This document shows positions 1 to 64,000 of a stretch of 64,000 bases of DNA, piece after piece. Under the pieces are notes generated by a model. That model made no database searches. It was given only the letters and a program-made list of their open reading frames with translations, and had not been told where the DNA came from. The position numbers and the translations under genes are program-made. Position 1 is the stretch's first letter. The number at the start of each line of letters is the position of its first letter. Source of the DNA: Patescibacteria group bacterium (GTDB lineage: Bacteria > Patescibacteriota > Microgenomatia > UBA1406 > GWC2-37-13); assembly GCA_026004435.1 (NCBI GenBank), contig BPJD01000002.1, positions 62,001 to 126,000 on the forward strand, in the 5' to 3' direction.

Positions 1-715
1 AAAAATGAGCTTTTAGAAAATAATCTCCAAAGTTCAGATAAGCGTAGATGTACCATAGACTTGCTAAAAACACCTGAAGCAATAGCCGAAGAGCAAAGTT
101 AAGCAGTTTTTTTAATGTTATATTTTTGTTTTTGTGAAAAAAATAAATAATCTCAAAGACTAGGGGAAAAAAGCCTACTAAAGATTTTGACCAAACTCCA
201 AAGACTAAAAACAAAGTTTTGATCCAAAATTTGTCTATAAAATAAACATATCCTATCCAAGAAAGCCCAATAATAATATCTGTATTTAATATGCTCGATC
301 GTTCAATATAGTTTTTTGAGCTTACTAGCAGTAATACTGCAAGTATGGCTAACTGTTTGTTCTTAATTGTCTTTAAGGTTAGTTTATAAGTTAATAAGAT
401 TACAATAAAAGAAAAAAAGGTTATTATTAATCGCGCCGCTGTTTCTGAGTAGTTGAAAACTTTTAATGCAGCGGCTGTTATCAGATGCAGTAAAGGAGGC
501 TTGTTCAGCCATATTTCTCCATTAAATGTTGTCTTGATTGTCTTGTTTTCTATAATTTCTTTAGACACCTGAGCATAGATGCCTTCATCCCAGTCATAAA
601 AAGGTTGATTAGTTAGCTTAATTGTTCTAATTACTAGACCTAAAAAAATAAAGATAATTAACCAAATAAATATAATTTTTCTGTTAATCTTCTGATTTTT
701 AAAAATATTTAACAT
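1..715 (-). CDS. PMT/ArnT-type membrane glycosyltransferase, 3' end cut by window edge
   Basis: The minus strand is open from an ATG at 715-713 to base 1 without a stop, so the C-terminus is missing. The protein starts MLNIFKNQKINRK and has one N-terminal membrane helix. A DWDEGIYAQ motif around residues 45-53 follows, which is the acidic periplasmic loop typical of GT39/GT83-like (PMT, ArnT) lipid-dependent sugar transferases. NKPPLLH follows, also typical. Several further hydrophobic helices follow. The ATG lies 3 bases after the stop of the neighbouring glycosyltransferase, so the two are one transcription unit and appear to be paralogues. Likely role: transfer of a sugar from a polyprenyl carrier to an envelope acceptor. 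The exact substrate cannot be told. Confidence 0.8.
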   Translation of the reverse strand, partial: MLNIFKNQKINRKIIFIWLIIFIFLGLVIRTIKLTNQPFYDWDEGIYAQVSKEIIENKTIKTTFNGEIWLNKPPLLHLITAAALKVFNYSETAARLIITFFSFIVILLTYKLTLKTIKNKQLAILAVLLLVSSKNYIERSSILNTDIIIGLSWIGYVYFIDKFWIKTLFLVFGVWSKSLVGFFPLVFEIIYFFHKNKNITLKKLLNFALRLLLQVFLASLWYIYAYLNFGDYFLKAHF

Positions 716-718
716 TCT

Positions 719-2269
719 TTAATTACTGTTGTCTATTAGTTGTAATAAAGTAGTTCTCTCGTTTGAGTTTGGTTTTTTATATTGTTTTAATAGTCTTGCT
801 GACCAGTCTTCTGGTATCTCTTTAGTGTAGACCAGAACTATGAAAACATAGTTGTCTTTCAATTTGTCTTGGTTTTCAAGTATAGATTCTTTATTAAAAG
901 GCCAGTAGCCTTTTATGCTGATGTTTTTATCGTTTGGTTTTTTTAAAGCCTCCAGCTGATCTCCTACTACGCCAAAGTTGCCTTCAGCCAAGATTATTAC
1001 AGGTTTTTCTTTTGCCTTTTCTCTGGCAAAGTCAAGAATATCTGTCAATCCCCAGCCTGCGGTTGAGCCTGTTAGATACTGTCCTTTATCTATCTGAGGG
1101 AAAGGAATGTTTTTTTGGTCAAATAAGATAGCATAATCAAACCTTAAGACCTGAAAGATAAATATAAACAAAACTGCAAATTTAATGTAAGCAAATCGTT
1201 TAAATAAAGATTTCTCACTTAAATAAAAAGCTGAAGGTATTAGCAATAACCCTGCTGTAAACAATAGGTATCTAGGAAATAATACTTTTGCAAAAAAAGC
1301 AATAGCAGTAATTGGAATAAATAACCAGATTAGCAAGTAGAAAAATAAGCCTTTATCTTTTTGAAACAACTTTATAAATCCAAGAATAACAAAAAAAGCA
1401 AAAGCAACGGTTGTTTCTGAAAAGATAAAGTAAGGAATTAATCTTATATTAGTAGGAAAACGGGAAAAAGGGTTCTGCAAAAACTCTTCAAAACTCATTA
1501 CAAAAGTGAGATTTTTTTGAGATACAAAATGGAAAAAGGGCGATAATCTTTGAATATTATAGATTATTAGAGCAACAACTGCAGCTGATGAGATTAGTAT
1601 ATAATAATTGATTGTTTTTTTAATAAACTTATTTTTAGTCTTTGAAAAGAGATGATTAATACCTAGCACAGGTGCTGTAAAAGCGCTTATTAAAGCCAGT
1701 CTTAGAGAAGACTTTGCCAACATAAAAAAACCTGCAGCTAAACCAAAGATTAAACTTGAATCAATTCTCTGCGTCTTCCAAATTAACAAAGATAAAAAAA
1801 ACAGCCAAATAAAGCCTGCGTTTACCATAGAGTCAGCCAGAGCCATACGGTCGTAGAATAAAAAGTAGGGTGTTGCTGTATAAAGAGTACTACCTAAATA
1901 GGCAGTTTTTTTGTCAAACAGATAAAACAAACAAAAAAAAATTCCGATTAAACTTAGGCTTCCTGAAAGAACACCAAATAGCCTGCCTGCTAGCAAAGGG
2001 TTTTCAGGAAAAAGTTTTAAAAAAGGAATTGTTAGCCAAGTCTGCAAAGGTTGTCTGCCGTCTGTTAAGGAAATAAATCTCCAGTTGGCGTCTTGCCAGG
2101 CAGTTTTAGCCCAGCGGATGTAGATGCCTTCATCACCAAAGATTGGCAGATCGGTAAGATTGGTTAATCTGGTAAAGAAAAAGAGCGTTAGTATTGCTGT
2201 TATGATCAATAGATCTTTTAGCCCAAACTGTTTTTTTATAAAATTTATGATTTTGAAAACATCAAGCAT
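719..2269 (-). CDS. PMT/ArnT-type membrane glycosyltransferase
   Basis: This 516-residue polytopic membrane protein carries the acidic motif PIFGDEGIYIRWAKTA at about residues 42-57 after the first helix, and the QPLQTW signature soon after. Both are seen in dolichyl-phosphate-mannose/ArnT-like glycosyltransferases. About ten hydrophobic helices follow, with a soluble C-terminal part that would face outside. The family moves sugars from polyprenyl phosphates onto lipids, proteins or polysaccharides at the outer face of the membrane. It is first in a two-gene operon with the related gene downstream. On the minus strand a TAAAAT box sits 7 bases before the ATG, so the message may be leaderless. 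Family assignment is solid; the substrate is unknown. Confidence 0.85.
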   Translation of the reverse strand: MLDVFKIINFIKKQFGLKDLLIITAILTLFFFTRLTNLTDLPIFGDEGIYIRWAKTAWQDANWRFISLTDGRQPLQTWLTIPFLKLFPENPLLAGRLFGVLSGSLSLIGIFFCLFYLFDKKTAYLGSTLYTATPYFLFYDRMALADSMVNAGFIWLFFLSLLIWKTQRIDSSLIFGLAAGFFMLAKSSLRLALISAFTAPVLGINHLFSKTKNKFIKKTINYYILISSAAVVALIIYNIQRLSPFFHFVSQKNLTFVMSFEEFLQNPFSRFPTNIRLIPYFIFSETTVAFAFFVILGFIKLFQKDKGLFFYLLIWLFIPITAIAFFAKVLFPRYLLFTAGLLLIPSAFYLSEKSLFKRFAYIKFAVLFIFIFQVLRFDYAILFDQKNIPFPQIDKGQYLTGSTAGWGLTDILDFAREKAKEKPVIILAEGNFGVVGDQLEALKKPNDKNISIKGYWPFNKESILENQDKLKDNYVFIVLVYTKEIPEDWSARLLKQYKKPNSNERTTLLQLIDNSN

Positions 2270-2359
2270 AACCTTAATTTTACAAAATTTTTTCTGAACA
2301 AAATGTTTTTTTAAAAAAACTATTGAAAAATAAGGGTTTGTGATATGTTATAGGACAAA

Positions 2360-3470
2360 GTGTTTTCTCGAGAAAGTCTTGAGAAGGCTATTGTTCACAA
2401 GTTAAACTCTTCCACTCTTGGCCTTCTTATGTTGGCTTCTTTTTTTTGCAGGCTTGCGGCAGCTTTGTTTATAGTAATTCCAGAAGAATGCGCTTTTCAG
2501 GTGTTAGTTATAGATATTTTTAATGAATTTGATCCCAATTTGTTAAATTCTAATTTGTTAAATTACGTTGATAAAGAGGCAGTATCAAAATTGAATTTGT
2601 CGCCTGTTGAGTTGAGGAAACGAATTATTAGGAAGTTTTTAGACTCTTTAGAACAAGATCCGAAAAATAAACCTGAGGTAGTAAGGTTTCTATTATTTGC
2701 CTATCAGGGACACGGTGAGTTTGTTTTAAATTCGTTTCAATCTGTTTCTGGCGATCTTAGGTGTGTTTCTACTGTTGAGTTGTCTAGAGCTGTTGATACT
2801 ATCTCTTTTGATATTAACAAGACTAATGATGAAAGAAGGATAACGCTAGTACTTAATATTGATCCTAAAAGATAATTAACATTCTAAAGCAGTATTATGC
2901 TCAGGTGAATGTAATTAATATGAGTTTACAAGTGGGTAAGCTGAAGGCTGAGATTATTGAACAAAAAAGCATAGATAGAATTGATGTTATTTATTATCCA
3001 CCTTATGATAAAGGTAATCCTGATGGTTTCTCAAATCTGCTGGCATTGGTTAATATAGCAGAAAGTTTTCCAGATAAGATTTTTGTAGCTGCAGGAGGAA
3101 ATTTGGGAGATAATTTTTGTGACCTAAAAACTGATCTGCAAAAACAAGGCAATTGGCCTAATAACTTAATTTTAGTAACAAGCAGACCAAGAAGAATCAT
3201 CGATAGACCTGAGGTAGGTTCGGACTTTGTTATAGACACAATAAGTTTTGGAATTGCTCCAGATAAATCTTCCAGTTCAGCTGCAGCAGCTATAGCTACA
3301 GCAATTATCCAAAGACTATTAAAGTAACAACCTGATTTTCTGTTGAGTGATTAAGAAAAAGATTGTTACAGTTAAGTAATGGAGTATATGTCTTAAGAGA
3401 TGAGACTGGGCAAGTATTGGAAGTTGTTCCTATTATTTATAATAATAAGAGATTGTTTGGTTTTGATTGA
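2360..3470 (+). pseudogene. Decayed subtilisin-like (S8) protease gene
   Basis: Three open pieces in different frames read as one subtilase. Piece 1 (2360-2875, GTG start) has a VLVIDIF segment that could be the Asp motif and a GHGEF segment that could be the His motif. Piece 2 is open from 2869 and has VNVINMSL, IFVAAGGNLGD (compare VVAAAGN) and SSSSAAAAIATAI, resembling the GTSxAxP serine motif. Piece 3 (about 3351-3470) reads LRKRLLQLSNGVYVL to a final TGA. One base is missing in the A-run at 2867-2870, a TAA interrupts at 3325-3327, and another frame break lies near 3350. The catalytic motifs are also degenerate. A possible promoter (TTGAAA 2323, TGTTAT 2346) precedes it. Alternative: sequencing errors, but three independent lesions make decay more likely. 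Confidence 0.65.
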
Positions 3471-3484
3471 TTAGAAATATATTT

Positions 3485-3490
3485 TATAAT
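3485..3490 (+). promoter_or_regulatory. -10 box of HIT gene
   Basis: A perfect TATAAT lies seven bases before the ATG at 3498. That spacing would place transcription initiation at or next to the start codon. No Shine-Dalgarno sequence is present. No clear -35 hexamer was identified. Confidence 0.55.
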
Positions 3491-3497
3491 ACTAAAT

Positions 3498-3890
3498 ATG
3501 AAAAACTGTATATTTTGTAAGATAGTTCAGGGTGAGATCCCGTGTTATAAAATTTATGAGGATGATAAGTTTTTAGCCTTTTTGGATATTAATCCACGGG
3601 TTGAGGGCCATACGCTTCTTATTCCTAAAAAACATTATCGCTGGGTTTATGATGTGCCTGAGTTTGGAGAGTACTGGGAGACTGCAAAAAAAATCGCCTT
3701 AGCCTCAAAAACAGCTTTGTCAGCAGAGTTTGTAAGTTTTGCTACCCATGGACTTGAAGTTGCTCATGCTCATATCCATATTTTGCCAAGACAAAAAGGT
3801 GAGTATGAGTTTTTACCCAATAAAAAAGAACTGTCAAAGCCTCAGTTTGCCAAAATAGCAGAGATTATAATGCAAAATTTAAATGAGTAG
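3498..3890 (+). CDS. HIT family hydrolase (histidine triad)
   Basis: This 130-residue protein has the family layout. CIFC at residues 4-7 is half of the usual zinc site, followed by IVQGEIPCYKIYEDD and a NPRVEGHTLLIPKKHY strand-loop. The catalytic triad HAHIHILP is at about residues 90-97. HIT proteins hydrolyse nucleoside phosphoramidates or dinucleoside polyphosphates such as AMP-lysine or Ap4A. Length matches the Hint branch. It is a single gene with its own -10 box and is unrelated in function to the upstream pseudogene. The precise substrate cannot be inferred. Confidence 0.92.
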   Translation: MKNCIFCKIVQGEIPCYKIYEDDKFLAFLDINPRVEGHTLLIPKKHYRWVYDVPEFGEYWETAKKIALASKTALSAEFVSFATHGLEVAHAHIHILPRQKGEYEFLPNKKELSKPQFAKIAEIIMQNLNE

Positions 3891-3957
3891 ATCCTTTTTG
3901 GTTATACTGTATTAAAGTCATAGTGAAATTTTTGGGAAAACCTTTTATTATAAAAAA

Positions 3958-5133
3958 ATGAAGTTTATACTTTGGCATTCTCCAGATCTAAAAGAAAAAA
4001 ACAAGGTTTTTTTTACGATTTTTTTAAGGAGTTTTTCTTTTTTTTATCTGTTAAGTTTTATGACGCCTTTAATTTATAACTCAAACTTAGCTTTCGGAGA
4101 AAAGTTTGCTTTGTCTTTTACTTTATTAATTGTTTTGCTTTATGCCTTGACTGCTTTTTTTGCTGTGCCTTTTTTGTTTTTAACCTACAAATATTTTGGT
4201 TTAAGAGGAGGGTTGATTATTGGTGTTTTAACAAGCATTGTTTTGTTTGTTCTGCTTGAGTTTAAACAGTTTTTACTTTTAGCTGTTGTTTACTCGGTTG
4301 AGAGCTTGTTTTGGTGGTCAAGTTACTATGCTTTATTTATTGCTGTAGAGGGAAAAAGACATCTGGGTCAGTTAATCGGCAAGGATATGTTTTTGCGTAC
4401 AGTAGGTGTTTCTTTTTCTCCTTTGCTTGCTGGTTTAATACTAAATAATATTCCAGATCTGTACTATTTAATTGGCATTCTTTTATTGTTGTTGGTTCTG
4501 CTCTTGGTTTTTAGTTTTAAACCTCATAGGGTTTATAATGACATTAAGATTAGAGATCTTGCTTTAACCTGTTACAGCAATAAAAAAGATTTTTTTATTT
4601 ATCTGATCTTTGGTTTTGAAAACGGGCTGTTTATCTTTATTTGGCCATTGCTTTTATATACTGCGTTAAATAATTTTTCGTCTGTTGGTTTTTTGTTGTT
4701 TGTGGTATCTTTGTTTTCTGGTTTTATTGTTTATTTGTTGGGTAAATATCTTGATAGGTATAAAGACTTAAGCGCTAAGTTAGAGTCTCTGGGATTGCTG
4801 GCTTTTGCTGTTAGTTGGCTGGGAAAGTTTTTTTGTTTAGAGCCCATTGCTTTTGGTGTTTTTGATATTGTCAGAAGGTTTTTTGATGGATTTGTAAACC
4901 TGCCGTTACTGCGTTTGGCCTTTAGCAAGGCATATTCTAACGATATAAACAAAACAGTTGCTTATGTTGTTTTTAGGGAGTTGGCTTTAAACTCTGGAAT
5001 TATAGCAATGTGTATCGTTGGTTTAATCTTTGTTTATTTAGGCATTAGTCTTTGGTGGCTTTTAGTTTTAGCTGGTTTATTAATATTGTTGAGTAATAAC
5101 TTTATTCAAAATTTTTTTATTACTCAAGGATAA
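3958..5133 (+). CDS. MFS-like membrane transporter
   Basis: This 391-residue protein is almost entirely hydrophobic, with about 12 predicted helices split into two halves by a basic central loop (around FKPHRVYNDIKIRD, residues 187-200). That is the Major Facilitator layout. No substrate-specific motif is recognisable; FRSF at the N-terminus and LGKYLDRYKD in the second half resemble the MFS cytoplasmic loop motif. The last 10 bases overlap tail-to-tail with yidD on the other strand. Probable drug or metabolite exporter, with specificity unknown. Confidence 0.65.
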   Translation: MKFILWHSPDLKEKNKVFFTIFLRSFSFFYLLSFMTPLIYNSNLAFGEKFALSFTLLIVLLYALTAFFAVPFLFLTYKYFGLRGGLIIGVLTSIVLFVLLEFKQFLLLAVVYSVESLFWWSSYYALFIAVEGKRHLGQLIGKDMFLRTVGVSFSPLLAGLILNNIPDLYYLIGILLLLLVLLLVFSFKPHRVYNDIKIRDLALTCYSNKKDFFIYLIFGFENGLFIFIWPLLLYTALNNFSSVGFLLFVVSLFSGFIVYLLGKYLDRYKDLSAKLESLGLLAFAVSWLGKFFCLEPIAFGVFDIVRRFFDGFVNLPLLRLAFSKAYSNDINKTVAYVVFRELALNSGIIAMCIVGLIFVYLGISLWWLLVLAGLLILLSNNFIQNFFITQG

Positions 5134-5366
5134 TCAATACCTCCGGGCTTAAAAGGATGACATTTTAGCAGTCTTTTAATTGATTTTTTAATGCCTTGTT
5201 TTATCCCGTATTTTTCAATTGCTAAGTAGGCGTATTCAGAACAGCTTGGACTAAATCTACAAAGGCCAGACGGAAAAAAAACTTTTACAACAGGGTAAAA
5301 CAGCCTTATGATAAACTGATAGCTCCTTATGGCAAGCAATAAAATCTTTTTTATGCATCTGTTCAT
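5124..5366 (-). CDS. yidD: Membrane protein insertion efficiency factor YidD
   Basis: This 80-residue protein has an N-terminal amphipathic helix (LLLAIRSYQFIIRLFYP). It then has the diagnostic cysteine-rich block FPSGLCRFSPSCSEYAYLAI, followed by KGIKKSIKRLLKCHP-like sequence ending in PGGIDYP. These are the hallmarks of YidD (COG0759), a small inner-membrane-associated protein that assists YidC-dependent insertion. It sits 2 bases after rho, so it is co-transcribed with rho. This differs from the usual rnpA-yidD-yidC cluster, which is not seen here. Confidence 0.95.
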   Translation of the reverse strand: MNRCIKKILLLAIRSYQFIIRLFYPVVKVFFPSGLCRFSPSCSEYAYLAIEKYGIKQGIKKSIKRLLKCHPFKPGGIDYP

Positions 5367-5368
5367 TT

Positions 5369-6646
5369 TTAGCCTTTGTTTAGAGTTGTTAAAAACTCTG
5401 CATTGGTTTTTGTTTTGGCTAATTTTTCTATCAGCACCTTAAGTCTTTCTTCAGGGTCAAGCAAAGACAGCATTCTTCTCAGGGTTGCTATCTTTGTCAG
5501 CTCTTCTGGTGTCTGCAAAAGTTCTTCTTTTCTTGTGCCTGACTTTTCTACATCAATTGCTGGAAAGATTCTTTTTTCAGCAAATTTTCTGTCTAGATGA
5601 ATCTCCATATTGCCAGTGCCTTTAAATTCTTCGTAGATCAAGTCATCCATTCTTGATTCAGTACCAATCAGGGCAGTGCCAATTATAGTTAAACTCCCGC
5701 CTTCTTCACAGTTTCTGGCTGCTCCTAAGAACTTTTTGGCAGGGTAAAGAGCTGCAGGATCCAATCCTCCAGATAAAGATCTGCCTGTATTGCCTGCTGT
5801 TAGGTTATAAGCTCTGGCAAGCCTTGTGATTGAGTCAAGCAGGATTATTACATCTTTGCCCATTTCTACGAGTCTTTTTGCTCTTTCCAAAGCTAAGTTG
5901 GCAACTCTAATCTGGTATTTTGGATTTTCATCAAAATGAGATGCAGCTACCTCTCCTTTTATTACTCTTGAGAGTTCTGTTACTTCTTCCGGTCTTTCGC
6001 CAATTAGTATGGCTATGATATGAGCTGAAGGGTGATTCTCTGCGATTGCTGCTGCCACTTCTTTAAGCAGTGTTGTTTTTCCAGCTTTAGGCTGGGAGAC
6101 AATTAATCCTCTTTGGCCAAAGCCAATGGGTGATAATAAATCTATAATTCTGGTAGAGATTATCTCGGGTTTTGTTTCAAGCTTTATTTTTCTGTTGGGA
6201 TGAATCGATGTAAGATTGTCAAAGTATGGTCTTTGTCTGCTTTGTTCTTCGTTCATCTCAACTTCATTAATTTTTTTTATCAACAGCAGGCTGTTGAATC
6301 TTTCGCCTTCTTTTGGCGGACGAGCTAAACCTTCTATTTCATCGCCTTTTCTTAACCAAAATCTTCTGATTTGTGAGTTGGATAAATAAACATCTTTGTC
6401 TGGGTTTATGCCGTAGTTTGCTCTTAAAAATCCGTACTTATTAAAGGTAATATCTAAGATGCCTTTGGTGGGGTAGCTTATCTTTAAGTCTTCTTCTAAT
6501 CTTTTTTGTTTTTCATCTATATTGTTTTCTTTTGGTTCTGTATTTAAGTCTTTTGGTTGTGGTTCTGGTTTGATTTCTTCGTCTAAAAGACTGGAGGTAA
6601 TCAAATCAACCTCATCTGGTTGCTGATCGGTTTTTTTGTTTGTCAT
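5369..6646 (-). CDS. rho: Transcription termination factor Rho
   Basis: This is a 425-residue RNA-dependent hexameric ATPase. Residues 1-50 form an acidic, low-complexity N-terminal extension. Residues about 55-130 match the RNA-binding cold-shock-like domain (GFLRANYGINPDKDVYLSNSQIRRF). The RecA-type motor follows with Walker A PKAGKTTLL near residue 187, IGERPEEVTEL, Walker B VIILLDSITRLARAYN, the Q-loop region SGGLDPAALYPAKKFLGAARN and the R-loop GTGNMEIHLDRK. It is the first gene of a rho-yidD pair. Few intrinsic terminators are visible in this window and several convergent genes overlap, which makes Rho-dependent termination likely to matter here (inference). Confidence 0.97.
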   Translation of the reverse strand: MTNKKTDQQPDEVDLITSSLLDEEIKPEPQPKDLNTEPKENNIDEKQKRLEEDLKISYPTKGILDITFNKYGFLRANYGINPDKDVYLSNSQIRRFWLRKGDEIEGLARPPKEGERFNSLLLIKKINEVEMNEEQSRQRPYFDNLTSIHPNRKIKLETKPEIISTRIIDLLSPIGFGQRGLIVSQPKAGKTTLLKEVAAAIAENHPSAHIIAILIGERPEEVTELSRVIKGEVAASHFDENPKYQIRVANLALERAKRLVEMGKDVIILLDSITRLARAYNLTAGNTGRSLSGGLDPAALYPAKKFLGAARNCEEGGSLTIIGTALIGTESRMDDLIYEEFKGTGNMEIHLDRKFAEKRIFPAIDVEKSGTRKEELLQTPEELTKIATLRRMLSLLDPEERLKVLIEKLAKTKTNAEFLTTLNKG

Positions 6647-6810
6647 AGGAATAATTAATTTGTAAAAATAAAAAAGCTGTTTGTTTCACTTCGTCTTTTC
6701 ATTATTCAGTTATATTTAAGTATTTAAACTATAGTTTCTTGTTTTGAGAAGTTAGAAACTTAAATCTTAACTAATTATATTACAGTTTTTAGTAAATGCA
6801 AATCTTTTTT

Positions 6811-6983
6811 AAAACCCTTCCGATGGGTGATTTTAAGGCTTTTCTCCAATGCTCAACGGGAAAGGGCTTTTCAAAAGTACTGCTTTTGAAACAGACCCTT
6901 CTTTCTCCAGCCTGGGCTGGAGTTACCCTAAGCTTGGATTTCGTCAAGAAAAGCCCTTTAAAGTGTCGCCCATCAGAAGGGGT
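6811..6983. ncRNA. Candidate structured RNA (family not recognised)
   Basis: The two ends of this about 173-base stretch pair over most of their length. 6811-6844 (ACCCTTC, GATGGGTGA, AAGGCTTTTC) is complementary to 6948-6983 (GAAAAGCC, TCGCCCATC, GAAGGGGT), with G-U pairs and small internal loops. Inside are a nested hairpin (AAGGG, then TTTCAAAAG-TACTG-CTTTTGAAA, then CCCTT) and a second one, CTCCAGC-CTGG-GCTGGAG. This gives a closed multibranch fold that is far richer in GC than the flanks. The strand is undetermined. It does not match RNase P, tmRNA, SRP or a rRNA signature that I can recognise. A small palindromic mobile element is the alternative. Confidence 0.5.
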
Positions 6984-7037
6984 AATTAGAGTATATCATA
7001 ATTTTTTTGTTTTAAAAATTAAGTGATATATTATTGT

Positions 7038-7043
7038 TATAAT
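7038..7043 (+). promoter_or_regulatory. -10 box before the 7050 gene
   Basis: TATAAT lies six bases before the ATG at 7050. This argues against the longer in-frame start at 7023, which would place the -10 box inside the coding region, and suggests a leaderless message. Confidence 0.55.
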
Positions 7044-7049
7044 AAATTT

Positions 7050-7538
7050 ATGGTTAAACAAACTTTTTTTATACTGTTTGGTTTGGTTTTTGTTATCGTT
7101 TCTTTTATCTCAGGCGTTAAGTACGGCAGAAGCATTGAGTTTGATGAAAGTTTGTTAAAGACATTAGCTAAGATTGAGTCTGATTTAAACAAAGAGGCTG
7201 ATCCTAATTATAGTTTCAGCAGTTTTAAAATGATTGATCTTAAAAACTGTGATCTTAAAATACTTGTGCCCGATGAAGCAGATATTTCAGCAAAAGAGGA
7301 GGCAGCAATAGTTTCTTTTAATAACAAGGAGTTGTTTCAGATAACTTGTTTTAAGGTTGAGCATAACCTGAATATTAAAACTAATACTGAGATCTCTTTT
7401 AACTCAGCTGTTGTGCCTGCCGGAGATTTTGGGGAGTTTGTTATCTTCAGCTATAAGCATCCTAATAAAAATATCTGGTATCAATTTAAAGCAGATAAAA
7501 AAGTTTTTCCTCTGCTGAATGCTGTTGAGTTTCTATGA
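7050..7538 (+). CDS. Membrane-anchored protein of unknown function
   Basis: The protein has 162 residues from the ATG at 7050. An N-terminal hydrophobic helix (FFILFGLVFVIVSFISGV) acts as an anchor or signal. The remainder is a soluble domain of about 135 residues with mixed strands and two cysteines (KNCDLKILVP and ITCFKV) that could form a disulfide outside the cell. I do not recognise a family. Its stop overlaps the fmt start (ATGA), so the two are translationally coupled, although no functional link to fmt is evident. Confidence 0.75.
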   Translation: MVKQTFFILFGLVFVIVSFISGVKYGRSIEFDESLLKTLAKIESDLNKEADPNYSFSSFKMIDLKNCDLKILVPDEADISAKEEAAIVSFNNKELFQITCFKVEHNLNIKTNTEISFNSAVVPAGDFGEFVIFSYKHPNKNIWYQFKADKKVFPLLNAVEFL

Positions 7539-8470
7539 AGATCGTTTATTTTGGCTCACCAGATTTTTCAGCCGAACTACTGGAGTCTTTAGTTGGCTCT
7601 TATGATATTTTAGCTGTTGCAACTCAGTCCAGAAAGCCTGTTGGCAGGGGGTTAAGACCAAAGCCTACTGCTGTTGGTAAGACTGCTCAAAAAAATAAAA
7701 TTGTTGTCTTTGAGGTGTTAAACAAGTCTGATCTGTTGCTAAACAAGATTAAATCAATTCTTAAACAAGCTGATTTTGCTTTAGTTTATGCTTTTGGCTT
7801 AATTATTCCTGAAGAGGTTTTGTCTTTACCCAGGTACGGTTTTTTTAATGTTCATCCTTCTCTTCTGCCTAAGTTTCGGGGTCCTTCACCAGTGGTTTAC
7901 CCATTAGCTTTAGGTGAAGACCAAACAGGTGTTTCTATAATCAAAATGGATAAGTATATGGATCATGGGCCTTTAATCTTTCAAGAAAAGATTAAGATAT
8001 CAAAAAATGATTTTGCCAGTGATGTTTTGGCTAGGTTGAATAAAATTACTGAGCGTTTTTTCTCAGATCTTTTACATAAAAACCTAAATGATCTTAAATT
8101 TTTTGAACAAAATCATAGCCTTGCAACATATACAAGGCTGTTAAGCAGATCTGACGGCTATGTTCCTTTATCGCACCTTGAGGCTCTGCATAAATCTAGA
8201 GATCAAAACAAACCATTGTCTTTTTTGCCTAATTTTTTACAGGAGTATCTGCTTAAGTATCAGGAAAATCTAGGAAGATACTATGGTTTATACTCTTTGT
8301 TTAGAGCCTTGCATCCTTGGCCGGGGCTGTTTACCTTTGTGGGAAAAGAAAAAAAACGGTTAAAGATTCTTGATGTCTCTAAGGATAATAAAATAACTAA
8401 AGTTCAGTTAGAAGGAAAACCTGCAGCAACCATACACAATTTTCTCCAGTATCTTAAGAATTTTTATTAG
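7535..8470 (+). CDS. fmt: Methionyl-tRNA formyltransferase
   Basis: The enzyme formylates initiator Met-tRNA using 10-formyltetrahydrofolate. The 311-residue protein has the N-terminal formyltransferase fold: MKIVYFGSPDFSAELLESL, then SRKPVGRGLRPKPTAV. The active-site segment NVHPSLLPKFRGPSPV around residues 108-123 includes Asn and His, and the catalytic Asp lies in YMDHGPLI. The C-terminal tRNA-binding domain (about residues 205-311) follows, including HPWPGLFTF. Length is normal for the family. It overlaps the previous gene by 4 bases. No deformylase gene is adjacent. Confidence 0.96.
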   Translation: MKIVYFGSPDFSAELLESLVGSYDILAVATQSRKPVGRGLRPKPTAVGKTAQKNKIVVFEVLNKSDLLLNKIKSILKQADFALVYAFGLIIPEEVLSLPRYGFFNVHPSLLPKFRGPSPVVYPLALGEDQTGVSIIKMDKYMDHGPLIFQEKIKISKNDFASDVLARLNKITERFFSDLLHKNLNDLKFFEQNHSLATYTRLLSRSDGYVPLSHLEALHKSRDQNKPLSFLPNFLQEYLLKYQENLGRYYGLYSLFRALHPWPGLFTFVGKEKKRLKILDVSKDNKITKVQLEGKPAATIHNFLQYLKNFY

Positions 8471-8542
8471 CAGTTCTATCAGGTTTTATATTGTTTATTA
8501 TGAAAGATAAGTTGTGTTTAAAATTGATTTTTTAGCAATTAC

Positions 8543-8571
8543 TTGACAAATCTGCTAACCAGTTGTATACT
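8543..8571 (+). promoter_or_regulatory. clpB promoter
   Basis: TTGACA (8543-8548), a 17-base spacer and TATACT (8566-8571) form a near-consensus vegetative promoter. The box ends nine bases before the ATG at 8581, so the leader is absent or only a few bases. No CIRCE or other heat-shock operator is visible. Confidence 0.8.
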
Positions 8572-8580
8572 AGGTTTTGT

Positions 8581-10725
8581 ATGAGAGCGTATTATGAACC
8601 ACCTACAGATCAGAAAAATCCGTTAGAGGAGTTTACTGTAAATCTGACTGAGTTGGCAAAAAAAGGCAAGCTTGATCCTGTTATTGGCAGAGATCAGGAG
8701 ATTAGAAGAGTAATGCAGATTTTGTCCCGCAGGACTAAGAATAACCCTGTTTTGCTCGGAGATCCGGGGGTTGGTAAAACAGCTATAGTTGAAGGTTTAG
8801 CTCAAAGAATAGTTAATGGCGATGTGCCTTATACCTTAAAAGATAAACAGGTTTTAAGCCTTGACCTGACAGCTTTGATTGCTGGTTCTGCCTATAGAGG
8901 CGAGTTTGAGAGACGGATTAAATCATTATTAAAAGAAATTGAAAAATCTGAGGGCAAGTATATTTTATTTATAGATGAACTGCATACCATTATAGGAGCT
9001 GGCTCTGCTGAAGGAGCAAGCGATGCTGCAAATATCCTAAAGCCATCATTAGCTAGAGGTTTGCTCAGAGCAATAGGAGCGACAACAGTAAACGAGTATA
9101 GGAAGTATATTGAAAAAGATCCTGCTTTGGAAAGAAGGTTCCAGCCTGTTTTTGTAGACGAGCCTTCTGCAGAGGATACTTTGTCTATTTTAAGAGGTAT
9201 TAAAGAAAAGTATGAGGTGCATCATGGTATTAAGATCTCTGATTCTGCCTTAATAGCTGCTGTTAATTTGTCAATAAGATACATTACAGATAGATTTTTG
9301 CCTGACAAGGCTATTGATCTGGTAGATGAGGCAGCTGCGGCAGTAAAGATAGAGGTTGAGTCTATGCCTGCGGTTTTAGATGAGATGAAAAGAAAAATTA
9401 CACAGTTGGAGATTGAGATTGCAGCTTTGAAAAAAGATAAAGAAGCCGGACCTAAACAGGCTCAGTTAGAACAAGAAAAGAATAACCTCCAAAAAGAGTT
9501 TGATCAGCTTTATGAAAAATGGGAAAAGCAAAAGAAGATTATCTCAGAGCTTCAGCGGGTAAGAGTAGAGTTAGACAACCTTCAGGCTGAGCTTGAAAAA
9601 GCTGAGCGTGAGGCTTTGCTTGATAAGGCTGCTGAGATTAAGTATGGCAAAATGCCTGAGCTTCAAAAAAAACTGTCTGATCTTGAGAAAGACTGGGCAA
9701 AGATTCCAGCAGAAGAAAGACTTATAAAAGAACAGGTTACAGAAGAGGATATTGCTCAGATTGTTTCTCGCTGGACAGGTATTCCAGTTACAAGACTGTT
9801 AAGGTCTGAGGCTGAAAAACTTACTCATTTGGAAAATGAATTAAGATCAAGAGTTGTTGGTCAGGACCATGCTTTGCAGAGAATTGCAAGAGCTATAAGA
9901 AGATCAAGAGCTGGCTTGTCTGAAGAGAATAGGCCGATTGGTTCCTTTATCTTCTTAGGCCCAACAGGCGTAGGAAAAACAGAAACAGCCAAGGCTTTGG
10001 CTTGGTCGTTGTTTAATGATGAAAAAGCCTTAATTAGAATTGATATGAGCGAGTATCAGGAAGCTCATACAGTAGCCAGACTTATAGGCGCTCCGCCAGG
10101 ATATATTGGTTATGATGAGGGTGGGCAGTTGACAGAGGCTGTCAGAAGAAAACCATACTCAGTAATTCTATTTGATGAAATAGAAAAGGCTCACCCAAGA
10201 GTCTTTAATATTTTTCTGCAGATTTTAGACGATGGCCGACTTACTGATGGACAAGGCAGAACAGTCAATTTTCAGAATACAGTGATTATAATGACCTCTA
10301 ATCTTGGCAGTGAGTATTATAAAGAGTCCAAAGACTTTAAGGAGATCGAAAAAAAAGTGTTGGAGAAGGTTTACTCATTTTTTAGACCAGAGTTTATCAA
10401 TAGAGTTGATTCTTTGGTTGTCTTTAATGCTTTACAAAAATCAATGATAGATGAGATCTTAAAGATTCAGTTTGAAAGAGTAAAACAAAGACTCAAAAAG
10501 CAGAATATAGAGGTTCAGCTGTCTCCAGCTGCTGTCACTTATCTTAAGACAGCTGGTTTTGATCCGGTTTTTGGCGCTCGTCCACTAAGAAGGCTTTTAG
10601 AAGAAGTTGTGGTAGATGAGATTGCTTATCAGATTATAGAAGGAAAGATTAAACCAGGAGACAAAATAGTCGTAGATTATCAGGAAAATAAAACAGTAAT
10701 AACTAAGAAAAAAACAATTAACTAA
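8581..10725 (+). CDS. clpB: ClpB-type disaggregase ATPase without N domain
   Basis: From the ATG at 8581 ([18 protein letters not shown]) the protein has 714 residues. The upstream TTG start at 8563 lies inside the promoter spacer and is rejected. AAA1 has Walker A GDPGVGKT at about 60-67 and [13 protein letters not shown] full-length coiled-coil M domain spans about 310-425 (heptad-rich, ending [10 protein letters not shown]). AAA2 has GPTGVGKT near 460, then [16 protein letters not shown]. The long M domain and the absence of a ClpP-docking loop identify ClpB rather than ClpC or ClpA. The roughly 140-residue N-terminal Clp_N domain is missing. Normal role: ATP-driven rescue of aggregated proteins with DnaK. 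Single-gene transcript with a strong promoter. Confidence 0.93.
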
Positions 10726-10771
10726 AGAAACTGCTGGTGCTTAGCCTGCTTTGCTTTTTTTAACATAACTC

Positions 10772-10813
10772 TTGACAAAGTCATTATATACCTTATACTG
10801 GTATTAGGTATAT
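10772..10813 (+). promoter_or_regulatory. Promoter with palindromic operator of the CsoR-like gene
   Basis: TTGACA (10772-10777) and TATACT (10794-10799) are 16 bases apart. A perfect 8-bp inverted repeat, ATATACCT at 10786-10793 and AGGTATAT at 10806-10813, straddles the -10 box. ATACCT/AGGTAT half sites resemble operators bound by CsoR/CstR-type repressors. Autoregulation by the downstream gene is therefore likely. Confidence 0.7.
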
Positions 10814-10819
10814 AAATTT

Positions 10820-11071
10820 ATGATTAAAACTATGGATAACAAAAGGTTGACCCAAAGATTAAATAGAATAATAGGACAGCTTAAAGGTATTGAGAAAATG
10901 ATAAATCAGGATAGAAGTTGCGATGAGATTGTGACTCAGATAAATGCTGTTAAGCGCGCTATAAACGGCTTTGCTAAAGAGTTCTTAGTCTCAGGTTTTT
11001 GTGCTAGGCTTAATAATGTGAAAGATCAAGAGGAGTTGAAAAGAGCCTTAGAAAAAGCTGTAGATCTTTAG
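10820..11071 (+). CDS. CsoR/RcnR/FrmR-family (DUF156) transcriptional repressor, atypical sensor residues
   Basis: This 83-residue all-helical protein has the family core LTQRLNRIIGQLKGIEKMI, RSCDEIVTQINAVKRAI. CsoR proteins bind Cu(I) through Cys-His-Cys, with the His 25 and second Cys 29 residues after the first Cys. Here Cys34 is conserved, but the expected His position is Gly and the second Cys (Cys61) lies 27 residues on, so canonical copper sensing is doubtful. Dithiol or persulfide sensing (as in CstR) is a possibility. The gene is followed 31 bases later by a thioredoxin-reductase-like gene, which suggests redox- or thiol-linked control. Promoter and operator are described separately. 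Confidence 0.88.
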   Translation: MIKTMDNKRLTQRLNRIIGQLKGIEKMINQDRSCDEIVTQINAVKRAINGFAKEFLVSGFCARLNNVKDQEELKRALEKAVDL

Positions 11072-11102
11072 TTGTAATTTTGTGTACAATTTGTGGATAA
11101 CT

Positions 11103-12128
11103 ATGAAAAATAAAAAAATAGGCATAATCGGAGGAGGCCCGGCTGGATTAACTGCTGGTTTGTATGCAGTTAGAGCTGGTTTTAATACTACTGTATTTGC
11201 TGGTATGCCTGCCGGAGGCCAGCTAATGCTTACCTCAGAGGTGGAGAACTTTCCGGGTTTTCGTTCCATTTTAGGACCTGAGTTGATTGCAAAAATCACT
11301 GATCAGGTAAAAAGTTTTGGAGCAAATATCATTGAAAAAAATATTGTTCAAGTTTTGTTCACAGAAAAACCATTTGAGTTGATAGACAATGATAGTGTTA
11401 AGTATTACTTTGATGCTGTTATTATAGCTGTTGGAGCCAAGGCTAAGTGGCTGGGGTTGGAATCAGAGCAAAGGCTTATTGGCAAAGGCGTGTCTGCCTG
11501 CGCTGTTTGTGATGGCTTTTTTTTTAAAGACAAAACTGTTGCTGTTGTCGGCGGTGGTGATACTGCTATGGAAGAGGCTTTAACCTTAACTAAGTTTGCA
11601 AAAAAAGTGTTTATAATTCACAGACGCAATAAGTTTAGAGCTTCGCAGATAATGCAGGATAGGGTTTTTGCCAATGACAAAATTGAAGTTATCTGGAACT
11701 CTGAGGTAAAAGAGGTGTTGGGAGAGTCTAAAGTAGAGGGAGTTGTTTTGGCTCAAACCGCATCTGGCAAGACCACAGAACAAGAGTTAAGTATAGACGG
11801 TTTGTTTGTTGCTATTGGTCATAAGCCTGATACCGATATTTTTCAGGATCAGATTGAGCTTGATGAAAAAGGGTATATCATAAATTCAGATAGGCTGGCT
11901 TATGAAATGTTGTTGGGTGAAAGCTCTAGTTCAGTAATTAGTAGATCAGAGCTTCAGCGATTAAAATCTATTTGGAGCAAGGGGCAGTTTAAGTATCGAA
12001 CCTCAACTTCAGTTGCAGGAGTTTTCAGCGCTGGAGACTGCGTTGATTTCATCTATAGACAGGCCAGCACAGCTGTTGGTATGGGTACAATGAGCGCTCT
12101 GGATGCGGAAAGATTTTTAGAGGAGTAA
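11103..12128 (+). CDS. trxB: Thioredoxin reductase-like flavoprotein
   Basis: The ATG at 11103 is chosen because the FAD motif GIIGGGPAGLTAGLYAVRAG starts six residues later. The longer start at 11082 adds an implausible tail. Product is 341 residues. The redox-active CAVC lies around residues 138-141, and the NADPH motif VGGGDTAMEEA follows with IHRR for 2'-phosphate recognition. C-terminal FAD contact AGDCVD and RQASTAVGMG are present. A stretch of about 25 extra residues (YEMLLGESSSSVISRSELQ...) interrupts the usual link between the GYI strand and TSVAGVF. Role: NADPH-dependent reduction of thioredoxin or glutaredoxin. Likely co-transcribed with the upstream regulator. Confidence 0.92.
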   Translation: MKNKKIGIIGGGPAGLTAGLYAVRAGFNTTVFAGMPAGGQLMLTSEVENFPGFRSILGPELIAKITDQVKSFGANIIEKNIVQVLFTEKPFELIDNDSVKYYFDAVIIAVGAKAKWLGLESEQRLIGKGVSACAVCDGFFFKDKTVAVVGGGDTAMEEALTLTKFAKKVFIIHRRNKFRASQIMQDRVFANDKIEVIWNSEVKEVLGESKVEGVVLAQTASGKTTEQELSIDGLFVAIGHKPDTDIFQDQIELDEKGYIINSDRLAYEMLLGESSSSVISRSELQRLKSIWSKGQFKYRTSTSVAGVFSAGDCVDFIYRQASTAVGMGTMSALDAERFLEE

Positions 12129-12161
12129 ATAACAATAAAGTTATAATTTTTTCTAACTAAT

Positions 12162-13418
12162 ATGTGGCAGGAAGTTCAGAATCTAATTAAAACCTCAGGT
12201 AACAGAGTTAAAGCAGACTCAAGTCTGCTGGAGCAGTTGTTAGAGCCTGATTTTGCCTATGAGTTTGCCATACCTGTTTATATGGATAATGGCAAAATAA
12301 AAGTGTTTAAGGGGTTCAGAGTTCAGCATAACAACTGGAAAGGTCCTTATAAAGGCGGAATAAGATTTCATACGGGCGTAAATCTTGATGAAGTTAAGAT
12401 GTTGTCAGGATTAATGACTTTAAAAAATTCTTTAGTAGATCTTCCGTTTGGTGGAGCTAAAGGAGGAGTTGTGGTTGATCCTCATACTTTATCTGAGCGG
12501 GAGTTGGAGTTGTTGTCTAGAGGTTATGTTGATAAAGTTTACAACTTCATTGGACCGGATAAAGATGTCCCTGCTCCTGATGTGAATACCAATCCTAAGA
12601 TTTTAGGCTGGATGCAGGATGAGTACGAGAGAATAACCCAAAAAAAGGAGTTCTCTGCTTTTACAGGAAAACCCATTGAGTTCGGGGGCAGTTACGGCAG
12701 GGAAGAGGCTACAGGCTTTGGAGGAGTTGTTGTGTTAAAAGCTTTAATAGATCAATTGGATTTATTTAAAAATAAAGATAAGATAAGTATTGCAGTACAA
12801 GGTTATGGCAATGTTGGCTATTATTTTGCTAAGTTTGCTGTGGATGAAGGTTTCAAGGTTGTTTCGGTTGCAGACAGTAGGGGGTATATTTATGTTGAGC
12901 AAGGAATAGACCCTGTTGCCACATTAAACTGCAAAAGAGAAAAAGGCTCGGTTGCTGGTTGTTACTGTGTTGGCTCTGTTTGCGACCTTAAGTTTGGAAA
13001 AAATATAACAGCTGAGGAGTTTTTTAGTTTAGATGTAGATGTGCTTGTACCAGCCGCCTTGGAAAACGCTATAAATGAATCAAATATGCAAAATATAAAA
13101 GCCAAAATTATTGTTGAGATGGCTAACTCAGCATTAACAAAATCAGCCTTAGATTACCTTACCAGTAATGGGAAAATTATAGTTCCTGGCATCTTGGCAA
13201 ACAGCGGAGGAGTTATTGGTTCATACTTTGAGTGGGTGCAGGGCAGATCAGGCTACTGGTGGAGCAAAGATAAGGTTTTGACCGGTATTGAAGAAAAACT
13301 GGTTAAGGCTGTATCTTATACAGCAGAGTATATGCTTAAGTCTAACTTAAGTCTAGTAGAGTCTTGTTATGATTTGGCTGTTAAGAATCTAATCAGGGCA
13401 AGAAAAAGCTTCAGATAA
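12162..13418 (+). CDS. gdhA: Glutamate dehydrogenase (Glu/Leu/Phe/Val family)
   Basis: 418 residues, the usual length of hexameric GDH. The substrate-binding block WKGPYKGGIRFH precedes the catalytic lysine motif LPFGGAKGG near residues 101-109, then GPDKDVPAPDVNT. The Rossmann domain has AVQGYGNVGYYFA, with the expected ILANSGGVIGSYFEW near residues 345-360. It interconverts glutamate with 2-oxoglutarate and ammonia using NAD(P)H. A cysteine cluster (CKREKGSVAGCYCVGSVC, about residues 252-270) is unusual for the family. TATAAT at 12142-12147 lies 14 bases before the ATG, so it may also have its own promoter. Confidence 0.95.
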   Translation: MWQEVQNLIKTSGNRVKADSSLLEQLLEPDFAYEFAIPVYMDNGKIKVFKGFRVQHNNWKGPYKGGIRFHTGVNLDEVKMLSGLMTLKNSLVDLPFGGAKGGVVVDPHTLSERELELLSRGYVDKVYNFIGPDKDVPAPDVNTNPKILGWMQDEYERITQKKEFSAFTGKPIEFGGSYGREEATGFGGVVVLKALIDQLDLFKNKDKISIAVQGYGNVGYYFAKFAVDEGFKVVSVADSRGYIYVEQGIDPVATLNCKREKGSVAGCYCVGSVCDLKFGKNITAEEFFSLDVDVLVPAALENAINESNMQNIKAKIIVEMANSALTKSALDYLTSNGKIIVPGILANSGGVIGSYFEWVQGRSGYWWSKDKVLTGIEEKLVKAVSYTAEYMLKSNLSLVESCYDLAVKNLIRARKSFR

Positions 13419-13774
13419 TAATTGCTTTATCGTGTTGGTTGATGCAATTGGAGATGTTTGTTTTAAATATAGCAAGGCACACCAATAGATAAAATATTAG
13501 AACAATATTGTTAAACATTATCAATGTTTGAGAATGAAAATGTTTTTGTAGTCTTAAATTTTTTTTAAGATTTTTATTAATTTTAAAAAAATTTGATACA
13601 AACATATAAAAACAAGAAAGTTAGTTAGCCTCTTTTGTCTATAAATTAAAGATTATTTAAAAAATATCTCTAAAGAAAGACAATAATAATTAAAAGTTGA
13701 TTAAACTATTTTTTGTATATCTGATTTATACAGCTACTTGAAAAAATTGAAAAATAAGTTTAATATTAAAAGTT
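13419..13774. other. AT-rich intergenic gap with promoter of the next gene
   Basis: A 356-bp stretch without a convincing gene. An AT-only hairpin (AAATTTTTTTTAA near 13556 with TTAAAAAAATTT near 13580) may slow or end transcription. The far end holds TTGAAA (13738-13743), a 17-base spacer and TAATAT (13761-13766), eight bases before the next ATG. I see no RNA gene. Confidence 0.6.
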
Positions 13775-15850
13775 ATGGATAGTTTTGATTTAGAAAGTTT
13801 TAATAATTTAATTGTTAAAGCAAAAAAATATATAGCAGGAGCTGTTTTTCTGCTTTTTCCTTTATTTTTTCTGCCTGTTTTTAGAGATGCTTACAGTGTT
13901 TCAAAAAACTTGTTGGTTATTTATTCTGCTTTAGTTATCTTGGTTCTAGATTTTTTTTATCTGCTGTTAAACAGAAAGATGGTTTGGCATAAGACTAATC
14001 TTGATCTGCCTTTGTATTTGTTTTTGTTTAGCGCATTGTTGAGTTTAGTTATTATGACGCCAAATAAATGGCAGGCATTGTTTGTTTCGGTTGAGGCGTA
14101 TGCGGTTTGGGTAGGCTGGGCTGTTTTGTTGTTCACAGCTGTTTATACCAACTTGGATACTATTAGGCTGGCTTTGATCTCGGCTTTTTTTGTTGCTGTA
14201 AATTTGTTTTTGTCGTTCGTTAATGTCTTTTCTAAAATTTCTCTGCCTGAACAGCTGGATTTTATTAAAAATAATTATTTTGTAATTACAGGTTCATATT
14301 TGGAGGCTCTGGTTTTGCTGGGATTTGTGTTTCTTTATTTGGTCTTTGGGTACATTTTTGGCTCTAAAAAAAGATCTTTGCGCAATAATAATCTCTTGCA
14401 GGCCGTGGAGTCTATTAGTTTGATAGTTTGTTTGATTGCTATAATCTTGGGAGTTTATAATATTTTAAATCCGGTTGAGGTAAATGGTGAACCTTTTAGG
14501 CTGATTTTGCCTCCATTTAGAACATCTTGGTATGCTGCTGTTGAGATACTAAAAGCTCCTCTAACTGCTGTTTTTGGTGTTGGTATTAATAATTTTTCCT
14601 CAATCTTTACGCAAGTTAAGACAATAGATTATAATTTGTCTGATCTTTGGATAGTCTCAAGTTTTAATCTTTCTGCTAGTTTCTTTTTGCATATCTTAAC
14701 CACAACTGGAATTCTTGGTTTAGCTAGTTTTATCTTTTATCTTTCAAGATTGTATCAACAACTGATGAGCAAAAGTTCCAGATTAGTCTTTTTATTTTAT
14801 GTGTTAGTTTTTGTATTCCTCATTTTACCTGTTACACCTATTGCTTTGTATCTGCTTTTTGTTTTGTCTGCTAAAGCAGGAGGCAAAACCGAGAAGTATG
14901 AGATTAATTTTGGAGAAATTCCATTAGTCTATATTTCAAGTATAGGAGTAAATTTAGCCTTTATTTTTGTTTCTTTTTACTATACTTTCAAGTATACAAG
15001 AGCTGAGCTTTATTTTTATCAGGGTATTAGAGCTTTAAATACGAACTCTGCTGTTGATGTGTTTGAGAATCATCGCAGGGCAATAATTGAGTTCCCTTAT
15101 CTTGAGGCATTAAGAAGAAACTTTAGTCAGATTAATATGGCTTTGGCAGAGAATTATCTTAATCAGTTGGTTGAGGAAAATAAAAAAGACAAGCCAGATG
15201 AAGAGGCTGTTACTAATTTGAGAAACTCTTTAAATCAGGCTATTCAAGCAAGTATAGACGAGGCTAAAGCAGTAAGAGATTTAAACTATCAGAAAGCAGA
15301 GAACTGGGCATTTTTAGGCGGTATTTATCGTAATATTTTAAACTTAGCTCAAAATGCAGATGCTTGGGCTATTTCTTCTTATCAGAGAGCTGTCAAGCTT
15401 GATCCTTTAAATCCAAGTTATAAAATTGAGCTTGGAGGTTTGTTTTATGCCTTACAGCAGTATAATGATGCTGAAAGATTGTTTGAGTCTGCTATTGCCT
15501 CAAAGCCAAACTGGGCCAATGGTTACTACAACTTGGCTTGGGCGGCTTATCAGAGAAAGGATTTTGCTAAAGCAGTTAATGCTATGCAGAATGTTGTCTC
15601 TTTGCTGGAAAGCGATAGCAAAGCTAATAAAGAGTCTTTGGAAAAAGCTAAGAAAGAGCTTGAGGAGTTTAAAAAGCAGCTGTCGTCTGAAGAAGGCTCA
15701 GCCACCTCAGAGGCTGGTCTGCAGGAGCAGGGGCAAGAGCAGAATCAAGAACAGCTTCAGATCCCGACTCCTCCCCAACATGAGATAGATCAAAAGATTA
15801 ATCTGCCAGAGTCGGCTTCTCCTCCTGATACAACTGAAGATAATCAGTAA
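13775..15850 (+). CDS. O-antigen ligase-like membrane protein with TPR tail
   Basis: 691 residues. Residues 1 to about 420 hold around ten membrane helices with a large extracellular loop containing LILPPFRTSWYAAVEILKAPLTAVFGVGINNF, which resembles the WaaL/Wzy polymerase-ligase signature (G.G..F). The C-terminal part has TPR units, clearest in AISSYQRAVKLDPLNPSYKIELG and DAERLFESAIASKPNWANGYYNLAWAAYQRKDF. A Q/E-rich, proline-containing tail ends the protein. Likely role: polymerising or ligating envelope glycans, with the TPR part docking partners. It is followed by a cell-wall peptidase gene. Specific substrate unknown. Confidence 0.75.
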   Translation: MDSFDLESFNNLIVKAKKYIAGAVFLLFPLFFLPVFRDAYSVSKNLLVIYSALVILVLDFFYLLLNRKMVWHKTNLDLPLYLFLFSALLSLVIMTPNKWQALFVSVEAYAVWVGWAVLLFTAVYTNLDTIRLALISAFFVAVNLFLSFVNVFSKISLPEQLDFIKNNYFVITGSYLEALVLLGFVFLYLVFGYIFGSKKRSLRNNNLLQAVESISLIVCLIAIILGVYNILNPVEVNGEPFRLILPPFRTSWYAAVEILKAPLTAVFGVGINNFSSIFTQVKTIDYNLSDLWIVSSFNLSASFFLHILTTTGILGLASFIFYLSRLYQQLMSKSSRLVFLFYVLVFVFLILPVTPIALYLLFVLSAKAGGKTEKYEINFGEIPLVYISSIGVNLAFIFVSFYYTFKYTRAELYFYQGIRALNTNSAVDVFENHRRAIIEFPYLEALRRNFSQINMALAENYLNQLVEENKKDKPDEEAVTNLRNSLNQAIQASIDEAKAVRDLNYQKAENWAFLGGIYRNILNLAQNADAWAISSYQRAVKLDPLNPSYKIELGGLFYALQQYNDAERLFESAIASKPNWANGYYNLAWAAYQRKDFAKAVNAMQNVVSLLESDSKANKESLEKAKKELEEFKKQLSSEEGSATSEAGLQEQGQEQNQEQLQIPTPPQHEIDQKINLPESASPPDTTEDNQ

Positions 15851-15869
15851 CTTTAGTTTTGCAGTTTGA

Positions 15870-15875
15870 TATAAT
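15870..15875 (+). promoter_or_regulatory. -10 box of the M23 peptidase gene
   Basis: TATAAT ends nine bases before the GTG at 15885, which supports that start and a nearly leaderless message. The -35 region is weak. Confidence 0.5.
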
Positions 15876-15884
15876 AATTTAACA

Positions 15885-16973
15885 GTGATAAAAGATACTT
15901 TAACTTTTTTTTCGCAGGTTAAGGAGTTTTCTAAATTCTTTGTTTTTTATATTTTTAACCGTTTGTATCAATTTGGTCTATTCTTTGAAGAAATTAAAAA
16001 TATTCTTATAGCAATCTTAATTGCCAAAAGAGGAAAATACTCTATCACCTTTTTAAATACTGTGTTTTTTTTGATTGTTTTGGTAGTTTATTTTCTTTCT
16101 CCAGTAATTGCTGAGAATAATCCATTTAAGCAGGAAGATGAAATTTTAGCAAGAGATTTGTTAAGTTTTGAGTACAATCCTCAGGAAAACTCAGTTATAA
16201 CAGATATCTCGGTTAAACCAAGGTCATCTGTGGTTAAGTATGTTGTTAGAGAAGGAGATACTTTGTCAAGTATTGCCAAAAAATTTAATATTGATGTCAA
16301 CAGTATTAAGTGGGCTAATGATTTAAAAACAGATAGCATTAAGATTGGTCAGGAACTTGATATTCCTCCTGATGTTGGTATTGTTCATACTGTTGCCAAA
16401 GGTGAGACGATCTATACTATTGCCAAAAAATATAAGGTTGATGCTCAAAATATAGTTAATTTTCCGTTTAATGAGTTTTTAGATGATGATAGTTTTGCTT
16501 TGGCTGTTGGCCAGACGATCTTTGTTCCGGGAGGAGTTATAGAAGAAGCTCCAAGACCTGTTTATATAGCTGGTTCAACACAACAGACTGAGATTCAAGG
16601 AGGTCAGCCTGGGTCTGGCAGTTTTATTTGGCCAACCTCAGGTAGAATAACTCAGTATCCTGTGGCTTATCATATGGCTTTGGATATAGCAAATAGATCC
16701 GCGCCTGCTATTTTTTCAGCTGACTCTGGTGTTGTAATCTATGCTGGTTGTGTTGGCTATGGCTATGGTTGTCATATAATAATAGATCATCAAAACGGAT
16801 ACAGAACTTTGTATGCCCATCTTTCTAGAATCTATGTTAGTGTTGGCCAGTCTGTTGCCAAAGGCTCAACCATTGGCCAGATGGGGTCAACCGGAAGATC
16901 AACAGGCATTCATCTGCATTTTGAGGTCATAAGAAGCGGCATTAGGATCAATCCATTAAGTGTATTAAGATAA
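15885..16973 (+). CDS. LysM domain M23-family murein endopeptidase
   Basis: 362 residues from a GTG start. A cytoplasmic N-terminus is followed by a membrane helix (SITFLNTVFFLIVLVVYFLSPV). Two LysM peptidoglycan-binding units follow: YVVREGDTLSSIAKKFNID and HTVAKGETIYTIAKKYKVD. The C-terminal M23 domain has H-x3-D in YHMALDIANR and the zinc motif HLHFE near the end, both intact. Such enzymes cut peptide crosslinks in peptidoglycan or are NlpD/EnvC-like activators. With the metal ligands present, real catalysis is expected. It lies between envelope polymerase and pilus genes and could remodel wall for pilus passage (inference). Confidence 0.93.
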   Translation: MIKDTLTFFSQVKEFSKFFVFYIFNRLYQFGLFFEEIKNILIAILIAKRGKYSITFLNTVFFLIVLVVYFLSPVIAENNPFKQEDEILARDLLSFEYNPQENSVITDISVKPRSSVVKYVVREGDTLSSIAKKFNIDVNSIKWANDLKTDSIKIGQELDIPPDVGIVHTVAKGETIYTIAKKYKVDAQNIVNFPFNEFLDDDSFALAVGQTIFVPGGVIEEAPRPVYIAGSTQQTEIQGGQPGSGSFIWPTSGRITQYPVAYHMALDIANRSAPAIFSADSGVVIYAGCVGYGYGCHIIIDHQNGYRTLYAHLSRIYVSVGQSVAKGSTIGQMGSTGRSTGIHLHFEVIRSGIRINPLSVLR

Positions 16974-16985
16974 GTTTTTTCAATC

Positions 16986-17015
16986 TTGCAACTTGCTGTA
17001 GTTTTCTGTTATGAT
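16986..17015 (+). promoter_or_regulatory. pilT promoter
   Basis: TTGCAA (16986-16991), an 18-base spacer and TATGAT (17010-17015) precede pilT. The predicted leader is about 17 bases and contains no Shine-Dalgarno sequence. Confidence 0.6.
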
Positions 17016-17038
17016 TAAATTAAGTTAATGGTTTTATT

Positions 17039-18097
17039 ATGTCTGTATCAATAAATGATTTATTTAGACGAGCAATTAAAGAAGATGCTTCTGATCTTCA
17101 TATTGTGCCTGGTTATAAACCTTATTTAAGAAAAAACAGTTTGTTGATTGAGTTAAAAGAGTTTCCTGAGTTAAGCAAGGATATATCTTTGCAGTTGTTG
17201 GTTGGAATTTTAAATCACAAACAAAGGCAGGAGCTTATTGATAACCATGAGATTGATTTTTCCTATGAGGCTGAAGGAGTAAGGTTTAGGGTTAATTATT
17301 ACTTTACTAAAGGAGCTTTGGCTGGAGCTTTTAGGCTTATTCCAGTTGAGATAAAGTCTTTAGATCAACTGTCTTTGCCTGCTGAGCTTGAGAAGCTTAC
17401 TAATTACACTCAGGGTTTAGTTTTGGTAACAGGTAGAACAGGTCAGGGAAAATCAACTACCTTGGCTTCTTTAATTAATCATATTAATATGCGCGAGCGC
17501 AAACATATTATAACTATTGAAGATCCAATTGAGTACATTTATCCTAAAAATTTGTCAATTATTACTCAAAGAGAGGTTTTTTCAGATACTTTAAGCTGGA
17601 AAAGAGCTTTAAGAGCAGTCTTAAGAGAGGATCCTGATATTGTATTGGTTGGTGAGATGCGTGATTATGAAACAATTAGCCTGGTTTTAACAATTGCAGA
17701 AACAGGTCATTTGGTTTTTTCAACTCTACATACATCTACAGCTCCAGAAACAATTAATCGTATTATCGATGTTTTTCCTCCTAGTCAGCAGAATCAGATT
17801 AGAACTCAGTTGGCAGAGAATTTAAAGGCTGTGGTTAGTCAGGTGTTAGTGCCAACGGTTGATTTAAAAAGCAGAGTGCCTGCTTTGGAGATTATGTATA
17901 ATCCTCCTGCTGTTGCTAATACAATTAGAGAAGGAAAAATTCATTATCTGCAAAATATAATTGAAACATCAGAAAGAGAAGGTTTTATTCTGCTTGAGAA
18001 GTATTTGGCAAAACTCTACGCTGAAGGAAAAATAACCAGAGATGTTGCTCTTCAGCACTCTGTTAGAGACTCTGTGATTAGAAATTATATTAAATAA
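17039..18097 (+). CDS. pilT: Type IV pilus retraction ATPase PilT
   Basis: 352 residues. N-terminal PAS-like domain (LFRRAIKEDASDLHIVPG), then the secretion ATPase core: Walker A TGRTGQGKST near residues 131-140, Asp box IEDPIEYIY, Walker B DPDIVLVGEMRD, and His box TGHLVFSTLHTSTAPETINRIIDVFP. The LAENLKAVVSQVL segment corresponds to the AIRNLIRE region of retraction ATPases. PilT hexamers pull pili back, powering twitching and DNA uptake. First of a pilT-pilC pair; pilB follows with its own promoter. Confidence 0.95.
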   Translation: MSVSINDLFRRAIKEDASDLHIVPGYKPYLRKNSLLIELKEFPELSKDISLQLLVGILNHKQRQELIDNHEIDFSYEAEGVRFRVNYYFTKGALAGAFRLIPVEIKSLDQLSLPAELEKLTNYTQGLVLVTGRTGQGKSTTLASLINHINMRERKHIITIEDPIEYIYPKNLSIITQREVFSDTLSWKRALRAVLREDPDIVLVGEMRDYETISLVLTIAETGHLVFSTLHTSTAPETINRIIDVFPPSQQNQIRTQLAENLKAVVSQVLVPTVDLKSRVPALEIMYNPPAVANTIREGKIHYLQNIIETSEREGFILLEKYLAKLYAEGKITRDVALQHSVRDSVIRNYIK

Positions 18098-18100
18098 GTT

Positions 18101-19294
18101 ATGCTGTATGAGGTAGAGGGTATTCAGGATGATAAAAGAGTTAAAAAGCGTTTTGAAGCAGAAAATGAGACTGATCTTAATAGAATTCTGTTAGATTATA
18201 ACTTTGTGCCTTTAAAGATTAAGTCAATGACTAAAAAAGGATCTGTAATGGGGTTGTTTAATAAAATCAGTTTTGATGATATTGTTAACTTTACTAGACA
18301 GCTGGCAATGATGTTGAATGCTGGTTTGAGTTTAGTCGATTCTTTTAATATCTTAAAAAAACAGTCGTATAAAGAAAGTATGTTAAAGTTTTATGAGGAT
18401 GTAGATAAAGATATAAAATCAGGTTTAAGTTTGTCAACTGCGCTTGGAAAATACAAAGGAACATTCTCCAGTGTTTATATTTCTTTAGTAAAAGCTGGAG
18501 AAGCCTCCGGCAAGATGTCTGATATCTTATTAAGATTGGCTGAAAATTTAGAGGAAAGTCAGGAGTTTCGGGGAATGCTTAAATCTGCGTTAATCTATCC
18601 TGTTTTAGTTGTTGTAGTTATGATTGCTGTAATATTTATAATGATTACATTTGTTATTCCCAAACTGCTTGATATATACAAAAATTTTCAGATGGATCTG
18701 CCAATAACAACCCAGATTTTAATGGTGGTTTCTGATTTCAGCAGTAAGTATTGGTATTTTATTATCATCTTGGTTGGCTTGGCTGTTTATATGTTTAAAA
18801 GTTATATAAAAACAGAACAAGGCAAATTAGCTTATGACAGTTTTCTTTTACGTCTGCCTTATATGGGTGATGTAATAGCCAAAGGTATATTAGTAGAGAC
18901 TACTAGGACTTTAGCTATTTTAACTAGATCAGGTGTTTCTATTTTAGAGTCTCTTGATATTATTACTGAGACAACAGATAACCTTATTTATAAAAACGCT
19001 TTTAAAAGAATCTATGATCAGGTAAAAAAAGGTGTGTCCATAGGAGACGCAATGCAGATGGAAGAGATGTTTCCTCCGATGCTGGTTCAGATGGTAAAGG
19101 TAGGAGAGAATACAGGTCATTTAGACGATACCCTTGAAAGGGTTGCTAAATACTTTGAGATGGAGTCTAGAATAGCTATAAAAGCAATGACATCATTAAT
19201 TGAACCTGCTATTTTAATAGTTTTAGCTTTGGGAGTGGGATTCTTGGTTATTTCTGTTATTACGCCGATTTATAATCTGACTTCTGCCTTTTAG
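18101..19294 (+). CDS. pilC: Type IV pilus inner-membrane platform protein PilC
   Basis: 397 residues of the GspF/PilC family. Two homologous T2SSF domains are visible: FTRQLAMMLNAGLSLVDSFNILKK around residues 67-90 and ETTRTLAILTRSGVSILESLDI around 267-288. Three membrane helices are present (near 170, 220 and 375). PilC couples the motor ATPases to pilin insertion and extraction. Its start is 3 bases after the pilT stop. The N-terminal 60 residues form the usual small domain preceding the first T2SSF unit. Confidence 0.95.
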   Translation: MLYEVEGIQDDKRVKKRFEAENETDLNRILLDYNFVPLKIKSMTKKGSVMGLFNKISFDDIVNFTRQLAMMLNAGLSLVDSFNILKKQSYKESMLKFYEDVDKDIKSGLSLSTALGKYKGTFSSVYISLVKAGEASGKMSDILLRLAENLEESQEFRGMLKSALIYPVLVVVVMIAVIFIMITFVIPKLLDIYKNFQMDLPITTQILMVVSDFSSKYWYFIIILVGLAVYMFKSYIKTEQGKLAYDSFLLRLPYMGDVIAKGILVETTRTLAILTRSGVSILESLDIITETTDNLIYKNAFKRIYDQVKKGVSIGDAMQMEEMFPPMLVQMVKVGENTGHLDDTLERVAKYFEMESRIAIKAMTSLIEPAILIVLALGVGFLVISVITPIYNLTSAF

Positions 19295-19339
19295 TAATAT
19301 TTTAAGATTAGGCATAAAAAAAGTACTGTATTTTTTTAA

Positions 19340-19368
19340 TTGCAAAGATTGGTTTTTTTTCGTATTAT
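19340..19368 (+). promoter_or_regulatory. pilB promoter
   Basis: TTGCAA (19340-19345), exactly 17 bases, then TATTAT (19363-19368). The -10 box ends eight bases before the pilB ATG at 19377, suggesting a leaderless transcript. Confidence 0.65.
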
Positions 19369-19376
19369 AAATTAAT

Positions 19377-21095
19377 ATGTATTCATTAAATCAGAATGAT
19401 TTAATAAATAATCTTCTGCAGGAAGGTCTCGATGCCAGATTGTTGGAAAATGCCAGACTAGAGTCTTTAAAGAAAGATATTGATCTTGATGAGTATTTGT
19501 TGTCAAGTTCAGATTTTGATAAGCAAAAGGTTTTGCAGGCAATAGCCAAAACAATGGGCACTACTTATGTAGATGTTGATGAGATGGCAAGCGATCCGCA
19601 AGCCATAGCCTTTGTTCCTGAGATTATTGCCAGAAAGTATGAGTTGTTGCCTGTTAAGTATAATCAGTCTAATGATGAGATTGTTATTGCTGTAACTGAT
19701 CCTTTAAATTTATCCTTAAAAGACTTTTTGGAGAAAAAAACCGGAAAAAGAATTAAGTTTGTTTTAGCTGATAAGGAAAAGATAAACTCTAAAATAGATA
19801 TGTCATACAGCCAGAGAATTTCTCCGGAAGTCTTGGCTGCTCTAAAAGAAGTTGAGGGTGAGTCTGTAGATGTAAATGTACAAAAAAAGGTTGAGACAGT
19901 CAATAGAGAAGCGCCTATAGCCCGTATTGTCAATATGATTTTAGAGTTTGCTGTAAAAAGTAGAGCGTCTGATGTGCATATTGAGCCATTGGAAGACAGA
20001 ACTCGCGTTCGTTATAGAATAGATGGTATTTTGACTGAGAAATTAGTTTTGCCTAGAAGTATTCATTCTGCTTTGGTTTCTCGTATCAAGATTCTTTCAG
20101 ATATGAAGATCGATGAGAAAAGAGTTCCTCAAGATGGCAGGTTTGCTTTTTCTTTAGGTTCTGAAGAAGTAGATTTGCGTGTGTCAACTTTGCCGTCAGT
20201 TCACGGTGAAAAAGTAGTTATGAGACTTTTGAAAAAAACAGGAGGTATACCAGATTTGCCTGCATTAGGTTGGAGAGGACCACAGTTAAAATTAGTTGAG
20301 GAAGCAATTAGAAAACCTTATGGCATAATTTTGGTTACAGGTCCTACAGGTTCAGGTAAGACAACAACATTGTATTCTGTGTTAAACAGGCTGAATAAAC
20401 CAACAGTTAATATTGTTACATTGGAAGATCCAGTTGAGTATCAGATTCCAGGCATTACACAAGTTCAGGTCAATCCTCAGGCTGGTTTAACATTCGCCAA
20501 TGGATTACGGGCATTTTTGCGACAAGATCCAGATATTATTTTGGTAGGAGAGATTAGAGACAAAGAAACAACGCTATTAGCTATACAAGCCGCTTTAACA
20601 GGCCATTTAGTTTTTTCAACTTTACACACCAATGATTCAGCAACAGCAATTCCTCGTTTGTTGGATTTAGGAGCTGAGCCTTTTCTAGTCGCGTCTGTGT
20701 TGGAAATATCGATTGCTCAAAGAATTGTTCGTAGAGTTTGCGAGGATTGTAAAGAAGAGTATGAGCCTAAACAAGAGATCATAGATAACATAAAAACAGT
20801 TTTAGGAGATCTGTTACCAAAAAAATATCAAGATGGAACTGAAAAAATAAAACTAACTAGAGGAAAAGGTTGTAAAGAGTGTGGGGATACTGGTTATAGA
20901 GGTAGAATTGGTATTTTTGAAGTTTTAAAGGTAACTCCTGAGGTTACGAATTTAATACTAAATCACTCTGCTTCTGAAGATATTATGAAGGTTGCTAAAT
21001 CCCAAGGAATGATGGAGATGATACAAGATGGTTACTTAAAGGCTCTTGACGGATTAACCACTATTGAGGAGGTTTTAAGAGTTTCAGAAGCTTAA
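19377..21095 (+). CDS. pilB: Type IV pilus extension ATPase PilB (GspE family)
   Basis: 572 residues. N-terminal MshEN-type domain (residues about 10-150), then the motor: RASDVHIEPLEDRTRVRYRIDG, Walker A GPTGSGKTTT near residue 322, Asp box LEDPVEYQIPGITQVQVN, Walker B DPDIILVGEIRD and His box TGHLVFSTLHTNDS. A zinc-binding tetracysteine unit (CEDC near residue 455 and CKEC near 501) is present, as in PilB/GspE extension motors. It drives pilin polymerisation opposite to PilT. No pilin genes lie in this window. Confidence 0.96.
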   Translation: MYSLNQNDLINNLLQEGLDARLLENARLESLKKDIDLDEYLLSSSDFDKQKVLQAIAKTMGTTYVDVDEMASDPQAIAFVPEIIARKYELLPVKYNQSNDEIVIAVTDPLNLSLKDFLEKKTGKRIKFVLADKEKINSKIDMSYSQRISPEVLAALKEVEGESVDVNVQKKVETVNREAPIARIVNMILEFAVKSRASDVHIEPLEDRTRVRYRIDGILTEKLVLPRSIHSALVSRIKILSDMKIDEKRVPQDGRFAFSLGSEEVDLRVSTLPSVHGEKVVMRLLKKTGGIPDLPALGWRGPQLKLVEEAIRKPYGIILVTGPTGSGKTTTLYSVLNRLNKPTVNIVTLEDPVEYQIPGITQVQVNPQAGLTFANGLRAFLRQDPDIILVGEIRDKETTLLAIQAALTGHLVFSTLHTNDSATAIPRLLDLGAEPFLVASVLEISIAQRIVRRVCEDCKEEYEPKQEIIDNIKTVLGDLLPKKYQDGTEKIKLTRGKGCKECGDTGYRGRIGIFEVLKVTPEVTNLILNHSASEDIMKVAKSQGMMEMIQDGYLKALDGLTTIEEVLRVSEA

Positions 21096-21098
21096 ATT

Positions 21099-21258
21099 GG
21101 AGATTTAATTATTAATTTTTAGTTCTTAATTCTTAGTTCTTAATCAAATTATAACTATTAATTCTTAATTACTAAACAGTTTAAAAATTAAAAATTAAAC
21201 ATTAGCAATTGAATATGAACTAGAAATTTAGAAATTAGAAATTAGAAACAAATCATTT
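21099..21258. repeat. Low-complexity AT repeat tract
   Basis: About 160 bp made of irregular repeats of TTCTTAAT/TTCTTAGT in the first half and AAATTAGAAATT/AAAATTAAA in the second half. The two halves are loosely complementary and could form a weak hairpin between the convergent pilB and giant surface protein genes. No gene is visible. Confidence 0.6.
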
Positions 21259-24200
21259 TTAATTGATAATTAACCAATTGAATTTAACTTCTTTATTATT
21301 CTTTTCAGTTATATAAACCTCAAAGTAGCCTTCTTCTTGTTTTGATACTGTCAGTTGTCCTTTAAGCTCTGCTGAGTTAGGAGTTAGGTAAATCAATGAA
21401 TTGCTGTTAGCTTTATTAGAGTAGATTCTTACTGTTTGGCTGTTTTCAGGTATTATGCCAATACCAGCTGTTTGGTTTTCTGTAAGTATCTGCGCTGATT
21501 CTGTTGATAAAGGATCTATAGTATCTGCCAAAATAAAGTTTGCAGAGTCACTGGCTGGGATATATTTTTCTAATCTAATCTCATTAAATTTGGCACTGCC
21601 TTGATTGTCAATGCTGGCTACTTCTTGATCTTGGCTATTTTTAATACTTAATTTATTCTCATTTCCATTTAGCTTAATTGTTAAGTTTTGGTCTGGTTTT
21701 GACTCCAAAGATTCAGTTTTGATGCCTTTGGCTATTATAACACCTGTTGTTGTAATATCACCGTTTTTGCTTATTGCTACTTGATTGTCAAAAAAGACAA
21801 TTCTTTTTTCAGCTGTTAGGTTAAGTTCTTCGTTTATCGTCATTATTTTGTTTTGTTCAATGTAGATGTTATTTACAGCCAAAGAGTTTAAAGCTATAAG
21901 GTTGGTGGTAGTTATAGTGTTTTTGGCATTTAGATAATTTGTGTTTATGAAATCAGCTTTTAGCTCTGGATTTAATTTTTGGTAATACCCAACATCAGGT
22001 AGGCTAGAGTTGTTGACATCAGCTAGTAGTTGTTGAATCTCATTTATTCTTTCATAGAGTGGTTTGTCGTCTTCGTTAGTGCTTTGGTTATTGTTGTCAT
22101 TGCTTATGATCTGGTTTAATCTTTGTTCTATCTGATTGATCTGTGTTTGAATGTTTTCTGCTTCGATTTTTTTAGCTTTTAAAGTGTCTGTTTGCACTTC
22201 TTTGGCAGTTATCGTTCCGCTAAAACTTGCGTTGCCATTGCCATCTATTACGACTGTGTTTTTACCATCAAAGTTGTTTAATATCAGTTGGGATAATTTG
22301 CCTTTGTTAGTATCTGATTTTAATTTCAGATCACCAGTTATCGTTGTCTTTTTCTCGTCTGTATTAAACTCTGCCACCGTTTGATTATTTGTGTCTGTTA
22401 TTTGTATTTTGGAGTTTTCTGTTGTTGTTCTTATTTTAGAGTCTTTATTAGTTAGATTAAGTTGACCAGTCTCTACTACTGGTGATATAAAATTATCAGA
22501 GGTGTTTATAACTCTTTGGTTGGCCAAGTAATTACTTATTCTTTCATCTATGTAATCTGATAATTTCTTGCCAGCTATAGTTAAGTTGTCTGTAGTTAAA
22601 TGAAGATTTTCAGCTACAATAGATTTTGTCAGCAGGGCATTGTTTACGATCAAATTTTCTGTTTCTATAAGTCCAGCTTTTATATTGGCAGTAATTACTT
22701 TAGCAAATCCACTGATTCTTGTGATTGTGTCTCCTGTTATTGTTTTCAGATTATATAGCTTGGATTTTAAGTTAGAGACTTGGTTTTGATAATTTAAACT
22801 GGAGTTGTAAGTATATTGATCAACAGGTTTTTCAAGTATAACATCACCTTCTGAGTTTAGACTCAATGTTCTGTTAGATTCTTTTATTTTAATTTGAAGT
22901 TCTTTGATAGCAGAAAGATTAACAACAGATAATCCCGAGTAATCTACAGCTAAGTAGCCATCGTTATCGTAGTTTATAAGTTCTGGGAAGACTTGTTGTA
23001 TCTGTTGTGCTGATATTCCAAAGTGTGTTCCTTCAGGTAGACCTTTGTTGGGGAATTGATCTTTTTTCCAGGTAAATTTAAAAGTTTCTAAGTTTTTAAT
23101 TTTATCCAAAACATTGTCTAAATCTTCAATTTTGTTTTTAAGGCGAATATCTGATGTTTGCCAGCCGCCAGTAGAGTAGGCAGTACCAACAACATATAGT
23201 TTGTAAGTCCCGGGATTCGTCGTCCCGATGCCGACGTTGCCAGTTTCTACTACAAATGGATAGGGATTTGATGACCCACCATTAAAAAAACCAGAGAAAC
23301 ATTGATAGCCTGAAGGGCAAGATTTAACATAGGAAACCACACCATATGCTCTATTGTTAGATCCTGATTGTTGACCCAAGGAACCACTTAAATACCAATC
23401 AGTTTCATCGCTTTTTATTAATATACCGTTAGTGCCTACCCTGTGTCCACTCACACTTGTTGTTCCAAGTTCTTTTGCGGTCCCTTGAATTGCATAGGAA
23501 ATTTTATCTGTAGCTGGTGGTGAAGGGTCATAAGCCATAATTGAGAAAGCATGAGTATTTGCGCTTCCACCCCAAGGAGGACTAATTGGAGAAACTACAG
23601 AATCTTCAACTACCAATTTAGCTCTTTGTGGATTTGTCGTCCCGATGCCGACGTTGCCAGTATCTAAAATTGTCACTCTTTCTGTAAATGTTCCAGATAC
23701 ACGTGTTCCAAAATTTAATTTCCATCCAGTATTATCACCCCAGACTATTTGAGCTGCGTTTTGAGATGTACCTGAGGCTCCTATATGTAGTTGATTGGCT
23801 TCTCCTGAAAGTCCTGTTGTTTGATATCCTCCAGCAATTGAAAGTTTGTGAGATGGTGCCGTCGTCCCGATGCCGACGTTGCCCGCTACTGTTAAACCTG
23901 CCCAGGGTGACTGTGTTCCGTAGTTGTATCCTACACTTAGCGCTCCTGTATATACTTGTGCACCAGAGCTACCGTAACCAAATCCTATTGCTGTTCCAGA
24001 ATCATATTCTCTAAGCCAAATATTATTAATCCTTATATCTCCTCCTTGAACATCCAACTTCGCCCCCGGATTCGTCGTCCCGATGCCGACATTGCCCATA
24101 AACCAATTGTTTCCTGTTCCTCCAAATGTTGCATGTCCATTACCTCCATTATTTATTTCTGTGCCTGTTCCTCTATTTGCCCAAGTTACAGTTGTAAAAG

Positions 24201-27200
24201 TTCCATCGTGATCTTCATCGTGTCCGGCAATGAGCTCCATAACTGTTATTTCTATTCCGTCGTTAAATCCAGCGCCATCATCAGTTAATTGCCATTCTAT
24301 CTGTAGACTTGTTGTGGTATTTGTTATTTCAAAAACTCTAACTTTTTTTGTGCCAGAAATTCTTTGAAGTGAATATGCCCATGTTGAATTATACTGAGCT
24401 TGAACTCCGAATGACCATAATTCGTCTAGATAATCATTTGCGTCGTCTCTTGCTTTAAAGTGAATTAGGAAAGAAGCATGAGATTCTCCTTCCATAAGAG
24501 CTTTTGAGTCTGTAAAACGTAAAACTAAAGGAGCTCCAGTAACATTAAATCCTGTTGGCCCATACTTATATCTTAGAATTTGTGTATTTGCTACTTCTAG
24601 AGCAGGTAAATAGGATCCATCAATATCCAGTTTTGCCGCTGGACTCGTCGTCCCGATGCCGACATTGCCTGTTGTTTGTGCAAGTATTGCTCCGCCAGAG
24701 ATTCTTAGAGAGTATCCGTTCATATCAGTACCTGCAGGATCTAATCCAAAGTTTTGGTCAGATTTGTCTAAGAATTTTTCTGCTATTACTGAATTGTTTA
24801 CAGTCAATGAATCTGTGGTTAAATTGGTTGAATATAAAGATCCATTAACATATAGTTTATAAGAACCCGGATTCGTCGTCCCGATGCCGACGTTGCCTGT
24901 CGCAAAATAACTATTTCCTCCTGAACCATCTAACCAAATATTGGTAATAATTGAAGGATAGGAGCCAAGCGTGACCGTCATTGGTCCTATTCCTATCGCT
25001 TTGTTTACTCTTAAATTGGCGTCATCCCCTGAAGTTTGTAAAAACATTGTTGGTACGGTATTTCCAGTTGCGGTATTGGTATGAATCCAGGCCGGGCCAT
25101 AGCCCGTTCCATCATCAGTATAATGAAGGTAAGTTTCAAATGGATAAGTTCCAGATTTAATAATTCCACCATAACCGGTCATACCTATTCCACCAATCCA
25201 GATGTTACCTGCTACTGATAATTTTTCACTAGGATTCGTCGTTCCGATGCCGACGTTGCCCGCTACTGTTAAACCTGCCCAGGGTGACTGTGTTCCGTAG
25301 TTGTATCCTACACTTAGCGCTCCTGTATATACTTGTGCACCAGAGCTACCGTAACCAAATCCTATTGCTGTTCCAGAATCATATTCTCTAAGCCAAATAT
25401 TATTAATCCTTATATCTCCTCCTTGAACATCCAACTTCGCCCCCGGATTCGTCGTCCCGATGCCGACGTTGCCTGTTGTTTGTGCAAGTATTGCTCCGCC
25501 AGAGATTCTTAGAGAGTATCCGTTCATATCAGTACCTGCAGGATCTAATCCAAAGTTTTGGTCAGATTTGTCTAAGAATTTTTCTGCTATTACTGAATTG
25601 TTTACAGTCAATGAATCTGTGGTTAAATTGGTTGAATATAAAGATCCATTAACATATAGTTTATAAGAACCCGGATTCGTCGTCCCGATGCCGACATTGC
25701 CGGTTTCTACCCAGATACCGCCTGCCGCTGGGAACGTAACTGTCTTTCCAGCAGTACTACTATAAAAATAGAGTCCATTAGAGCTATCTGCAGCCGACCA
25801 GCCTGTTCCAAATTGCCAATCCGCACCTACCCCATTCAAGTTAATCTCGGGATTGTTCGATGTAATAACCAAGGAGGAATCGCTCCGATTAAGTACGAGT
25901 TGATCGGTAATTCTAGCTGTCCCGCTCACATCCAATTTATACCCCGGTCCTGTCGTTCCGATACCAACATTGCCATTTCTATCTATTACGAATACTTGTT
26001 GAGTTGTTATAAGATTACTTGTTGTTATTTTAAACAGATCGTCGCTGTCTGAAACTCCAAGACTCCAGTCTTTGTTTTCTCCATTATCTCTAAAATGCAT
26101 ATAAGTGTCTGCGCCTGTTCCTCCTGCTACAGATAATTTAATTACTGCATCTGAGTCTGTTGTTCCTTGGTAAATATCTAGAAGTTGAGCTGGAGATGTA
26201 GTTCCAATGCCTACATTATTTGCAATATAGGCTCCATAATTATTATCTGCTCCTGACACTGTGTCTATATATAATCCCCAGTTGTTGGTAGCAGTCCCTG
26301 TTGAACCTGTAAAGCTTCCTGTTGAGGTAATATAAAGTCCATATTTATTAATGCCGTCTGTAGTTGTATTTGTGGTTGAGTTATTTATAATACCTGCATA
26401 ATTAGATGATGTAACAGCGCCTGAAGATAGAGTATGCAGTTTTCCAGTAGGGTTGGTTGTCCCAATGCCGACATTGCCTGTTGTTTGGGCTAGAATTGCT
26501 CCTGCCAATGTTCTTAGAGAGTAGCCTCCCATATCAGTACCTGCTGGGTCAAGACCAAATGTATTATTTGTATAGTCTAAAAATCTTTCTCCAATTATAT
26601 CTCCAGTAGAGGTTATGCTTCCTGTTGCCATACTGGTAGCATAGAGTGAGCCATTGACTTCTAATTTGTAATTAGGATTGGTTGTGCCAATACCTACATT
26701 GCCTAGGTTGTCAATAATCATTCTTGTTTCTGTATCTGTTGCTCCTTGCGTGCGGAATTTTATTGTACCGCTCTCTGTTGCCTGCAAAACAATATCTCCT
26801 GTGCCAGCTGAGGCAATAGTAACTATATTTGCGCTTGATATCTCAAAGTTAGCACTTTCATAGGTTGATCTGATAGCAGGGTTAGCTAAAGCCAGCATCA
26901 TATCTCCAGCTGAGTTAATGTATGGAATAAAAGGCACAGCAATAGAGCCATCGTCTGGAGGCAGGCCTTGAAGAGTTTCTGCATTAATTGCATAACCAAC
27001 ATTAGCTATTGGCTGTCTTGGCGTCATCTCAGGATCTGATCCAACCGTGACTCCTAAATAAACCTCTGTATTTTCTGTAAAGACAGAGTTGTCAATTTCA
27101 GACATTCCGCAGTCAGAGCCAATAATAACATTTATTACTCCGTCTTGGTCAGGTACAACTCCATTAGCTCCAGTACAAGAACCTGTGTATAAAACATTTC

Positions 27201-27693
27201 CTCCAGTTGAACTATCGTAAAGTTTAAAGACAATATCTGTAGCAGTGGTTATTGGGTTGCCTAAAGAGTCAGTTAGTCTACCCTGAAAAGAAATTGTTCT
27301 GCCAGCTCTCTTAAGGTCTGTAGGATAAGCTAATGTTGGCTGGTTGTTGTTTGATAATTTGTTATAAACTCCATAAGCAATTATACTACCTGCTATTATT
27401 AAGAATAACCCACCAAGATATAAGGCAAAAGCTTTGTTTGCAAATACTGTTTTGTACCTTGTTCTTAAATCAATTAAAAATCTTTGAAAAGAAATATATT
27501 TTAACTCATATACTGTTTTGCTTATTGTCTGTCTTAATTTCTTATACTCAGAATCAGAAATGTTTTTTTGGTCAAGTAAAAACTCTAGATAATAATTTAA
27601 TGAGGTTAATTTCTTAATCTTTTCTTTTTTTGACAGCTTAAAATTGTTCAAGCCGTTAATGTATCTAAGAAATAAGTTTTCATAGTTTCTCAT
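21259..27693 (-). CDS. Giant modular surface protein with GNVGIGTT repeats and S74 chaperone domain
   Basis: 2144 residues. Residues 1-87 are cytoplasmic and basic; one membrane helix spans about 88-110. A domain starting ISFQGRLTDSLGNPIT and ending TPRQPIANVGYAINAETL (about 130-245) follows. From about 330 to 1490 there are 13 modules, each beginning with a GNVGIGTTNP-type turn. About 1505-1605 is a Peptidase_S74 intramolecular chaperone domain (SDIRLKNKIEDLDNVLDKI, HFGISAQQIQQVFPEL). In phage tail spikes this domain trimerises the fibre and then cuts itself off. About 540 more residues of beta-repeat and coiled-coil sequence follow. The protein is probably a trimeric, membrane-anchored adhesin or fibre. 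The gene ends a three-gene operon. Large internal duplications are listed separately. Confidence 0.85.
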   Translation of the reverse strand: MRNYENLFLRYINGLNNFKLSKKEKIKKLTSLNYYLEFLLDQKNISDSEYKKLRQTISKTVYELKYISFQRFLIDLRTRYKTVFANKAFALYLGGLFLIIAGSIIAYGVYNKLSNNNQPTLAYPTDLKRAGRTISFQGRLTDSLGNPITTATDIVFKLYDSSTGGNVLYTGSCTGANGVVPDQDGVINVIIGSDCGMSEIDNSVFTENTEVYLGVTVGSDPEMTPRQPIANVGYAINAETLQGLPPDDGSIAVPFIPYINSAGDMMLALANPAIRSTYESANFEISSANIVTIASAGTGDIVLQATESGTIKFRTQGATDTETRMIIDNLGNVGIGTTNPNYKLEVNGSLYATSMATGSITSTGDIIGERFLDYTNNTFGLDPAGTDMGGYSLRTLAGAILAQTTGNVGIGTTNPTGKLHTLSSGAVTSSNYAGIINNSTTNTTTDGINKYGLYITSTGSFTGSTGTATNNWGLYIDTVSGADNNYGAYIANNVGIGTTSPAQLLDIYQGTTDSDAVIKLSVAGGTGADTYMHFRDNGENKDWSLGVSDSDDLFKITTSNLITTQQVFVIDRNGNVGIGTTGPGYKLDVSGTARITDQLVLNRSDSSLVITSNNPEINLNGVGADWQFGTGWSAADSSNGLYFYSSTAGKTVTFPAAGGIWVETGNVGIGTTNPGSYKLYVNGSLYSTNLTTDSLTVNNSVIAEKFLDKSDQNFGLDPAGTDMNGYSLRISGGAILAQTTGNVGIGTTNPGAKLDVQGGDIRINNIWLREYDSGTAIGFGYGSSGAQVYTGALSVGYNYGTQSPWAGLTVAGNVGIGTTNPSEKLSVAGNIWIGGIGMTGYGGIIKSGTYPFETYLHYTDDGTGYGPAWIHTNTATGNTVPTMFLQTSGDDANLRVNKAIGIGPMTVTLGSYPSIITNIWLDGSGGNSYFATGNVGIGTTNPGSYKLYVNGSLYSTNLTTDSLTVNNSVIAEKFLDKSDQNFGLDPAGTDMNGYSLRISGGAILAQTTGNVGIGTTSPAAKLDIDGSYLPALEVANTQILRYKYGPTGFNVTGAPLVLRFTDSKALMEGESHASFLIHFKARDDANDYLDELWSFGVQAQYNSTWAYSLQRISGTKKVRVFEITNTTTSLQIEWQLTDDGAGFNDGIEITVMELIAGHDEDHDGTFTTVTWANRGTGTEINNGGNGHATFGGTGNNWFMGNVGIGTTNPGAKLDVQGGDIRINNIWLREYDSGTAIGFGYGSSGAQVYTGALSVGYNYGTQSPWAGLTVAGNVGIGTTAPSHKLSIAGGYQTTGLSGEANQLHIGASGTSQNAAQIVWGDNTGWKLNFGTRVSGTFTERVTILDTGNVGIGTTNPQRAKLVVEDSVVSPISPPWGGSANTHAFSIMAYDPSPPATDKISYAIQGTAKELGTTSVSGHRVGTNGILIKSDETDWYLSGSLGQQSGSNNRAYGVVSYVKSCPSGYQCFSGFFNGGSSNPYPFVVETGNVGIGTTNPGTYKLYVVGTAYSTGGWQTSDIRLKNKIEDLDNVLDKIKNLETFKFTWKKDQFPNKGLPEGTHFGISAQQIQQVFPELINYDNDGYLAVDYSGLSVVNLSAIKELQIKIKESNRTLSLNSEGDVILEKPVDQYTYNSSLNYQNQVSNLKSKLYNLKTITGDTITRISGFAKVITANIKAGLIETENLIVNNALLTKSIVAENLHLTTDNLTIAGKKLSDYIDERISNYLANQRVINTSDNFISPVVETGQLNLTNKDSKIRTTTENSKIQITDTNNQTVAEFNTDEKKTTITGDLKLKSDTNKGKLSQLILNNFDGKNTVVIDGNGNASFSGTITAKEVQTDTLKAKKIEAENIQTQINQIEQRLNQIISNDNNNQSTNEDDKPLYERINEIQQLLADVNNSSLPDVGYYQKLNPELKADFINTNYLNAKNTITTTNLIALNSLAVNNIYIEQNKIMTINEELNLTAEKRIVFFDNQVAISKNGDITTTGVIIAKGIKTESLESKPDQNLTIKLNGNENKLSIKNSQDQEVASIDNQGSAKFNEIRLEKYIPASDSANFILADTIDPLSTESAQILTENQTAGIGIIPENSQTVRIYSNKANSNSLIYLTPNSAELKGQLTVSKQEEGYFEVYITEKNNKEVKFNWLIIN
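23867..24090 (-). repeat. Duplicated module A, copy 1
   Basis: These 224 bp are identical by eye to 25244-25467. Both copies begin and end within GNVGIGTT-coding repeats, as expected if recombination exchanges whole modules. The encoded module contains DIRINNIWLREYDSGTAIGF. Confidence 0.85.
24665..24891 (-). repeat. Duplicated module B, copy 1
   Basis: 227 bp identical by eye to 25469-25695. The encoded module contains NSVIAEKFLDKSDQNFGLDP. A diverged relative lies at about 26466-26680. Confidence 0.85.
25244..25467 (-). repeat. Duplicated module A, copy 2
   Basis: Second copy of the 224-bp module at 23867-24090, offset 1377 bp. It directly adjoins copy 2 of module B, whereas the first copies of A and B are separated by about 570 bp. 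Confidence 0.85.
25469..25695 (-). repeat. Duplicated module B, copy 2
   Basis: Second copy of the 227-bp module at 24665-24891, offset 804 bp. Identity breaks off within the flanking GNVGIGTT repeat. Confidence 0.85.
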
Positions 27694-27877
27694 ATGGATT
27701 ACCTTCTACTGCTGGATTAAAATAATCATTTATAATCCTAAGAGAAAAAGTTATGTAATACTTTATTGCTTTATAATCAAAATTGATTTTTTTAGGCTTT
27801 GTTACAGTTAAACTTTCGTTTGGTCTGTCAAATAGATTGATTGATTTTTTTAATTGCAAACTACTAGTTTTTAACAT
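27680..27877 (-). CDS. Small ORF between recombinase-like and giant surface genes
   Basis: 65 residues (MLKTSSLQLKKSINLF...NPAVEGNPYEKL). No recognised domain, no membrane helix; it is basic in its first half. It overlaps the start of the giant gene by 14 bases and lies 4 bases after the upstream gene, so it is translationally coupled within the operon. Overlap and spacing support a real gene, although its function is unknown. Confidence 0.55.
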   Translation of the reverse strand: MLKTSSLQLKKSINLFDRPNESLTVTKPKKINFDYKAIKYYITFSLRIINDYFNPAVEGNPYEKL

Positions 27878-27881
27878 ATTG

Positions 27882-28388
27882 TCAATTAGAAGTTGAAACT
27901 GCTAACATTTCATTAATATCATCTAGGATTGTTCTAATAGTATCTTCGCTCAAATTGTGTTTTTCTTTTAGAAATCTTGAAAACATTAGTTGTTGTTTTT
28001 TAATCTGAAGGTCTGTCGATAGGTTAGTAATTTGTCCTATGTTTTTATCATTAATATAATTTTTGAAGATACAAAACTGAAAAAATCTTCTTATGCTTGA
28101 GATTCTTCTGTCAATTGTACTTACAGGAACTTTTTTGGCAAACAAGTCTGTTTTATATGATTCTAATAGGTCTTTGTTAAGCCATTTAAAAATAGAGATA
28201 GAATCTTGCGCAGTAGTGCTGTTGTGTTCTATAGCTTGTTTTAAAGCCCAATATAAAAAATGTTTAGTGTCAGAAATATAGTTTCTAATACTTGACTTTG
28301 CTATGGGATTATCTGCTAATTTATTTTGGTTAATTAGATAACTCTTAAATAAACCAAGTATATTAGATATATTAGATGTTTTTTTCAT
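27882..28388 (-). CDS. Stand-alone tyrosine-recombinase core-binding (SAM-like) domain protein
   Basis: 168 residues. The central part SSIRNYISDTKHFLYWALKQ...LLESYKTDLFAKKVPVSTIDRRISSIRRFFQFCIFKNYINDKN matches the N-terminal core-binding domain of XerC/D-type integrases. The catalytic domain with R-H-R-Y residues is completely absent; the gene ends after a helical tail. It can therefore bind DNA but not cut it. First gene of the operon that ends with the giant modular protein. It could be a regulator or an accessory factor for recombination at the surface gene, or a decayed integrase that has been retained. No intact partner recombinase is adjacent. Confidence 0.75.
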   Translation of the reverse strand: MKKTSNISNILGLFKSYLINQNKLADNPIAKSSIRNYISDTKHFLYWALKQAIEHNSTTAQDSISIFKWLNKDLLESYKTDLFAKKVPVSTIDRRISSIRRFFQFCIFKNYINDKNIGQITNLSTDLQIKKQQLMFSRFLKEKHNLSEDTIRTILDDINEMLAVSTSN

Positions 28389-28397
28389 ATACTCAAA

Positions 28398-28426
28398 TCA
28401 TAATACAATAATAATAGAGTTGTCAA
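28398..28426 (-). promoter_or_regulatory. Promoter of the giant surface protein operon
   Basis: On the minus strand TTGACA (plus 28421-28426), a 17-base spacer and TATGAT (plus 28398-28403). The -10 box ends nine bases before the ATG at 28388, again suggesting a leaderless start. Confidence 0.75.
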
Positions 28427-28835
28427 GAGTTATTTTGATATATTTTGAGATATATAAAGTTTAACGACTGTGTGCTGTTTTAAAAGTAGAGAAGAGCTTG
28501 TAGTATTATATAATTATATTTAAATTATTTCCCGCATTATGTTTATGTGTCACTATGGAGGTTTATAATGTATATATTTACTTATAGTAATTATATCCTG
28601 GTATAAATATTAATCTGATTTGTGTTTGTACAATTTAATTTAATTTAATTAAAATTTAAGGTGGCTTTTGAGGTGTTCTTGTTATTAATTTGTTATCTTA
28701 GTATAAAGGCTTAATTTATAATTTTATTTATATTTAATTCATAATTTAATTTGAGGCTTAAGGTTAGTTTGACTGTTTTGTATTTTTCTATACTCTTTTA
28801 AGCATTCGTAAATAAAATATTCTAAAATATTAAGA
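28427..28835. other. AT-rich intergenic gap between divergent operons
   Basis: About 410 bp with no protein or RNA gene that I can support. ATATATCTCAAAATATATCAAAAT-like direct repeats lie just upstream of the leftward promoter (about 28430-28460) and might bind a regulator. TAAAAT at 28823-28828, seven bases before the rightward ATG at 28836, is the probable -10 box for that gene. Confidence 0.5.
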
Positions 28836-29828
28836 ATGAAGAAATTTTTTTCTATTTTCTCAGGTGTATTATTTTTCATTTTTTTTGCAGAAAGTGTTTA
28901 TGCTCAAAGATTAAGTTTATCTATTTCACCACCTTTGGTTGAGTTAATTATTAAGCCATCAAAATCTGTTTTAGTTGCTTTTACTATTACTAATAACTCT
29001 GATCCTGTTTTATTAAAAATTAATCTAAAAAGTTTTAAGCCATTATCTGATACTGGCACTATTCTAGTTAAGGAAGGGTTAGAGGGTCCAATTAATTTTA
29101 ATTTGGAAAACTCTGTTATAGATTTCTCTAAACCTTTTATGCTTGATAAAAATCGAAAAGAACAAGCATTGCTTAAAATCTCTGTTCCGCCTAATGCTCC
29201 TGAAGGAGACTATTATTATACTTTGCTTGTAGAGTCTATTCCAGAACAGGGTTTAAACTCGACCTCGGTTGTTAATAAAGCAAGTATTGGAGCTAATATA
29301 ATAATAACTGTAACAGACGATGGTTCTATTGAAATAAAGCCTAAAATAGCCTTTTTTGGTGTGTTGCCAGAGTATAAAGTTAATCTTTTCGGCCGTAACA
29401 TATATATATTTGATTCTTTTTCTGAGATTCCGGTTATCCTAAAGGTTGCTAATACTGGAAAAAACTTTTTTCAGCCTAATGGTTTGATAACTGTTGAAGG
29501 TCTATTTGGTCTGACAAGCAGTTATTCTCTTTTGCCCCAAAATGTATTGGCTTATTCTGATCGCATAATCTATGCTTCAGACTCTGCAGGAGTAATTAAA
29601 AAAGATTATAAAGACAAAACAGTATCTTATGTGTTATCAGATCTTATTTTTGGCAGGTATAAATTAAGAGCTGAGTTAAGTTTTGGTCAAAATAATGATA
29701 GTAAATTATTTGCAGACTCTGAGTTCTATGTTTTTCCAATAAAGATAGCTTTGGCTGTTGCAATAGTCTTTTTTGTTTTTTTTATCTTAAAAGCTTTTTT
29801 TATTAATAAAAAAAGTAAAGATGCCTGA
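28836..29828 (+). CDS. Secreted membrane-anchored protein, DUF916-like
   Basis: 330 residues. Signal peptide 1-24 (FSIFSGVLFFIFFAESVYAQ), then beta-sandwich sequence: LSISPPLVELIIKPSKSVLVAFTITNNSD, then ISVPPNAPEGDYYYTLLVE, and a C-terminal membrane helix (IKIALAVAIVFFVFFILKAFF) with a basic end. The layout matches DUF916/WxL-associated envelope proteins that face outward, and it resembles the 34065-35078 protein in organisation. The start overlaps the next gene (comEC part) by 8 bases at the 3' end, so both are in one operon. Function in the envelope is inferred only. Confidence 0.7.
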   Translation: MKKFFSIFSGVLFFIFFAESVYAQRLSLSISPPLVELIIKPSKSVLVAFTITNNSDPVLLKINLKSFKPLSDTGTILVKEGLEGPINFNLENSVIDFSKPFMLDKNRKEQALLKISVPPNAPEGDYYYTLLVESIPEQGLNSTSVVNKASIGANIIITVTDDGSIEIKPKIAFFGVLPEYKVNLFGRNIYIFDSFSEIPVILKVANTGKNFFQPNGLITVEGLFGLTSSYSLLPQNVLAYSDRIIYASDSAGVIKKDYKDKTVSYVLSDLIFGRYKLRAELSFGQNNDSKLFADSEFYVFPIKIALAVAIVFFVFFILKAFFINKKSKDA

Positions 29829-30627
29829 TGTTAATTATTTTGCTAATATTAATACACTATATTTGCATCAACCTTATGCAAGTTTGTTAAACGGGATAAT
29901 CTTTGGCATAGAGCTTAAAACTTTAGAAGAATTTTTTTTACAACTTAAAAAGGTTGGTTTACTGCATATTGTTGTTTTGTCAGGAATGAATATAAGTCTT
30001 TTATCTGCTTTTGTTTCAAGACTAACTATTAGATTTGGCAGATATATCTCGAGTCTGTTTAGTATAATAGCTATCATTTGTTTTGTTTTATTTGTAGGAC
30101 CTGAAGCCCCAATTGTAAGAGCTGGAATTATGGCGATTATTGCTCACGTAGCAATTATATATGGATTTAAAACTTATTCTTTATATCTTTTATTTTTATC
30201 TGCAGTTATTTCTTTATTAGTAAAACCAGATTGGTTAATGAGTATCTCTTTTCAGCTTTCATACTTTGCTGTTTTAGGTATTGTGCTTTTCTCTAAGAGT
30301 TATAAGAGGGTAGATGGTTTTATTAATAATTTAATCCGTGACCTTAAGATTGAGTTGCGCACTTCTTTATCAGCCCAAGTCTTTACTTCTCCTTTGATAT
30401 TTTTATACTTTAAAGAATTCTCATTGATCTCGCCTATATCAAACCTTCTTACTGCAGGTTTAATTGCTCCTATTATGATTTTAGGTTTTTTATCTGCTTT
30501 TTTAGGAAGTATTAATTATTATCTTGGTCTGCCATTTGCTTGGTTAGCTTATGGTTTGTTGCGTTACTTAGTTTTTGTAATTGAGGTTCTTGCAAATATT
30601 CCATTTGGATTTTTTGATTTTAAATAA
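29821..30627 (+). CDS. comEC: ComEC, competence (membrane channel) part
   Basis: 268 residues. Contains the Competence domain: GLLHIVVLSGMNISLLSAFVSRL near residues 41-63, then VGPEAPIVRAGIMAI and SISFQLSYFAVLGIVLFS. All are typical of ComEC/Rec2, the inner-membrane channel for incoming single-stranded DNA. The N-terminal OB-like domain is lacking. The protein stops at a TAA (30625-30627), but the following metallo-beta-lactamase part continues in the same reading frame just 3 bases later. So this is the first half of a gene interrupted by one stop codon. Confidence 0.9.
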   Translation: MPDVNYFANINTLYLHQPYASLLNGIIFGIELKTLEEFFLQLKKVGLLHIVVLSGMNISLLSAFVSRLTIRFGRYISSLFSIIAIICFVLFVGPEAPIVRAGIMAIIAHVAIIYGFKTYSLYLLFLSAVISLLVKPDWLMSISFQLSYFAVLGIVLFSKSYKRVDGFINNLIRDLKIELRTSLSAQVFTSPLIFLYFKEFSLISPISNLLTAGLIAPIMILGFLSAFLGSINYYLGLPFAWLAYGLLRYLVFVIEVLANIPFGFFDFK

Positions 30628-30630
30628 GCT

Positions 30631-31536
30631 ATGTTAGATCAGGGAGTTAATAGTAAATCCTTTGTTTTGTCGGTCTTGTTTTCTTTATTTATTTTATGTT
30701 TTTATATAGTTAAGTATTCTTTTTTTACAAACGATTTTTTTGTTGTCTGTGATGTTGGCCAGGGTGATGGTCTCTACTTTAGAGTTAATAATAATGATAT
30801 TATTATTGATTCAGGTTCTGGAAGAGATATGTTGTATTGTTTGGGAAAGTATATGCCGTTTTGGGATAAAAAAATTGAGTTGGCTTTGTTAACACATCCT
30901 CAAAAAGATCATTATGGAGGATTTTTATTTATTTTAGATGAGTACAACATTGACAGATTTATTTTGCCGTCTGTTTATAATTCTAAGGCAGAAAGTTATA
31001 AACAGTTTCTATCAAAGTTGTACAGTAAAGCTGTTATTAAAAAAGAAGTCTTGTTTTCTGGTGATTATATTAATATTGGAGACTCTGCTGTACTTTTGCT
31101 GTTCTGGCCAAGCAAAGGTTTTGTTAATGAAAACATTGTTAAGAGTAATGCTTTAGCCTTTGATAATAAATACTTTTATGATACAAGCCTTGATCTGAAT
31201 CTATTTTCCTACACAGGGCTATTTTATACAACTAAGGGGGATAAGAGGGTTTTACTAACAGGAGATATTAACAAAGAAATACTAGTTTCACTGCTGAAAC
31301 AATATAACTCACTTGTACAACAGGTTGATTACTTAAAACAACCTCATCATGGCTCAAAAACAGGTTTTGATGATAAGATTTTTAACTTAGCAAAGATAGA
31401 TAATGTTTTGATAAGTGTTGGAACAAGCAATCCTTATGATCATCCTAGTGATGATCTGATTGATTATTTAAACTTAAATAAAATCAATTTCTTAAGAACA
31501 GATATCCAAGGAAATATTGTTATCAACTTAAATTAA
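30631..31536 (+). CDS. ComEC, metallo-beta-lactamase part
   Basis: 301 residues. Two N-terminal hydrophobic segments, then the MBL-fold domain of ComEC: VCDVGQGDGLYFRV, IIDSGSG, THPQKDHYGGF (H-x-Q-K-D-H; the second His of HxHxDH is replaced by Gln), KQPHHGSKTG and DHPSDDLIDYL. In ComEC this domain is proposed to degrade or process the incoming strand. It is in the same frame as the upstream part, separated only by TAA-GCT. Restart at the ATG would yield a split ComEC; alternatively the stop is a recent mutation. Confidence 0.88.
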   Translation: MLDQGVNSKSFVLSVLFSLFILCFYIVKYSFFTNDFFVVCDVGQGDGLYFRVNNNDIIIDSGSGRDMLYCLGKYMPFWDKKIELALLTHPQKDHYGGFLFILDEYNIDRFILPSVYNSKAESYKQFLSKLYSKAVIKKEVLFSGDYINIGDSAVLLLFWPSKGFVNENIVKSNALAFDNKYFYDTSLDLNLFSYTGLFYTTKGDKRVLLTGDINKEILVSLLKQYNSLVQQVDYLKQPHHGSKTGFDDKIFNLAKIDNVLISVGTSNPYDHPSDDLIDYLNLNKINFLRTDIQGNIVINLN

Positions 31537-31578
31537 TATATTGTATTCGTGATATTAACTTAATTTGTAAATAACTTA

Positions 31579-31632
31579 ACGGATAAATATCTGATATAAA
31601 TTATATTGATATATTAATTACTTTATATCCGT
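31579..31632. promoter_or_regulatory. Imperfect palindromic site upstream of the PaaX-like gene
   Basis: ACGGATA (31579-31585) and TATCCGT (31626-31632) are perfect inverted repeats flanking AT-rich sequence with further ATAT-type symmetry (31588-31613). Its place directly upstream of the promoter makes it a candidate operator for the downstream regulator. Confidence 0.4.
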
Positions 31633-31645
31633 TTTTAAATATAAC

Positions 31646-31673
31646 TTGACAATTAATAAATCGTTTGTTAACT
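31646..31673 (+). promoter_or_regulatory. Promoter of the PaaX-like/comEA pair
   Basis: TTGACA (31646-31651) and TTAACT (31668-31673) with a 16-base spacer. The -10 ends nine bases before the ATG at 31683, which favours that start over the upstream one at 31665. Confidence 0.55.
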
Positions 31674-31682
31674 TTTATTTAT

Positions 31683-32444
31683 ATGGGTATTAGAGATAAT
31701 CAGACAAAGATTTTGTTAGGTCTTTTTTTGCTGGGTTCTGAAAAGCTTGAGGCTGTAAAACTTAATGAGACCTTTTGCCAAATAACAGATCTTACAATGA
31801 ACGAACGAACAAAAGGTTTTTTATCTGTTCTAGTTAAAGAGTCTTATATTGAAAAAGTAGAGAGTAATGAGAATGGATCTGTTTATAAGTTAGCAGATAA
31901 GGGTTTTTATTTTCTATGCACTAAATTTCCTTTTGTAAGATTTCTTAAAGATAATTGGGATGGCAAATGGAGAATAATCTCGTATGAGATACCAGAAGTT
32001 AAGAGGCATTTAAGAGACAGATTAAGAAGAGAGATGGAAGGTTGGGGTCTGGGTCCTTGGCATAGATCATTTTGGCTTACTCCTCACCCTATTATTGAGA
32101 ATTTAAGAGATTTAGTCTTAGGAAAAGAAGAGGAGCAGTATGTCCAGGCTTTTACAGCAGATCATTCATTTGGTGATAAGATTGTTTTGATAAAAAAAGT
32201 TTTTAAAATTGATGACCTTGAGTCTCAATATAAATCTTTGTTTAAAAAATGGTATGAGGTTTTATCAACAAACGCAGAAAATCTAGAAAAATTTAAACAA
32301 GTGATAGCAGAGTATGTTGAGGTTTTAAAAATTGATCCTGGTCTGCCTGTTAATATTTTAGGTAGTGCTTGGATTGGTTTAGAAGGATGGAAATTATTTA
32401 ATGAAATAAAATCATTGCTTTATAAATCAAATAATAATGGATAA
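31683..32444 (+). CDS. PaaX-like transcriptional regulator (Cas2-like middle domain)
   Basis: 253 residues from the ATG at 31683. An N-terminal winged-helix segment (residues about 1-85) precedes WDGKWRIISYEIPEVKRHLRDRLRREMEGWGLGPWHRSFWLTP, which is the ferredoxin-like middle domain of PaaX that also resembles Cas2. A C-terminal helical region resembles PaaX_C. PaaX-type proteins are DNA-binding repressors. No CRISPR array or other cas gene is present, so a Cas2 label would be wrong. It overlaps comEA by 8 bases and is sandwiched between comEC and comEA, so control of competence genes is a reasonable inference. Confidence 0.82.
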   Translation: MGIRDNQTKILLGLFLLGSEKLEAVKLNETFCQITDLTMNERTKGFLSVLVKESYIEKVESNENGSVYKLADKGFYFLCTKFPFVRFLKDNWDGKWRIISYEIPEVKRHLRDRLRREMEGWGLGPWHRSFWLTPHPIIENLRDLVLGKEEEQYVQAFTADHSFGDKIVLIKKVFKIDDLESQYKSLFKKWYEVLSTNAENLEKFKQVIAEYVEVLKIDPGLPVNILGSAWIGLEGWKLFNEIKSLLYKSNNNG

Positions 32445-33138
32445 TCAGATTAAGGTTTTGACTGATTTTTTTTACAAACATAGGTTTGATTTAATTTTTG
32501 GCTTTGCGATCTTATTTATTGTTGGTTTTAATCTTTATATCTACTTTGATCTTATGAAATCTGTTCAGAATAATGAAGTAGTAGTAAATAAATCTGATCA
32601 GGTTAAAAAGGAAACAGTTGTTCATGAAGTAGTGGTTGATGTCTCAGGCGCAGTTGTTAACCCGGGTATCTATGTTGTTAAAAATGGAGCGAGGATTAAG
32701 GATTTAGTTGATCTGGCAGGAGGTTTTACTTACAATGCAGATAAAGATTTTTTTTACCGCAACTTTAATTTAGCTTACCCTGTCTATGATGGTCAAAAGA
32801 TCTATGTTCCTTATAAATCTGATATTTACAGAGGTCTAATTCAGGAGCCAAAAAGAATCTTTGATTTTACAGGTTATGGCCAAGGAGTTTCTAGTATGGC
32901 AGTTGTTCCAAGTATTGCTCCGACTCCATCTGATTTGAGTGTTGTTGCAGAGCAGACGGAAAAAATAAATATTAATACAGCAACGAAAAAACAATTGGAG
33001 TCTCTGCCTGGCATTGGTGAAGTGACAGCTCAAAAAATTATTGATAACAGGCCTTATTCTTCGGTAGAAGAGCTTTTGCAAAAAGGTATTCTTCGTCAGT
33101 CAGTTTATGATCAAAATAAAGATAAGTTTAGTCTATGA
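32437..33138 (+). CDS. comEA: Competence protein ComEA (SLBB + helix-hairpin-helix)
   Basis: 233 residues. N-terminal membrane helix (FDLIFGFAILFIVGFNLYIYF). Then the SLBB domain VVDVSGAVVNPGIYVVKNGARIKDLVDLAGG (about 68-98), a proline/serine linker and the DNA-binding HhH pair ININTATKKQLESLPGIGEVTAQKIIDNRPY near residues 182-212. ComEA captures double-stranded DNA outside the membrane and passes it to ComEC. With comEC and the pilus genes this completes much of a natural transformation system. Tail-to-tail overlap of 6 bases with the next minus-strand gene. Confidence 0.95.
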   Translation: MDNQIKVLTDFFYKHRFDLIFGFAILFIVGFNLYIYFDLMKSVQNNEVVVNKSDQVKKETVVHEVVVDVSGAVVNPGIYVVKNGARIKDLVDLAGGFTYNADKDFFYRNFNLAYPVYDGQKIYVPYKSDIYRGLIQEPKRIFDFTGYGQGVSSMAVVPSIAPTPSDLSVVAEQTEKININTATKKQLESLPGIGEVTAQKIIDNRPYSSVEELLQKGILRQSVYDQNKDKFSL

Positions 33139-34065
33139 TACTTTTTGAATACTAGTTGCGGCCTTTTTTGCTGGTAGTTGTGGCTTATAAATTTGTATTG
33201 CTGTAATTTTGTTTTTTGCTTTATTTTCTATTAAATAATATATAAACATAGCCTCCAGTATAAAAAATATTTCTAAAAGGTGATTTTTAAGTATTTTAAG
33301 CCAGATTTTAAGATACTGGTCAATTAAATACCACCAGTTGTAGCTGTTAATCCTTAGTGTGTAGCTTAATGGGCTTTTTTGATTGTTGTAGATGGTATAA
33401 CCTGCTATTCTTAAATTGTCTTTTGTGCTTTTTTTTAAACTAAAGCTGTAGTTGCCTTGATTATCTGCATCAGTTGTTACTGCATACTTTTCAGTTTCTT
33501 GAGCAAAGACTGATTTTATGAAGGGGTTGTTTGTAGCTGTATCTTTGAAAAACTTGATCGTAACTTTTTGGTTGGGTATTGTCTGTCCTGATATTAATAT
33601 TTCATCATTTTCTAGATAGATAGGTTTTGATAACGATAGTGTGGGAGATAAAATAATAGGTCCAATCTCAGCGCCTGATTTAAGTAGAATAGGCAAGCAG
33701 GTTAGGTTTGTTGTTCTTCCAAATTGGTCAGATGAGTTAAGGCAGACCTCTTTTAGGTTTTCAGGCGCATAGTTGATTATAAAGTTAAAATATCCGTTTT
33801 GTTCAGATAAAGTAGTGTCAGAAAGTCCTGTGCTTGTAAGAAACACATATGATAGTGGTGATGTATAGCCATAAATTCTTATATAGGTTTTAAGACCAAT
33901 ATTAGCAGAGATATTAACTTGTGATGATTTTGTGGTGCCTAATACAGTTTTTTCTGTTGGTATTGTAAATCGCTTTTCTGCTTCTTGTTTAACTAAGTAT
34001 AAACTTGTTGCAGAAATAATTAACGATAGAAAAGCTAATGTTATTATTTTCAGAGTAGTGTTCAT
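33133..34065 (-). CDS. Membrane-anchored surface protein with Ig-like domains
   Basis: 310 residues. A hydrophobic N-terminus (IITLAFLSLIISATSLYLV) and a membrane helix near residues 262-284 bracket an extracellular region. That region has two beta-sandwich stretches (IRIYGYTSPLSYVFLTSTG and ILISGQTIPNQKVTIKFFKD) resembling carboxypeptidase-regulatory or bacterial Ig-like folds, including AVTTDADNQGNYSFSL. The basic tail is cytoplasmic. Last gene of the 36664-33133 surface operon and overlapping the stop of the previous gene by one base. Function is unknown; probably structural. Confidence 0.65.
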   Translation of the reverse strand: MNTTLKIITLAFLSLIISATSLYLVKQEAEKRFTIPTEKTVLGTTKSSQVNISANIGLKTYIRIYGYTSPLSYVFLTSTGLSDTTLSEQNGYFNFIINYAPENLKEVCLNSSDQFGRTTNLTCLPILLKSGAEIGPIILSPTLSLSKPIYLENDEILISGQTIPNQKVTIKFFKDTATNNPFIKSVFAQETEKYAVTTDADNQGNYSFSLKKSTKDNLRIAGYTIYNNQKSPLSYTLRINSYNWWYLIDQYLKIWLKILKNHLLEIFFILEAMFIYYLIENKAKNKITAIQIYKPQLPAKKAATSIQKVS

Positions 34066-35078
34066 TATTCATCTCTTTTTTCCAGTTTTTGTTTTAACTC
34101 CTTTATTAGTTCTGTTTCTTCTTCTAATTTTTGCTCTAGTGCTTGTTTGCTTGCAATTGCAGCTAAATAAAATCTTCTGAGCAAGAAGATTATAATGATT
34201 ATTAGCAGCAAGACGACTGTTGCTTCTTTGTAGGGAAATATATAAAGTTCTCTCACTGCTGATAGAGTTTTTTGATTGTCTCCATAAACAGCCTTAAGTT
34301 CTACTTTATATTTTCCAATCATCCATTTTTTCCCAATATTGTTTGTGTATACGCTTATGGCTGCTGGAAATATATTTTTCTCTTCTAATTTTTGCGACTC
34401 AATTAGGTTTCCAAATATGTCGTATACATTTACGCTTCCTAGAGGTCTAATATGTATATCTCCTGTGTTGGTGATCTCTGTATCAATTGTTATTGGCCCG
34501 TATTCTAAAAAGTTAGGTACACTAAACTTTGTTATTGAGGCTGATTCTTTTACTTCGCCTGCAACCTTAATATAAAGCAGAGCATTGATTTGCTGGCTTG
34601 CTGCTGCAATACTGCCTGTTTCATTTTCAGACGGAAGTCTTGGGTCTGTCTCAAAATAAATGCTGGCATAGTGTCCACCAGGAACTGCGTCTGCTGGAAC
34701 TTTGATCTGAGCATAAACTATTACTTTGTCTGATGCAGGTATTGTTGCTCTTTCAAAAGGTAGTTCTATCCAGTTTTTTGCAGAGTATCTTATCTCAGTT
34801 TCTGTTGGAAAATCAATAAACTCTGGAATGTTGTCTTTGCCTCTTACAATAAAGTCTCTTGTGCCTAACTTTCCTTGTATTGGTGATAATGTTCTATTTA
34901 AAAAAGCAACAGGCACAGTTTTGGTTTCTCCAGGATTTACTACTATCTCTTGTCTTGCCGGGTAGGCTAATAAATCAATAGACTGTGCAGACACTACTGA
35001 AGTGGTATTTATTCCAATTATTAATGCTGTTAGTAATAAAGTTGTGTATTTTTTTATTTTGTTTATTTTTACTTTCAT
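34065..35078 (-). CDS. Secreted DUF916-like envelope protein
   Basis: 337 residues: signal peptide (TTLLLTALIIGINTTSVVSAQ). Then YPARQEIVVNPGETKTVPVAFLNRT, and KVPADAVPGGHYASIYFETDPRL, the conserved strand-turn of DUF916 (WxL-associated) proteins. A C-terminal membrane helix (EATVVLLLIIIIIFLLRRFYL) and a charged coiled-coil tail follow. Same architecture as the 28836-29828 protein. In Firmicutes such proteins sit beside WxL-domain proteins; here the neighbour upstream (35096-36664) takes that place. Likely part of a surface complex. Confidence 0.72.
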   Translation of the reverse strand: MKVKINKIKKYTTLLLTALIIGINTTSVVSAQSIDLLAYPARQEIVVNPGETKTVPVAFLNRTLSPIQGKLGTRDFIVRGKDNIPEFIDFPTETEIRYSAKNWIELPFERATIPASDKVIVYAQIKVPADAVPGGHYASIYFETDPRLPSENETGSIAAASQQINALLYIKVAGEVKESASITKFSVPNFLEYGPITIDTEITNTGDIHIRPLGSVNVYDIFGNLIESQKLEEKNIFPAAISVYTNNIGKKWMIGKYKVELKAVYGDNQKTLSAVRELYIFPYKEATVVLLLIIIIIFLLRRFYLAAIASKQALEQKLEEETELIKELKQKLEKRDE

Positions 35079-35095
35079 ATTTTTTTCTTTAGACT

Positions 35096-36664
35096 TTAAA
35101 ATATAGCTGTTGCTACATATTTAACAGTGTTGTAATAAAGTCCTGCCGGTTGGGTATTTGAGACTGATAATCTGAAACAAACAAATGCAGATGATTTGTT
35201 TACTGGTGCGCTGGCTGTCATAATAGTTTGTTTAGTCTCTTGTGTTGTTCCTTCTCTTTCTCCGGTATCAGCTATTTGTTTGGCGCAGAATGTCCCTGTG
35301 CAGGTTCCATCGCTATCAGAGTATTCAAATACAGCATCTGTTCCAGATAAATTGTCTAGTGAGTAGCCAAAACCATGATTTGTTGCTGTGTTCCACTCAT
35401 CTTTTGTAGTCTGGGTGCAGGATCCATTATCGCAGGTTGTGTCTGCAATACAGGTTCCTGAGCCAAAGGTATAGGTTCCAGAGCTGGGTGATGTTCCTGT
35501 ACAAGTATTGCCATTAAGCCCGAGTTGGTCGTCTTCTTCAATAGTTACAGCATAGCCATTAGGAGCATTTGTTGAGACCTCAAGGTACTGAGCTGCATCA
35601 AAAAATGCTGACCAGCTAGTAATACTGTTATAATTTATAGCATAAGGTTGAGAAGAGACATCTAAAGAGTTTAGGCCGCAAACAGATGTTGGCGTTGAGG
35701 TAAAGGTGCATCCGCTGCTGGGATTTAAGTTTGTTTGAACTCCGCAGACCTTAAAGGCTATTGATTCTTCCACTTTTACTGATACAAAGACTCCCTCTAC
35801 AGGAGCTACTTTTAGTGTGCTTTCGTCAACTGTTGTTCCTCCGCTGGTTTGTGTTTCAACTATAACACTGTATGTATCTGCTGTGCCTCTGGTGTGTCCA
35901 GATGCAGGAGCTGGATTGATAAATCTATATCTTGGGTCAGTTGCATCTCCAATAGTAAAGGTAACAGTAGAGCTGCTGGTTATTGTATTGGAAAAAGAAA
36001 TAGTTATTATATGATAGCCAGAGCTGTAACTTAAGGTTGTTCCTGTTTTGGTAATACCTGATACACTTTGGATATAGGTATCAATATTTGAGTTAGTTAG
36101 TAAAGCAGAATCGAAGCCAGTGTCGTCTGGAGCTCCATCATTGTAATTAGTTGTAGCTGCTGGAATTTTTACAACAATTTGTCCGCCGTTTACAGTGCTC
36201 TGAGGCTGAAATGATATTGTGTGTCTGGCTGATTGTGAGGCAATAACTAAATCATTTTGGCTGACTGAGTTAGATAAGGCTGGATCAAACTGAAAAGAGC
36301 CTCCTGATCCTGAGTTAAGAATTGCTGTAACTGTGAAATCTCGATTATCTATACAACCTAGAGCAGTTGTGCTGTAAAAACAAACTTGGTCGTTGGGAAA
36401 TAAATGATTAAGGTCTGTATCAGGATTGCCAGAAGAATCAATTGTTGCAGTAGATGCTCCTGAGGCAATACCTCCTGTACCTACGCCTGCTCTAAAAGAT
36501 AATCTTGAGTTTGTTAGTGTCACAGATGCATTTTGCAGTGAGGGGTTAACCTGAGCAAATACTTTATTAACTGGCAGAGCCAAAAATATCAAATTCTGCA
36601 GGATTAAGAATAAAACTGTTGCTAAAGATACTATTTTTTTTGTCTTTAGTTTGATTTTTATCAT
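35096..36664 (-). CDS. Secreted surface protein, cysteine-containing C-terminal domain
   Basis: 522 residues with a signal peptide (SLATVLFLILQNLIFLALPVNKVFAQ). The rest is Ser/Thr/Gly-rich beta sequence. Cysteines are paired in short loops (CFYSTTALGC, CTGTFC, CDNGSC). The last about 170 residues share an arrangement with the 39212-39952 protein: NGYAVTIEEDD, then WNTATNHGFGYSLDN, and an ending RLSVSNTQPAGLYYNTVKYVATAIF. The shared ending suggests a WxL-like attachment or assembly domain. No LPxTG sortase signal or C-terminal anchor is visible. First gene of a three-gene surface operon with a TTGACA -35 box at plus 36699-36704. Confidence 0.65.
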   Translation of the reverse strand: MIKIKLKTKKIVSLATVLFLILQNLIFLALPVNKVFAQVNPSLQNASVTLTNSRLSFRAGVGTGGIASGASTATIDSSGNPDTDLNHLFPNDQVCFYSTTALGCIDNRDFTVTAILNSGSGGSFQFDPALSNSVSQNDLVIASQSARHTISFQPQSTVNGGQIVVKIPAATTNYNDGAPDDTGFDSALLTNSNIDTYIQSVSGITKTGTTLSYSSGYHIITISFSNTITSSSTVTFTIGDATDPRYRFINPAPASGHTRGTADTYSVIVETQTSGGTTVDESTLKVAPVEGVFVSVKVEESIAFKVCGVQTNLNPSSGCTFTSTPTSVCGLNSLDVSSQPYAINYNSITSWSAFFDAAQYLEVSTNAPNGYAVTIEEDDQLGLNGNTCTGTSPSSGTYTFGSGTCIADTTCDNGSCTQTTKDEWNTATNHGFGYSLDNLSGTDAVFEYSDSDGTCTGTFCAKQIADTGEREGTTQETKQTIMTASAPVNKSSAFVCFRLSVSNTQPAGLYYNTVKYVATAIF

Positions 36665-36698
36665 ACTTAATTTTATTAAAAAATGAAATTAAGTTCTT

Positions 36699-36704
36699 GT
36701 CAAG
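36699..36704 (-). promoter_or_regulatory. -35 box of the surface protein operon
   Basis: TTGACA on the minus strand, about 35 bases before the ATG at 36664. A T-rich -10 (TTTAAT or a neighbouring variant) follows with roughly standard spacing. Confidence 0.45.
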
Positions 36705-36750
36705 TTCATTTCCTATTTTAAATATGTTCATTTAATTTAGTATTTAATGG

Positions 36751-36756
36751 TATAAT
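36751..36756 (+). promoter_or_regulatory. -10 box of the secE operon
   Basis: TATAAT about 40 bases before the secE ATG at 36797. The leader of this informational operon is therefore longer than for most genes in the window. Confidence 0.5.
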
Positions 36757-36796
36757 TTGTAAATAATTTACTAATTTAGCTTTGCACAAAAAAACA

Positions 36797-36976
36797 ATGA
36801 TAAATAATTTCTCTGTGGGAGCTGTTAAATCAGAGTTAAAAAAAGTTAGCTGGCCAGATAAACAAAAAACATTAAAGTTCACGGCAATAGTTATAGCAGT
36901 GTCCTTGATTATTGCTTTATATATAGGTATAATAGATTTTCTTTTAGTTAAGTTGTTAAATATTTTAACGCTTTAA
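36797..36976 (+). CDS. secE: Preprotein translocase subunit SecE
   Basis: 59 residues from the ATG at 36797. An in-frame TTG at 36782 would add five residues and is less likely. The amphipathic segment GAVKSELKKVSWPDKQKTLKFT carries the SecE signature (VxWP), followed by one membrane helix (AIVIAVSLIIALYIGIIDFLL). It clamps SecY in the translocon. The classical order secE-nusG-rplK-rplA supports the call. Confidence 0.95.
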   Translation: MINNFSVGAVKSELKKVSWPDKQKTLKFTAIVIAVSLIIALYIGIIDFLLVKLLNILTL

Positions 36977-36997
36977 AAATTATAAGTTTTTGGAAAA

Positions 36998-37540
36998 ATG
37001 GTAGAATCAACAAACTCAGCTAAATGGTATGTTGTTCATGTGCAGTCTGGGTATGAATTGAAAGCAAAAACAGCATTGGAGCAGAGGATCAAAAGTTTAG
37101 GAATGGAGAATAAGATTTTTAAGGTTGTTGTTCCTATGAGAGATGCTGTTGTTGTAAAACAAGGTAAAAAGAGAAGCATTAAAGAAAAGGTATATCCGGG
37201 CTATATATTGGTAAAAATGATTTTGGATGATCAAAGCTGGCTTGTTGTAAGAGGTACAGAGGGTGTGACTGGTTTTGTTGGAGCAGGTAGTAATCCTACT
37301 CCTATTTCAGATAAAGAGATGGAGGCTATCTTAAAGCATATACAGGAAGATAAACCAAAGTATAAGGCTAAGATCACTGTAGGTGAGGCTGTAAAGATAA
37401 AAGAAGAGCCTTTTATGGATTTTTTGGGTACAGTTCAGCAGATCGATGAAGATAAAGGTAAAGCTAAAGTTTTGGTGTCTATTTTTGGTAGGGAAACACC
37501 GGTTGAGGTTGATTTATTAAAATTAGAAAAAATAAATTAA
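36998..37540 (+). CDS. nusG: Transcription antitermination factor NusG
   Basis: 180 residues. NGN domain at the N-terminus ([24 protein letters not shown], then [10 protein letters not shown] and [12 protein letters not shown]). The C-terminal KOW domain is [47 protein letters not shown]. NusG binds RNA polymerase and couples it to Rho or to ribosomes. Lies 21 bases after secE and 22 bases before rplK. Confidence 0.97.
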
Positions 37541-37562
37541 AAATTCAGTATTGATAATTACT

Positions 37563-37988
37563 ATGGCAAAAAAAATAAAGACTGTTATCAAAGTAAATCT
37601 GCCTGCTGGAGCCGCAACTCCTGCGCCGCCTGTTGGTCCTGCTTTAGGACAGCATGGTATACCAATTATGCAATTCATTAAGGAGTATAACGATCGTACA
37701 GCCAAGTTTAAAGGAAAAATTATCCCAGCTGTTATAACTGTTTATGAGGATAGAAGTTATGAGTTTATTACTAAACTTCCGCCAGTAGCTGATTCTATTA
37801 AGCAGGCTATTAAGATACAAAAAGGTTCTGGCAAGCCTAATAAAGAAAAGGTGGGTAGATTATCTAAACAACAGTTGGAAGAAATTGCTAAGGAAAAGCT
37901 GCAGGACTTAAACACAAACTCTCTTGAAAAAGCTGTTAAAATTGTTGCTGGCACAGCCAGATCAATGGGAGTAGAAGTAGAGTTGTAA
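37563..37988 (+). CDS. rplK: 50S ribosomal protein L11
   Basis: 141 residues from the ATG at 37563 ([32 protein letters not shown]). The upstream ATA/ATT codons at 37551 give an unlikely extension. N-terminal proline-rich factor-binding domain and C-terminal rRNA-binding domain ([20 protein letters not shown]) are both complete. It forms the base of the L7/L12 stalk with 23S helices 43/44. Confidence 0.98.
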
Positions 37989-38017
37989 TTTTATAAATTA
38001 AGTTAATCTATAAAGCT

Positions 38018-38773
38018 ATGGGAAAAATGCGCATAAAAACACTTGGATTAGATGATCAAGAAAAAACTCAACAAAAAGATGATAATGTGGTTAAACAGTC
38101 GAGTATAGACGAAAGTAAATCTACAAAAATAAAACAAAGTAAAAAAATTAGGTTAAAACTAGTTGGTGAACAGCAGAAAAAAGCTAAAAATGAGGTTGAT
38201 AAAGTACTTAAAAATAAGTCTAACGGATTAGATATTAAAGCAGCAATTAAACTTCTTAAAAAAATATCGTATGCGAATTTTGATGAAACGGTTGAGGTTC
38301 ATCTTAATGTTAAAAAACAAGGGTTAAAAGGTGAAGTTGTTTTGCCTTATGGTACTGGTAAAAAGAAAAATATAGTTGTTGTTGATGATAAGTTTATCAG
38401 TGATCTGCAGGAGGAAAAAATCAATTTAGACAGCATTGATGTTTTACTATCAACATCTGCTTATATGCCTAAACTTTCTAAATTTGCAAAGGTTCTAGGT
38501 CCAAAGAAGTTATTTCCAAACCCGAAACAAGGTACTTTAACAGACAATATGGATGAGGCTGTTTCAAGATTTAACTCTGGTTTAGTTCATTGGAAAACTG
38601 AGGCAAAGTTTCCATTAATACATCAGTCTATAGGAAAGAAATCTTTTTCTGATGAGCAGATTGAAGAGAATTTTAAGGCATTAATAAACTCAGTTGGCAA
38701 ATCAAATATAACTAAATGTTTTTTAAAGCTAAGTATGACTCCTGCAGTACCAATTGATCTGTCTAATCTCTAA
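38018..38773 (+). CDS. rplA: 50S ribosomal protein L1 with charged N-terminal extension
   Basis: 251 residues. The first about 68 residues are a Lys/Gln/Asp-rich, low-complexity extension absent from standard L1. The L1 fold then begins at NGLDIKAAIKLLKKISYANFDETVEVHLNV. GEVVLPYGTGKKKNIVVV and VLGPKKLFPNPKQGTLTDNMDEAV are conserved. Domain II looks a little shorter than in E. coli, with a missing helix after the VVVDD strand. The usual next genes rplJ-rplL are absent; convergent envelope genes follow immediately. Confidence 0.95.
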   Translation: MGKMRIKTLGLDDQEKTQQKDDNVVKQSSIDESKSTKIKQSKKIRLKLVGEQQKKAKNEVDKVLKNKSNGLDIKAAIKLLKKISYANFDETVEVHLNVKKQGLKGEVVLPYGTGKKKNIVVVDDKFISDLQEEKINLDSIDVLLSTSAYMPKLSKFAKVLGPKKLFPNPKQGTLTDNMDEAVSRFNSGLVHWKTEAKFPLIHQSIGKKSFSDEQIEENFKALINSVGKSNITKCFLKLSMTPAVPIDLSNL

Positions 38774-38774
38774 A

Positions 38775-39194
38775 TCAATCTTGACTGAACTCTAAAATAG
38801 CTGTTTGTTGTAGTTTTCTTCCTTGTGAGTAGATCTCTATCTCATACTTTCCAGGAGTTGTTGTTGAAACATCAAAAACTGCTTTTCCATAAGGATCAGT
38901 TGTGTTTTGAGTCTCTGTTACAACAAGTTCCGGCGGGTAGTTTAACTCAACTTTTGAGTTCTTAACTCCTAATCCTTGACCATTAAGTAAAAAAATGGTT
39001 ATTCTTATCTGTTCATTGCCATTTGCCTTTGCTTTTATTGGAGAAACAAAAACATAAGAATTTTCAGCTGAAAAAGGTTCTAAACTGTAAAAAATATCTG
39101 CTCTGGTTCTTCTTACCTCTTGAAAATAGATGAATCCTCCAAGTAAAAACACGACCGCAAAAAAGATTATTAAGATAATTATTAATTTTCTCAT
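38775..39194 (-). CDS. Small membrane-anchored Ig-like domain protein
   Basis: 139 residues with an N-terminal membrane helix (LIIILIIFFAVVFLLGGFIYF) and one extracellular beta-sandwich. Its sequence (GLGVKNSKVELNYPPELVVTETQNTTDPYGKAVFDVSTTTPGKYEIEIY) resembles invasin/Big_1-type Ig-like repeats. It lies 17 bases after the 39212-39952 gene and probably shares its transcript. Likely an envelope component; no enzymatic motif. Confidence 0.65.
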   Translation of the reverse strand: MRKLIIILIIFFAVVFLLGGFIYFQEVRRTRADIFYSLEPFSAENSYVFVSPIKAKANGNEQIRITIFLLNGQGLGVKNSKVELNYPPELVVTETQNTTDPYGKAVFDVSTTTPGKYEIEIYSQGRKLQQTAILEFSQD

Positions 39195-39211
39195 ATTAAA
39201 ATTATATCAAG

Positions 39212-39952
39212 TTAATAAGAGGGAACTGCGTTGAAAATTAAAATTGTTTGATAATTTCCAGCTGGTTGAAGATTAGATATGTTTAGTTTTAGGGTCATTG
39301 TAGCTTGTTTGTTTACGCCTACAGTGCTCGAGCTCATAACAACAGCAGGCGATTCTGCTACTGTTAAGTCTGGAAAAGGTCTAAAGTAGGAGCTGTCAAT
39401 AAAATCACCAGGGATATCGTTTCCAGTCATATTGTAACCAAACCCATAGGCTGTTGATGATGTCCAAGGCTTTGCTAATGTCTCATTGCAGTTATTTGCT
39501 CCTCCATCACATTGAGTGTCTGGTATGCTATTTTGGTTATTCAATGTTTTTAGAGGACCATTCTCTACGACAGTTACTTGATAATCTCCAGAGTAAGGGA
39601 AAGTTACGGTCAAGGTTAATGTTCGTTCAATTGGTGTGTTAGGTATAGCTGTGCCAAAATCAATATTAATGTCTGACAAAGAAAAGGAAAATTGTTTCAA
39701 TGCATAAATATACTGGAATCCAGCCTTGATAATATAACCATTAGACTGAAATTCTTGTGCGGCTGTTTGTCCTAATGTTGTTGTTAGATTATAGTTGTCA
39801 GATGTTTGTGTTTTACTGCCTATATTAATATTGCCAAACTGAATTTTGTATTGATCCGACTGCATATTAATAGCTGTTAATATGTTTTTATTAGATAGGT
39901 ACAGTATGATTGTTACTAAGATTAAGACTGGTTTAATAATTTTAAACCTCAT
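39212..39952 (-). CDS. Secreted surface protein related to the 35096-36664 C-terminal domain
   Basis: 246 residues with a signal sequence (PVLILVTIILYLSNKNILTAI). The mature part begins YKIQFGNINIGSKTQTSDNYNLTTTLGQTA and has a Cys loop (CDGGANNC). It ends TMTLKLNISNLQPAGNYQTILIFNAVPSY, matching the end of the 522-residue surface protein. WTSSTAYGFGYNMTGNDI parallels WNTATNHGFGYSLDNLSG there. Probably a compact version of the same surface domain. It overlaps the end of the upstream membrane protein gene by 11 bases. Confidence 0.65.
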   Translation of the reverse strand: MRFKIIKPVLILVTIILYLSNKNILTAINMQSDQYKIQFGNINIGSKTQTSDNYNLTTTLGQTAAQEFQSNGYIIKAGFQYIYALKQFSFSLSDINIDFGTAIPNTPIERTLTLTVTFPYSGDYQVTVVENGPLKTLNNQNSIPDTQCDGGANNCNETLAKPWTSSTAYGFGYNMTGNDIPGDFIDSSYFRPFPDLTVAESPAVVMSSSTVGVNKQATMTLKLNISNLQPAGNYQTILIFNAVPSY

Positions 39953-40562
39953 AATTTGAGACTTTGTTAATAAGATTTTTTAGTATTTTCTTAAGTCTTT
40001 TTAAATTTTTATTTTCTAAATAAAACAAAGCGTTTTTAAGATCTTGTTTTAGTTTGAGATGAGTAAACAGCATTATGTCTTCTGTTTTTTTTTGCAGGTC
40101 CTTGGTTAGTCTTTTTAGTCTTTGCTTTTCATAAACTATGTATATGGCAAAAGGAGTTGTAGACAAAATAGAGATTAATCTGATAAATACTTCGTATGAA
40201 AATCTGTCTGCTTGAAATAAGTAAAGCAGAGCAATGAAAAAAGTTAAGAGTAAAGAGTTTATAATACTTAAGAAATATGAGAAAAAGAAAAGCAAAAAAT
40301 ATATGGCAAAAAAATAGATTGAGTTTATGTATCCTGTGGAGTTAATTAAAATTAGTATAAAAAAAGTTAATAAAACCAACTCTATTTTAAGCAGGTTAAT
40401 CTTTCCAAAAAAAATATGTTTGATAATGTAAAAAAATATAAATCCAATAGCTATAATCTCAAGCAGGAATTTGTTTAATATAAAATGGGGAACAATAAAG
40501 GTTAATGAAATCAACAAATATAGGCTTACTTGAGTGTAAAAATCATTATGTTTGTTGTTCAT
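39942..40562 (-). CDS. Membrane protein with cytoplasmic helical tail
   Basis: 206 residues. About five or six hydrophobic helices fill residues 10-148, followed by a Lys/Leu-rich helical tail (KQRLKRLTKDLQKKTEDIMLFTHLKLKQDLKNALFYLENKNLKRL). The tail vaguely recalls a histidine-kinase dimerisation helix (FTHLKLKQDLKNAL), but there is no ATPase domain, so a kinase call is not supported. It lies between tyrS and surface genes. Function unknown. Confidence 0.55.
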   Translation of the reverse strand: MNNKHNDFYTQVSLYLLISLTFIVPHFILNKFLLEIIAIGFIFFYIIKHIFFGKINLLKIELVLLTFFILILINSTGYINSIYFFAIYFLLFFFSYFLSIINSLLLTFFIALLYLFQADRFSYEVFIRLISILSTTPFAIYIVYEKQRLKRLTKDLQKKTEDIMLFTHLKLKQDLKNALFYLENKNLKRLKKILKNLINKVSNYEV

Positions 40563-40575
40563 AGTTAAATTTTAT

Positions 40576-41778
40576 CTAAGATTTGATGAGAATAGAGAAG
40601 TGTTTTCTGCCTTTTTTTAAAACTATGAAGTTTTTTGTTTCGTACTTTTTTACTCCGTTTTGTTTTATTAGTCTGTTAGCCTCTTTTTTAGAGGTTGCAA
40701 GTTTAGTCTTTACCAATAAATCAATCAATGTGTTGTTTCTGTTTGCCTGATAGGTCTTGATTGTCTTGTTCAAATTAGTTTTGCTTATCTTTTCAAGTTC
40801 ATTAAATTTGTCATTAAAAAGAGCTAGATTTAGTTTTTCTATTGTCTCTAGATGTTTTTTGCTATAAAGCAAACTGATTAGTTCCTCCGCTAATTCTCTT
40901 TGAGCCAGTCTAGCTTCCGGGTTTTTTTTATGCTGTTTAAGAAGTTCTGTCAGTTCTTCTAATGGTTTAAAAGAATAGTATAATACTAAATCAATAATAA
41001 GGTTGTCTTTAATATTGTAGATAAACTGATAAAACTCAAATGGAGAAGTTTTAGAGGAATCAAGCCAAATGGCTTTTCCTTTTTCAGTTTTTCCGAATTT
41101 TCTCCCTGTGTCAGGATCTATGATCAGGGGTTGACTAAAGGCAAAAACTGATTTTCCTGTTTTCTTTTTTATAAGTTCAACACCTTGTATTATGTTGCCC
41201 CATTGATCTGATCCTCCGAATTGAACTGTACAGTTTTCTCTTAAAAACAATTGGTAAAAGTCATAGCTTTGTAAAGTCTGGTAGGTAAACTCTGCCAAAG
41301 ATAAGTATCGATTATTCTGTAGTCTTTGTTTGATAAACTCAAGATCAATCATTGTGTTTATGCTTATTTGTTTGCCTATTTCTCTTAAAAAATCAATCAG
41401 ACGAAAGTTTTTCAGCCAGATAGAATTGTCTATAAATATTGCGCTCGGCAGTAATTTTTTTATTTGAGTAGTTAAGCTTTTTATATTGTTCTTTATTTCT
41501 TTTTCGGCTAAAACCGGTCTTTCTTCGTTTTTTCCAGAAGGATCTCCTATTAAAGCAGTACCACCTCCTATGATAACTATTCCTTGGTGGCCATATCTTA
41601 TAGCTCTTTTAAGAGTTATAAACTGCAGTAAGTGTCCGATATGCAATGAGTCAGATGTTGGGTCAATTCCTACATAAATTTTTCTTGGTGTTAAAAGATG
41701 TTCTCTTGTTTTAGGAATAAAGTTGTAGATGAGTTTTCTTTCTTTTAACTCATCAAATAAATTGCCTGCCGAGTTCAT
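40576..41778 (-). CDS. tyrS: Tyrosyl-tRNA synthetase
   Basis: 400 residues, class I synthetase. The HIGH box is HIGHLLQF near residues 46-53. YTLLQSYDFYQL-type and QFGGSDQWGNIIQG segments bind tyrosine, and the KMSKS-equivalent is KFGKTEKGK near residue 228. The C-terminal S4 RNA-binding domain (NRNNTLIDLLVKTKLATSKKEANRLIKQNGVK) is complete. Minus-strand TATAAT (plus 41787-41792) lies eight bases before the ATG, facing the promoter of the divergent P-type ATPase. Confidence 0.97.
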   Translation of the reverse strand: MNSAGNLFDELKERKLIYNFIPKTREHLLTPRKIYVGIDPTSDSLHIGHLLQFITLKRAIRYGHQGIVIIGGGTALIGDPSGKNEERPVLAEKEIKNNIKSLTTQIKKLLPSAIFIDNSIWLKNFRLIDFLREIGKQISINTMIDLEFIKQRLQNNRYLSLAEFTYQTLQSYDFYQLFLRENCTVQFGGSDQWGNIIQGVELIKKKTGKSVFAFSQPLIIDPDTGRKFGKTEKGKAIWLDSSKTSPFEFYQFIYNIKDNLIIDLVLYYSFKPLEELTELLKQHKKNPEARLAQRELAEELISLLYSKKHLETIEKLNLALFNDKFNELEKISKTNLNKTIKTYQANRNNTLIDLLVKTKLATSKKEANRLIKQNGVKKYETKNFIVLKKGRKHFSILIKS

Positions 41779-41828
41779 ATTTTTAAATTATAGCATATTA
41801 ATCTGCCTAAACTGAATTAACTCTATGT

Positions 41829-41834
41829 TAGAAT
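41829..41834 (+). promoter_or_regulatory. -10 box of the P-type ATPase gene
   Basis: TAGAAT six bases before the ATG at 41841. The -35 is weak. The intergenic gap to tyrS is only 62 bp and holds both divergent promoters. Confidence 0.45.
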
Positions 41835-41840
41835 GATTTT

Positions 41841-44327
41841 ATGGCATATAAAGGATTATCTGATACTGAGGTTAAACAGAGCAGGGCTAAGTATGGAGTC
41901 AATGTTATTTTAAAAGAAAAAAAAAGAGGGTTTTTAGCTGTTTTTTTGTATAATTTTAATAATGTTTTTAATTATCTTTTATTAATAGCTGCTCTTGTTT
42001 CGTATTTTGTTCATGATGTTTTTGAATCAGTATTAATTCTTGTTGTTGTTTTTGGGAATCTGCTTTTTAGTGTTTTTCAGGAATTAAAGGCTGATTCTTC
42101 ACTTGAGAAGTTAAATAGTATGATAGTGTTTAAGACAAAAATAATAAGAAACTCTAAACTTCGTGAAGAACTAACTGATGAGGTTGTTGTTGGAGATATT
42201 GTTTATCTTGAGTCTGGTGATTTTGTCCCAGCTGATGGACAAATCTTAGAGTGTAAAAACTTTGCGGTTAATGAGGCTAGTCTAACAGGAGAGTCTTTGC
42301 CTGTTGAAAAAAAAGTTGATGACTCAGTTTTTATGGGATCCACAGTAATGAATGGATATGCTTACATTAAAGTTACACAGATTGGATTAAATACTAAGTT
42401 CGGTAAAATAGCTCATAATCTGCAATTGATAGATAAAAGGGACTCAACATTAAGTGTTAAAGTAAAGGATTTATCTTATAAACTAGGTTTTGCTGGTGTT
42501 TTTATATCATTTTTGGTTTTTTTATATTCTTATTTTCTAAAAACTACTGGAGTTATTAATTCTTTAATTTATTCTGTTTCATTGGCTGTAGCAGTAGTTC
42601 CTGAGAGTTTTCCAGTTATCTTAACAACAATCTTGTCGATTGGAGTGTTTAATATGGTTAGGTCACGGGCTATTGTAAGGCGTCTTGGAAGTATTGAAAG
42701 TCTGGGTAATATAAGTCTATTACTCACAGATAAAACAGGGACCTTAACTTATAATGAGATGCAGGTTAAGTCTTTATTGTCAGCTGAGTGTATTAAGATC
42801 TCAAAGACAGATAAAAATAGTTTGTTGGTTGTTACTATGGCGTTGTGTGAAAGCGCTAAATTATATAAGGAGAATAATAGGTTAATTCAGATAGGAGATA
42901 CTTTGGAGTTAGCTCTATTAAGATTTTTGCATAAAAACAAGATTTATCAGGAATCATTCTTAAAAAACTGGGATCTAAAAGAGATAAAGCCGTTTAGTTC
43001 TGAATCAAAAAAAATGGAGGTTTTGGTAATGAATAAAAAGAATAAATTGAGATATTGGCTAATAAAAGGATCATTAGATGCAGTATTATCAGCCTGTGAT
43101 TATTATTTAGATTATCAGGGCAATGAAGTTGTTTTAACTAATAAGAAGAAAGGTAAAATAAGTCAAATATTAGAGAAGAAAATGGTAGAGGGTTTTAAGA
43201 TTCTTGCGTTTGCTTATAAAAAAAATAGCAGAACTGTATTGCTTGGCTTTGCTCTTTTATATGATCCTCCTAGAACAGAGGTTAAATCTGTTCTAAAACA
43301 AGCAGAGGCCTTGGGCATTAAAACAGTTATGGTAACAGGAGACGCTTTGGGGACGGCATTGTCTATTGCTAAACAGATAGGTTTGTATAAAAAAGGAGAT
43401 CTGGTTTTGGAAAAAAATATGATACCTAAAAGTGATGAAGAGTTGTTAAAGATACTGCCTAAGGTAAAAATTTTTGCCAAGGTCGACCCAATTGACAAAA
43501 AAAGACTGGTTGATCTTTATAAGAAATTAGGTGAGGTTGTTGGGGTTACAGGAGATGGAGTTAATGATCTTGCGGCTGTAAAATCAGCCGATGTTGGTAT
43601 AGCGATGGGTAAAACAGGAACCGTTGTTGTCAAATCAGCGGCTGATCTGATAATTACAGATGATAATTACGCAACTATTATTAAAGCCGTAAAAGAGGGT
43701 AGAAAAATTGTTTGGAACATCAAACGGAGTATTAAGTTTTTAGTCTCTTGCAATATTTTGGAGGTTTTAGTTATTCTGTTTAGTTTAGTTTATTTTTCAT
43801 TTCAGGTTTTTTCCGCAGGACAAATTCTTTTTATCAATTTAGTTACAGATTCATTACCTGCTTTGACATTTGCTTTTTTTGTGCCAAAATTTGCTTTTAT
43901 AAAAAAAAGATACTCTAAAAATTATCTTTTGTCTAATTTAGATTTGCTTGATATTACCTTTTATTCTTTTTTAGGCTTAATAGTTTATTTTATCTCGTTA
44001 GTGTCTTTTACCTATGATGCTGAAATTATTAAAAGTCTTTCCTTTTTATTGATTGTTTTGCTTCAGCTTTCAGTTTATTTCTTTTTAAATATAGGTTATC
44101 TTGATCTACATAAATATACTAACTTGGTTTGGTTTGCTTTGGGATTGCTAGCACCTCTTTTTGTTCAAATACTGGTTTTATCAGAGTATTTCTCTGTTTT
44201 CTTCGGCATAAATTCTATGAAATTAGATCAGCTTTTTGTATCTTTGTTGTCTTTCATCTTATTTTTATTACTGTTAAATTTGTATAGTAAAATTAAGTTA
44301 ATCTTAAATTTTAAAAAATTTGTGTAA
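41841..44327 (+). CDS. P2-type cation-transporting ATPase (Ca2+-ATPase-like)
   Basis: 828 residues. Actuator domain LTGESLPVEKKV (around residues 150-161), membrane segment 4 VAVVPESFPVILTT, phosphorylation motif DKTGTLT near residue 297, nucleotide-binding domain KPFSSESKKMEVLV, hinge GDGVNDLAAVKSADVGIAMG. M6 motif INLVTDSLPAL, with the N..TD pair used by Ca2+ pumps. M4 has PES where SERCA-type pumps have PEG. Six C-terminal helices in total complete the transport core. Ca2+ export is likely; Mg2+ or Mn2+ cannot be excluded. Confidence 0.9.
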   Translation: MAYKGLSDTEVKQSRAKYGVNVILKEKKRGFLAVFLYNFNNVFNYLLLIAALVSYFVHDVFESVLILVVVFGNLLFSVFQELKADSSLEKLNSMIVFKTKIIRNSKLREELTDEVVVGDIVYLESGDFVPADGQILECKNFAVNEASLTGESLPVEKKVDDSVFMGSTVMNGYAYIKVTQIGLNTKFGKIAHNLQLIDKRDSTLSVKVKDLSYKLGFAGVFISFLVFLYSYFLKTTGVINSLIYSVSLAVAVVPESFPVILTTILSIGVFNMVRSRAIVRRLGSIESLGNISLLLTDKTGTLTYNEMQVKSLLSAECIKISKTDKNSLLVVTMALCESAKLYKENNRLIQIGDTLELALLRFLHKNKIYQESFLKNWDLKEIKPFSSESKKMEVLVMNKKNKLRYWLIKGSLDAVLSACDYYLDYQGNEVVLTNKKKGKISQILEKKMVEGFKILAFAYKKNSRTVLLGFALLYDPPRTEVKSVLKQAEALGIKTVMVTGDALGTALSIAKQIGLYKKGDLVLEKNMIPKSDEELLKILPKVKIFAKVDPIDKKRLVDLYKKLGEVVGVTGDGVNDLAAVKSADVGIAMGKTGTVVVKSAADLIITDDNYATIIKAVKEGRKIVWNIKRSIKFLVSCNILEVLVILFSLVYFSFQVFSAGQILFINLVTDSLPALTFAFFVPKFAFIKKRYSKNYLLSNLDLLDITFYSFLGLIVYFISLVSFTYDAEIIKSLSFLLIVLLQLSVYFFLNIGYLDLHKYTNLVWFALGLLAPLFVQILVLSEYFSVFFGINSMKLDQLFVSLLSFILFLLLLNLYSKIKLILNFKKFV

Positions 44328-44340
44328 AATATAGTTTAAT

Positions 44341-46974
44341 ATGTCTGATAAAGTTTTAAAGACAGAAAATGATTGTAAAGATTTTTGGTATAAAAGCAGA
44401 TTGTATGATTTGAAAATAGAGCCCAAAAATAAAAAAAATAAAAGATATGTTTTGGTAATGTTTCCTTATCCTTCAGGTGAGGGTCTGCATATGGGCCATA
44501 CTCGTATTTATACTGCAGGTGATGTTTTAGCCAGATATTTTAGAATGAAAGGTTTTGATGTGTTAAATCCAATAGGTTGGGATGCTTTTGGTCTTCCTGC
44601 AGAAAATTATGCGTTAAAAAACAAGACAATACCTCAAAAAGTAGTTCCTAAAAATATTGCTAATTTTAAAAGACAGATGTTAGATCTGGGTTTGTCTTAT
44701 GACTGGAGCAGAGAGTTTTCTACAACTGATCCTGAGTATTATAGATTTACTCAGTTTTTGTTTCTAATCTTTTTTAAGATCGGGCTTTTATATAAGAAAA
44801 ATCAACCAGTATATTTTTGTCCTTATTGCAAGACAGGTTTAGCAGAGGAGGAGGTATTGTCTAATGGAACTCATGAGCGTTGCGGGGAGAAGATCACGCG
44901 TAAATTGTTGCCTCAATGGATGTTTAAGATAACTGAGTATGCAGAATCTCTGCTGTCAGAATTAGATAACCTTGACTGGCCTGAGGGAATTAAAGATATG
45001 CAAAGAAACTGGATAGGAAGATCAGATGGAGCTGAGATTAGATTTAAGATTGAGAAAAAGGATCTCAACCTTAGGTTGTCTGAGATTGTTGTATTTACCA
45101 CAAGACCTGATACTTTATTTGGGGCAACAGCATTAGTTGTTGCTCCAGAACACCCTTTAGTAGAGGAGTTGTTGCAGGCTGACATTCCTGATTCTTTAAA
45201 ACAAAAAATTTTAGATTATATGAAACAAGCAAACTCAAAACTTGATATAAACAGAACTGACTTAAATGAAGAAAAAACAGGTCTTTTTTCTGGTGTTTAT
45301 GCAAAACACCCTTTAACAGGCGAGTCAATACCAGTCTGGATTGCTGATTATGTTATCGGTTGGTATGGCAGAGGAGCTATTATGTTGGTTCCAGCTCATG
45401 ATGATCGTGATTATCAATTTGCTGTAAAATACAATATTCCTATAAAAAAAGTTGTAATCCCAACTAGTAAAACTCAAGGCTCTGCAGAGCCTTATACAGA
45501 TTATGGTATTTTGCAGAATTCAGGAGAATTTTCCGGTCTTGACTCTAAATCTGCTATTGAGAAAATTACTAAAAAACTTGAGGAGCAAAACCTTGGAACT
45601 TTTGTTACAGAGTATAAATTAAGAGACTGGATATTTTCAAGACAAAGATACTGGGGAGAGCCAATTCCAATGGTTTATTGTCAGAGCTGCGCAGAACAAA
45701 AAATCTCTTGGATAGATACTGATGCTGCTATTAAAGAAATTAATTCGTTAGTAAATAATTCCAGTACAGTAGAAAAGATAAAAAATAGGTGGAAAAAAAT
45801 AAAACAGCATCTTTACGGTTGGTTTCCATTAGATTATTCAGATTTGCCTTTAAAGTTGCCTACTGTTGAGTTTTATGAACTAACAGAGACTGGAGAGTCT
45901 CCTTTATCTAATATAGATGACTGGGTTAATACACATTGTCCTAATTGTGGAGGATATGCTAAAAGAGAGACTGACACAATGCCTAACTGGGCTGGATCTA
46001 GCTGGTATTTCTTAGCCTTTTGTTTCTGGGATTTGGTTAATAAAACTAAGAATTTAGATCTTCCTCAGTTCTGGAAAAACAATGTTTTTGACCGTTTAAA
46101 AAAGCTTATGCCTGTTGATTGGTATTTAGGAGGAGCTGAGCATGCAGTTTTACATCTGTTGTATTCTAGGTTTTGGATGCATGCTTTGTATGAAATTGGT
46201 TTTGTTCCAGAAAAAGAACCTTTTTATAGATTAAAAAATGTTGGTATGGTTTTAGCTGAGGATCATAAAAAGATGAGTAAATCAAGAGGAAATGTGGTAA
46301 ACCCTGATGATATTATTAAAGAGTATAATGCTGATATTGTTCGTGTCTGTATTATGTTTATTGCTCCTTTTAGTCAAGAAGTTGCTTGGTCTAAAAATGT
46401 TTTGCGCGGTATATCAAGATTTTTAAACAAGGTTTATCAGACTTTCAAGATATATGATAATTCAGCTAGGATAGTAGAGAATAATGATGAAGAGGTTTAT
46501 TTAGAGCTTCAAAGGTTGATTGTTAAAGTTAGTAAAGATTTATCAAGCGTTAAGTTTAATACTGCAATAGCTAGTTTAATGGAGTTTCTTAATCTTTGGA
46601 CAGGTTATATTAATCAGCATAATAAAACAGGCTTAAATAGAGATGCTGCTAAAGATTATTTAAAACTTTTGTCTCCGTTTGCTCCTTTTCTTTCTGAGAT
46701 TATCTGGAGCTCTGTATTTAGGAAAAAAGGATCTATTCATAATCAGCAATGGCCAAGCGCAGATAAGATAAATTTATCTGAAGTTAAGATTGAGTTGCCA
46801 GTTCAGGTAAACGGAAAATTAAGATCAGTGCTTAAGGTAACTAAAGATGTGAGTAAGGAAGATATTGAAAGAAAAATCTTGTCTGACAAAAAAATATCTA
46901 AGTACATTAAAGATCAAAAATATAAAATGATTTATATTCCCAATAAAATAGTGAATATAGTTTTAACTAATTAA
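44341..46974 (+). CDS. leuS: Leucyl-tRNA synthetase
   Basis: 877 residues with the complete class Ia layout. The HIGH equivalent is HMGH at residues 50-53 (PYPSGEGLHMGH). The CP1 editing domain contains TTRPDTLFGATALVVAPEHPLV. RDWIFSRQRYWGEPIPMVYC is followed by a zinc-binding-like CPNCGG, KMSKSRGN lies near residue 644, and anticodon-binding and C-terminal domains follow. The editing residues appear intact. It begins 13 bases after the P-type ATPase stop and is followed 2 bases later by an M16 peptidase gene. Confidence 0.97.
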   Translation: MSDKVLKTENDCKDFWYKSRLYDLKIEPKNKKNKRYVLVMFPYPSGEGLHMGHTRIYTAGDVLARYFRMKGFDVLNPIGWDAFGLPAENYALKNKTIPQKVVPKNIANFKRQMLDLGLSYDWSREFSTTDPEYYRFTQFLFLIFFKIGLLYKKNQPVYFCPYCKTGLAEEEVLSNGTHERCGEKITRKLLPQWMFKITEYAESLLSELDNLDWPEGIKDMQRNWIGRSDGAEIRFKIEKKDLNLRLSEIVVFTTRPDTLFGATALVVAPEHPLVEELLQADIPDSLKQKILDYMKQANSKLDINRTDLNEEKTGLFSGVYAKHPLTGESIPVWIADYVIGWYGRGAIMLVPAHDDRDYQFAVKYNIPIKKVVIPTSKTQGSAEPYTDYGILQNSGEFSGLDSKSAIEKITKKLEEQNLGTFVTEYKLRDWIFSRQRYWGEPIPMVYCQSCAEQKISWIDTDAAIKEINSLVNNSSTVEKIKNRWKKIKQHLYGWFPLDYSDLPLKLPTVEFYELTETGESPLSNIDDWVNTHCPNCGGYAKRETDTMPNWAGSSWYFLAFCFWDLVNKTKNLDLPQFWKNNVFDRLKKLMPVDWYLGGAEHAVLHLLYSRFWMHALYEIGFVPEKEPFYRLKNVGMVLAEDHKKMSKSRGNVVNPDDIIKEYNADIVRVCIMFIAPFSQEVAWSKNVLRGISRFLNKVYQTFKIYDNSARIVENNDEEVYLELQRLIVKVSKDLSSVKFNTAIASLMEFLNLWTGYINQHNKTGLNRDAAKDYLKLLSPFAPFLSEIIWSSVFRKKGSIHNQQWPSADKINLSEVKIELPVQVNGKLRSVLKVTKDVSKEDIERKILSDKKISKYIKDQKYKMIYIPNKIVNIVLTN

Positions 46975-46976
46975 TT

Positions 46977-48215
46977 ATGAATCTTCGCAGATTAAAATTA
47001 AGTAATGGCATTGAGTCTTTAATTATAAATAGAAATACTTTGCCGTCAGTTACCTGTCTGGTGTTAGTTAGGGCTGGCTCTCGTTATGAGACTAAACAAA
47101 AGAACGGCTTAGCCCATTTTTTAGAACATTTAGTTTTTAAGGGAACTAAGAAATATATAAAAGCCAAGGATATTAGTTTTTCTATTGAAAAGATAGGTGG
47201 CTATATTAATGCTTTTACTTCAAATTCTTATACTGGTTTTTATGTTAAGGCTCAGTCTAAATACATTGAAAACTCATTAGATGTTTTGTCTTCATTGATT
47301 TTTGAGCCGTTATTTAGACAATCTGATGTAGAGCTAGAGAAAGGAGTAGTCTGCGAAGAGATTAGAATGTACAATGATATGCCTCAGTATAAAGTTGGTC
47401 ATATTTTTGATGAAATTCTTTTTAGATCAAGTTTAGCTTATCCTATTTTAGGCAGTGAAAAGACGGTTTCAATCTTAAAGCCTGAAGATTTTTTTAATTT
47501 TACAACTAGTTTGTATACAGCTGATGCAATTAAGGTTATTGTTGTTGGAAGTTTAGATGAGTCAATTGAAGATTATCTTAATAAATATTTTGGTTCAAGA
47601 GAGATTAATAAAGTTCAGAGTAAAAGCCTAAGGCTTGAAAAATCACTTTATCCACGACAGGATAAAAAAGTTGTTATAGACAAGGTTCAACAAGCTCATC
47701 TTGTTTTTGGTCTTAAAGTTACTTTAGGTTATGAAGTTCTAGCAAGAGTGTTAAGTGTAGTAATTGGAGGAGGTATGGCTTCATGGTTGTTTCAGTATTT
47801 GAGAGAGCAAAACGGTTGGGCTTATTATGTTAATTCAGAAACAGAGTTTTTTGATGATATTGGTGCTTTGTATGTTAGGGCGGGAGTAGTAAATAAATCA
47901 GCGATAGTTAATAATGTTTTGGACTATATTAAAGATTGTTTTTATTCTTTTGAAAAAAAATTGACATCTGATGATCTTTTAAGAGCTAAGGAATATCTTA
48001 AGGGCAATATTTTGCTGTCTTTAGAAGACAGTTTTAATTTAGCTTACTTTATTGGAAAAAGGTTTTTGCTAAAAGATAAAATTGTTACACCTAAGGATGT
48101 GTTAGCTGAAATAGATAAGGTTTCAAAGCAAGATCTTACTCAGGCAGTTCAACAGTTATTAGATATGTCAAAGTTTGCTACAGCAGTTATTACTTCTGAC
48201 AAAAGTTTAGCTTAA
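46977..48215 (+). CDS. M16 family zinc peptidase
   Basis: 412 residues. The inverted zinc motif HFLEHLVFKGT (HxxEH) is at about residues 45-55, with the third ligand in VVCEEIRMYNDMPQ about 75 residues downstream. The N-terminal active half and the C-terminal inactive half (starting near DKVQQAHLVFGLK) are both present, as in processing peptidase-like PqqL/YmxG proteins. It likely degrades or trims peptides. Co-directional with leuS and pilD with 2- and 8-base gaps. Confidence 0.92.
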   Translation: MNLRRLKLSNGIESLIINRNTLPSVTCLVLVRAGSRYETKQKNGLAHFLEHLVFKGTKKYIKAKDISFSIEKIGGYINAFTSNSYTGFYVKAQSKYIENSLDVLSSLIFEPLFRQSDVELEKGVVCEEIRMYNDMPQYKVGHIFDEILFRSSLAYPILGSEKTVSILKPEDFFNFTTSLYTADAIKVIVVGSLDESIEDYLNKYFGSREINKVQSKSLRLEKSLYPRQDKKVVIDKVQQAHLVFGLKVTLGYEVLARVLSVVIGGGMASWLFQYLREQNGWAYYVNSETEFFDDIGALYVRAGVVNKSAIVNNVLDYIKDCFYSFEKKLTSDDLLRAKEYLKGNILLSLEDSFNLAYFIGKRFLLKDKIVTPKDVLAEIDKVSKQDLTQAVQQLLDMSKFATAVITSDKSLA

Positions 48216-48223
48216 GTTTAAAG

Positions 48224-49012
48224 ATGCAAGAGGTTTTACAAGGTTGGTTTTTTGTTATCTTAGGATTATCTGTTGGCTCTTTTTTAAATGTTGTCATAGA
48301 CAGATTAGCTTATGGAAAATCAATTTTAGGCAGATCTCAGTGTGATTTTTGTGAAAAAAAATTAGGATTGCTGGATTTGATTCCTGTACTTTCGTATATT
48401 TTATTGTTAGGTAAGTGCAGATACTGCGGGAAAAAATTAAGTATTTATTATCCTTTAATAGAAATTGTAACTGCTGTTGTTTTTTTTCTTGGCTTTAGAT
48501 TTTTTGGCTATGATTATTTTCGTTTATTCGTTATTCTGGCAATATTCAGCTCTTTTATAGTAATATTTTTCACTGATTTAAAGTATTATGTTATTCCAGA
48601 TGAAGTTCAGTTATTTTTGCTGTTGTTTTCATTTATATATAAATTTAACTGTACTCAGAGTTGTTTGTTCTATGGGTTTCAACTATTTTTTTCTTCGTTG
48701 GTAAGTGGCTTCTTTGTAGCTTTGCCATTATTATTTCTCTTTTATATAACCAAAGGAAAAGGTCTAGGTTTTGGTGATGTTAAACTTGGCTTTAATTTAG
48801 GTTTTTTGTTTGGTGTTAAGTCAGGCTTTTTAGTTTTATATTTGGCCTTTTTGTTAGGTGGAGTATTAAGTGTCTTTTTATTAATTTCTGGCCGCAAGAA
48901 TTTAAAGGCTAAAATCCCATTCGGTCCATTTATTGTTGTCTCAAGTTTTTTGTTTATTTTGGTTCCGGATGTTATTCTTTTTTATATAAGAAAGTTTTTA
49001 TTCTTTATTTAA
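48224..49012 (+). CDS. pilD: Type IV prepilin peptidase
   Basis: 262 residues. N-terminal cytoplasmic methylase-like domain with the tetracysteine CDFC...CRYC (residues about 40-70). The aspartyl protease residues are in FTDLKYYVIPDEV and GFGDVKLG, both conserved in PilD/GspO. Around eight membrane helices. It cleaves prepilin leader peptides and is needed for the pilus encoded by pilT/pilC/pilB elsewhere in the window. Predicted to be co-transcribed with leuS and the M16 peptidase. Confidence 0.95.
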   Translation: MQEVLQGWFFVILGLSVGSFLNVVIDRLAYGKSILGRSQCDFCEKKLGLLDLIPVLSYILLLGKCRYCGKKLSIYYPLIEIVTAVVFFLGFRFFGYDYFRLFVILAIFSSFIVIFFTDLKYYVIPDEVQLFLLLFSFIYKFNCTQSCLFYGFQLFFSSLVSGFFVALPLLFLFYITKGKGLGFGDVKLGFNLGFLFGVKSGFLVLYLAFLLGGVLSVFLLISGRKNLKAKIPFGPFIVVSSFLFILVPDVILFYIRKFLFFI

Positions 49013-49068
49013 ATTATTTTAATTCAGTCTGGTTAATATGATAAAATTAGCATAATTTTTAAATATAT

Positions 49069-49142
49069 GCCGGAGTAGCTCAAATGGATAGAGCGTCCCC
49101 CTCCTAAGGGGAAGGTTGCAGGTTCAATTCCTGCCTCCGGCG
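49069..49142 (+). tRNA. tRNA-Arg (CCT)
   Basis: Full cloverleaf. Acceptor GCCGGAG pairs with CTCCGGC (49135-49141), D stem GCTC/GAGC, anticodon stem TCCCC/GGGGA with loop CTCCTAA (anticodon CCT, codon AGG), and T arm GCAGG-TTCAATT-CCTGC. The gene ends with discriminator G at 49142 followed by CA, not CCA. Confidence 0.95.
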
Positions 49143-49148
49143 CAGATA

Positions 49149-49889
49149 ATGCTAATAGATGTTTTTAAAAAAACCTTTACTAAGAAAAAGTATGTAAAAA
49201 AGATTATTTTTAAGGGCCTTGGAAATTTTCTTATATATTTTAGCTTAATATTATTCCTGCGAGTTTTTTCCCGTCCGATTTATTATGAAGTTTCGTATTA
49301 TGTTAATAATTATGTCAATAAAAAAGAAACTATTGTTGTTGATGATACTTTAGATATTAATAATAAGTTGAGTCAAAACAAACAAAAGAAGATTCAGGAA
49401 ACTGGAAAGTTGGTTAATATTTTTCAAAATCAGGAGGTTAGGTTGCTGTCTCCAGTTAATAATACATTTTCAATAGTCATTCCTAAGATTCAGGCAAATG
49501 CTAAGATTATAGCCAATGTAAATACAGCAGATGAGGCAGAGTATAGACTAAAACTTCAGGAAGGAGTAGCGCACGCGCGTGGAACTTATTTTCCGGGAGA
49601 GGGAAAAAATATCTTTTTGTTTGCTCATTCAACTGATTTTATCTGGAATGTTGGAACTTACAATGCTGTTTTTTATTTGTTATATAAACTTGAGAATCAG
49701 GATCTTGTCTATGTAATGTATAAGAATAAGTTATATAAGTATAGAGTGTTTGATAAAAAGATTGTTAATTCAGATGAGATTCATTATTTAACTGATGAGA
49801 CTGATTCTGAGATCTTGATTTTGCAAACTTGTTGGCCTCCCGGAACAACATGGAAGCGACTGTTGGTTTTTGCAGAGAGAATTAATTAA
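49149..49889 (+). CDS. Sortase
   Basis: 246 residues from the ATG at 49149. Starting at 49116 would lie within the tRNA. Membrane helix around residues 20-40 (GNFLIYFSLILFLRVFS), then a linker and the sortase beta-barrel. Catalytic His in NIFLFAHSTDF near residue 159, catalytic Cys in EILILQTCWPPGTTWKRLLVFAERI near residue 227 and Arg ten residues later. Transpeptidase for surface proteins; its substrates are not obvious, as no LPxTG-type signals were noticed in the surface proteins here. Only 6 bases separate it from the tRNA-Arg gene, so it may be cotranscribed with it. Confidence 0.9.
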   Translation: MLIDVFKKTFTKKKYVKKIIFKGLGNFLIYFSLILFLRVFSRPIYYEVSYYVNNYVNKKETIVVDDTLDINNKLSQNKQKKIQETGKLVNIFQNQEVRLLSPVNNTFSIVIPKIQANAKIIANVNTADEAEYRLKLQEGVAHARGTYFPGEGKNIFLFAHSTDFIWNVGTYNAVFYLLYKLENQDLVYVMYKNKLYKYRVFDKKIVNSDEIHYLTDETDSEILILQTCWPPGTTWKRLLVFAERIN

Positions 49890-51066
49890 TCTCAATTTCG
49901 TAAAGGTCTGGATAAGGGTTGTTGTTGTTATTAAAATTTATAAGTAAAAAAATATTTCCTCTTGGAGATGCTGAGATAAAGTTCTGTTCAAAAGGTCCAG
50001 AATATAAAACAGTTTTATTCTCACCGTCTATATCTACTACTTTAATCTGTTGATCCTCGATGAAGATAATGTGTTGAGAATCTGTGTGCCAAACAGCCTC
50101 GTTTTTAATATCTATACTTTCTAAAGGCTTAATTAAGTAGTTTTTGTCGTTTTTTTTGTCGTATATATATACTTTGCCATTTCTAATGGTTCTATTATCA
50201 AGATGATCTTGTGTTATAGGCAGGGATGGTTTTATGACTCTTGGTAGTTCTGCTGTATTTACAGCTTTGTAAAGAATCTTTGTCTCGTCTGGAGATACTT
50301 TTAGAATATCAGCGCTATTTGAAGCAATCTCTTGAAGTTCTTTAGGAAAACTTTTTATTATTAAATCTCTTTGTTTAGCTATTTCAGAACTCCAGTTAGT
50401 AGTGAGTTGTTCTTTGCTTATATTTGCAAAAATTTCCTTAGTCTTAAGATCAGCTAAGATGGTTTTATTGTTATAATCAATTAGAACTTGGGTAAAATCT
50501 GGAGATAATTTAAAGTCTAGGTTGTCCAACTGCACAGAGTTAGTGGCAAAGAGCTCTTCAATATTGAGAATGGGATCTACCTCTTTTTGCAGGGAAATAA
50601 TAGGAGACTCTAAATTAAGAAGAACTAACTCATTCTTTGTTTCAGAGTTGTTGGCATTGTCTGTTAATACTAAAAACTGTGGAACATTATCTAGTTGAAC
50701 GATCTTTTTTATTCCTAATGAGGTTAAGGGTTTCAGTCCGGGGTTTTTTGAAAAAAGATGAGCATGCAGACTTAGGACAACGCCTTGTTGCAAATTGACC
50801 TCTTTTTGCCAGTTGGTATAGCCATCAGAGGTTATTTTAATGGTATACTGGCCTGGTTGTAAGTTTATGTTTTGATCCGTAACTCCTTTAAACTGATCAT
50901 TAACAAAGATTTTGCTGGCTTTTGGCTGGGAGTTTATTGAGATAATGCCTGTTGTTGTAATTGATATATTTTCAGAATCAAATCTGTATCCCTTTGCAAA
51001 AAGAACGAACGCTATTAAAGTTGTTAAAAAAATAATTAATATTAAAACTCTATATAATCTTCTCAT
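49882..51066 (-). CDS. PEGA domain membrane-anchored protein
   Basis: 394 residues. Signal-anchor (VLILIIFLTTLIAFVLFA), then a PEGA domain (GIISINSQPKASKIFVNDQFKGVTDQNINLQPGQYTIKITSDGYTNWQKEVNLQQG, residues about 40-95). The remainder is beta-rich, propeller-like repeats such as VSPDETKILYKAV and WHTDSQHIIFIEDQ (TolB-like). Such proteins usually bind cell-wall or surface components outside the membrane. Divergently transcribed from mreB with only 34 bp between them. Tail-to-tail overlap of 8 bases with the sortase gene. Confidence 0.75.
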   Translation of the reverse strand: MRRLYRVLILIIFLTTLIAFVLFAKGYRFDSENISITTTGIISINSQPKASKIFVNDQFKGVTDQNINLQPGQYTIKITSDGYTNWQKEVNLQQGVVLSLHAHLFSKNPGLKPLTSLGIKKIVQLDNVPQFLVLTDNANNSETKNELVLLNLESPIISLQKEVDPILNIEELFATNSVQLDNLDFKLSPDFTQVLIDYNNKTILADLKTKEIFANISKEQLTTNWSSEIAKQRDLIIKSFPKELQEIASNSADILKVSPDETKILYKAVNTAELPRVIKPSLPITQDHLDNRTIRNGKVYIYDKKNDKNYLIKPLESIDIKNEAVWHTDSQHIIFIEDQQIKVVDIDGENKTVLYSGPFEQNFISASPRGNIFLLINFNNNNNPYPDLYEIEIN

Positions 51067-51100
51067 AGAATTTATATTATACTATATAATACTACATAGT
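51067..51100. promoter_or_regulatory. Overlapping divergent promoters, PEGA gene and mreB
   Basis: Only 34 bp separate the two ATGs. TATAAT at 51085-51090 points right (10 bases before mreB) and a TATAAT read leftward lies about 8 bases before the PEGA ATG. The DNA is nearly palindromic (TATATTATACTATATAAT), so the two -10 boxes overlap and the two genes may compete for polymerase. Confidence 0.55.
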
Positions 51101-52108
51101 ATGTTTTTTAATTATAAACTTGGCATTGATCTTGGAACAGCTAATGTTCTTATTTACTTAGAGAAAAAAGGGATTGTCTTAAATGAGCCAACAGTAGTTG
51201 CCTATAGGATAGATAATAAAGAAGTTCTGGCGGTTGGCAATGAGGCTAAAGAAATGTTGGGCAGAACTCCAAATAATATTGTAGCAGACCGGCCCTTGCG
51301 TGATGGTGTAATAGCTGATTATAAGATTACCTCAGCTATGATTAGATACTTTTTAAAAAAGGCATTAGGCAGAGGTTTTTTATCTGATGTAATGATTTCT
51401 ATTCCTGGGGGTGCATCACAGGTAGAAAAAAGAGCAGTCGTTTCAGCCTGCAAACAGGCTGGAGCAAAAAATGTTTATCTTATTGAAGAGCCCTTAGCTG
51501 CTGCTATTGGAGCTGGTTTGCCGATTTCTGAACCTTCGGGAAATATGATTGTTAATCTTGGAGGTGGAACATCAGAGATTGCCATAATATCGCTTGGTCA
51601 GTTAGTTGCTTATAAGACTGTAAGAGTTGGTGGAACAAAGTTAGACTTGGCAATAATGGAGTATTTGAGAAAAGAAAAGAATTTCTTAATTGGCGAAAGA
51701 ACTGCTGAGGAGATAAAGATGAAGATAGGTACAGCGTTTATAGAGGATGAAACTGAGTTAAAAAAAATAGAGGTTAAGGGTCGTGATTTTTATACTGGAC
51801 TGCCAAAAACCATAGAGATTTCAGAAGATGAGATAAAAAAGGCTTTAGATAAAAACTTAAAAACGATTTTAGATGGTGTGAAATCGGTCTTAGGACAATC
51901 TCCTCCTGAGTTGTCTGCAGATATTGTTGAAAAGGGGATTGTTTTGTCAGGTGGGTCAGCAATGCTTGGTAATATTGATAAATTTATATCATACTATACT
52001 GGAGTTCCTGCATTTGTGGTAGAGGATCCTTTATTTTGTGTCATCAAAGGTATTGGGATTATTGTTGAACATTTAGATAGTTATAAAAAATCAATATTAA
52101 GCTCATAG
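51101..52108 (+). CDS. mreB: Rod-shape-determining actin homologue MreB
   Basis: 335 residues from the ATG at 51101 (MFFNYKLGIDLGTANVLIYL). The open frame continues upstream to 50912, but there it runs through the divergent PEGA gene. Actin-like motifs are present: phosphate 1 GIDLGTANVLIY, connect 1 around RRAVVSACKQAGAKNVYLIEEPLAAAIGAGL, phosphate 2 IVNLGGGTSEIAI, and adenosine GIVLSGGSAMLGNID. MreB filaments position cell-wall synthesis and give rod shape. mreC/mreD are not next to it. Confidence 0.97.
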   Translation: MFFNYKLGIDLGTANVLIYLEKKGIVLNEPTVVAYRIDNKEVLAVGNEAKEMLGRTPNNIVADRPLRDGVIADYKITSAMIRYFLKKALGRGFLSDVMISIPGGASQVEKRAVVSACKQAGAKNVYLIEEPLAAAIGAGLPISEPSGNMIVNLGGGTSEIAIISLGQLVAYKTVRVGGTKLDLAIMEYLRKEKNFLIGERTAEEIKMKIGTAFIEDETELKKIEVKGRDFYTGLPKTIEISEDEIKKALDKNLKTILDGVKSVLGQSPPELSADIVEKGIVLSGGSAMLGNIDKFISYYTGVPAFVVEDPLFCVIKGIGIIVEHLDSYKKSILSS

Positions 52109-52297
52109 TCTGTAGAATAGTGTTGCCGTTTTTTAGTATTAGCTTAGAATTTAAAAGATTTTTTTAATTTTTTTTTTAATTATTTGCTAAGTGTATAATA
52201 AATAAATTTATTTTAAGTTTGTGTTTAAATAAAAATAAAAAAATATTTAATTTTTTGAACAAAGATAATGGTTTATCAAATTATTAGTGTTTGATTT

Positions 52298-53077
52298 ATG
52301 TTTAAAACATTAATTGAAACATTTTCTTGTCTGAAACAAAACAACTTTTTAAGCAAGTACGAAGATATCCTATATTTAATTAACAAAGGAGATAAAACTG
52401 TCAACAAATTTATCCATGTTGTATCTATTAATCCAGAGATTATAGTCTTATCTGTTTTTAATCCAGAGTTTAGAAAGGTTATTCTAAAGGCAGATTTTTT
52501 GATAGCAGATGGAGTAGGGGCAGTTATAGCAGCTAGAATTCTTTATGGAGTTAGGTTAAAAAGAATAACAGGGTCTGATTTATTAAAAAAAACATTGAGT
52601 TTTGCTAATTTTGGTAGCTTTAGAGTTTTATTAATTGGAGGCAGGCCTAATTTAGCAGATAAGATTTCTAATTGCTATAATAAAAAATTTAAAAAACATT
52701 TTTGTTTTGGAATTGAAGGAATAAAAGATATAAAAAATATAAAAAAAGAAGAGATTAATAATATAAAAGCTATAGTTGCCGATTTTAAGCCTCATATTGT
52801 TTTTTTGGCTTTTGGTTCTCCTAATCAGGAATTATTTGCTTTTAAGTATCAAGATTTGTTTAATAGCTGTGTTGTTGTAGGAGTTGGCGGTGGCTTTGAT
52901 TATATTGGTAAAGTTGTTCCCAGAGCTCCAAGATTTATGCGAAGGTATGGTTTGGAGTGGTTTTTTAGATTAATAATACAACCGAAAAGATTCTTTAGAC
53001 AAATGCGGATTGTGCTTTTTCTTTTTTTTGTTTTTATCTTATTTTTATATGGTTTTTATAAACGAGTATTTAATTAA
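52298..53077 (+). CDS. WecG/TagA/CpsF-type glycosyltransferase (GT26)
   Basis: 259 residues. Conserved family features: VVSINPEIIVLSVFNPEFRKVILKADFLIADGVGAVIAA (D in DGVG), RITGSDLLKK, and IVFLAFGSPNQELF, GVGGGFDYIGKVVPRAPRFMRRYGLEWFFRLIIQPKRF. The family transfers ManNAc-type sugars onto undecaprenyl-linked GlcNAc. In this protein the C-terminus ends in a hydrophobic helix, which could tether it to the membrane. Directly followed, without a gap, by a nucleotidyltransferase-fold gene, presumably of the same glycan pathway. Confidence 0.92.
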   Translation: MFKTLIETFSCLKQNNFLSKYEDILYLINKGDKTVNKFIHVVSINPEIIVLSVFNPEFRKVILKADFLIADGVGAVIAARILYGVRLKRITGSDLLKKTLSFANFGSFRVLLIGGRPNLADKISNCYNKKFKKHFCFGIEGIKDIKNIKKEEINNIKAIVADFKPHIVFLAFGSPNQELFAFKYQDLFNSCVVVGVGGGFDYIGKVVPRAPRFMRRYGLEWFFRLIIQPKRFFRQMRIVLFLFFVFILFLYGFYKRVFN

Positions 53078-53983
53078 ATGAGATTCAAAGAAATTGTTAT
53101 CTCAGAATTGGTTTACTGGCAGTTTTATAACTATTTTCCTACGACAGTAGAGTTGTGGTTGGTTTTACCCTTTAAGGTAGATTATTCTAAGTTCCTGTCT
53201 AAGATTAGGCAGATAAATGGTATTTCTTTGGTAAATGATGCTGGTGAGTTTAGAGTTGTGCTTAATAAATATAAAAAGACATTTTTTCAGTTCTTAAAAA
53301 AACAGAGAATCTTTAAGTTAAAAACAAGCCAGTTGAGGTTAAAGTATTTTTTAATTTTAGCTCAAAGGTTAGGCTTTGTTTCTTTAATTGGTCTTTCTGG
53401 ATCATTAGCTTATGGCATAGCTAAAGAATCTGATGATTTTGATCTGTTTATCATAACTAAGGAGAATAGATTATGGCTTTCTAGGTTTTTATTAAATGTA
53501 TTTGCTTTTATGTTATGCCTTAAAAGAAAGAGAAAAGTAAAACTGGCAAAAGATAAAGTTTGTCTAAATCTTTTTTTTGATCTTAAGTCTTTAGGTATTG
53601 CCAAGTCTAAGCAAACTGAGTTTGTGGCAAGGGAGATTATTAATCTAAAGGTTTTATATGACGAAAACAAGACTTGGTTTAAGTTTGTACAAAATAACAA
53701 ATGGGTTTTTAGCTACTTTCCTAATTTTAAGACTTGGTTTTATAGCGCTTGGCATAAAAAATATAATGAAAATAAAAAAAGAGAACAAGGAATGGTTTTT
53801 AAATTAATTTTTGATTATCTAAATTTAATTTTAGGCAAAGTTCAATTGCTAAAAATTAAGTTAAATAAATTAAATAAAGAAAGAATTCTTAAGTATCAGC
53901 TTTGGTTTCATCCTGATGATTTTGAGACAAAGTATATTAGTTTAAGAAATAGAGCTTTAAGGCTTTCTAAAGATTCTTATTAG
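53078..53983 (+). CDS. Nucleotidyltransferase-fold protein of unknown specificity
   Basis: 301 residues. The motif SLIGLSGSLAYGIAKESDDFDLFIIT (about residues 103-128) has the G-S and D-x-D pattern of the DNA polymerase beta nucleotidyltransferase superfamily, and CLNLFFDL may supply the third carboxylate. A basic region and C-terminal helices follow. The start is immediately after the TagA-type gene stop, indicating translational coupling. Overlaps the convergent gene by 4 bases. Role in glycan modification is a guess; such proteins could adenylylate or uridylylate an acceptor. Confidence 0.6.
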   Translation: MRFKEIVISELVYWQFYNYFPTTVELWLVLPFKVDYSKFLSKIRQINGISLVNDAGEFRVVLNKYKKTFFQFLKKQRIFKLKTSQLRLKYFLILAQRLGFVSLIGLSGSLAYGIAKESDDFDLFIITKENRLWLSRFLLNVFAFMLCLKRKRKVKLAKDKVCLNLFFDLKSLGIAKSKQTEFVAREIINLKVLYDENKTWFKFVQNNKWVFSYFPNFKTWFYSAWHKKYNENKKREQGMVFKLIFDYLNLILGKVQLLKIKLNKLNKERILKYQLWFHPDDFETKYISLRNRALRLSKDSY

Positions 53984-54435
53984 AGTTTGTAGTTGTTAGA
54001 TATGATCGTTTTTGTTATAAAAAGCAAGATTAAAAAGATGGTACTACCGAATAAACAAGGTGATAAGAAAGGTGTTTTTATAAAACTGCTTCCACAAGAA
54101 TTATAGTTGTTTTTTGTATAAAAAGTTATGAACTCTAGTAAAACATTGCTCCAGCCAAACACATTGGCACCAATTAAACTTAAGTAAAAGTATCTGAGTT
54201 GTTTGAGTTTGTTTTTGCTTCTTTTAATGTGATTAAACCAAATTAAAAAAAATATGAATCCTAAAAGACCTAAAAAACAAGGAGTTAATATGGGATTATT
54301 AATAATAACACCCTTTAATTTCAGTATTGTTTTTTCATTTTTGTAAAAAAACAGCAAGTCGTTTAAGAATGTACTGCCTGCTATTGTAATGCCTAATATT
54401 AGCAAGATTTGAATTAGTTTTGATTTGTTTTTCAT
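53980..54435 (-). CDS. Small four-helix membrane protein
   Basis: 151 residues with four hydrophobic helices (about 8-28, 50-68, 83-103, 125-145) and a repeated CFLGLLGF / CLFGSTIF motif in the second and last helices. Two cysteines occur in the extracellular loop NSCGSSFIKTPFLSPC. The two halves look similar (ILTPCFLG and FLSPCLFG), suggesting an internal duplication. No family recognised. Confidence 0.55.
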   Translation of the reverse strand: MKNKSKLIQILLILGITIAGSTFLNDLLFFYKNEKTILKLKGVIINNPILTPCFLGLLGFIFFLIWFNHIKRSKNKLKQLRYFYLSLIGANVFGWSNVLLEFITFYTKNNYNSCGSSFIKTPFLSPCLFGSTIFLILLFITKTIISNNYKL

Positions 54436-54557
54436 ATAGTGTGTTTATTAACTTTGTAAGTTAAAAAGTAATTAAGAGACTGTCTTTGTAAATTATAGCA
54501 TTAAGATATAAAAGCTGTTAAAAAGTTTTTGATAGAAAAGTGGCAGATAGGATTTTA

Positions 54558-55145
54558 TTAACGGGCTTGGCGGCAAATTCTATTTCGTCGCAACCGCTTC
54601 GATAAAAGCCGATTTATATTTGTGATAAACTTTAGTTTTTCTGTCATGTATTCTTTTGTAAAGAAATGCTGGACATGGCCCTTTTTATACATATTTTCAC
54701 CAACTTTTTTACCTTTACCAAAAAGTGCATCATCAGTAGATTTACATTTTACAAAAATCAAACCGCCCTTCTTCAAAACTTTATACAAGTTGTCGAAAAT
54801 CTTGCTTGTGGTTTTATCATCAAAATAATGCAAACTTAAGTGGGCATAAATTACAACAAAAGAATTTTCTGGAAAATTGATATTTCGAATGTCTTTCAGA
54901 ATACAATTTATTCTATTTTTTATTCTATTTTGTCGAGTTTTTAATTTTTCGATTCCGCTTTTTGAAAAATCAACTGCCGTTACCTTTAATCCTTTATTGG
55001 CAAAATAAATTGAATCCCTTCCGTCTCCGCAACCCAAATCTAATAAAGACCGACAATTCTTAGCTTTAATCAACTTGAACCCACACTTAGCAAACTCTTT
55101 TTTCAACTGGCGGTGTGTATTTGAAAAAATCCGAACCGATTTCAT
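54558..55145 (-). CDS. SAM-dependent methyltransferase with chimeric, probably truncated N-terminus
   Basis: 195 residues from the ATG at 55145; the longer frame to 55229 reads only through repeat DNA. The Rossmann core LLDLGCGDGRDSIYFANKGLKVTAVDFSKSGIEKL is intact, as are DIRNINFPENSFVVIYAHLSLHYF and the GGLIFVKCKS strand; it belongs to the TehB/Methyltransf_25 class. Residues 1 to about 13 (MKSVRIFSNTHRQ) are encoded by the left arm of the 116-bp inverted repeat, so element insertion seems to have replaced the native 5' end. The last residues are also read from a repeated GGCTTGGCGG sequence. Function is uncertain and may be lost. Confidence 0.6.
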   Translation of the reverse strand: MKSVRIFSNTHRQLKKEFAKCGFKLIKAKNCRSLLDLGCGDGRDSIYFANKGLKVTAVDFSKSGIEKLKTRQNRIKNRINCILKDIRNINFPENSFVVIYAHLSLHYFDDKTTSKIFDNLYKVLKKGGLIFVKCKSTDDALFGKGKKVGENMYKKGHVQHFFTKEYMTEKLKFITNINRLLSKRLRRNRICRQAR

Positions 55146-55219
55146 TAACGGGCTCGGCGGGCGGAATTCCCCCCGAACCCCCTTTCCGCCCGCCTCGCCC
55201 AAAAGCGGAAGCGAAAAGG
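55104..55219. repeat. 116-bp inverted repeat, left arm
   Basis: Matches the reverse complement of 57977-58092 with only two mismatches seen (AAAAGCGG against TGAAGCGG). It contains the hairpin GGGCGGAA/TTCCGCCC and at its outer edge CAACTGGCGG, the candidate recombination core. The two arms enclose the complete restriction-modification gene set. Confidence 0.9.
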
Positions 55220-55290
55220 ACGATTTCAAGTTTTTCTAATCCGCCTTTGGCGGATTGCTCGACTCTGCCGAGCTTGGCGGCAAATTATTT

Positions 55291-55707
55291 TTAATTTTTA
55301 CGCTTTCCCGAAAGAAAAGCAACTATTTTATCAATCGCCTTATCTGGCTTTTTTAGTAATTCATGCTCCCAAACCCTTAAAATTTTCCAACCCTTACTTT
55401 TTAATTCTTTTCTATAAAGTTTATCTCTTTCAATATTTCTCTCAATTTTAGCTAACCAATATTTTCGAGAGAGGCGTTGTTTTAATTTTGAAAATCGATA
55501 TCCGTGCCAAAAATCTCCATCAATAAAAATTGCTTTTCTTTTGCTTGGCAACGCTATATCTGGATTTCCAATTGCTTTTTTATAATGTTTTTGGAAATAG
55601 ACCTTCCTTTTTTTTAACTCTCTAAAAACCAGTCTTTCTACTTTAGTATTTTGTGAGCGGATTTTTGACATAATCTCGCCCCGCTTCTTTTTTGTGAATT
55701 TGTCCAT
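55291..55707 (-). CDS. vsr: Very-short-patch repair endonuclease Vsr
   Basis: 138 residues. Features of the Vsr family: RGEIMSKIRSQNTKVERLVFRELKKR at the N-terminus, catalytic region GNPDIALPSKRKAIFIDGDFWHGY (Asp in PDIAL, His in FWHG), and WLAKIERNIERDKLYRKELKSKGWKILRVWEHEL. It nicks beside T:G mismatches made when 5-methylcytosine deaminates in the methylase's target. It overlaps the methylase gene by 65 bases in another frame. Last gene of the restriction operon. Confidence 0.95.
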   Translation of the reverse strand: MDKFTKKKRGEIMSKIRSQNTKVERLVFRELKKRKVYFQKHYKKAIGNPDIALPSKRKAIFIDGDFWHGYRFSKLKQRLSRKYWLAKIERNIERDKLYRKELKSKGWKILRVWEHELLKKPDKAIDKIVAFLSGKRKN

Positions 55708-56728
55708 ACAAAGAATCCTGTTTTATAGTATTCAAAAATTCTTGCAAATCATATTTGATCTTTACTGCAAGGTGGCGTGCAAACTCAACAGGTACAGCAT
55801 TGCCGACCATTTTATAGCCATCAGCAACATTTTCGTATTTGAATATAAAATCATCTGGGAATGTTTGTATTCTAGCACATTCCCGCACAGAAAGACGGCG
55901 ATATAAATGTTCTTTTCCGGGAACAAAAATCCTTTTATTTTGCTCAATAAACTTCATCTTGGGGGCTTGCGGGTGTATTGGGGCATGCCTTCCGCCAGCT
56001 TGAATTGTAAAAGAAGGTTCATCCCAAGAACGAACCCTGTTTCTTGACATATAGATAGTAGAAAAACCTCCGTTCATATATTCGTGATTGGGGGCATTTA
56101 AATCCTTGCTTGGATTTGCTCTGTTATAAGATTTTGCTGGTTTAGCTGGCTTATCTTTCCATAAATCCCAAATAGCATCTTTAAGTACTGGGCGTTTTGG
56201 GGACTTAGGAGGAAATTGGAAAATTTTTCCTAATTTTTTATGATACCCAACAATAATCACTCTTCTTCTATCTTGAGGAACATCATAATCGTGGGCGTTT
56301 AACAAGGCGTAATTAACATTGTAATTTAGGCTTTTAAATTGACTCAAAATTTCTTGGAATGCTTCCCTATGACGGGGCAAAAGCATTCCCGACACATTCT
56401 CGGCAAGAAAAAATAGGGGCTTTTTGTCTTTCAAAACTCTTATATATTCATAAAAAAGTTGTCCGCGCCTATCTTTTATTCCTCGTCCGGCCCCGGCCTC
56501 GCTCCAACTTTGGCAAGGTGGTCCACCGATAATTCCAACCCCATCCGGTATTTCAGATGAAGGAATATCAACAATGCTCCTTTTATCTAATTTTACTTTT
56601 GGAAAATTGTGCTCAAATGTTGACCAAATTGTTCTGTCAAATTCATTTGCCCAAATAATCTCAAAGCCGGCTTTTTCAAAACCCAAGTCTAAACCTCCTG
56701 CGCCTGTAAATAAAGATACTAATTTCAT
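55643..56728 (-). CDS. DNA (cytosine-5-)-methyltransferase of the restriction system
   Basis: 361 residues with the ordered C5-MTase motifs. I: LVSLFTGAGGLDLGFEKAG. IV: GGPPCQSWSEAG with catalytic Cys72. VI: FLAENVSGML. VIII: QDRRRVIIVGY. X: MVGNAVPVEFA near the end. The target-recognition region lies at about residues 180-290. Given the NgoPII-type endonuclease next to it, the predicted target is GGCC. Starts 1 base after the endonuclease stop. The product would protect host DNA and create the lesions that Vsr repairs. Confidence 0.96.
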   Translation of the reverse strand: MKLVSLFTGAGGLDLGFEKAGFEIIWANEFDRTIWSTFEHNFPKVKLDKRSIVDIPSSEIPDGVGIIGGPPCQSWSEAGAGRGIKDRRGQLFYEYIRVLKDKKPLFFLAENVSGMLLPRHREAFQEILSQFKSLNYNVNYALLNAHDYDVPQDRRRVIIVGYHKKLGKIFQFPPKSPKRPVLKDAIWDLWKDKPAKPAKSYNRANPSKDLNAPNHEYMNGGFSTIYMSRNRVRSWDEPSFTIQAGGRHAPIHPQAPKMKFIEQNKRIFVPGKEHLYRRLSVRECARIQTFPDDFIFKYENVADGYKMVGNAVPVEFARHLAVKIKYDLQEFLNTIKQDSLYGQIHKKEAGRDYVKNPLTKY

Positions 56729-56729
56729 A

Positions 56730-57605
56730 TTATTTACTGAATTTAATAAGCTTTGCGTCTAATAGTTTTGCGGGATTATTTGGCGACTTAATTTTTATGT
56801 CGTTTATTGCAAAATTAAAATTTGAAATGTTTTCAAGTTGTTTTCTGTCTTTCTCAGGGAACAAATCATATTTGTCTTTTCTCATCAATGCAAATAAATG
56901 AAACTTTTCTTTGTCCTCTATTTTGCAAAAGTCCTTATATACAATTAGCGGGTTTTGGATTTGCCACATCCCTCTAATTCTTAACTCCGTAATTCCTAAC
57001 GGGTCGACTCTTTTAACCTTTCCGATCTCAACTGTTTCCCCTTTTTCCAAACCAAGAGAATCTATAACAGAATCGACTTCTTTCTTGATTGGCTCGTGAA
57101 CTTTATCATATACGCTATGATCTGCCGCATAGCATGTTCCCTGTATAAAAAATAAATATTTTATTTTTCCGCCCCTAACGTGCCCGATTACATAAAATAG
57201 GTCTTTTGCTTCCCATTTATTTGCCTCGCAATTTCTACAAGCATTAGTTATCCTTTTATCGCTAGATAACAATCGATCTTTTGGTGGAGAACTATTTAAT
57301 GCTAAAGAAGAAGTTGGACTTTCAATCTTTTTTATTTCAAAAGCATCGCCATTTTTAATAATCATGTCTGGCGGATTGTTCTGATTTCCTAGATACGAAA
57401 ATACTTTTGAATAAGAATACTCTTTTTTAGTGTGTGGCAGGTTTAAAGAATTCGCGATAGCGTCTTTTATATAAAACTCCAGCTGTTCGCCAACTGCGTT
57501 TATTCTTATGAGATAAGTGGACGCATAATTTTTCAAGTCAAATGAGCCAAACGATATGATGTTGGCAATTGCAGTCAAAATATTATTAGTAATTTTTAGA
57601 TTCAT
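56730..57605 (-). CDS. Type II restriction endonuclease, NgoPII family (predicted GGCC)
   Basis: 291 residues. The PD-(D/E)xK nuclease core is FSYLGNQNNPPDMIIKNGDAFEIKKIES, with Asp80, Glu90 and Lys92. Family landmarks include LALNSSPPKDRLLSSDKRITNACRNCE and DPLGITELRIRGMWQIQNP near residues 212-230. Both match what I know of NgoPII-type enzymes, which cut GGCC. All catalytic residues are in place, so the enzyme is probably active. Second gene in the C-R-M-V operon, 4 bases after the controller gene. Confidence 0.9.
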   Translation of the reverse strand: MNLKITNNILTAIANIISFGSFDLKNYASTYLIRINAVGEQLEFYIKDAIANSLNLPHTKKEYSYSKVFSYLGNQNNPPDMIIKNGDAFEIKKIESPTSSLALNSSPPKDRLLSSDKRITNACRNCEANKWEAKDLFYVIGHVRGGKIKYLFFIQGTCYAADHSVYDKVHEPIKKEVDSVIDSLGLEKGETVEIGKVKRVDPLGITELRIRGMWQIQNPLIVYKDFCKIEDKEKFHLFALMRKDKYDLFPEKDRKQLENISNFNFAINDIKIKSPNNPAKLLDAKLIKFSK

Positions 57606-57609
57606 AATT

Positions 57610-57816
57610 TTATTTTATTAACTCCTCAATATTTACTCTTAATGCTTTCGCAATTTTCGCCATTACTAAAACCGATGGCTTCTTTATTACTCCACTTTCA
57701 ATTTTTGTCAGGGTAGTGTATTTGACGCCGGATTTTTTAGCAAAATCTTCCTGCGACAAGCCTTGCTTTGTACGGTATTTTTTTATGTTTTCTCCAATGT
57801 TATTTTCTCTTGCCAT
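57610..57816 (-). CDS. XRE-family controller protein of the restriction system
   Basis: 68 residues from the ATG at 57816 (MARENNIGENIKKYRTKQGLSQEDFAKKSGVKYTT). The longer frame to 57858 would overlap the operator. One helix-turn-helix spans residues about 20-41 (LSQEDFAKKSGVKYTTLTKIES). The size and position match C proteins that delay restriction enzyme expression until DNA is methylated. The operator candidate at 57841-57860 lies just upstream. Confidence 0.88.
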   Translation of the reverse strand: MARENNIGENIKKYRTKQGLSQEDFAKKSGVKYTTLTKIESGVIKKPSVLVMAKIAKALRVNIEELIK

Positions 57817-57840
57817 ATTTTCAATAATTTGATAGTATGT

Positions 57841-57860
57841 TATTGTTAGTATTAACAATA
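57841..57860. promoter_or_regulatory. Palindromic operator of the restriction operon (C-box candidate)
   Basis: TATTGTTAGTATTAACAATA is a perfect 8+4+8 palindrome. TTGTTA within it can act as -35 for the leftward operon, with TACTAT (plus 57832-57837) as -10. On the other side TATAAT (57872-57877) could serve rightward transcription. Confidence 0.65.
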
Positions 57861-57976
57861 CCTGCTTTCAATATAATGATAACAAATAAAAGTAAAACAA
57901 TCAAGAAAAAGAAAAGCCCGCTTCTGGCCAAAATAAAGTTCGAGCCGACATTTTTTTCAGGTTCTTTGGCGGTTTG

Positions 57977-58092
57977 CCTTTTCGCTTCCGCTTCAGGGCG
58001 AGGCGGGCGGAAAGGGGGTTCGGGGGGAATTCCGCCCGCCGAGCCCGTTAATGAAATCGGTTCGGATTTTTTCAAATACACACCGCCAGTTG
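57977..58092. repeat. 116-bp inverted repeat, right arm
   Basis: Reverse complement of 55104-55219. It overlaps by 10 bp (CCGCCAGTTG, 58083-58092) with the 87-bp repeat arm that follows. This arm lies within the MITE-like unit. Confidence 0.9.
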
Positions 58093-58169
58093 GTAAATCC
58101 CCTTGCTGGCTCGCCCTCTGCGAGGGCTCGCCAGCCGATTTTAGGCGCAAAATTGAATTTTTTGTCTTT
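58083..58169. repeat. 87-bp inverted repeat, left arm
   Basis: Perfect reverse complement of 59585-59671. It contains the strong hairpin GCTGGCTCGCCCTC-TGC-GAGGGCTCGCCAGC (58105-58135) and starts with the core CCGCCAGTTGG. Recombinase gene 58223-59722 lies between the two arms. Confidence 0.9.
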
Positions 58170-58222
58170 GTTTTGCAAAGCAAAACGCCAGAAGCGGGCT
58201 TTTCTAAATTAAATTTAGAATT

Positions 58223-59722
58223 ATGAAATACTTTATCTATTGCAGAAAATCAACAGATAGTGAGGAAAGGCAAGTTTTAAGTATTGAAGCTCAGCTTGCT
58301 GAGCTAAAAGAATTTGCCGCCAAAGAAAAACTTGAAATCGTCGCCTCGCTTTGCGAGGCGCAAACCGCCAAAGAACCTGGCCGAAAGATTTTCGGAGAAA
58401 TGTTAGACCGGATTTGTGCTGGCGAAGCCAGCGGAATTTTAGCTTGGCATCCCGATAGGTTAGCTCGTAATTCCATAGACGGCGGAAAAATAATTTACTT
58501 GCTGGACACAGGAAAACTGCTTGATTTGAAATTCCCTACTTTTTGGTTTGAGAATACGCCACAGGGAAAATTTATGCTTTCAATCGCTTTCGGACAGAGC
58601 AAGTACTATGTTGACAATCTTTCAGAAAACATCAAAAGGGGACACCGCCAAAAACTGCGAAAAGGAATTTGGCCCAGCTTCGCGCCGCTTGGCTATCTCA
58701 ATAATCACAGAACAAAAGAAATTGATCTAGACAAAGAAAAAGCGCCATTTATCAGAAAAGCGTTTGAACTTTACGCTACCGGCGACTACACGCTAAAAGC
58801 CATAAAGCAGTTTTTGGCTGACAGCGGGATAAAAAGCTACCGCAACAAACCTCTTTCCGTTTCCTGTGTCCAGCGAATGCTTAAAAATCATTTCTACTAC
58901 GGCGTTTTCAAATTCAACGGCGAAATTTATCAAGGAACACACGAGCCAATTATTTCCAAGAAACTTTTTGATTCTGTTCAACAAGCGATGAATAATAGAG
59001 GCAAGAAAAAAAGGAAAAGAAAGCATGAATTTGCTTTTTCTGGATTTATGCGTTGCGGGAACTGCGGCTGTGTGATAACCGCCGAAAAACAAAAAGGACA
59101 TAACTATTACCGATGCACCAAGAAAAAGCAAAAATGCGAGGAAAAGTATTTAAGGGAAGAAAACCTTGTTGAACAGATGAGAAATTTTATTCAAAAAGTT
59201 TCTTTGCCTGACGACTGGGCAGAAAATATGCTTGCCGAGTTAGACAAAGAAAAAGAGCAAGCTAAAAAAGAAAGCGAGCTAGTTGTTCAAAATCTCCGCC
59301 AGCAAAAAGCCGAAGTTGAGCAGAAAATTGAAAAACTATTAGACCTTTACATTGCCGGCGGCGCTTTAACACTTGAGGAATATCAAGCCAAAAAACAAAA
59401 ACTGCTCAACGAGAAACTGGATATTGAGCAGAAAATAAAAGATTTTGAACAATCGGGAAATAATTGGCTCGAACCGATGAAGAAAATGATTTTTGAAGCA
59501 AAACAAGCCAAAATTCTATTGTCGCAGGGCGACAATTATCAAATCCGGGAATTTCTAAAAAATGTCGGCTCGAACTTTATTTTGAAAGACAAAAAATTCA
59601 ATTTTGCGCCTAAAATCGGCTGGCGAGCCCTCGCAGAGGGCGAGCCAGCAAGGGGATTTACCAACTGGCGGAGGAGGTGGGATTCGAACCCACGCCTCGG
59701 AATTTACCCGAGAACGGTTTAG
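58223..59722 (+). CDS. Large serine recombinase (site-specific integrase)
   Basis: 499 residues. Resolvase domain with catalytic Ser10 in YCRKST, then AWHPDRLARNSIDGGKI and the Recombinase domain around residues 150-250. A zinc ribbon (MRCGNCGCV...YYRCTKKKQKC) lies near residues 275-305, then a long coiled coil (about 330-430). The natural family end is around KNVGSNFIL; the rest (RRRWDSNPRLGIYPRTV) reads through the inverted repeat into the antisense of tRNA-Ser(GCT), so the C-terminus is chimeric. Codon use and GC are unlike the neighbours. Probably moves the island into or out of the tRNA 3' end. Confidence 0.92.
   Translation: MKYFIYCRKSTDSEERQVLSIEAQLAELKEFAAKEKLEIVASLCEAQTAKEPGRKIFGEMLDRICAGEASGILAWHPDRLARNSIDGGKIIYLLDTGKLLDLKFPTFWFENTPQGKFMLSIAFGQSKYYVDNLSENIKRGHRQKLRKGIWPSFAPLGYLNNHRTKEIDLDKEKAPFIRKAFELYATGDYTLKAIKQFLADSGIKSYRNKPLSVSCVQRMLKNHFYYGVFKFNGEIYQGTHEPIISKKLFDSVQQAMNNRGKKKRKRKHEFAFSGFMRCGNCGCVITAEKQKGHNYYRCTKKKQKCEEKYLREENLVEQMRNFIQKVSLPDDWAENMLAELDKEKEQAKKESELVVQNLRQQKAEVEQKIEKLLDLYIAGGALTLEEYQAKKQKLLNEKLDIEQKIKDFEQSGNNWLEPMKKMIFEAKQAKILLSQGDNYQIREFLKNVGSNFILKDKKFNFAPKIGWRALAEGEPARGFTNWRRRWDSNPRLGIYPRTV
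59585..59671. repeat. 87-bp inverted repeat, right arm
   Basis: Second arm, inverted relative to 58083-58169. Its last bases overlap the 3' end of the tRNA-Ser gene, where the discriminator and CCA are encoded. Confidence 0.9.
59661..59671 (-). other. Candidate attachment-site core at the tRNA-Ser 3' end
   Basis: CCGCCAGTTGG (minus strand) combines the last tRNA bases CC, discriminator G, CCA and then GTTGG. The same core occurs at 58083-58093 (opposite orientation) and, 10 of 11 bases, at 55104-55113 (same orientation). This fits an attachment core left by site-specific integration at the tRNA end. Confidence 0.6.
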
Positions 59723-59757
59723 CAAACCGTCGCCTTTGACCACTCGGCCACTCCTCC
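59666..59757 (-). tRNA. tRNA-Ser (GCT)
   Basis: Minus-strand class II tRNA: acceptor GGAGGAG/CTCCTCC, anticodon loop TTGCTAA (anticodon GCT, codons AGC/AGU), a long variable arm (TCTCGGGTAAATTCCGAGG) and T arm GTGGG-TTCGAAT-CCCAC. Discriminator G at 59669. It carries a full CCA at 59668-59666, unlike the other five tRNAs here. The recombinase gene overlaps its 3' half on the opposite strand. Confidence 0.96.
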
Positions 59758-59843
59758 TATTGCATATTTTATATTATTTTAATCTAATTTGGAAATTAAG
59801 ATAGCAATATTTTATAATATACTTGTCTAGTATAGTAGTTTTT

Positions 59844-59917
59844 GTCCCTATAGTTCAACTGGATAGAACATCAGGTTGCGGACCTGAAGGTTGGAGGTTC
59901 AAATCCTCCTAGGGACG
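59844..59917 (+). tRNA. tRNA-Arg (GCG)
   Basis: Acceptor GTCCCTA/TAGGGAC, D stem GTTC/GAAC, anticodon stem TCAGG/CCTGA with loop TTGCGGA (anticodon GCG, codons CGC/CGU), T arm GGAGG-TTCAAAT-CCTCC. Discriminator G followed by CA. Most bacteria use ACG (inosine) for this box. Confidence 0.93.
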
Positions 59918-59925
59918 CAGTTTAA

Positions 59926-59998
59926 GGGCGCGTGGCGTAACTGGTAGCGCAGCGGTCTCCAAAACCGCAGGTTGCAGGTTCGAGTCCTGCCGCGCCTG
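59926..59998 (+). tRNA. tRNA-Trp (CCA)
   Basis: Acceptor GGGCGCG/CGCGCCT (first pair G-U), D stem GCGT/GCGC, anticodon stem GCGGT/ACCGC with loop CTCCAAA (anticodon CCA), T arm GCAGG-TTCGAGT-CCTGC. Discriminator G then CA. Trp is decoded as UGG, in keeping with the standard code. Confidence 0.95.
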
Positions 59999-60006
59999 CA
60001 GAAACA

Positions 60007-60097
60007 GGAAGGATGCCGGAGTGGACGAACGGGCTCGCCTGGAGAGCGAGTTTCCGAAATAAAATTCGGAACGGGGGTTCGAATCCCCCTCCTTCCG
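60007..60097 (+). tRNA. tRNA-Ser (GGA)
   Basis: Class II cloverleaf: acceptor GGAAGGA/TCCTTCC, anticodon stem CTCGC/GCGAG with loop CTGGAGA (anticodon GGA, codons UCC/UCU). Variable arm TTTCCGAAATAAAATTCGGAAC, T arm GGGGG-TTCGAAT-CCCCC. Discriminator G then CA. Confidence 0.95.
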
Positions 60098-60102
60098 CAC
60101 AA

Positions 60103-60175
60103 GGTGGTTGTAGCTCAATGGTAGAGCACCAGCCTGTGGAGCTGGGTGTTGCGGGTTCGAGTCCCGTCAGCCACC
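60103..60175 (+). tRNA. tRNA-His (GTG)
   Basis: Starts with the extra G-1 (60103) opposite C73 (60175), diagnostic of tRNA-His. Acceptor GTGGTTG/CAGCCAC, anticodon stem CCAGC/GCTGG with loop CTGTGGA (anticodon GTG), T arm GCGGG-TTCGAGT-CCCGT. Followed by CA. Confidence 0.95.
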
Positions 60176-60195
60176 CATAACTTGAGTTCTTAATT

Positions 60196-60201
60196 TATAA
60201 T
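60196..60201 (+). promoter_or_regulatory. -10 box of mscS
   Basis: TATAAT six bases before the ATG at 60208, predicting a leaderless transcript. No Shine-Dalgarno sequence. Confidence 0.5.
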
Positions 60202-60207
60202 AAAATT

Positions 60208-60744
60208 ATGTTTCCAGATGCATTTTTTTCTAGCATTAATGTAAATCTCCTTTTGGATAGTAAAATGCTTAAATTAACAGTTATTTTTTTACTTTCAGTC
60301 TTTGTTTATAAAATATTCTCAGGATTTGTCGTCAGAACAGTCTTTGGTTTGGCTTATTCAAGCATAAAGCAGGAATCAAAGAAAAAGAAGATTAAAACAG
60401 TGATGGTTTTATTTAACAACATCATAAAAACAACAGTAATTATTATTTCCTCAATTATAATACTTGATATTTTAGGTTTTAATATAACTCCGCTGATAAC
60501 AGGAGCTGGTATATTTGGATTAGCAGTTTCGTTTGGTTCTCAGTCTATCGTAAAAGATGTTGTCTCAGGAATTTTTATAATTCTTGAGAATCAAATAAAT
60601 GTAGGAGATTATATTAAAATAGGCAACTATGAAGGTAAAGTAAAGGAGATTACTTTAAGATCTACTTATCTATTAGATAAAGATAAAAACCTAATTATTA
60701 TTCCTAACTCTCAGATTAGTTCAATTATTAAATACCATAAGTAA
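60208..60744 (+). CDS. mscS: Small-conductance mechanosensitive channel (MscS family)
   Basis: 178 residues, shorter than E. coli MscS (286). Two to three helices precede the pore helix and its lining GLAVSFGSQSIVKDVVSGIFIILENQINVGDYIKIG, the MscS core signature. The beta domain VKEITLRSTYLLDKDKNLIIIPNSQISSI follows, and the larger C-terminal portal domain is absent. Opens on membrane tension to release solutes. Its stop overlaps the next ATG by one base. Confidence 0.92.
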   Translation: MFPDAFFSSINVNLLLDSKMLKLTVIFLLSVFVYKIFSGFVVRTVFGLAYSSIKQESKKKKIKTVMVLFNNIIKTTVIIISSIIILDILGFNITPLITGAGIFGLAVSFGSQSIVKDVVSGIFIILENQINVGDYIKIGNYEGKVKEITLRSTYLLDKDKNLIIIPNSQISSIIKYHK

Positions 60745-61031
60745 TGAAGTCCTTAAAAAGCATTTTAAAAGGGTTTGATCCAACAAAAAATAAGTATATT
60801 TCAAGGGAGTTTCAGTCTTATGGTATTTATCTTGCAGAAACTTTGGGTGATTGGAGAAAAAAAAGTTTATATATCAAGTTGGCAAAAACTTTACCAAGAG
60901 CAGTATTAGAGAAAGCCTTAAGTTTTGTAAAAGACTCTAACGCTGATAATAAAGCTGCATTATTTATGTGGAAGCTTAAACAAATGGGTGCTTTTAAAGG
61001 GAAGAAAGCATCAAAAGATAAAACAACTTGA
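60744..61031 (+). CDS. Small conserved-looking protein of unknown function
   Basis: 95 residues (MKSLKSILKGFDPTKNKYISREFQSYGIYLAETLGDWRKKSLYIKLAKTLPRAVLEKALSFVKDS...). Basic, helical, no membrane segment. I cannot assign a family. Its codon structure is clean and it is coupled to mscS by a TAATG overlap. The last residues are a Lys-rich tail. Confidence 0.65.
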   Translation: MKSLKSILKGFDPTKNKYISREFQSYGIYLAETLGDWRKKSLYIKLAKTLPRAVLEKALSFVKDSNADNKAALFMWKLKQMGAFKGKKASKDKTT

Positions 61032-61056
61032 CAAATATTTTTTTCTTGTTAATAAT
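61028..61056 (+). promoter_or_regulatory. Promoter of the glutaredoxin-like gene
   Basis: TTGACA (61028-61033), 17-base spacer, AATAAT (61051-61056). The -10 ends six bases before the ATG at 61063 and lies downstream of the previous stop. Confidence 0.6.
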
Positions 61057-61062
61057 TTAGAT

Positions 61063-61917
61063 ATGCAAGTAACAATTTATACAGTACCATATTGCAACTT
61101 TTCACAACAAGAAAAAGATTATTTGTTAGGTAAAGGTATAGCCTTTATTGAAAAAAATTTAGAAGAAAATCCTGCATATTTGGATGAGATGCTTAAAGTG
61201 TCAAACAACTTCGCTGGAACACCTGTAACTGTTATAGCTAAAGATGATGGTTCTCAGGTTGTTGTCAAAGGTTTTAATCAACAAGAAATAGATGCAGCAT
61301 TAGGAGGATATACAGGTCCTAGTTTAGTAGGAAATTTTGCTGCTGGATCAGATCAGGGTAGTATTAACCAGCAAGTAAACAATCAAACTACAGTTCAGAC
61401 TGTAGCACAAAATCAGGATCAGAATGTACAACCTGCTCAGGCAAGTGCTCAGTCAGATGAGATTGCTGGAGCAGGACAGCAGACTTCGGCTGATACTCTG
61501 TCAGACCAGATAATGTCAGTTTTGCAGGGTCAGGATAATTCTGGAAGTTCAATAGATGAGAAAATAAATCAGGTGCCGTCGGCAGCTGTTTCAAGTCAGC
61601 AACAGAGTGTTACCCAAGATGTTTCAGGAGCTATTAATCAACAACAGTTTCAGGCAGCAAATACCCAATCTAATGACAATACAGCTCAATCTGCACAGCA
61701 AAGTGAAACAACACAACAAGTTGAAGGCAGTACCAGTGACAGTCCCGAGGCATCACAGGCTGGCTCTGATTTACAGAGTTTGTTAAATAAATTAAACTCT
61801 GTTAATCAAGGTGGCTCCAATCAGCCTGGTCAGGTTTCTGGCAGTTCTAATCAACAGCAGCAATCAACTGCTCCACAAGCTACAGGAGATTTGCCTGATT
61901 TTAATAAAAACTCATAA
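61063..61917 (+). CDS. Glutaredoxin-like domain with Q/S-rich low-complexity tail
   Basis: 284 residues from the ATG at 61063. Residues 1-80 have the thioredoxin-like fold of glutaredoxins: VTIYTVPYCNFSQQEKDYLLGKGI with one active cysteine (YCNFS, so CxxS monothiol type) and the cis-proline loop GTPVTVI. Residues about 90-284 are disordered-looking repeats of Gln, Ser, Asn and Gly (QQSETTQQVEGSTSDSPEA). No signal peptide. The N-terminal part may reduce or glutathionylate proteins, or act on other thiols with the trxB-like enzyme in this window; the tail is unusual and its function unknown. Confidence 0.75.
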   Translation: MQVTIYTVPYCNFSQQEKDYLLGKGIAFIEKNLEENPAYLDEMLKVSNNFAGTPVTVIAKDDGSQVVVKGFNQQEIDAALGGYTGPSLVGNFAAGSDQGSINQQVNNQTTVQTVAQNQDQNVQPAQASAQSDEIAGAGQQTSADTLSDQIMSVLQGQDNSGSSIDEKINQVPSAAVSSQQQSVTQDVSGAINQQQFQAANTQSNDNTAQSAQQSETTQQVEGSTSDSPEASQAGSDLQSLLNKLNSVNQGGSNQPGQVSGSSNQQQQSTAPQATGDLPDFNKNS

Positions 61918-61984
61918 TTTGTTTAATCAATAAAAAAATTTTCAGTTATAATTAGTTAATGTTATTAATTAATTGAATATAATT

Positions 61985-62566
61985 ATGATTCAACAAACAT
62001 TGGTTCTTTTAAAACCTGATGCTGTTAAAAGAGGTCTTATTGGAGAGATTATCAAAAGATTTGAGAGAGTTGGGTTAAAGATTGTTGCTTGTAAATTAGT
62101 TAAACCAAGTAAAGACTTGGCAGATAAGCATTATCCTTTAGAAAGACAAGAATTTGTTGAAGGAATAGGTAAAAAAACTTTAGAAAACTATAAAGAGATG
62201 GGAGTTGATCCTGTATCTGAGATTGGTTCATCAGATCCTTATGAGATTGGAAAGATTGTTAGAGGTTGGTTAGTTGAGATGATTACATCTGATCCTGTTT
62301 TGGCAATTGTTTTAGAAGGTCCTAACGCTGTTGAGATCGTTCGGAAATTAGTAGGGCATACACTGCCTGTAAAAGCTGATCCCGGAACTATAAGAGGAGA
62401 CTTTTCTTTTGACTCTGCTTTTTTTGCTAATGCAAAAAAAAGGCCTATCAAAAACTTAATACATGCGTCAGGAAATCCTGAAGAAGCTGAGTATGAGATC
62501 TCTCTTTGGTTTACCAAAGACGAGATTCACAACTATAAAAGATCAGAGGAAGAAGTTATGTACTAA
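61985..62566 (+). CDS. ndk: Nucleoside diphosphate kinase
   Basis: 193 residues from the ATG at 61985; the TTG at 61973 is less likely. Starts TLVLLKPDAVKRGLIGEIIKRFERVGLKIVACKLVK. The active-site His is in NLIHASGNPEEAEYEISLWF (around residue 159), and EGPNAVEIVRKLVGHT and GTIRGDFSFDS are typical. About 50 residues longer than E. coli Ndk because of an insertion near GKKTLENYKEMGVDPVSEIG (residues about 63-83), a feature of some NDKs outside the classical length class. It transfers gamma-phosphates among NTPs/NDPs and here sits beside dut for nucleotide supply. Confidence 0.93.
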   Translation: MIQQTLVLLKPDAVKRGLIGEIIKRFERVGLKIVACKLVKPSKDLADKHYPLERQEFVEGIGKKTLENYKEMGVDPVSEIGSSDPYEIGKIVRGWLVEMITSDPVLAIVLEGPNAVEIVRKLVGHTLPVKADPGTIRGDFSFDSAFFANAKKRPIKNLIHASGNPEEAEYEISLWFTKDEIHNYKRSEEEVMY

Positions 62567-62573
62567 ACTATTG

Positions 62574-63002
62574 ATGAATATAAAAATAAAGAGAATTGAT
62601 AAAACTTTGCCATTGCCTGAGTATCAAACAAAAGGATCGGTTGGTTTTGATCTTTACGCTCGTGAGAAAACTGTTGTTCAGCCATTTGTTCCTTGTTTGA
62701 TTCCTCTGAATATAATTGTTAAAGTACCTAAAGGTTATTTATTCTTATTGGCAAGTAGAAGTTCTTTGCCTATTAAAAAAGGTCTATTAATACCTAATGG
62801 TGTTGGGATTATTGATCATGATTATTGTGGAGAAGAAGATGAGATAAAGCTTCAGGTACTTAATTTTACTGATAAGCCTGTTGTGGTAAATAAAGGAGAA
62901 CGAATAGCACAAGGAATCATAGTAAGTATAAAATGTCCTAATTTTATTGAGGTAACTAAAATGTCGCAAAAAAGCAGGGGTGGGTTTGGATCTACTGGTT
63001 AA
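62574..63002 (+). CDS. dut: Deoxyuridine triphosphatase (dUTPase)
   Basis: 142 residues from the ATG at 62574. The five dUTPase motifs are visible: GSVGFDLYA (I), ASRSSL (II), NGVGIIDHDYCGEE (III, with the catalytic Asp), GERIAQGII (IV), RGGFGSTG (V, the C-terminal arm). Trimeric family that hydrolyses dUTP to dUMP, preventing uracil in DNA. Seven bases after ndk. Confidence 0.95.
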   Translation: MNIKIKRIDKTLPLPEYQTKGSVGFDLYAREKTVVQPFVPCLIPLNIIVKVPKGYLFLLASRSSLPIKKGLLIPNGVGIIDHDYCGEEDEIKLQVLNFTDKPVVVNKGERIAQGIIVSIKCPNFIEVTKMSQKSRGGFGSTG

Positions 63003-63128
63003 ACAATGATTCTTTTTAAACTCTATACTAAGCAACTAATGTAATCTTTGTGTTTTTGCTTTGTTTATTGTTAGTTAATAGTAACTTAATTTTTCTACTA
63101 TAATTTTTTGGTATCTGTGTGAAATAAG

Positions 63129-63195
63129 GTTTCAAAAATTTTTTAACATCTGATTGAAACAGGGGTTGACAATCTACTGAAAATAATTCTATAAT
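63129..63195 (+). promoter_or_regulatory. Promoter of the terminal coiled-coil gene, with upstream inverted repeat
   Basis: TTGACA (63166-63171), 18-base spacer, TATAAT (63190-63195): both hexamers perfect. Upstream, GTTTCAA (63129-63135) and TTGAAAC (63154-63160) form an inverted repeat that may bind a regulator. Leader about 22 bases. Confidence 0.65.
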
Positions 63196-63223
63196 AAGTT
63201 GTAGTTAAAATTTTATATTTGTT

Positions 63224-64000
63224 GTGAAAAAGAATAAATATATTTTTCTTATTGGTTTTTTGATTTTGTTGATTTTTTCTTCTTATTTACTAAGCAGTAA
63301 TCTTTTAGCTCAAGAAAACAATCAAGAGGATATTAATACTGCAGTTTCTCCAAGTATTAATAAGAATCAGAGGCCGCTGATTCCTCCTATTAAAAAAGAT
63401 GTCATAGAGGAAAGACGGGAGGCTCAACAGGACAAACAAGCTCAAAAGCAGGAACAGATTGAACAAATGAGACAGCAAAAACAGGAGCAGATTGAGAGGA
63501 TGAGAGAAGAAAAACAAAAACGATTAGAAGAGTTAAAGCAAAAAAGACAGGAACAGATGCAACAAATAAGGGAAGATAAGCAAGCTAAGATGGAAGAGTT
63601 TAGACAAAAACTTCAGCAAATTAAAGATGAAAGAAAACAACAAATTGTAGAAAGAGTGTCAAACAGAGTAGCAGAGTTAAATGATAGACATGCTGAAACT
63701 GTTTTTAATTGGGTTGAGAAAATAAGCGATTTCTTGGCAAAATTAGAGGGTATTGTAAATAGATTGGCGGAAAATGGAGCAGATGTAGTAAATTTGCAGA
63801 CACAGATTTTAACAATAAAAGAGAATTTGGAAAGTTTAAAATCTGATGTGGAGATACAAAGAGAGAAAGAGTACATCATTGAGATTAATGATGAGCAGAC
63901 ATTAGGTTTGTCTTTATCTAAGGCTTACTCTCAGTTAAGGGCAGATTATGCTCAGCTAAGATCTAAAATTTCTGAAATCAAAGCAAGTATTAGGAATTTA
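63224..64000 (+). CDS. Secreted coiled-coil protein, 3' end cut by window edge
   Basis: Open frame from GTG at 63224 to the last base (259 codons) with no stop. Signal peptide (IFLIGFLILLIFSSYLLSS) followed by NLLAQENNQED, then a long region of heptad-like KQEQIEQMRQQKQEQIERM repeats (about residues 75-150). A more regular helical domain with LNDRHAETVFNWVEKISDFLAKLEGIVNRL follows. Likely an extracellular or periplasmic structural protein. The C-terminus is unseen, so anchor signals cannot be judged. I do not recognise the family. Confidence 0.75.
   Translation, partial: MKKNKYIFLIGFLILLIFSSYLLSSNLLAQENNQEDINTAVSPSINKNQRPLIPPIKKDVIEERREAQQDKQAQKQEQIEQMRQQKQEQIERMREEKQKRLEELKQKRQEQMQQIREDKQAKMEEFRQKLQQIKDERKQQIVERVSNRVAELNDRHAETVFNWVEKISDFLAKLEGIVNRLAENGADVVNLQTQILTIKENLESLKSDVEIQREKEYIIEINDEQTLGLSLSKAYSQLRADYAQLRSKISEIKASIRNL

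What the first reader, a model, noticed from the sequence alone, without database searches (positions are those of the whole stretch)
57910..58205. MITE-like unit made from an internally deleted serine recombinase
A 296-bp unit with perfect 19-bp terminal inverted repeats lies just upstream of an intact large serine recombinase. Read on the minus strand it joins a 19-bp piece of the recombinase 5' region (coding QTAKEP) to a 27-bp piece of the 3' end (coding KNVGSN), with arms of two other inverted repeats. It resembles a non-autonomous derivative, which is familiar for DD-E transposases but would be unusual for serine recombinases.
Basis: partly seen in the sequence, partly recalled or inferred. 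Interest (0 to 1): 0.75.

Follow-up and report, generated by a model that had tools for sequence, protein, structure and literature searches.

The report
Internal attachment-site copy in CPR element
The 296-bp unit is not a small mobile element: it is a fixed part of a widespread family of tRNA-inserting genetic elements in tiny-genome (CPR-type) bacteria, each of which carries next to its recombinase gene an inverted, near-perfect copy of the attachment site that its own two ends would form, and in many of them that site looks like the promoter for the cargo genes.

Summary
The sequence observation is correct; the MITE reading is not. Against an empty site in the same genus, G000 carries a 5.2-kb insertion (54436-59666) at the 3' end of tRNA-Ser(GCT). 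The newest element in it (55104-59671) carries an NgoPII-type R-M cargo and a large serine recombinase. The 296-bp unit lies between cargo and recombinase. Its centre is an inverted copy of the element's own predicted circle junction: R arm (recombinase 3' end), core GCGG at the tRNA end, L arm (left end). The same unit, same place and orientation, occurs with 74 of 86 evaluable recombinase relatives, mostly CPR, at 14 tRNA isotypes. Unit arms match their own element's ends (median 100%), while different elements share only about 50-60%: concerted evolution. The L arm carries CGAAC exactly 5 bp further from the core than the tRNA T-arm motif, the known attP/attB offset, so the unit holds a complete attP. 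In 31 of 54 elements a sigma70-like promoter straddles its core, pointing at the cargo. No unit-core/tRNA isomer was found among 81, and no full-length copy away from a recombinase. Best reading: an internal attP doubling as control region. Structure is shown; regulation is inferred.

The parts
54436..59666 (.). Whole insertion at the 3' end of tRNA-Ser(GCT): newest element plus remnant of an older one
   Evidence: Empty site in same-genus G009:C3 (L177): window 50000-54435 matches L177 1385-5810 and window 59667-61304 matches 5817-7474 with 6 bp between
54558..55229 (-). Remnant of an older tandem element: methyltransferase gene cut at its 5' end by the core of the newer element
   Evidence: Pfam Methyltransf_25; ORF runs through the core at 55104-55113; intact relative in L052
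55104..55113 (+). Site S3: core of the left end (CAACTGGCGG, minimal core GCGG 55110-55113)
   Evidence: core overlap seen in other elements is mostly 4 nt
55104..55219 (+). L arm at the left end (attP-type half-site, GC-rich palindromes)
   Evidence: 98% inverted copy of the L arm in the unit
55220..55287 (+). X region: inverted piece of the recombinase 5' coding region interrupted by hairpins, start of cargo
   Evidence: 19-bp matches to the recombinase N-terminal coding sequence; X pairs in other elements
55291..57858 (-). Cargo: Vsr, C5 DNA methyltransferase, NgoPII-type endonuclease, HTH (Xre/C-protein-like) regulator
   Evidence: Pfam
57910..57928 (+). Outer inverted repeat T of the unit
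57929..57956 (-). b: inverted copy of recombinase 59557-59584 with the TCGGCTCGAAC motif
57957..57977 (-). Y: inverted copy of recombinase 58360-58379
57978..58092 (-). L arm in the unit with core
58083..58086 (-). Site S2: minimal core CCGC inside the unit (internal, inverted attP copy)
   Evidence: L/R overlap
58083..58169 (-). R arm in the unit, 100% inverted copy of 59585-59671
58170..58186 (.). 17-bp palindrome between R arm and T'
58187..58205 (-). Outer inverted repeat T' of the unit, in the recombinase leader
58223..59722 (+). Large serine recombinase; ORF reads through R arm and core into tRNA-Ser antisense
   Evidence: Pfam Resolvase, Recombinase, Zn_ribbon_recom; ORF
59585..59671 (+). 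R arm at the right end, inside the recombinase 3' coding end; supplies the last base of the tRNA CCA end
   Evidence: empty site
59666..59757 (-). Target tRNA-Ser(GCT); site S1 core GCGG 59668-59671; T-arm acts as attB half-site (inferred)
   Evidence: ARAGORN; motif offset

Best explanation
The unit is a fixed component of a CPR-wide family of integrative elements run by a large serine recombinase that inserts at tRNA 3' ends. Element order: core-L-cargo-[T-b'-Y'-L'-core'-R'-T']-recombinase-R-core-tRNA. Reverse-complemented, the bracketed unit reads R-core-L, exactly the junction that would arise if the element's two ends were joined in a circle, so the integrated element keeps a complete attP copy in inverted orientation between its cargo and its recombinase gene. 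Shown: architecture, distribution, target, empty site, attP-type motif spacing, concerted evolution of the arms with the element's own ends. Inferred: recombinase binds this internal attP about 100-145 bp upstream of its own start and thereby controls the divergent region. In the main subgroup the cargo promoter straddles the internal core (-35 in R, -10 in L), so recombinase binding would switch cargo transcription and could give autorepression. Arms are kept identical by gene conversion between the inverted repeats (inferred).
For: R pair in 74 of 86 evaluable loci with recombinase identity of 43% or more, 0 of 5 below. Junction printouts: unit equals END plus LEFT in nearly all elements with both arms found, each with its own tRNA-specific core. 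Of 81 elements, 57 have a called tRNA at the recombinase 3' end (14 isotypes), none at the unit core. Within-element identity R 0.985, L 0.994 (medians 1.0) against 0.52-0.60 between elements with recombinase identity 40-65%. CGAAC at +18 in L in 44 of 59, T-arm motif at +13; 5-bp offset in 35 of 42, matching the ZD shift between attP and attB in PMC3783163. Empty site. Promoter straddling the core is the best of all registers: mean 6.5 of 12, 31 of 54 elements at 8 or more, z 4.6. Cargo differs among 47 elements; the ORF nearest the unit usually reads away from it. Integrase promoters overlapping att sites are autoregulated in a studied tRNA-linked case (PMC2951348; a tyrosine integrase).
Against: Regulation does not by itself explain 100% identity over the non-motif part of the arms. 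No recombinase-directed promoter was found at a fixed place. The cargo promoter is weak or absent at the core in the tRNA-Ser subgroup that includes the window (6 of 12) and in the Lys/Tyr subgroup (1-2 of 12). The promoter elements come largely from one related subgroup, so they are not independent. G051's element has lost core and R arm from its unit yet keeps an intact recombinase and assembles as a circle or tandem. No binding or expression data exist.
Confidence: 0.55

Rival explanations
1. Passive relic: the unit is the joint of an ancient head-to-head fusion between a recombinase module (R-rec-R') and a carrier module derived from an internally deleted recombinase copy (L-Y-b-T'-cargo-X-L'). 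It has no function of its own and stays identical to the ends only because nearby inverted repeats exchange sequence.
For: The two modules are circular permutations of the same recombinase parts. Collapsed derivatives exist: the R.R' palindrome in G009, L159, and the L090 and L060 fusions at X. Gene conversion of inverted repeats is ordinary.
Against: A relic should be lost often, because palindromes are unstable; instead 74 of 86 keep it at a fairly constant spacing from the recombinase start. A promoter register is conserved across it in one subgroup.
Confidence: 0.25
2. Invertible switch: recombination between the unit core and the end core, or between the outer T/T' or X repeats, flips segments and turns recombinase or cargo on and off.
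For: Inverted cores and inverted T, X, b pairs exist. L010 and L047 have the right-arm end facing the cargo, as after a T/T' exchange; L090 and L060 look like X exchange products with a headless recombinase.
Against: 0 of 81 elements have a tRNA at the unit core and 57 have it at the recombinase end. Unit orientation is the same in every intact element seen. The X-exchange products destroy the recombinase N-terminus, so they look like decay.
Confidence: 0.07
3. MITE-like non-autonomous element bounded by the 19-bp repeats.
For: Internal-deletion-like joint QTAKEP/KNVGSN and terminal inverted repeats.
Against: No full-length copies away from a recombinase in 72 family genomes. Position and orientation are fixed across divergent elements.
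Confidence: 0.03
4. Splint: in single-stranded DNA, for example after uptake by transformation, the unit pairs with both ends at once (L with L', R with R') and holds them together as a duplex attP, so the element can circularise without an excision factor; repair of the folded form homogenises the arms.
For: Unit is the exact complement of the joined ends including the tRNA-specific core; arms homogenised over their whole length; no conserved gene besides the recombinase was seen in 47 elements, so no shared excision factor is apparent.
Against: No direct evidence of a single-stranded stage. The G051 element that looks circular has lost the unit core and R arm.
Confidence: 0.1

Closest known systems
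Large serine recombinase integrative elements and phages (Listeria LI/A118 integrase type)
   Same: Resolvase, Recombinase and zinc-ribbon domains; attP/attB with a 5-bp shift of the ZD motif (PMC3783163); one short core; tandem accretion at one site
   Different: Internal inverted attP copy; targets are tRNA 3' ends of many isotypes with the tRNA T-arm at the attB motif position; recombinase 3' coding end is the R arm
tRNA-associated integrases with promoter overlapping att (KplE1 intS, PMC2951348)
   Same: An att site placed upstream of the integrase gene, compatible with autoregulation
   Different: KplE1 uses the real attL and a tyrosine integrase; here the recombinase 3' end faces the tRNA and a separate attP copy lies upstream
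Integrons (attI/Pc with gene cassettes; from memory)
   Same: Recombinase gene beside a recombination site that carries a promoter for swappable cargo
   Different: Serine, not tyrosine, recombinase; cargo lies between inverted sites; no attC sites; inserted at tRNA genes
IS circle-junction promoters (IS911/IS2; from memory)
   Same: -35 from one end and -10 from the other end form a promoter at the joined junction
   Different: Here the joined junction is stored permanently inside the integrated element and points at the cargo
Yeast 2-micron plasmid FRT repeats (from memory)
   Same: Predicted circle would hold two recombination sites within inverted repeats
   Different: No inversion isomers seen; serine recombinase; integrative

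Membership tests
Large serine recombinase integrative element | Recombinase with Resolvase, Recombinase and zinc ribbon domains | tested here: met
   Pfam hits above cut-offs
Large serine recombinase integrative element | Element precisely inserted at an attB with a short shared core; empty site exists | tested here: met
   Empty site in G009:C3; 4-nt core overlaps
Large serine recombinase integrative element | attP half-site motif 5 bp further from core than in attB | tested here: met
   L +18 against tRNA +13, 35 of 42; rule from PMC3783163
Large serine recombinase integrative element | Excised circle | tested here: inconclusive
   L044 contig of 4636 bp with exact 51-bp end overlap and R.core.L joint; a tandem copy would give the same
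MITE | Multiple dispersed copies bounded by the terminal inverted repeats | tested here: not met
   Only next to recombinases
MITE | Target-site duplication at the repeat ends | not tested
   No empty site without the unit in an otherwise intact element was sought base by base
Integron | Tyrosine integrase IntI and attC cassettes | tested here: not met
   Recombinase is a serine recombinase; no attC search was run
Invertible switch (Hin/shufflon type) | Both orientations occur | tested here: not met
   0 of 81 isomers with tRNA at the unit core
Att-overlapping autoregulated integrase | Integrase represses its own promoter at an att site | not testable with these tools
   Geometry fits; no expression data

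The most novel reading that the evidence does not exclude
A CPR-wide family of serine-recombinase elements stores an inverted copy of its own joined attachment site between cargo and recombinase. The copy works as a splint and template: on single-stranded DNA it pairs both ends into a duplex attP, letting the element circularise without an excision factor, and each cycle rewrites copy and ends to identity while the same junction serves as cargo promoter.
Probability: 0.1. Interest if true: 0.93.

Novelty: new variant of a known kind. Interest (0 to 1): 0.72.

Why it matters
Little is known about how genes move among CPR bacteria. These data outline a widespread vehicle with single-gene to operon cargo (R-M systems, methyltransferases, transporters and others), a simple rule for finding its ends, and a targeting logic (tRNA T-arm as attB half-site plus a 3'-end core) that would let one recombinase family use many tRNAs. 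The internal attP copy that co-evolves with the ends has no counterpart in the papers found here and makes clear predictions. Recombinases aimed at tRNA 3' ends with predicted attP and attB pairs could also be useful tools.

Tried and rejected
(1) MITE reading: rejected on copy distribution. (2) T repeats as operators of the Xre regulator: only 10 of 75 cargo proteins scanned match HTH_3, and T pairs occur in elements without an HTH gene. (3) Flipping of the unit or recombinase module as a switch: no such isomers. (4) Known RNA families in the region: only tRNAs. (5) Recombinase in phages, plasmids or viral contigs: only distant hits or two fragments. (6) Assembly artefact: unlikely, same architecture in dozens of separate assemblies. 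(7) Literature on CPR serine recombinases or internal attP copies: no relevant paper in the held library; subscription papers and preprints are not covered.

Full report
Observation. The 296-bp unit is present exactly where stated. It has perfect 19-bp inverted ends (57910-57928, 58187-58205), inverted copies of recombinase pieces 59557-59584 (28 bp) and 58360-58379 (20 bp), and two long arms: an 87-bp perfect inverted copy of 59585-59671 (here R) and a 116-bp, 98% inverted copy of 55104-55219 (here L). L and R overlap in the unit at 58083-58092.

What surrounds it. The neighbouring gene is a large serine recombinase (Resolvase, Recombinase, Zn_ribbon_recom domains) whose 3' end runs through R and the core into tRNA-Ser(GCT) on the other strand. 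On the other side lie a C-protein-like HTH gene, an NgoPII-type endonuclease, a C5 methyltransferase and Vsr, then the left L arm at 55104-55219. The same-genus genome G009 has an empty version of this tRNA locus: window 50000-54435 and 59667-61304 match L177 with only 6 bp between. So 54436-59666 is an insertion at the tRNA 3' end. It holds the element 55104-59671 and a truncated methyltransferase gene from an older element.

The unit is the joined ends, inverted. Reverse-complemented, the unit reads R-core-L. In nearly all elements with both arms found, R matches the recombinase 3' end up to the core and L matches the left end after the core, including a core specific to the tRNA in use (GCGG for Ser, GTGC for many Leu/Arg/Tyr, GCTC for Asn, and so on). 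The R pair is found in 74 of 86 evaluable relatives with recombinase identity of 43% or more, and in 0 of 5 below that. The loci are mostly labelled as CPR groups; a few carry other labels and may be misbinned. In 57 loci a tRNA call abuts the recombinase 3' end, 14 isotypes in all; in none of 81 does a tRNA abut the unit core. G009 shows a tandem array at another tRNA-Ser: recombinase element with type I R-M cargo, then an element whose recombinase module has collapsed to an R.R' palindrome with NUDIX/RibD cargo, then a remnant. In G000 the same two cargos appear to sit at contig ends; the cargo match between the two genomes was judged from gene content and arm positions, not by a full alignment.

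Concerted evolution. Over 35 elements with clean boundaries, unit and end arms agree at 0.985 (R) and 0.994 (L), medians 1.0. Between elements whose recombinases are 40-65% identical, the arms agree at only 0.52-0.60. In 29 of 35 the 25-nt spacer next to the core matches its own unit better than any other. Shorter inverted pairs (T, b, X) behave similarly: b differs on average by 2 of 28 within and 16 between elements, T by 1.5 of 20 within and 12.6 between (windows partly out of register between elements, so between-element differences are overestimated; only cases that passed a mismatch cut-off enter the within-element means, so these lean low).

Targeting. L arms carry CGAAC at +18 from the core boundary in 44 of 59 elements; the tRNA T-arm motif lies at +13; the offset is 5 bp in 35 of 42. 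Rutherford et al. 2013 (PMC3783163) showed that the zinc-ribbon motif of attB is shifted 5 bp towards the centre relative to attP. So L looks like an attP half-site and the tRNA T-arm like its attB counterpart, which would explain why one recombinase family uses many tRNAs. By the same logic the unit contains a complete attP (inference from sequence).

A promoter on the core. Scored over all registers, spacings and both strands in 54 elements, the best sigma70-like register has its -35 in R (positions -21 to -16) and its -10 in L, spacer 17, reading R to L, that is towards the cargo: mean 6.5 of 12, 31 of 54 at 8 or more, z 4.6 against other registers. It is strong in one large subgroup, weak in the tRNA-Ser subgroup of the window (6 of 12) and absent in the Lys/Tyr subgroup. 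In the window a promoter-like site next to the HTH gene (57904-57876, minus strand) may serve the cargo instead. No consistent recombinase-directed promoter was found.

Cargo. The 47 elements with both arms carry widely different cargo of 0.5-6 kb. Pfam hits include R-M systems, DNA methylases, HTH regulators, SDR dehydrogenase, Na/Ca exchanger and others; many ORFs have no listed hit.

Interpretation. The unit is a structural part of this element family. Most likely it is an internal attP that doubles as control region, with recombinase binding controlling cargo and perhaps its own gene, as known for tRNA-linked integrases whose promoter overlaps att (PMC2951348). Regulation alone does not explain full-length identity, so gene conversion between inverted repeats is assumed. 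A splint role on single-stranded DNA is not excluded. The G051 element, with a deleted unit core yet a circular or tandem assembly, argues that the full unit is not strictly required.

Limits. All evidence is sequence-based. Elements are related, so counts are not independent. Contigs often end inside the arms, which hides many copies. The held literature lacks preprints and most subscription papers.

Noticed in passing
L010 (G000:C2:185840-191170): A type I R-M island without recombinase sits at a different tRNA-Ser, with a right end made of T, hairpin and a degraded R arm; same cargo type as the first element of the G009 array.
   Followed up: partly
L009 (G000:C6:83100-86503): Second island with NUDIX, RibD-like and HTH genes next to a recombinase 3' remnant; contig ends just after the core, so the G000 assembly breaks at these repeats.
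   Followed up: partly
L044 (G051:C1, 4636 bp): Whole contig is one element with an exact 51-bp terminal overlap, a candidate excised circle or tandem copy; its unit lacks the core and the R arm.
   Followed up: partly
L090 and L060: Elements in which the cargo is fused directly to the recombinase at about codon 29 (start lost), as if the X repeats had recombined.
   Followed up: partly
window 58343-58360: Small palindrome (GCCTCGCTTTGCGAGGC) between the X and Y pieces of the recombinase coding region; looks like a collapsed L'.L joint, as does the joint in L159.
   Followed up: no
G029:C102 (6066 bp): Matches to part of the L arm lie inverted at both extreme ends of the contig, as if the contig were one cargo module cut at its L arms.
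   Followed up: no
L164: Element in which the recombinase 5' part appears replaced by about 840 bp of other sequence between T' and X, possibly a second cargo.
   Followed up: no
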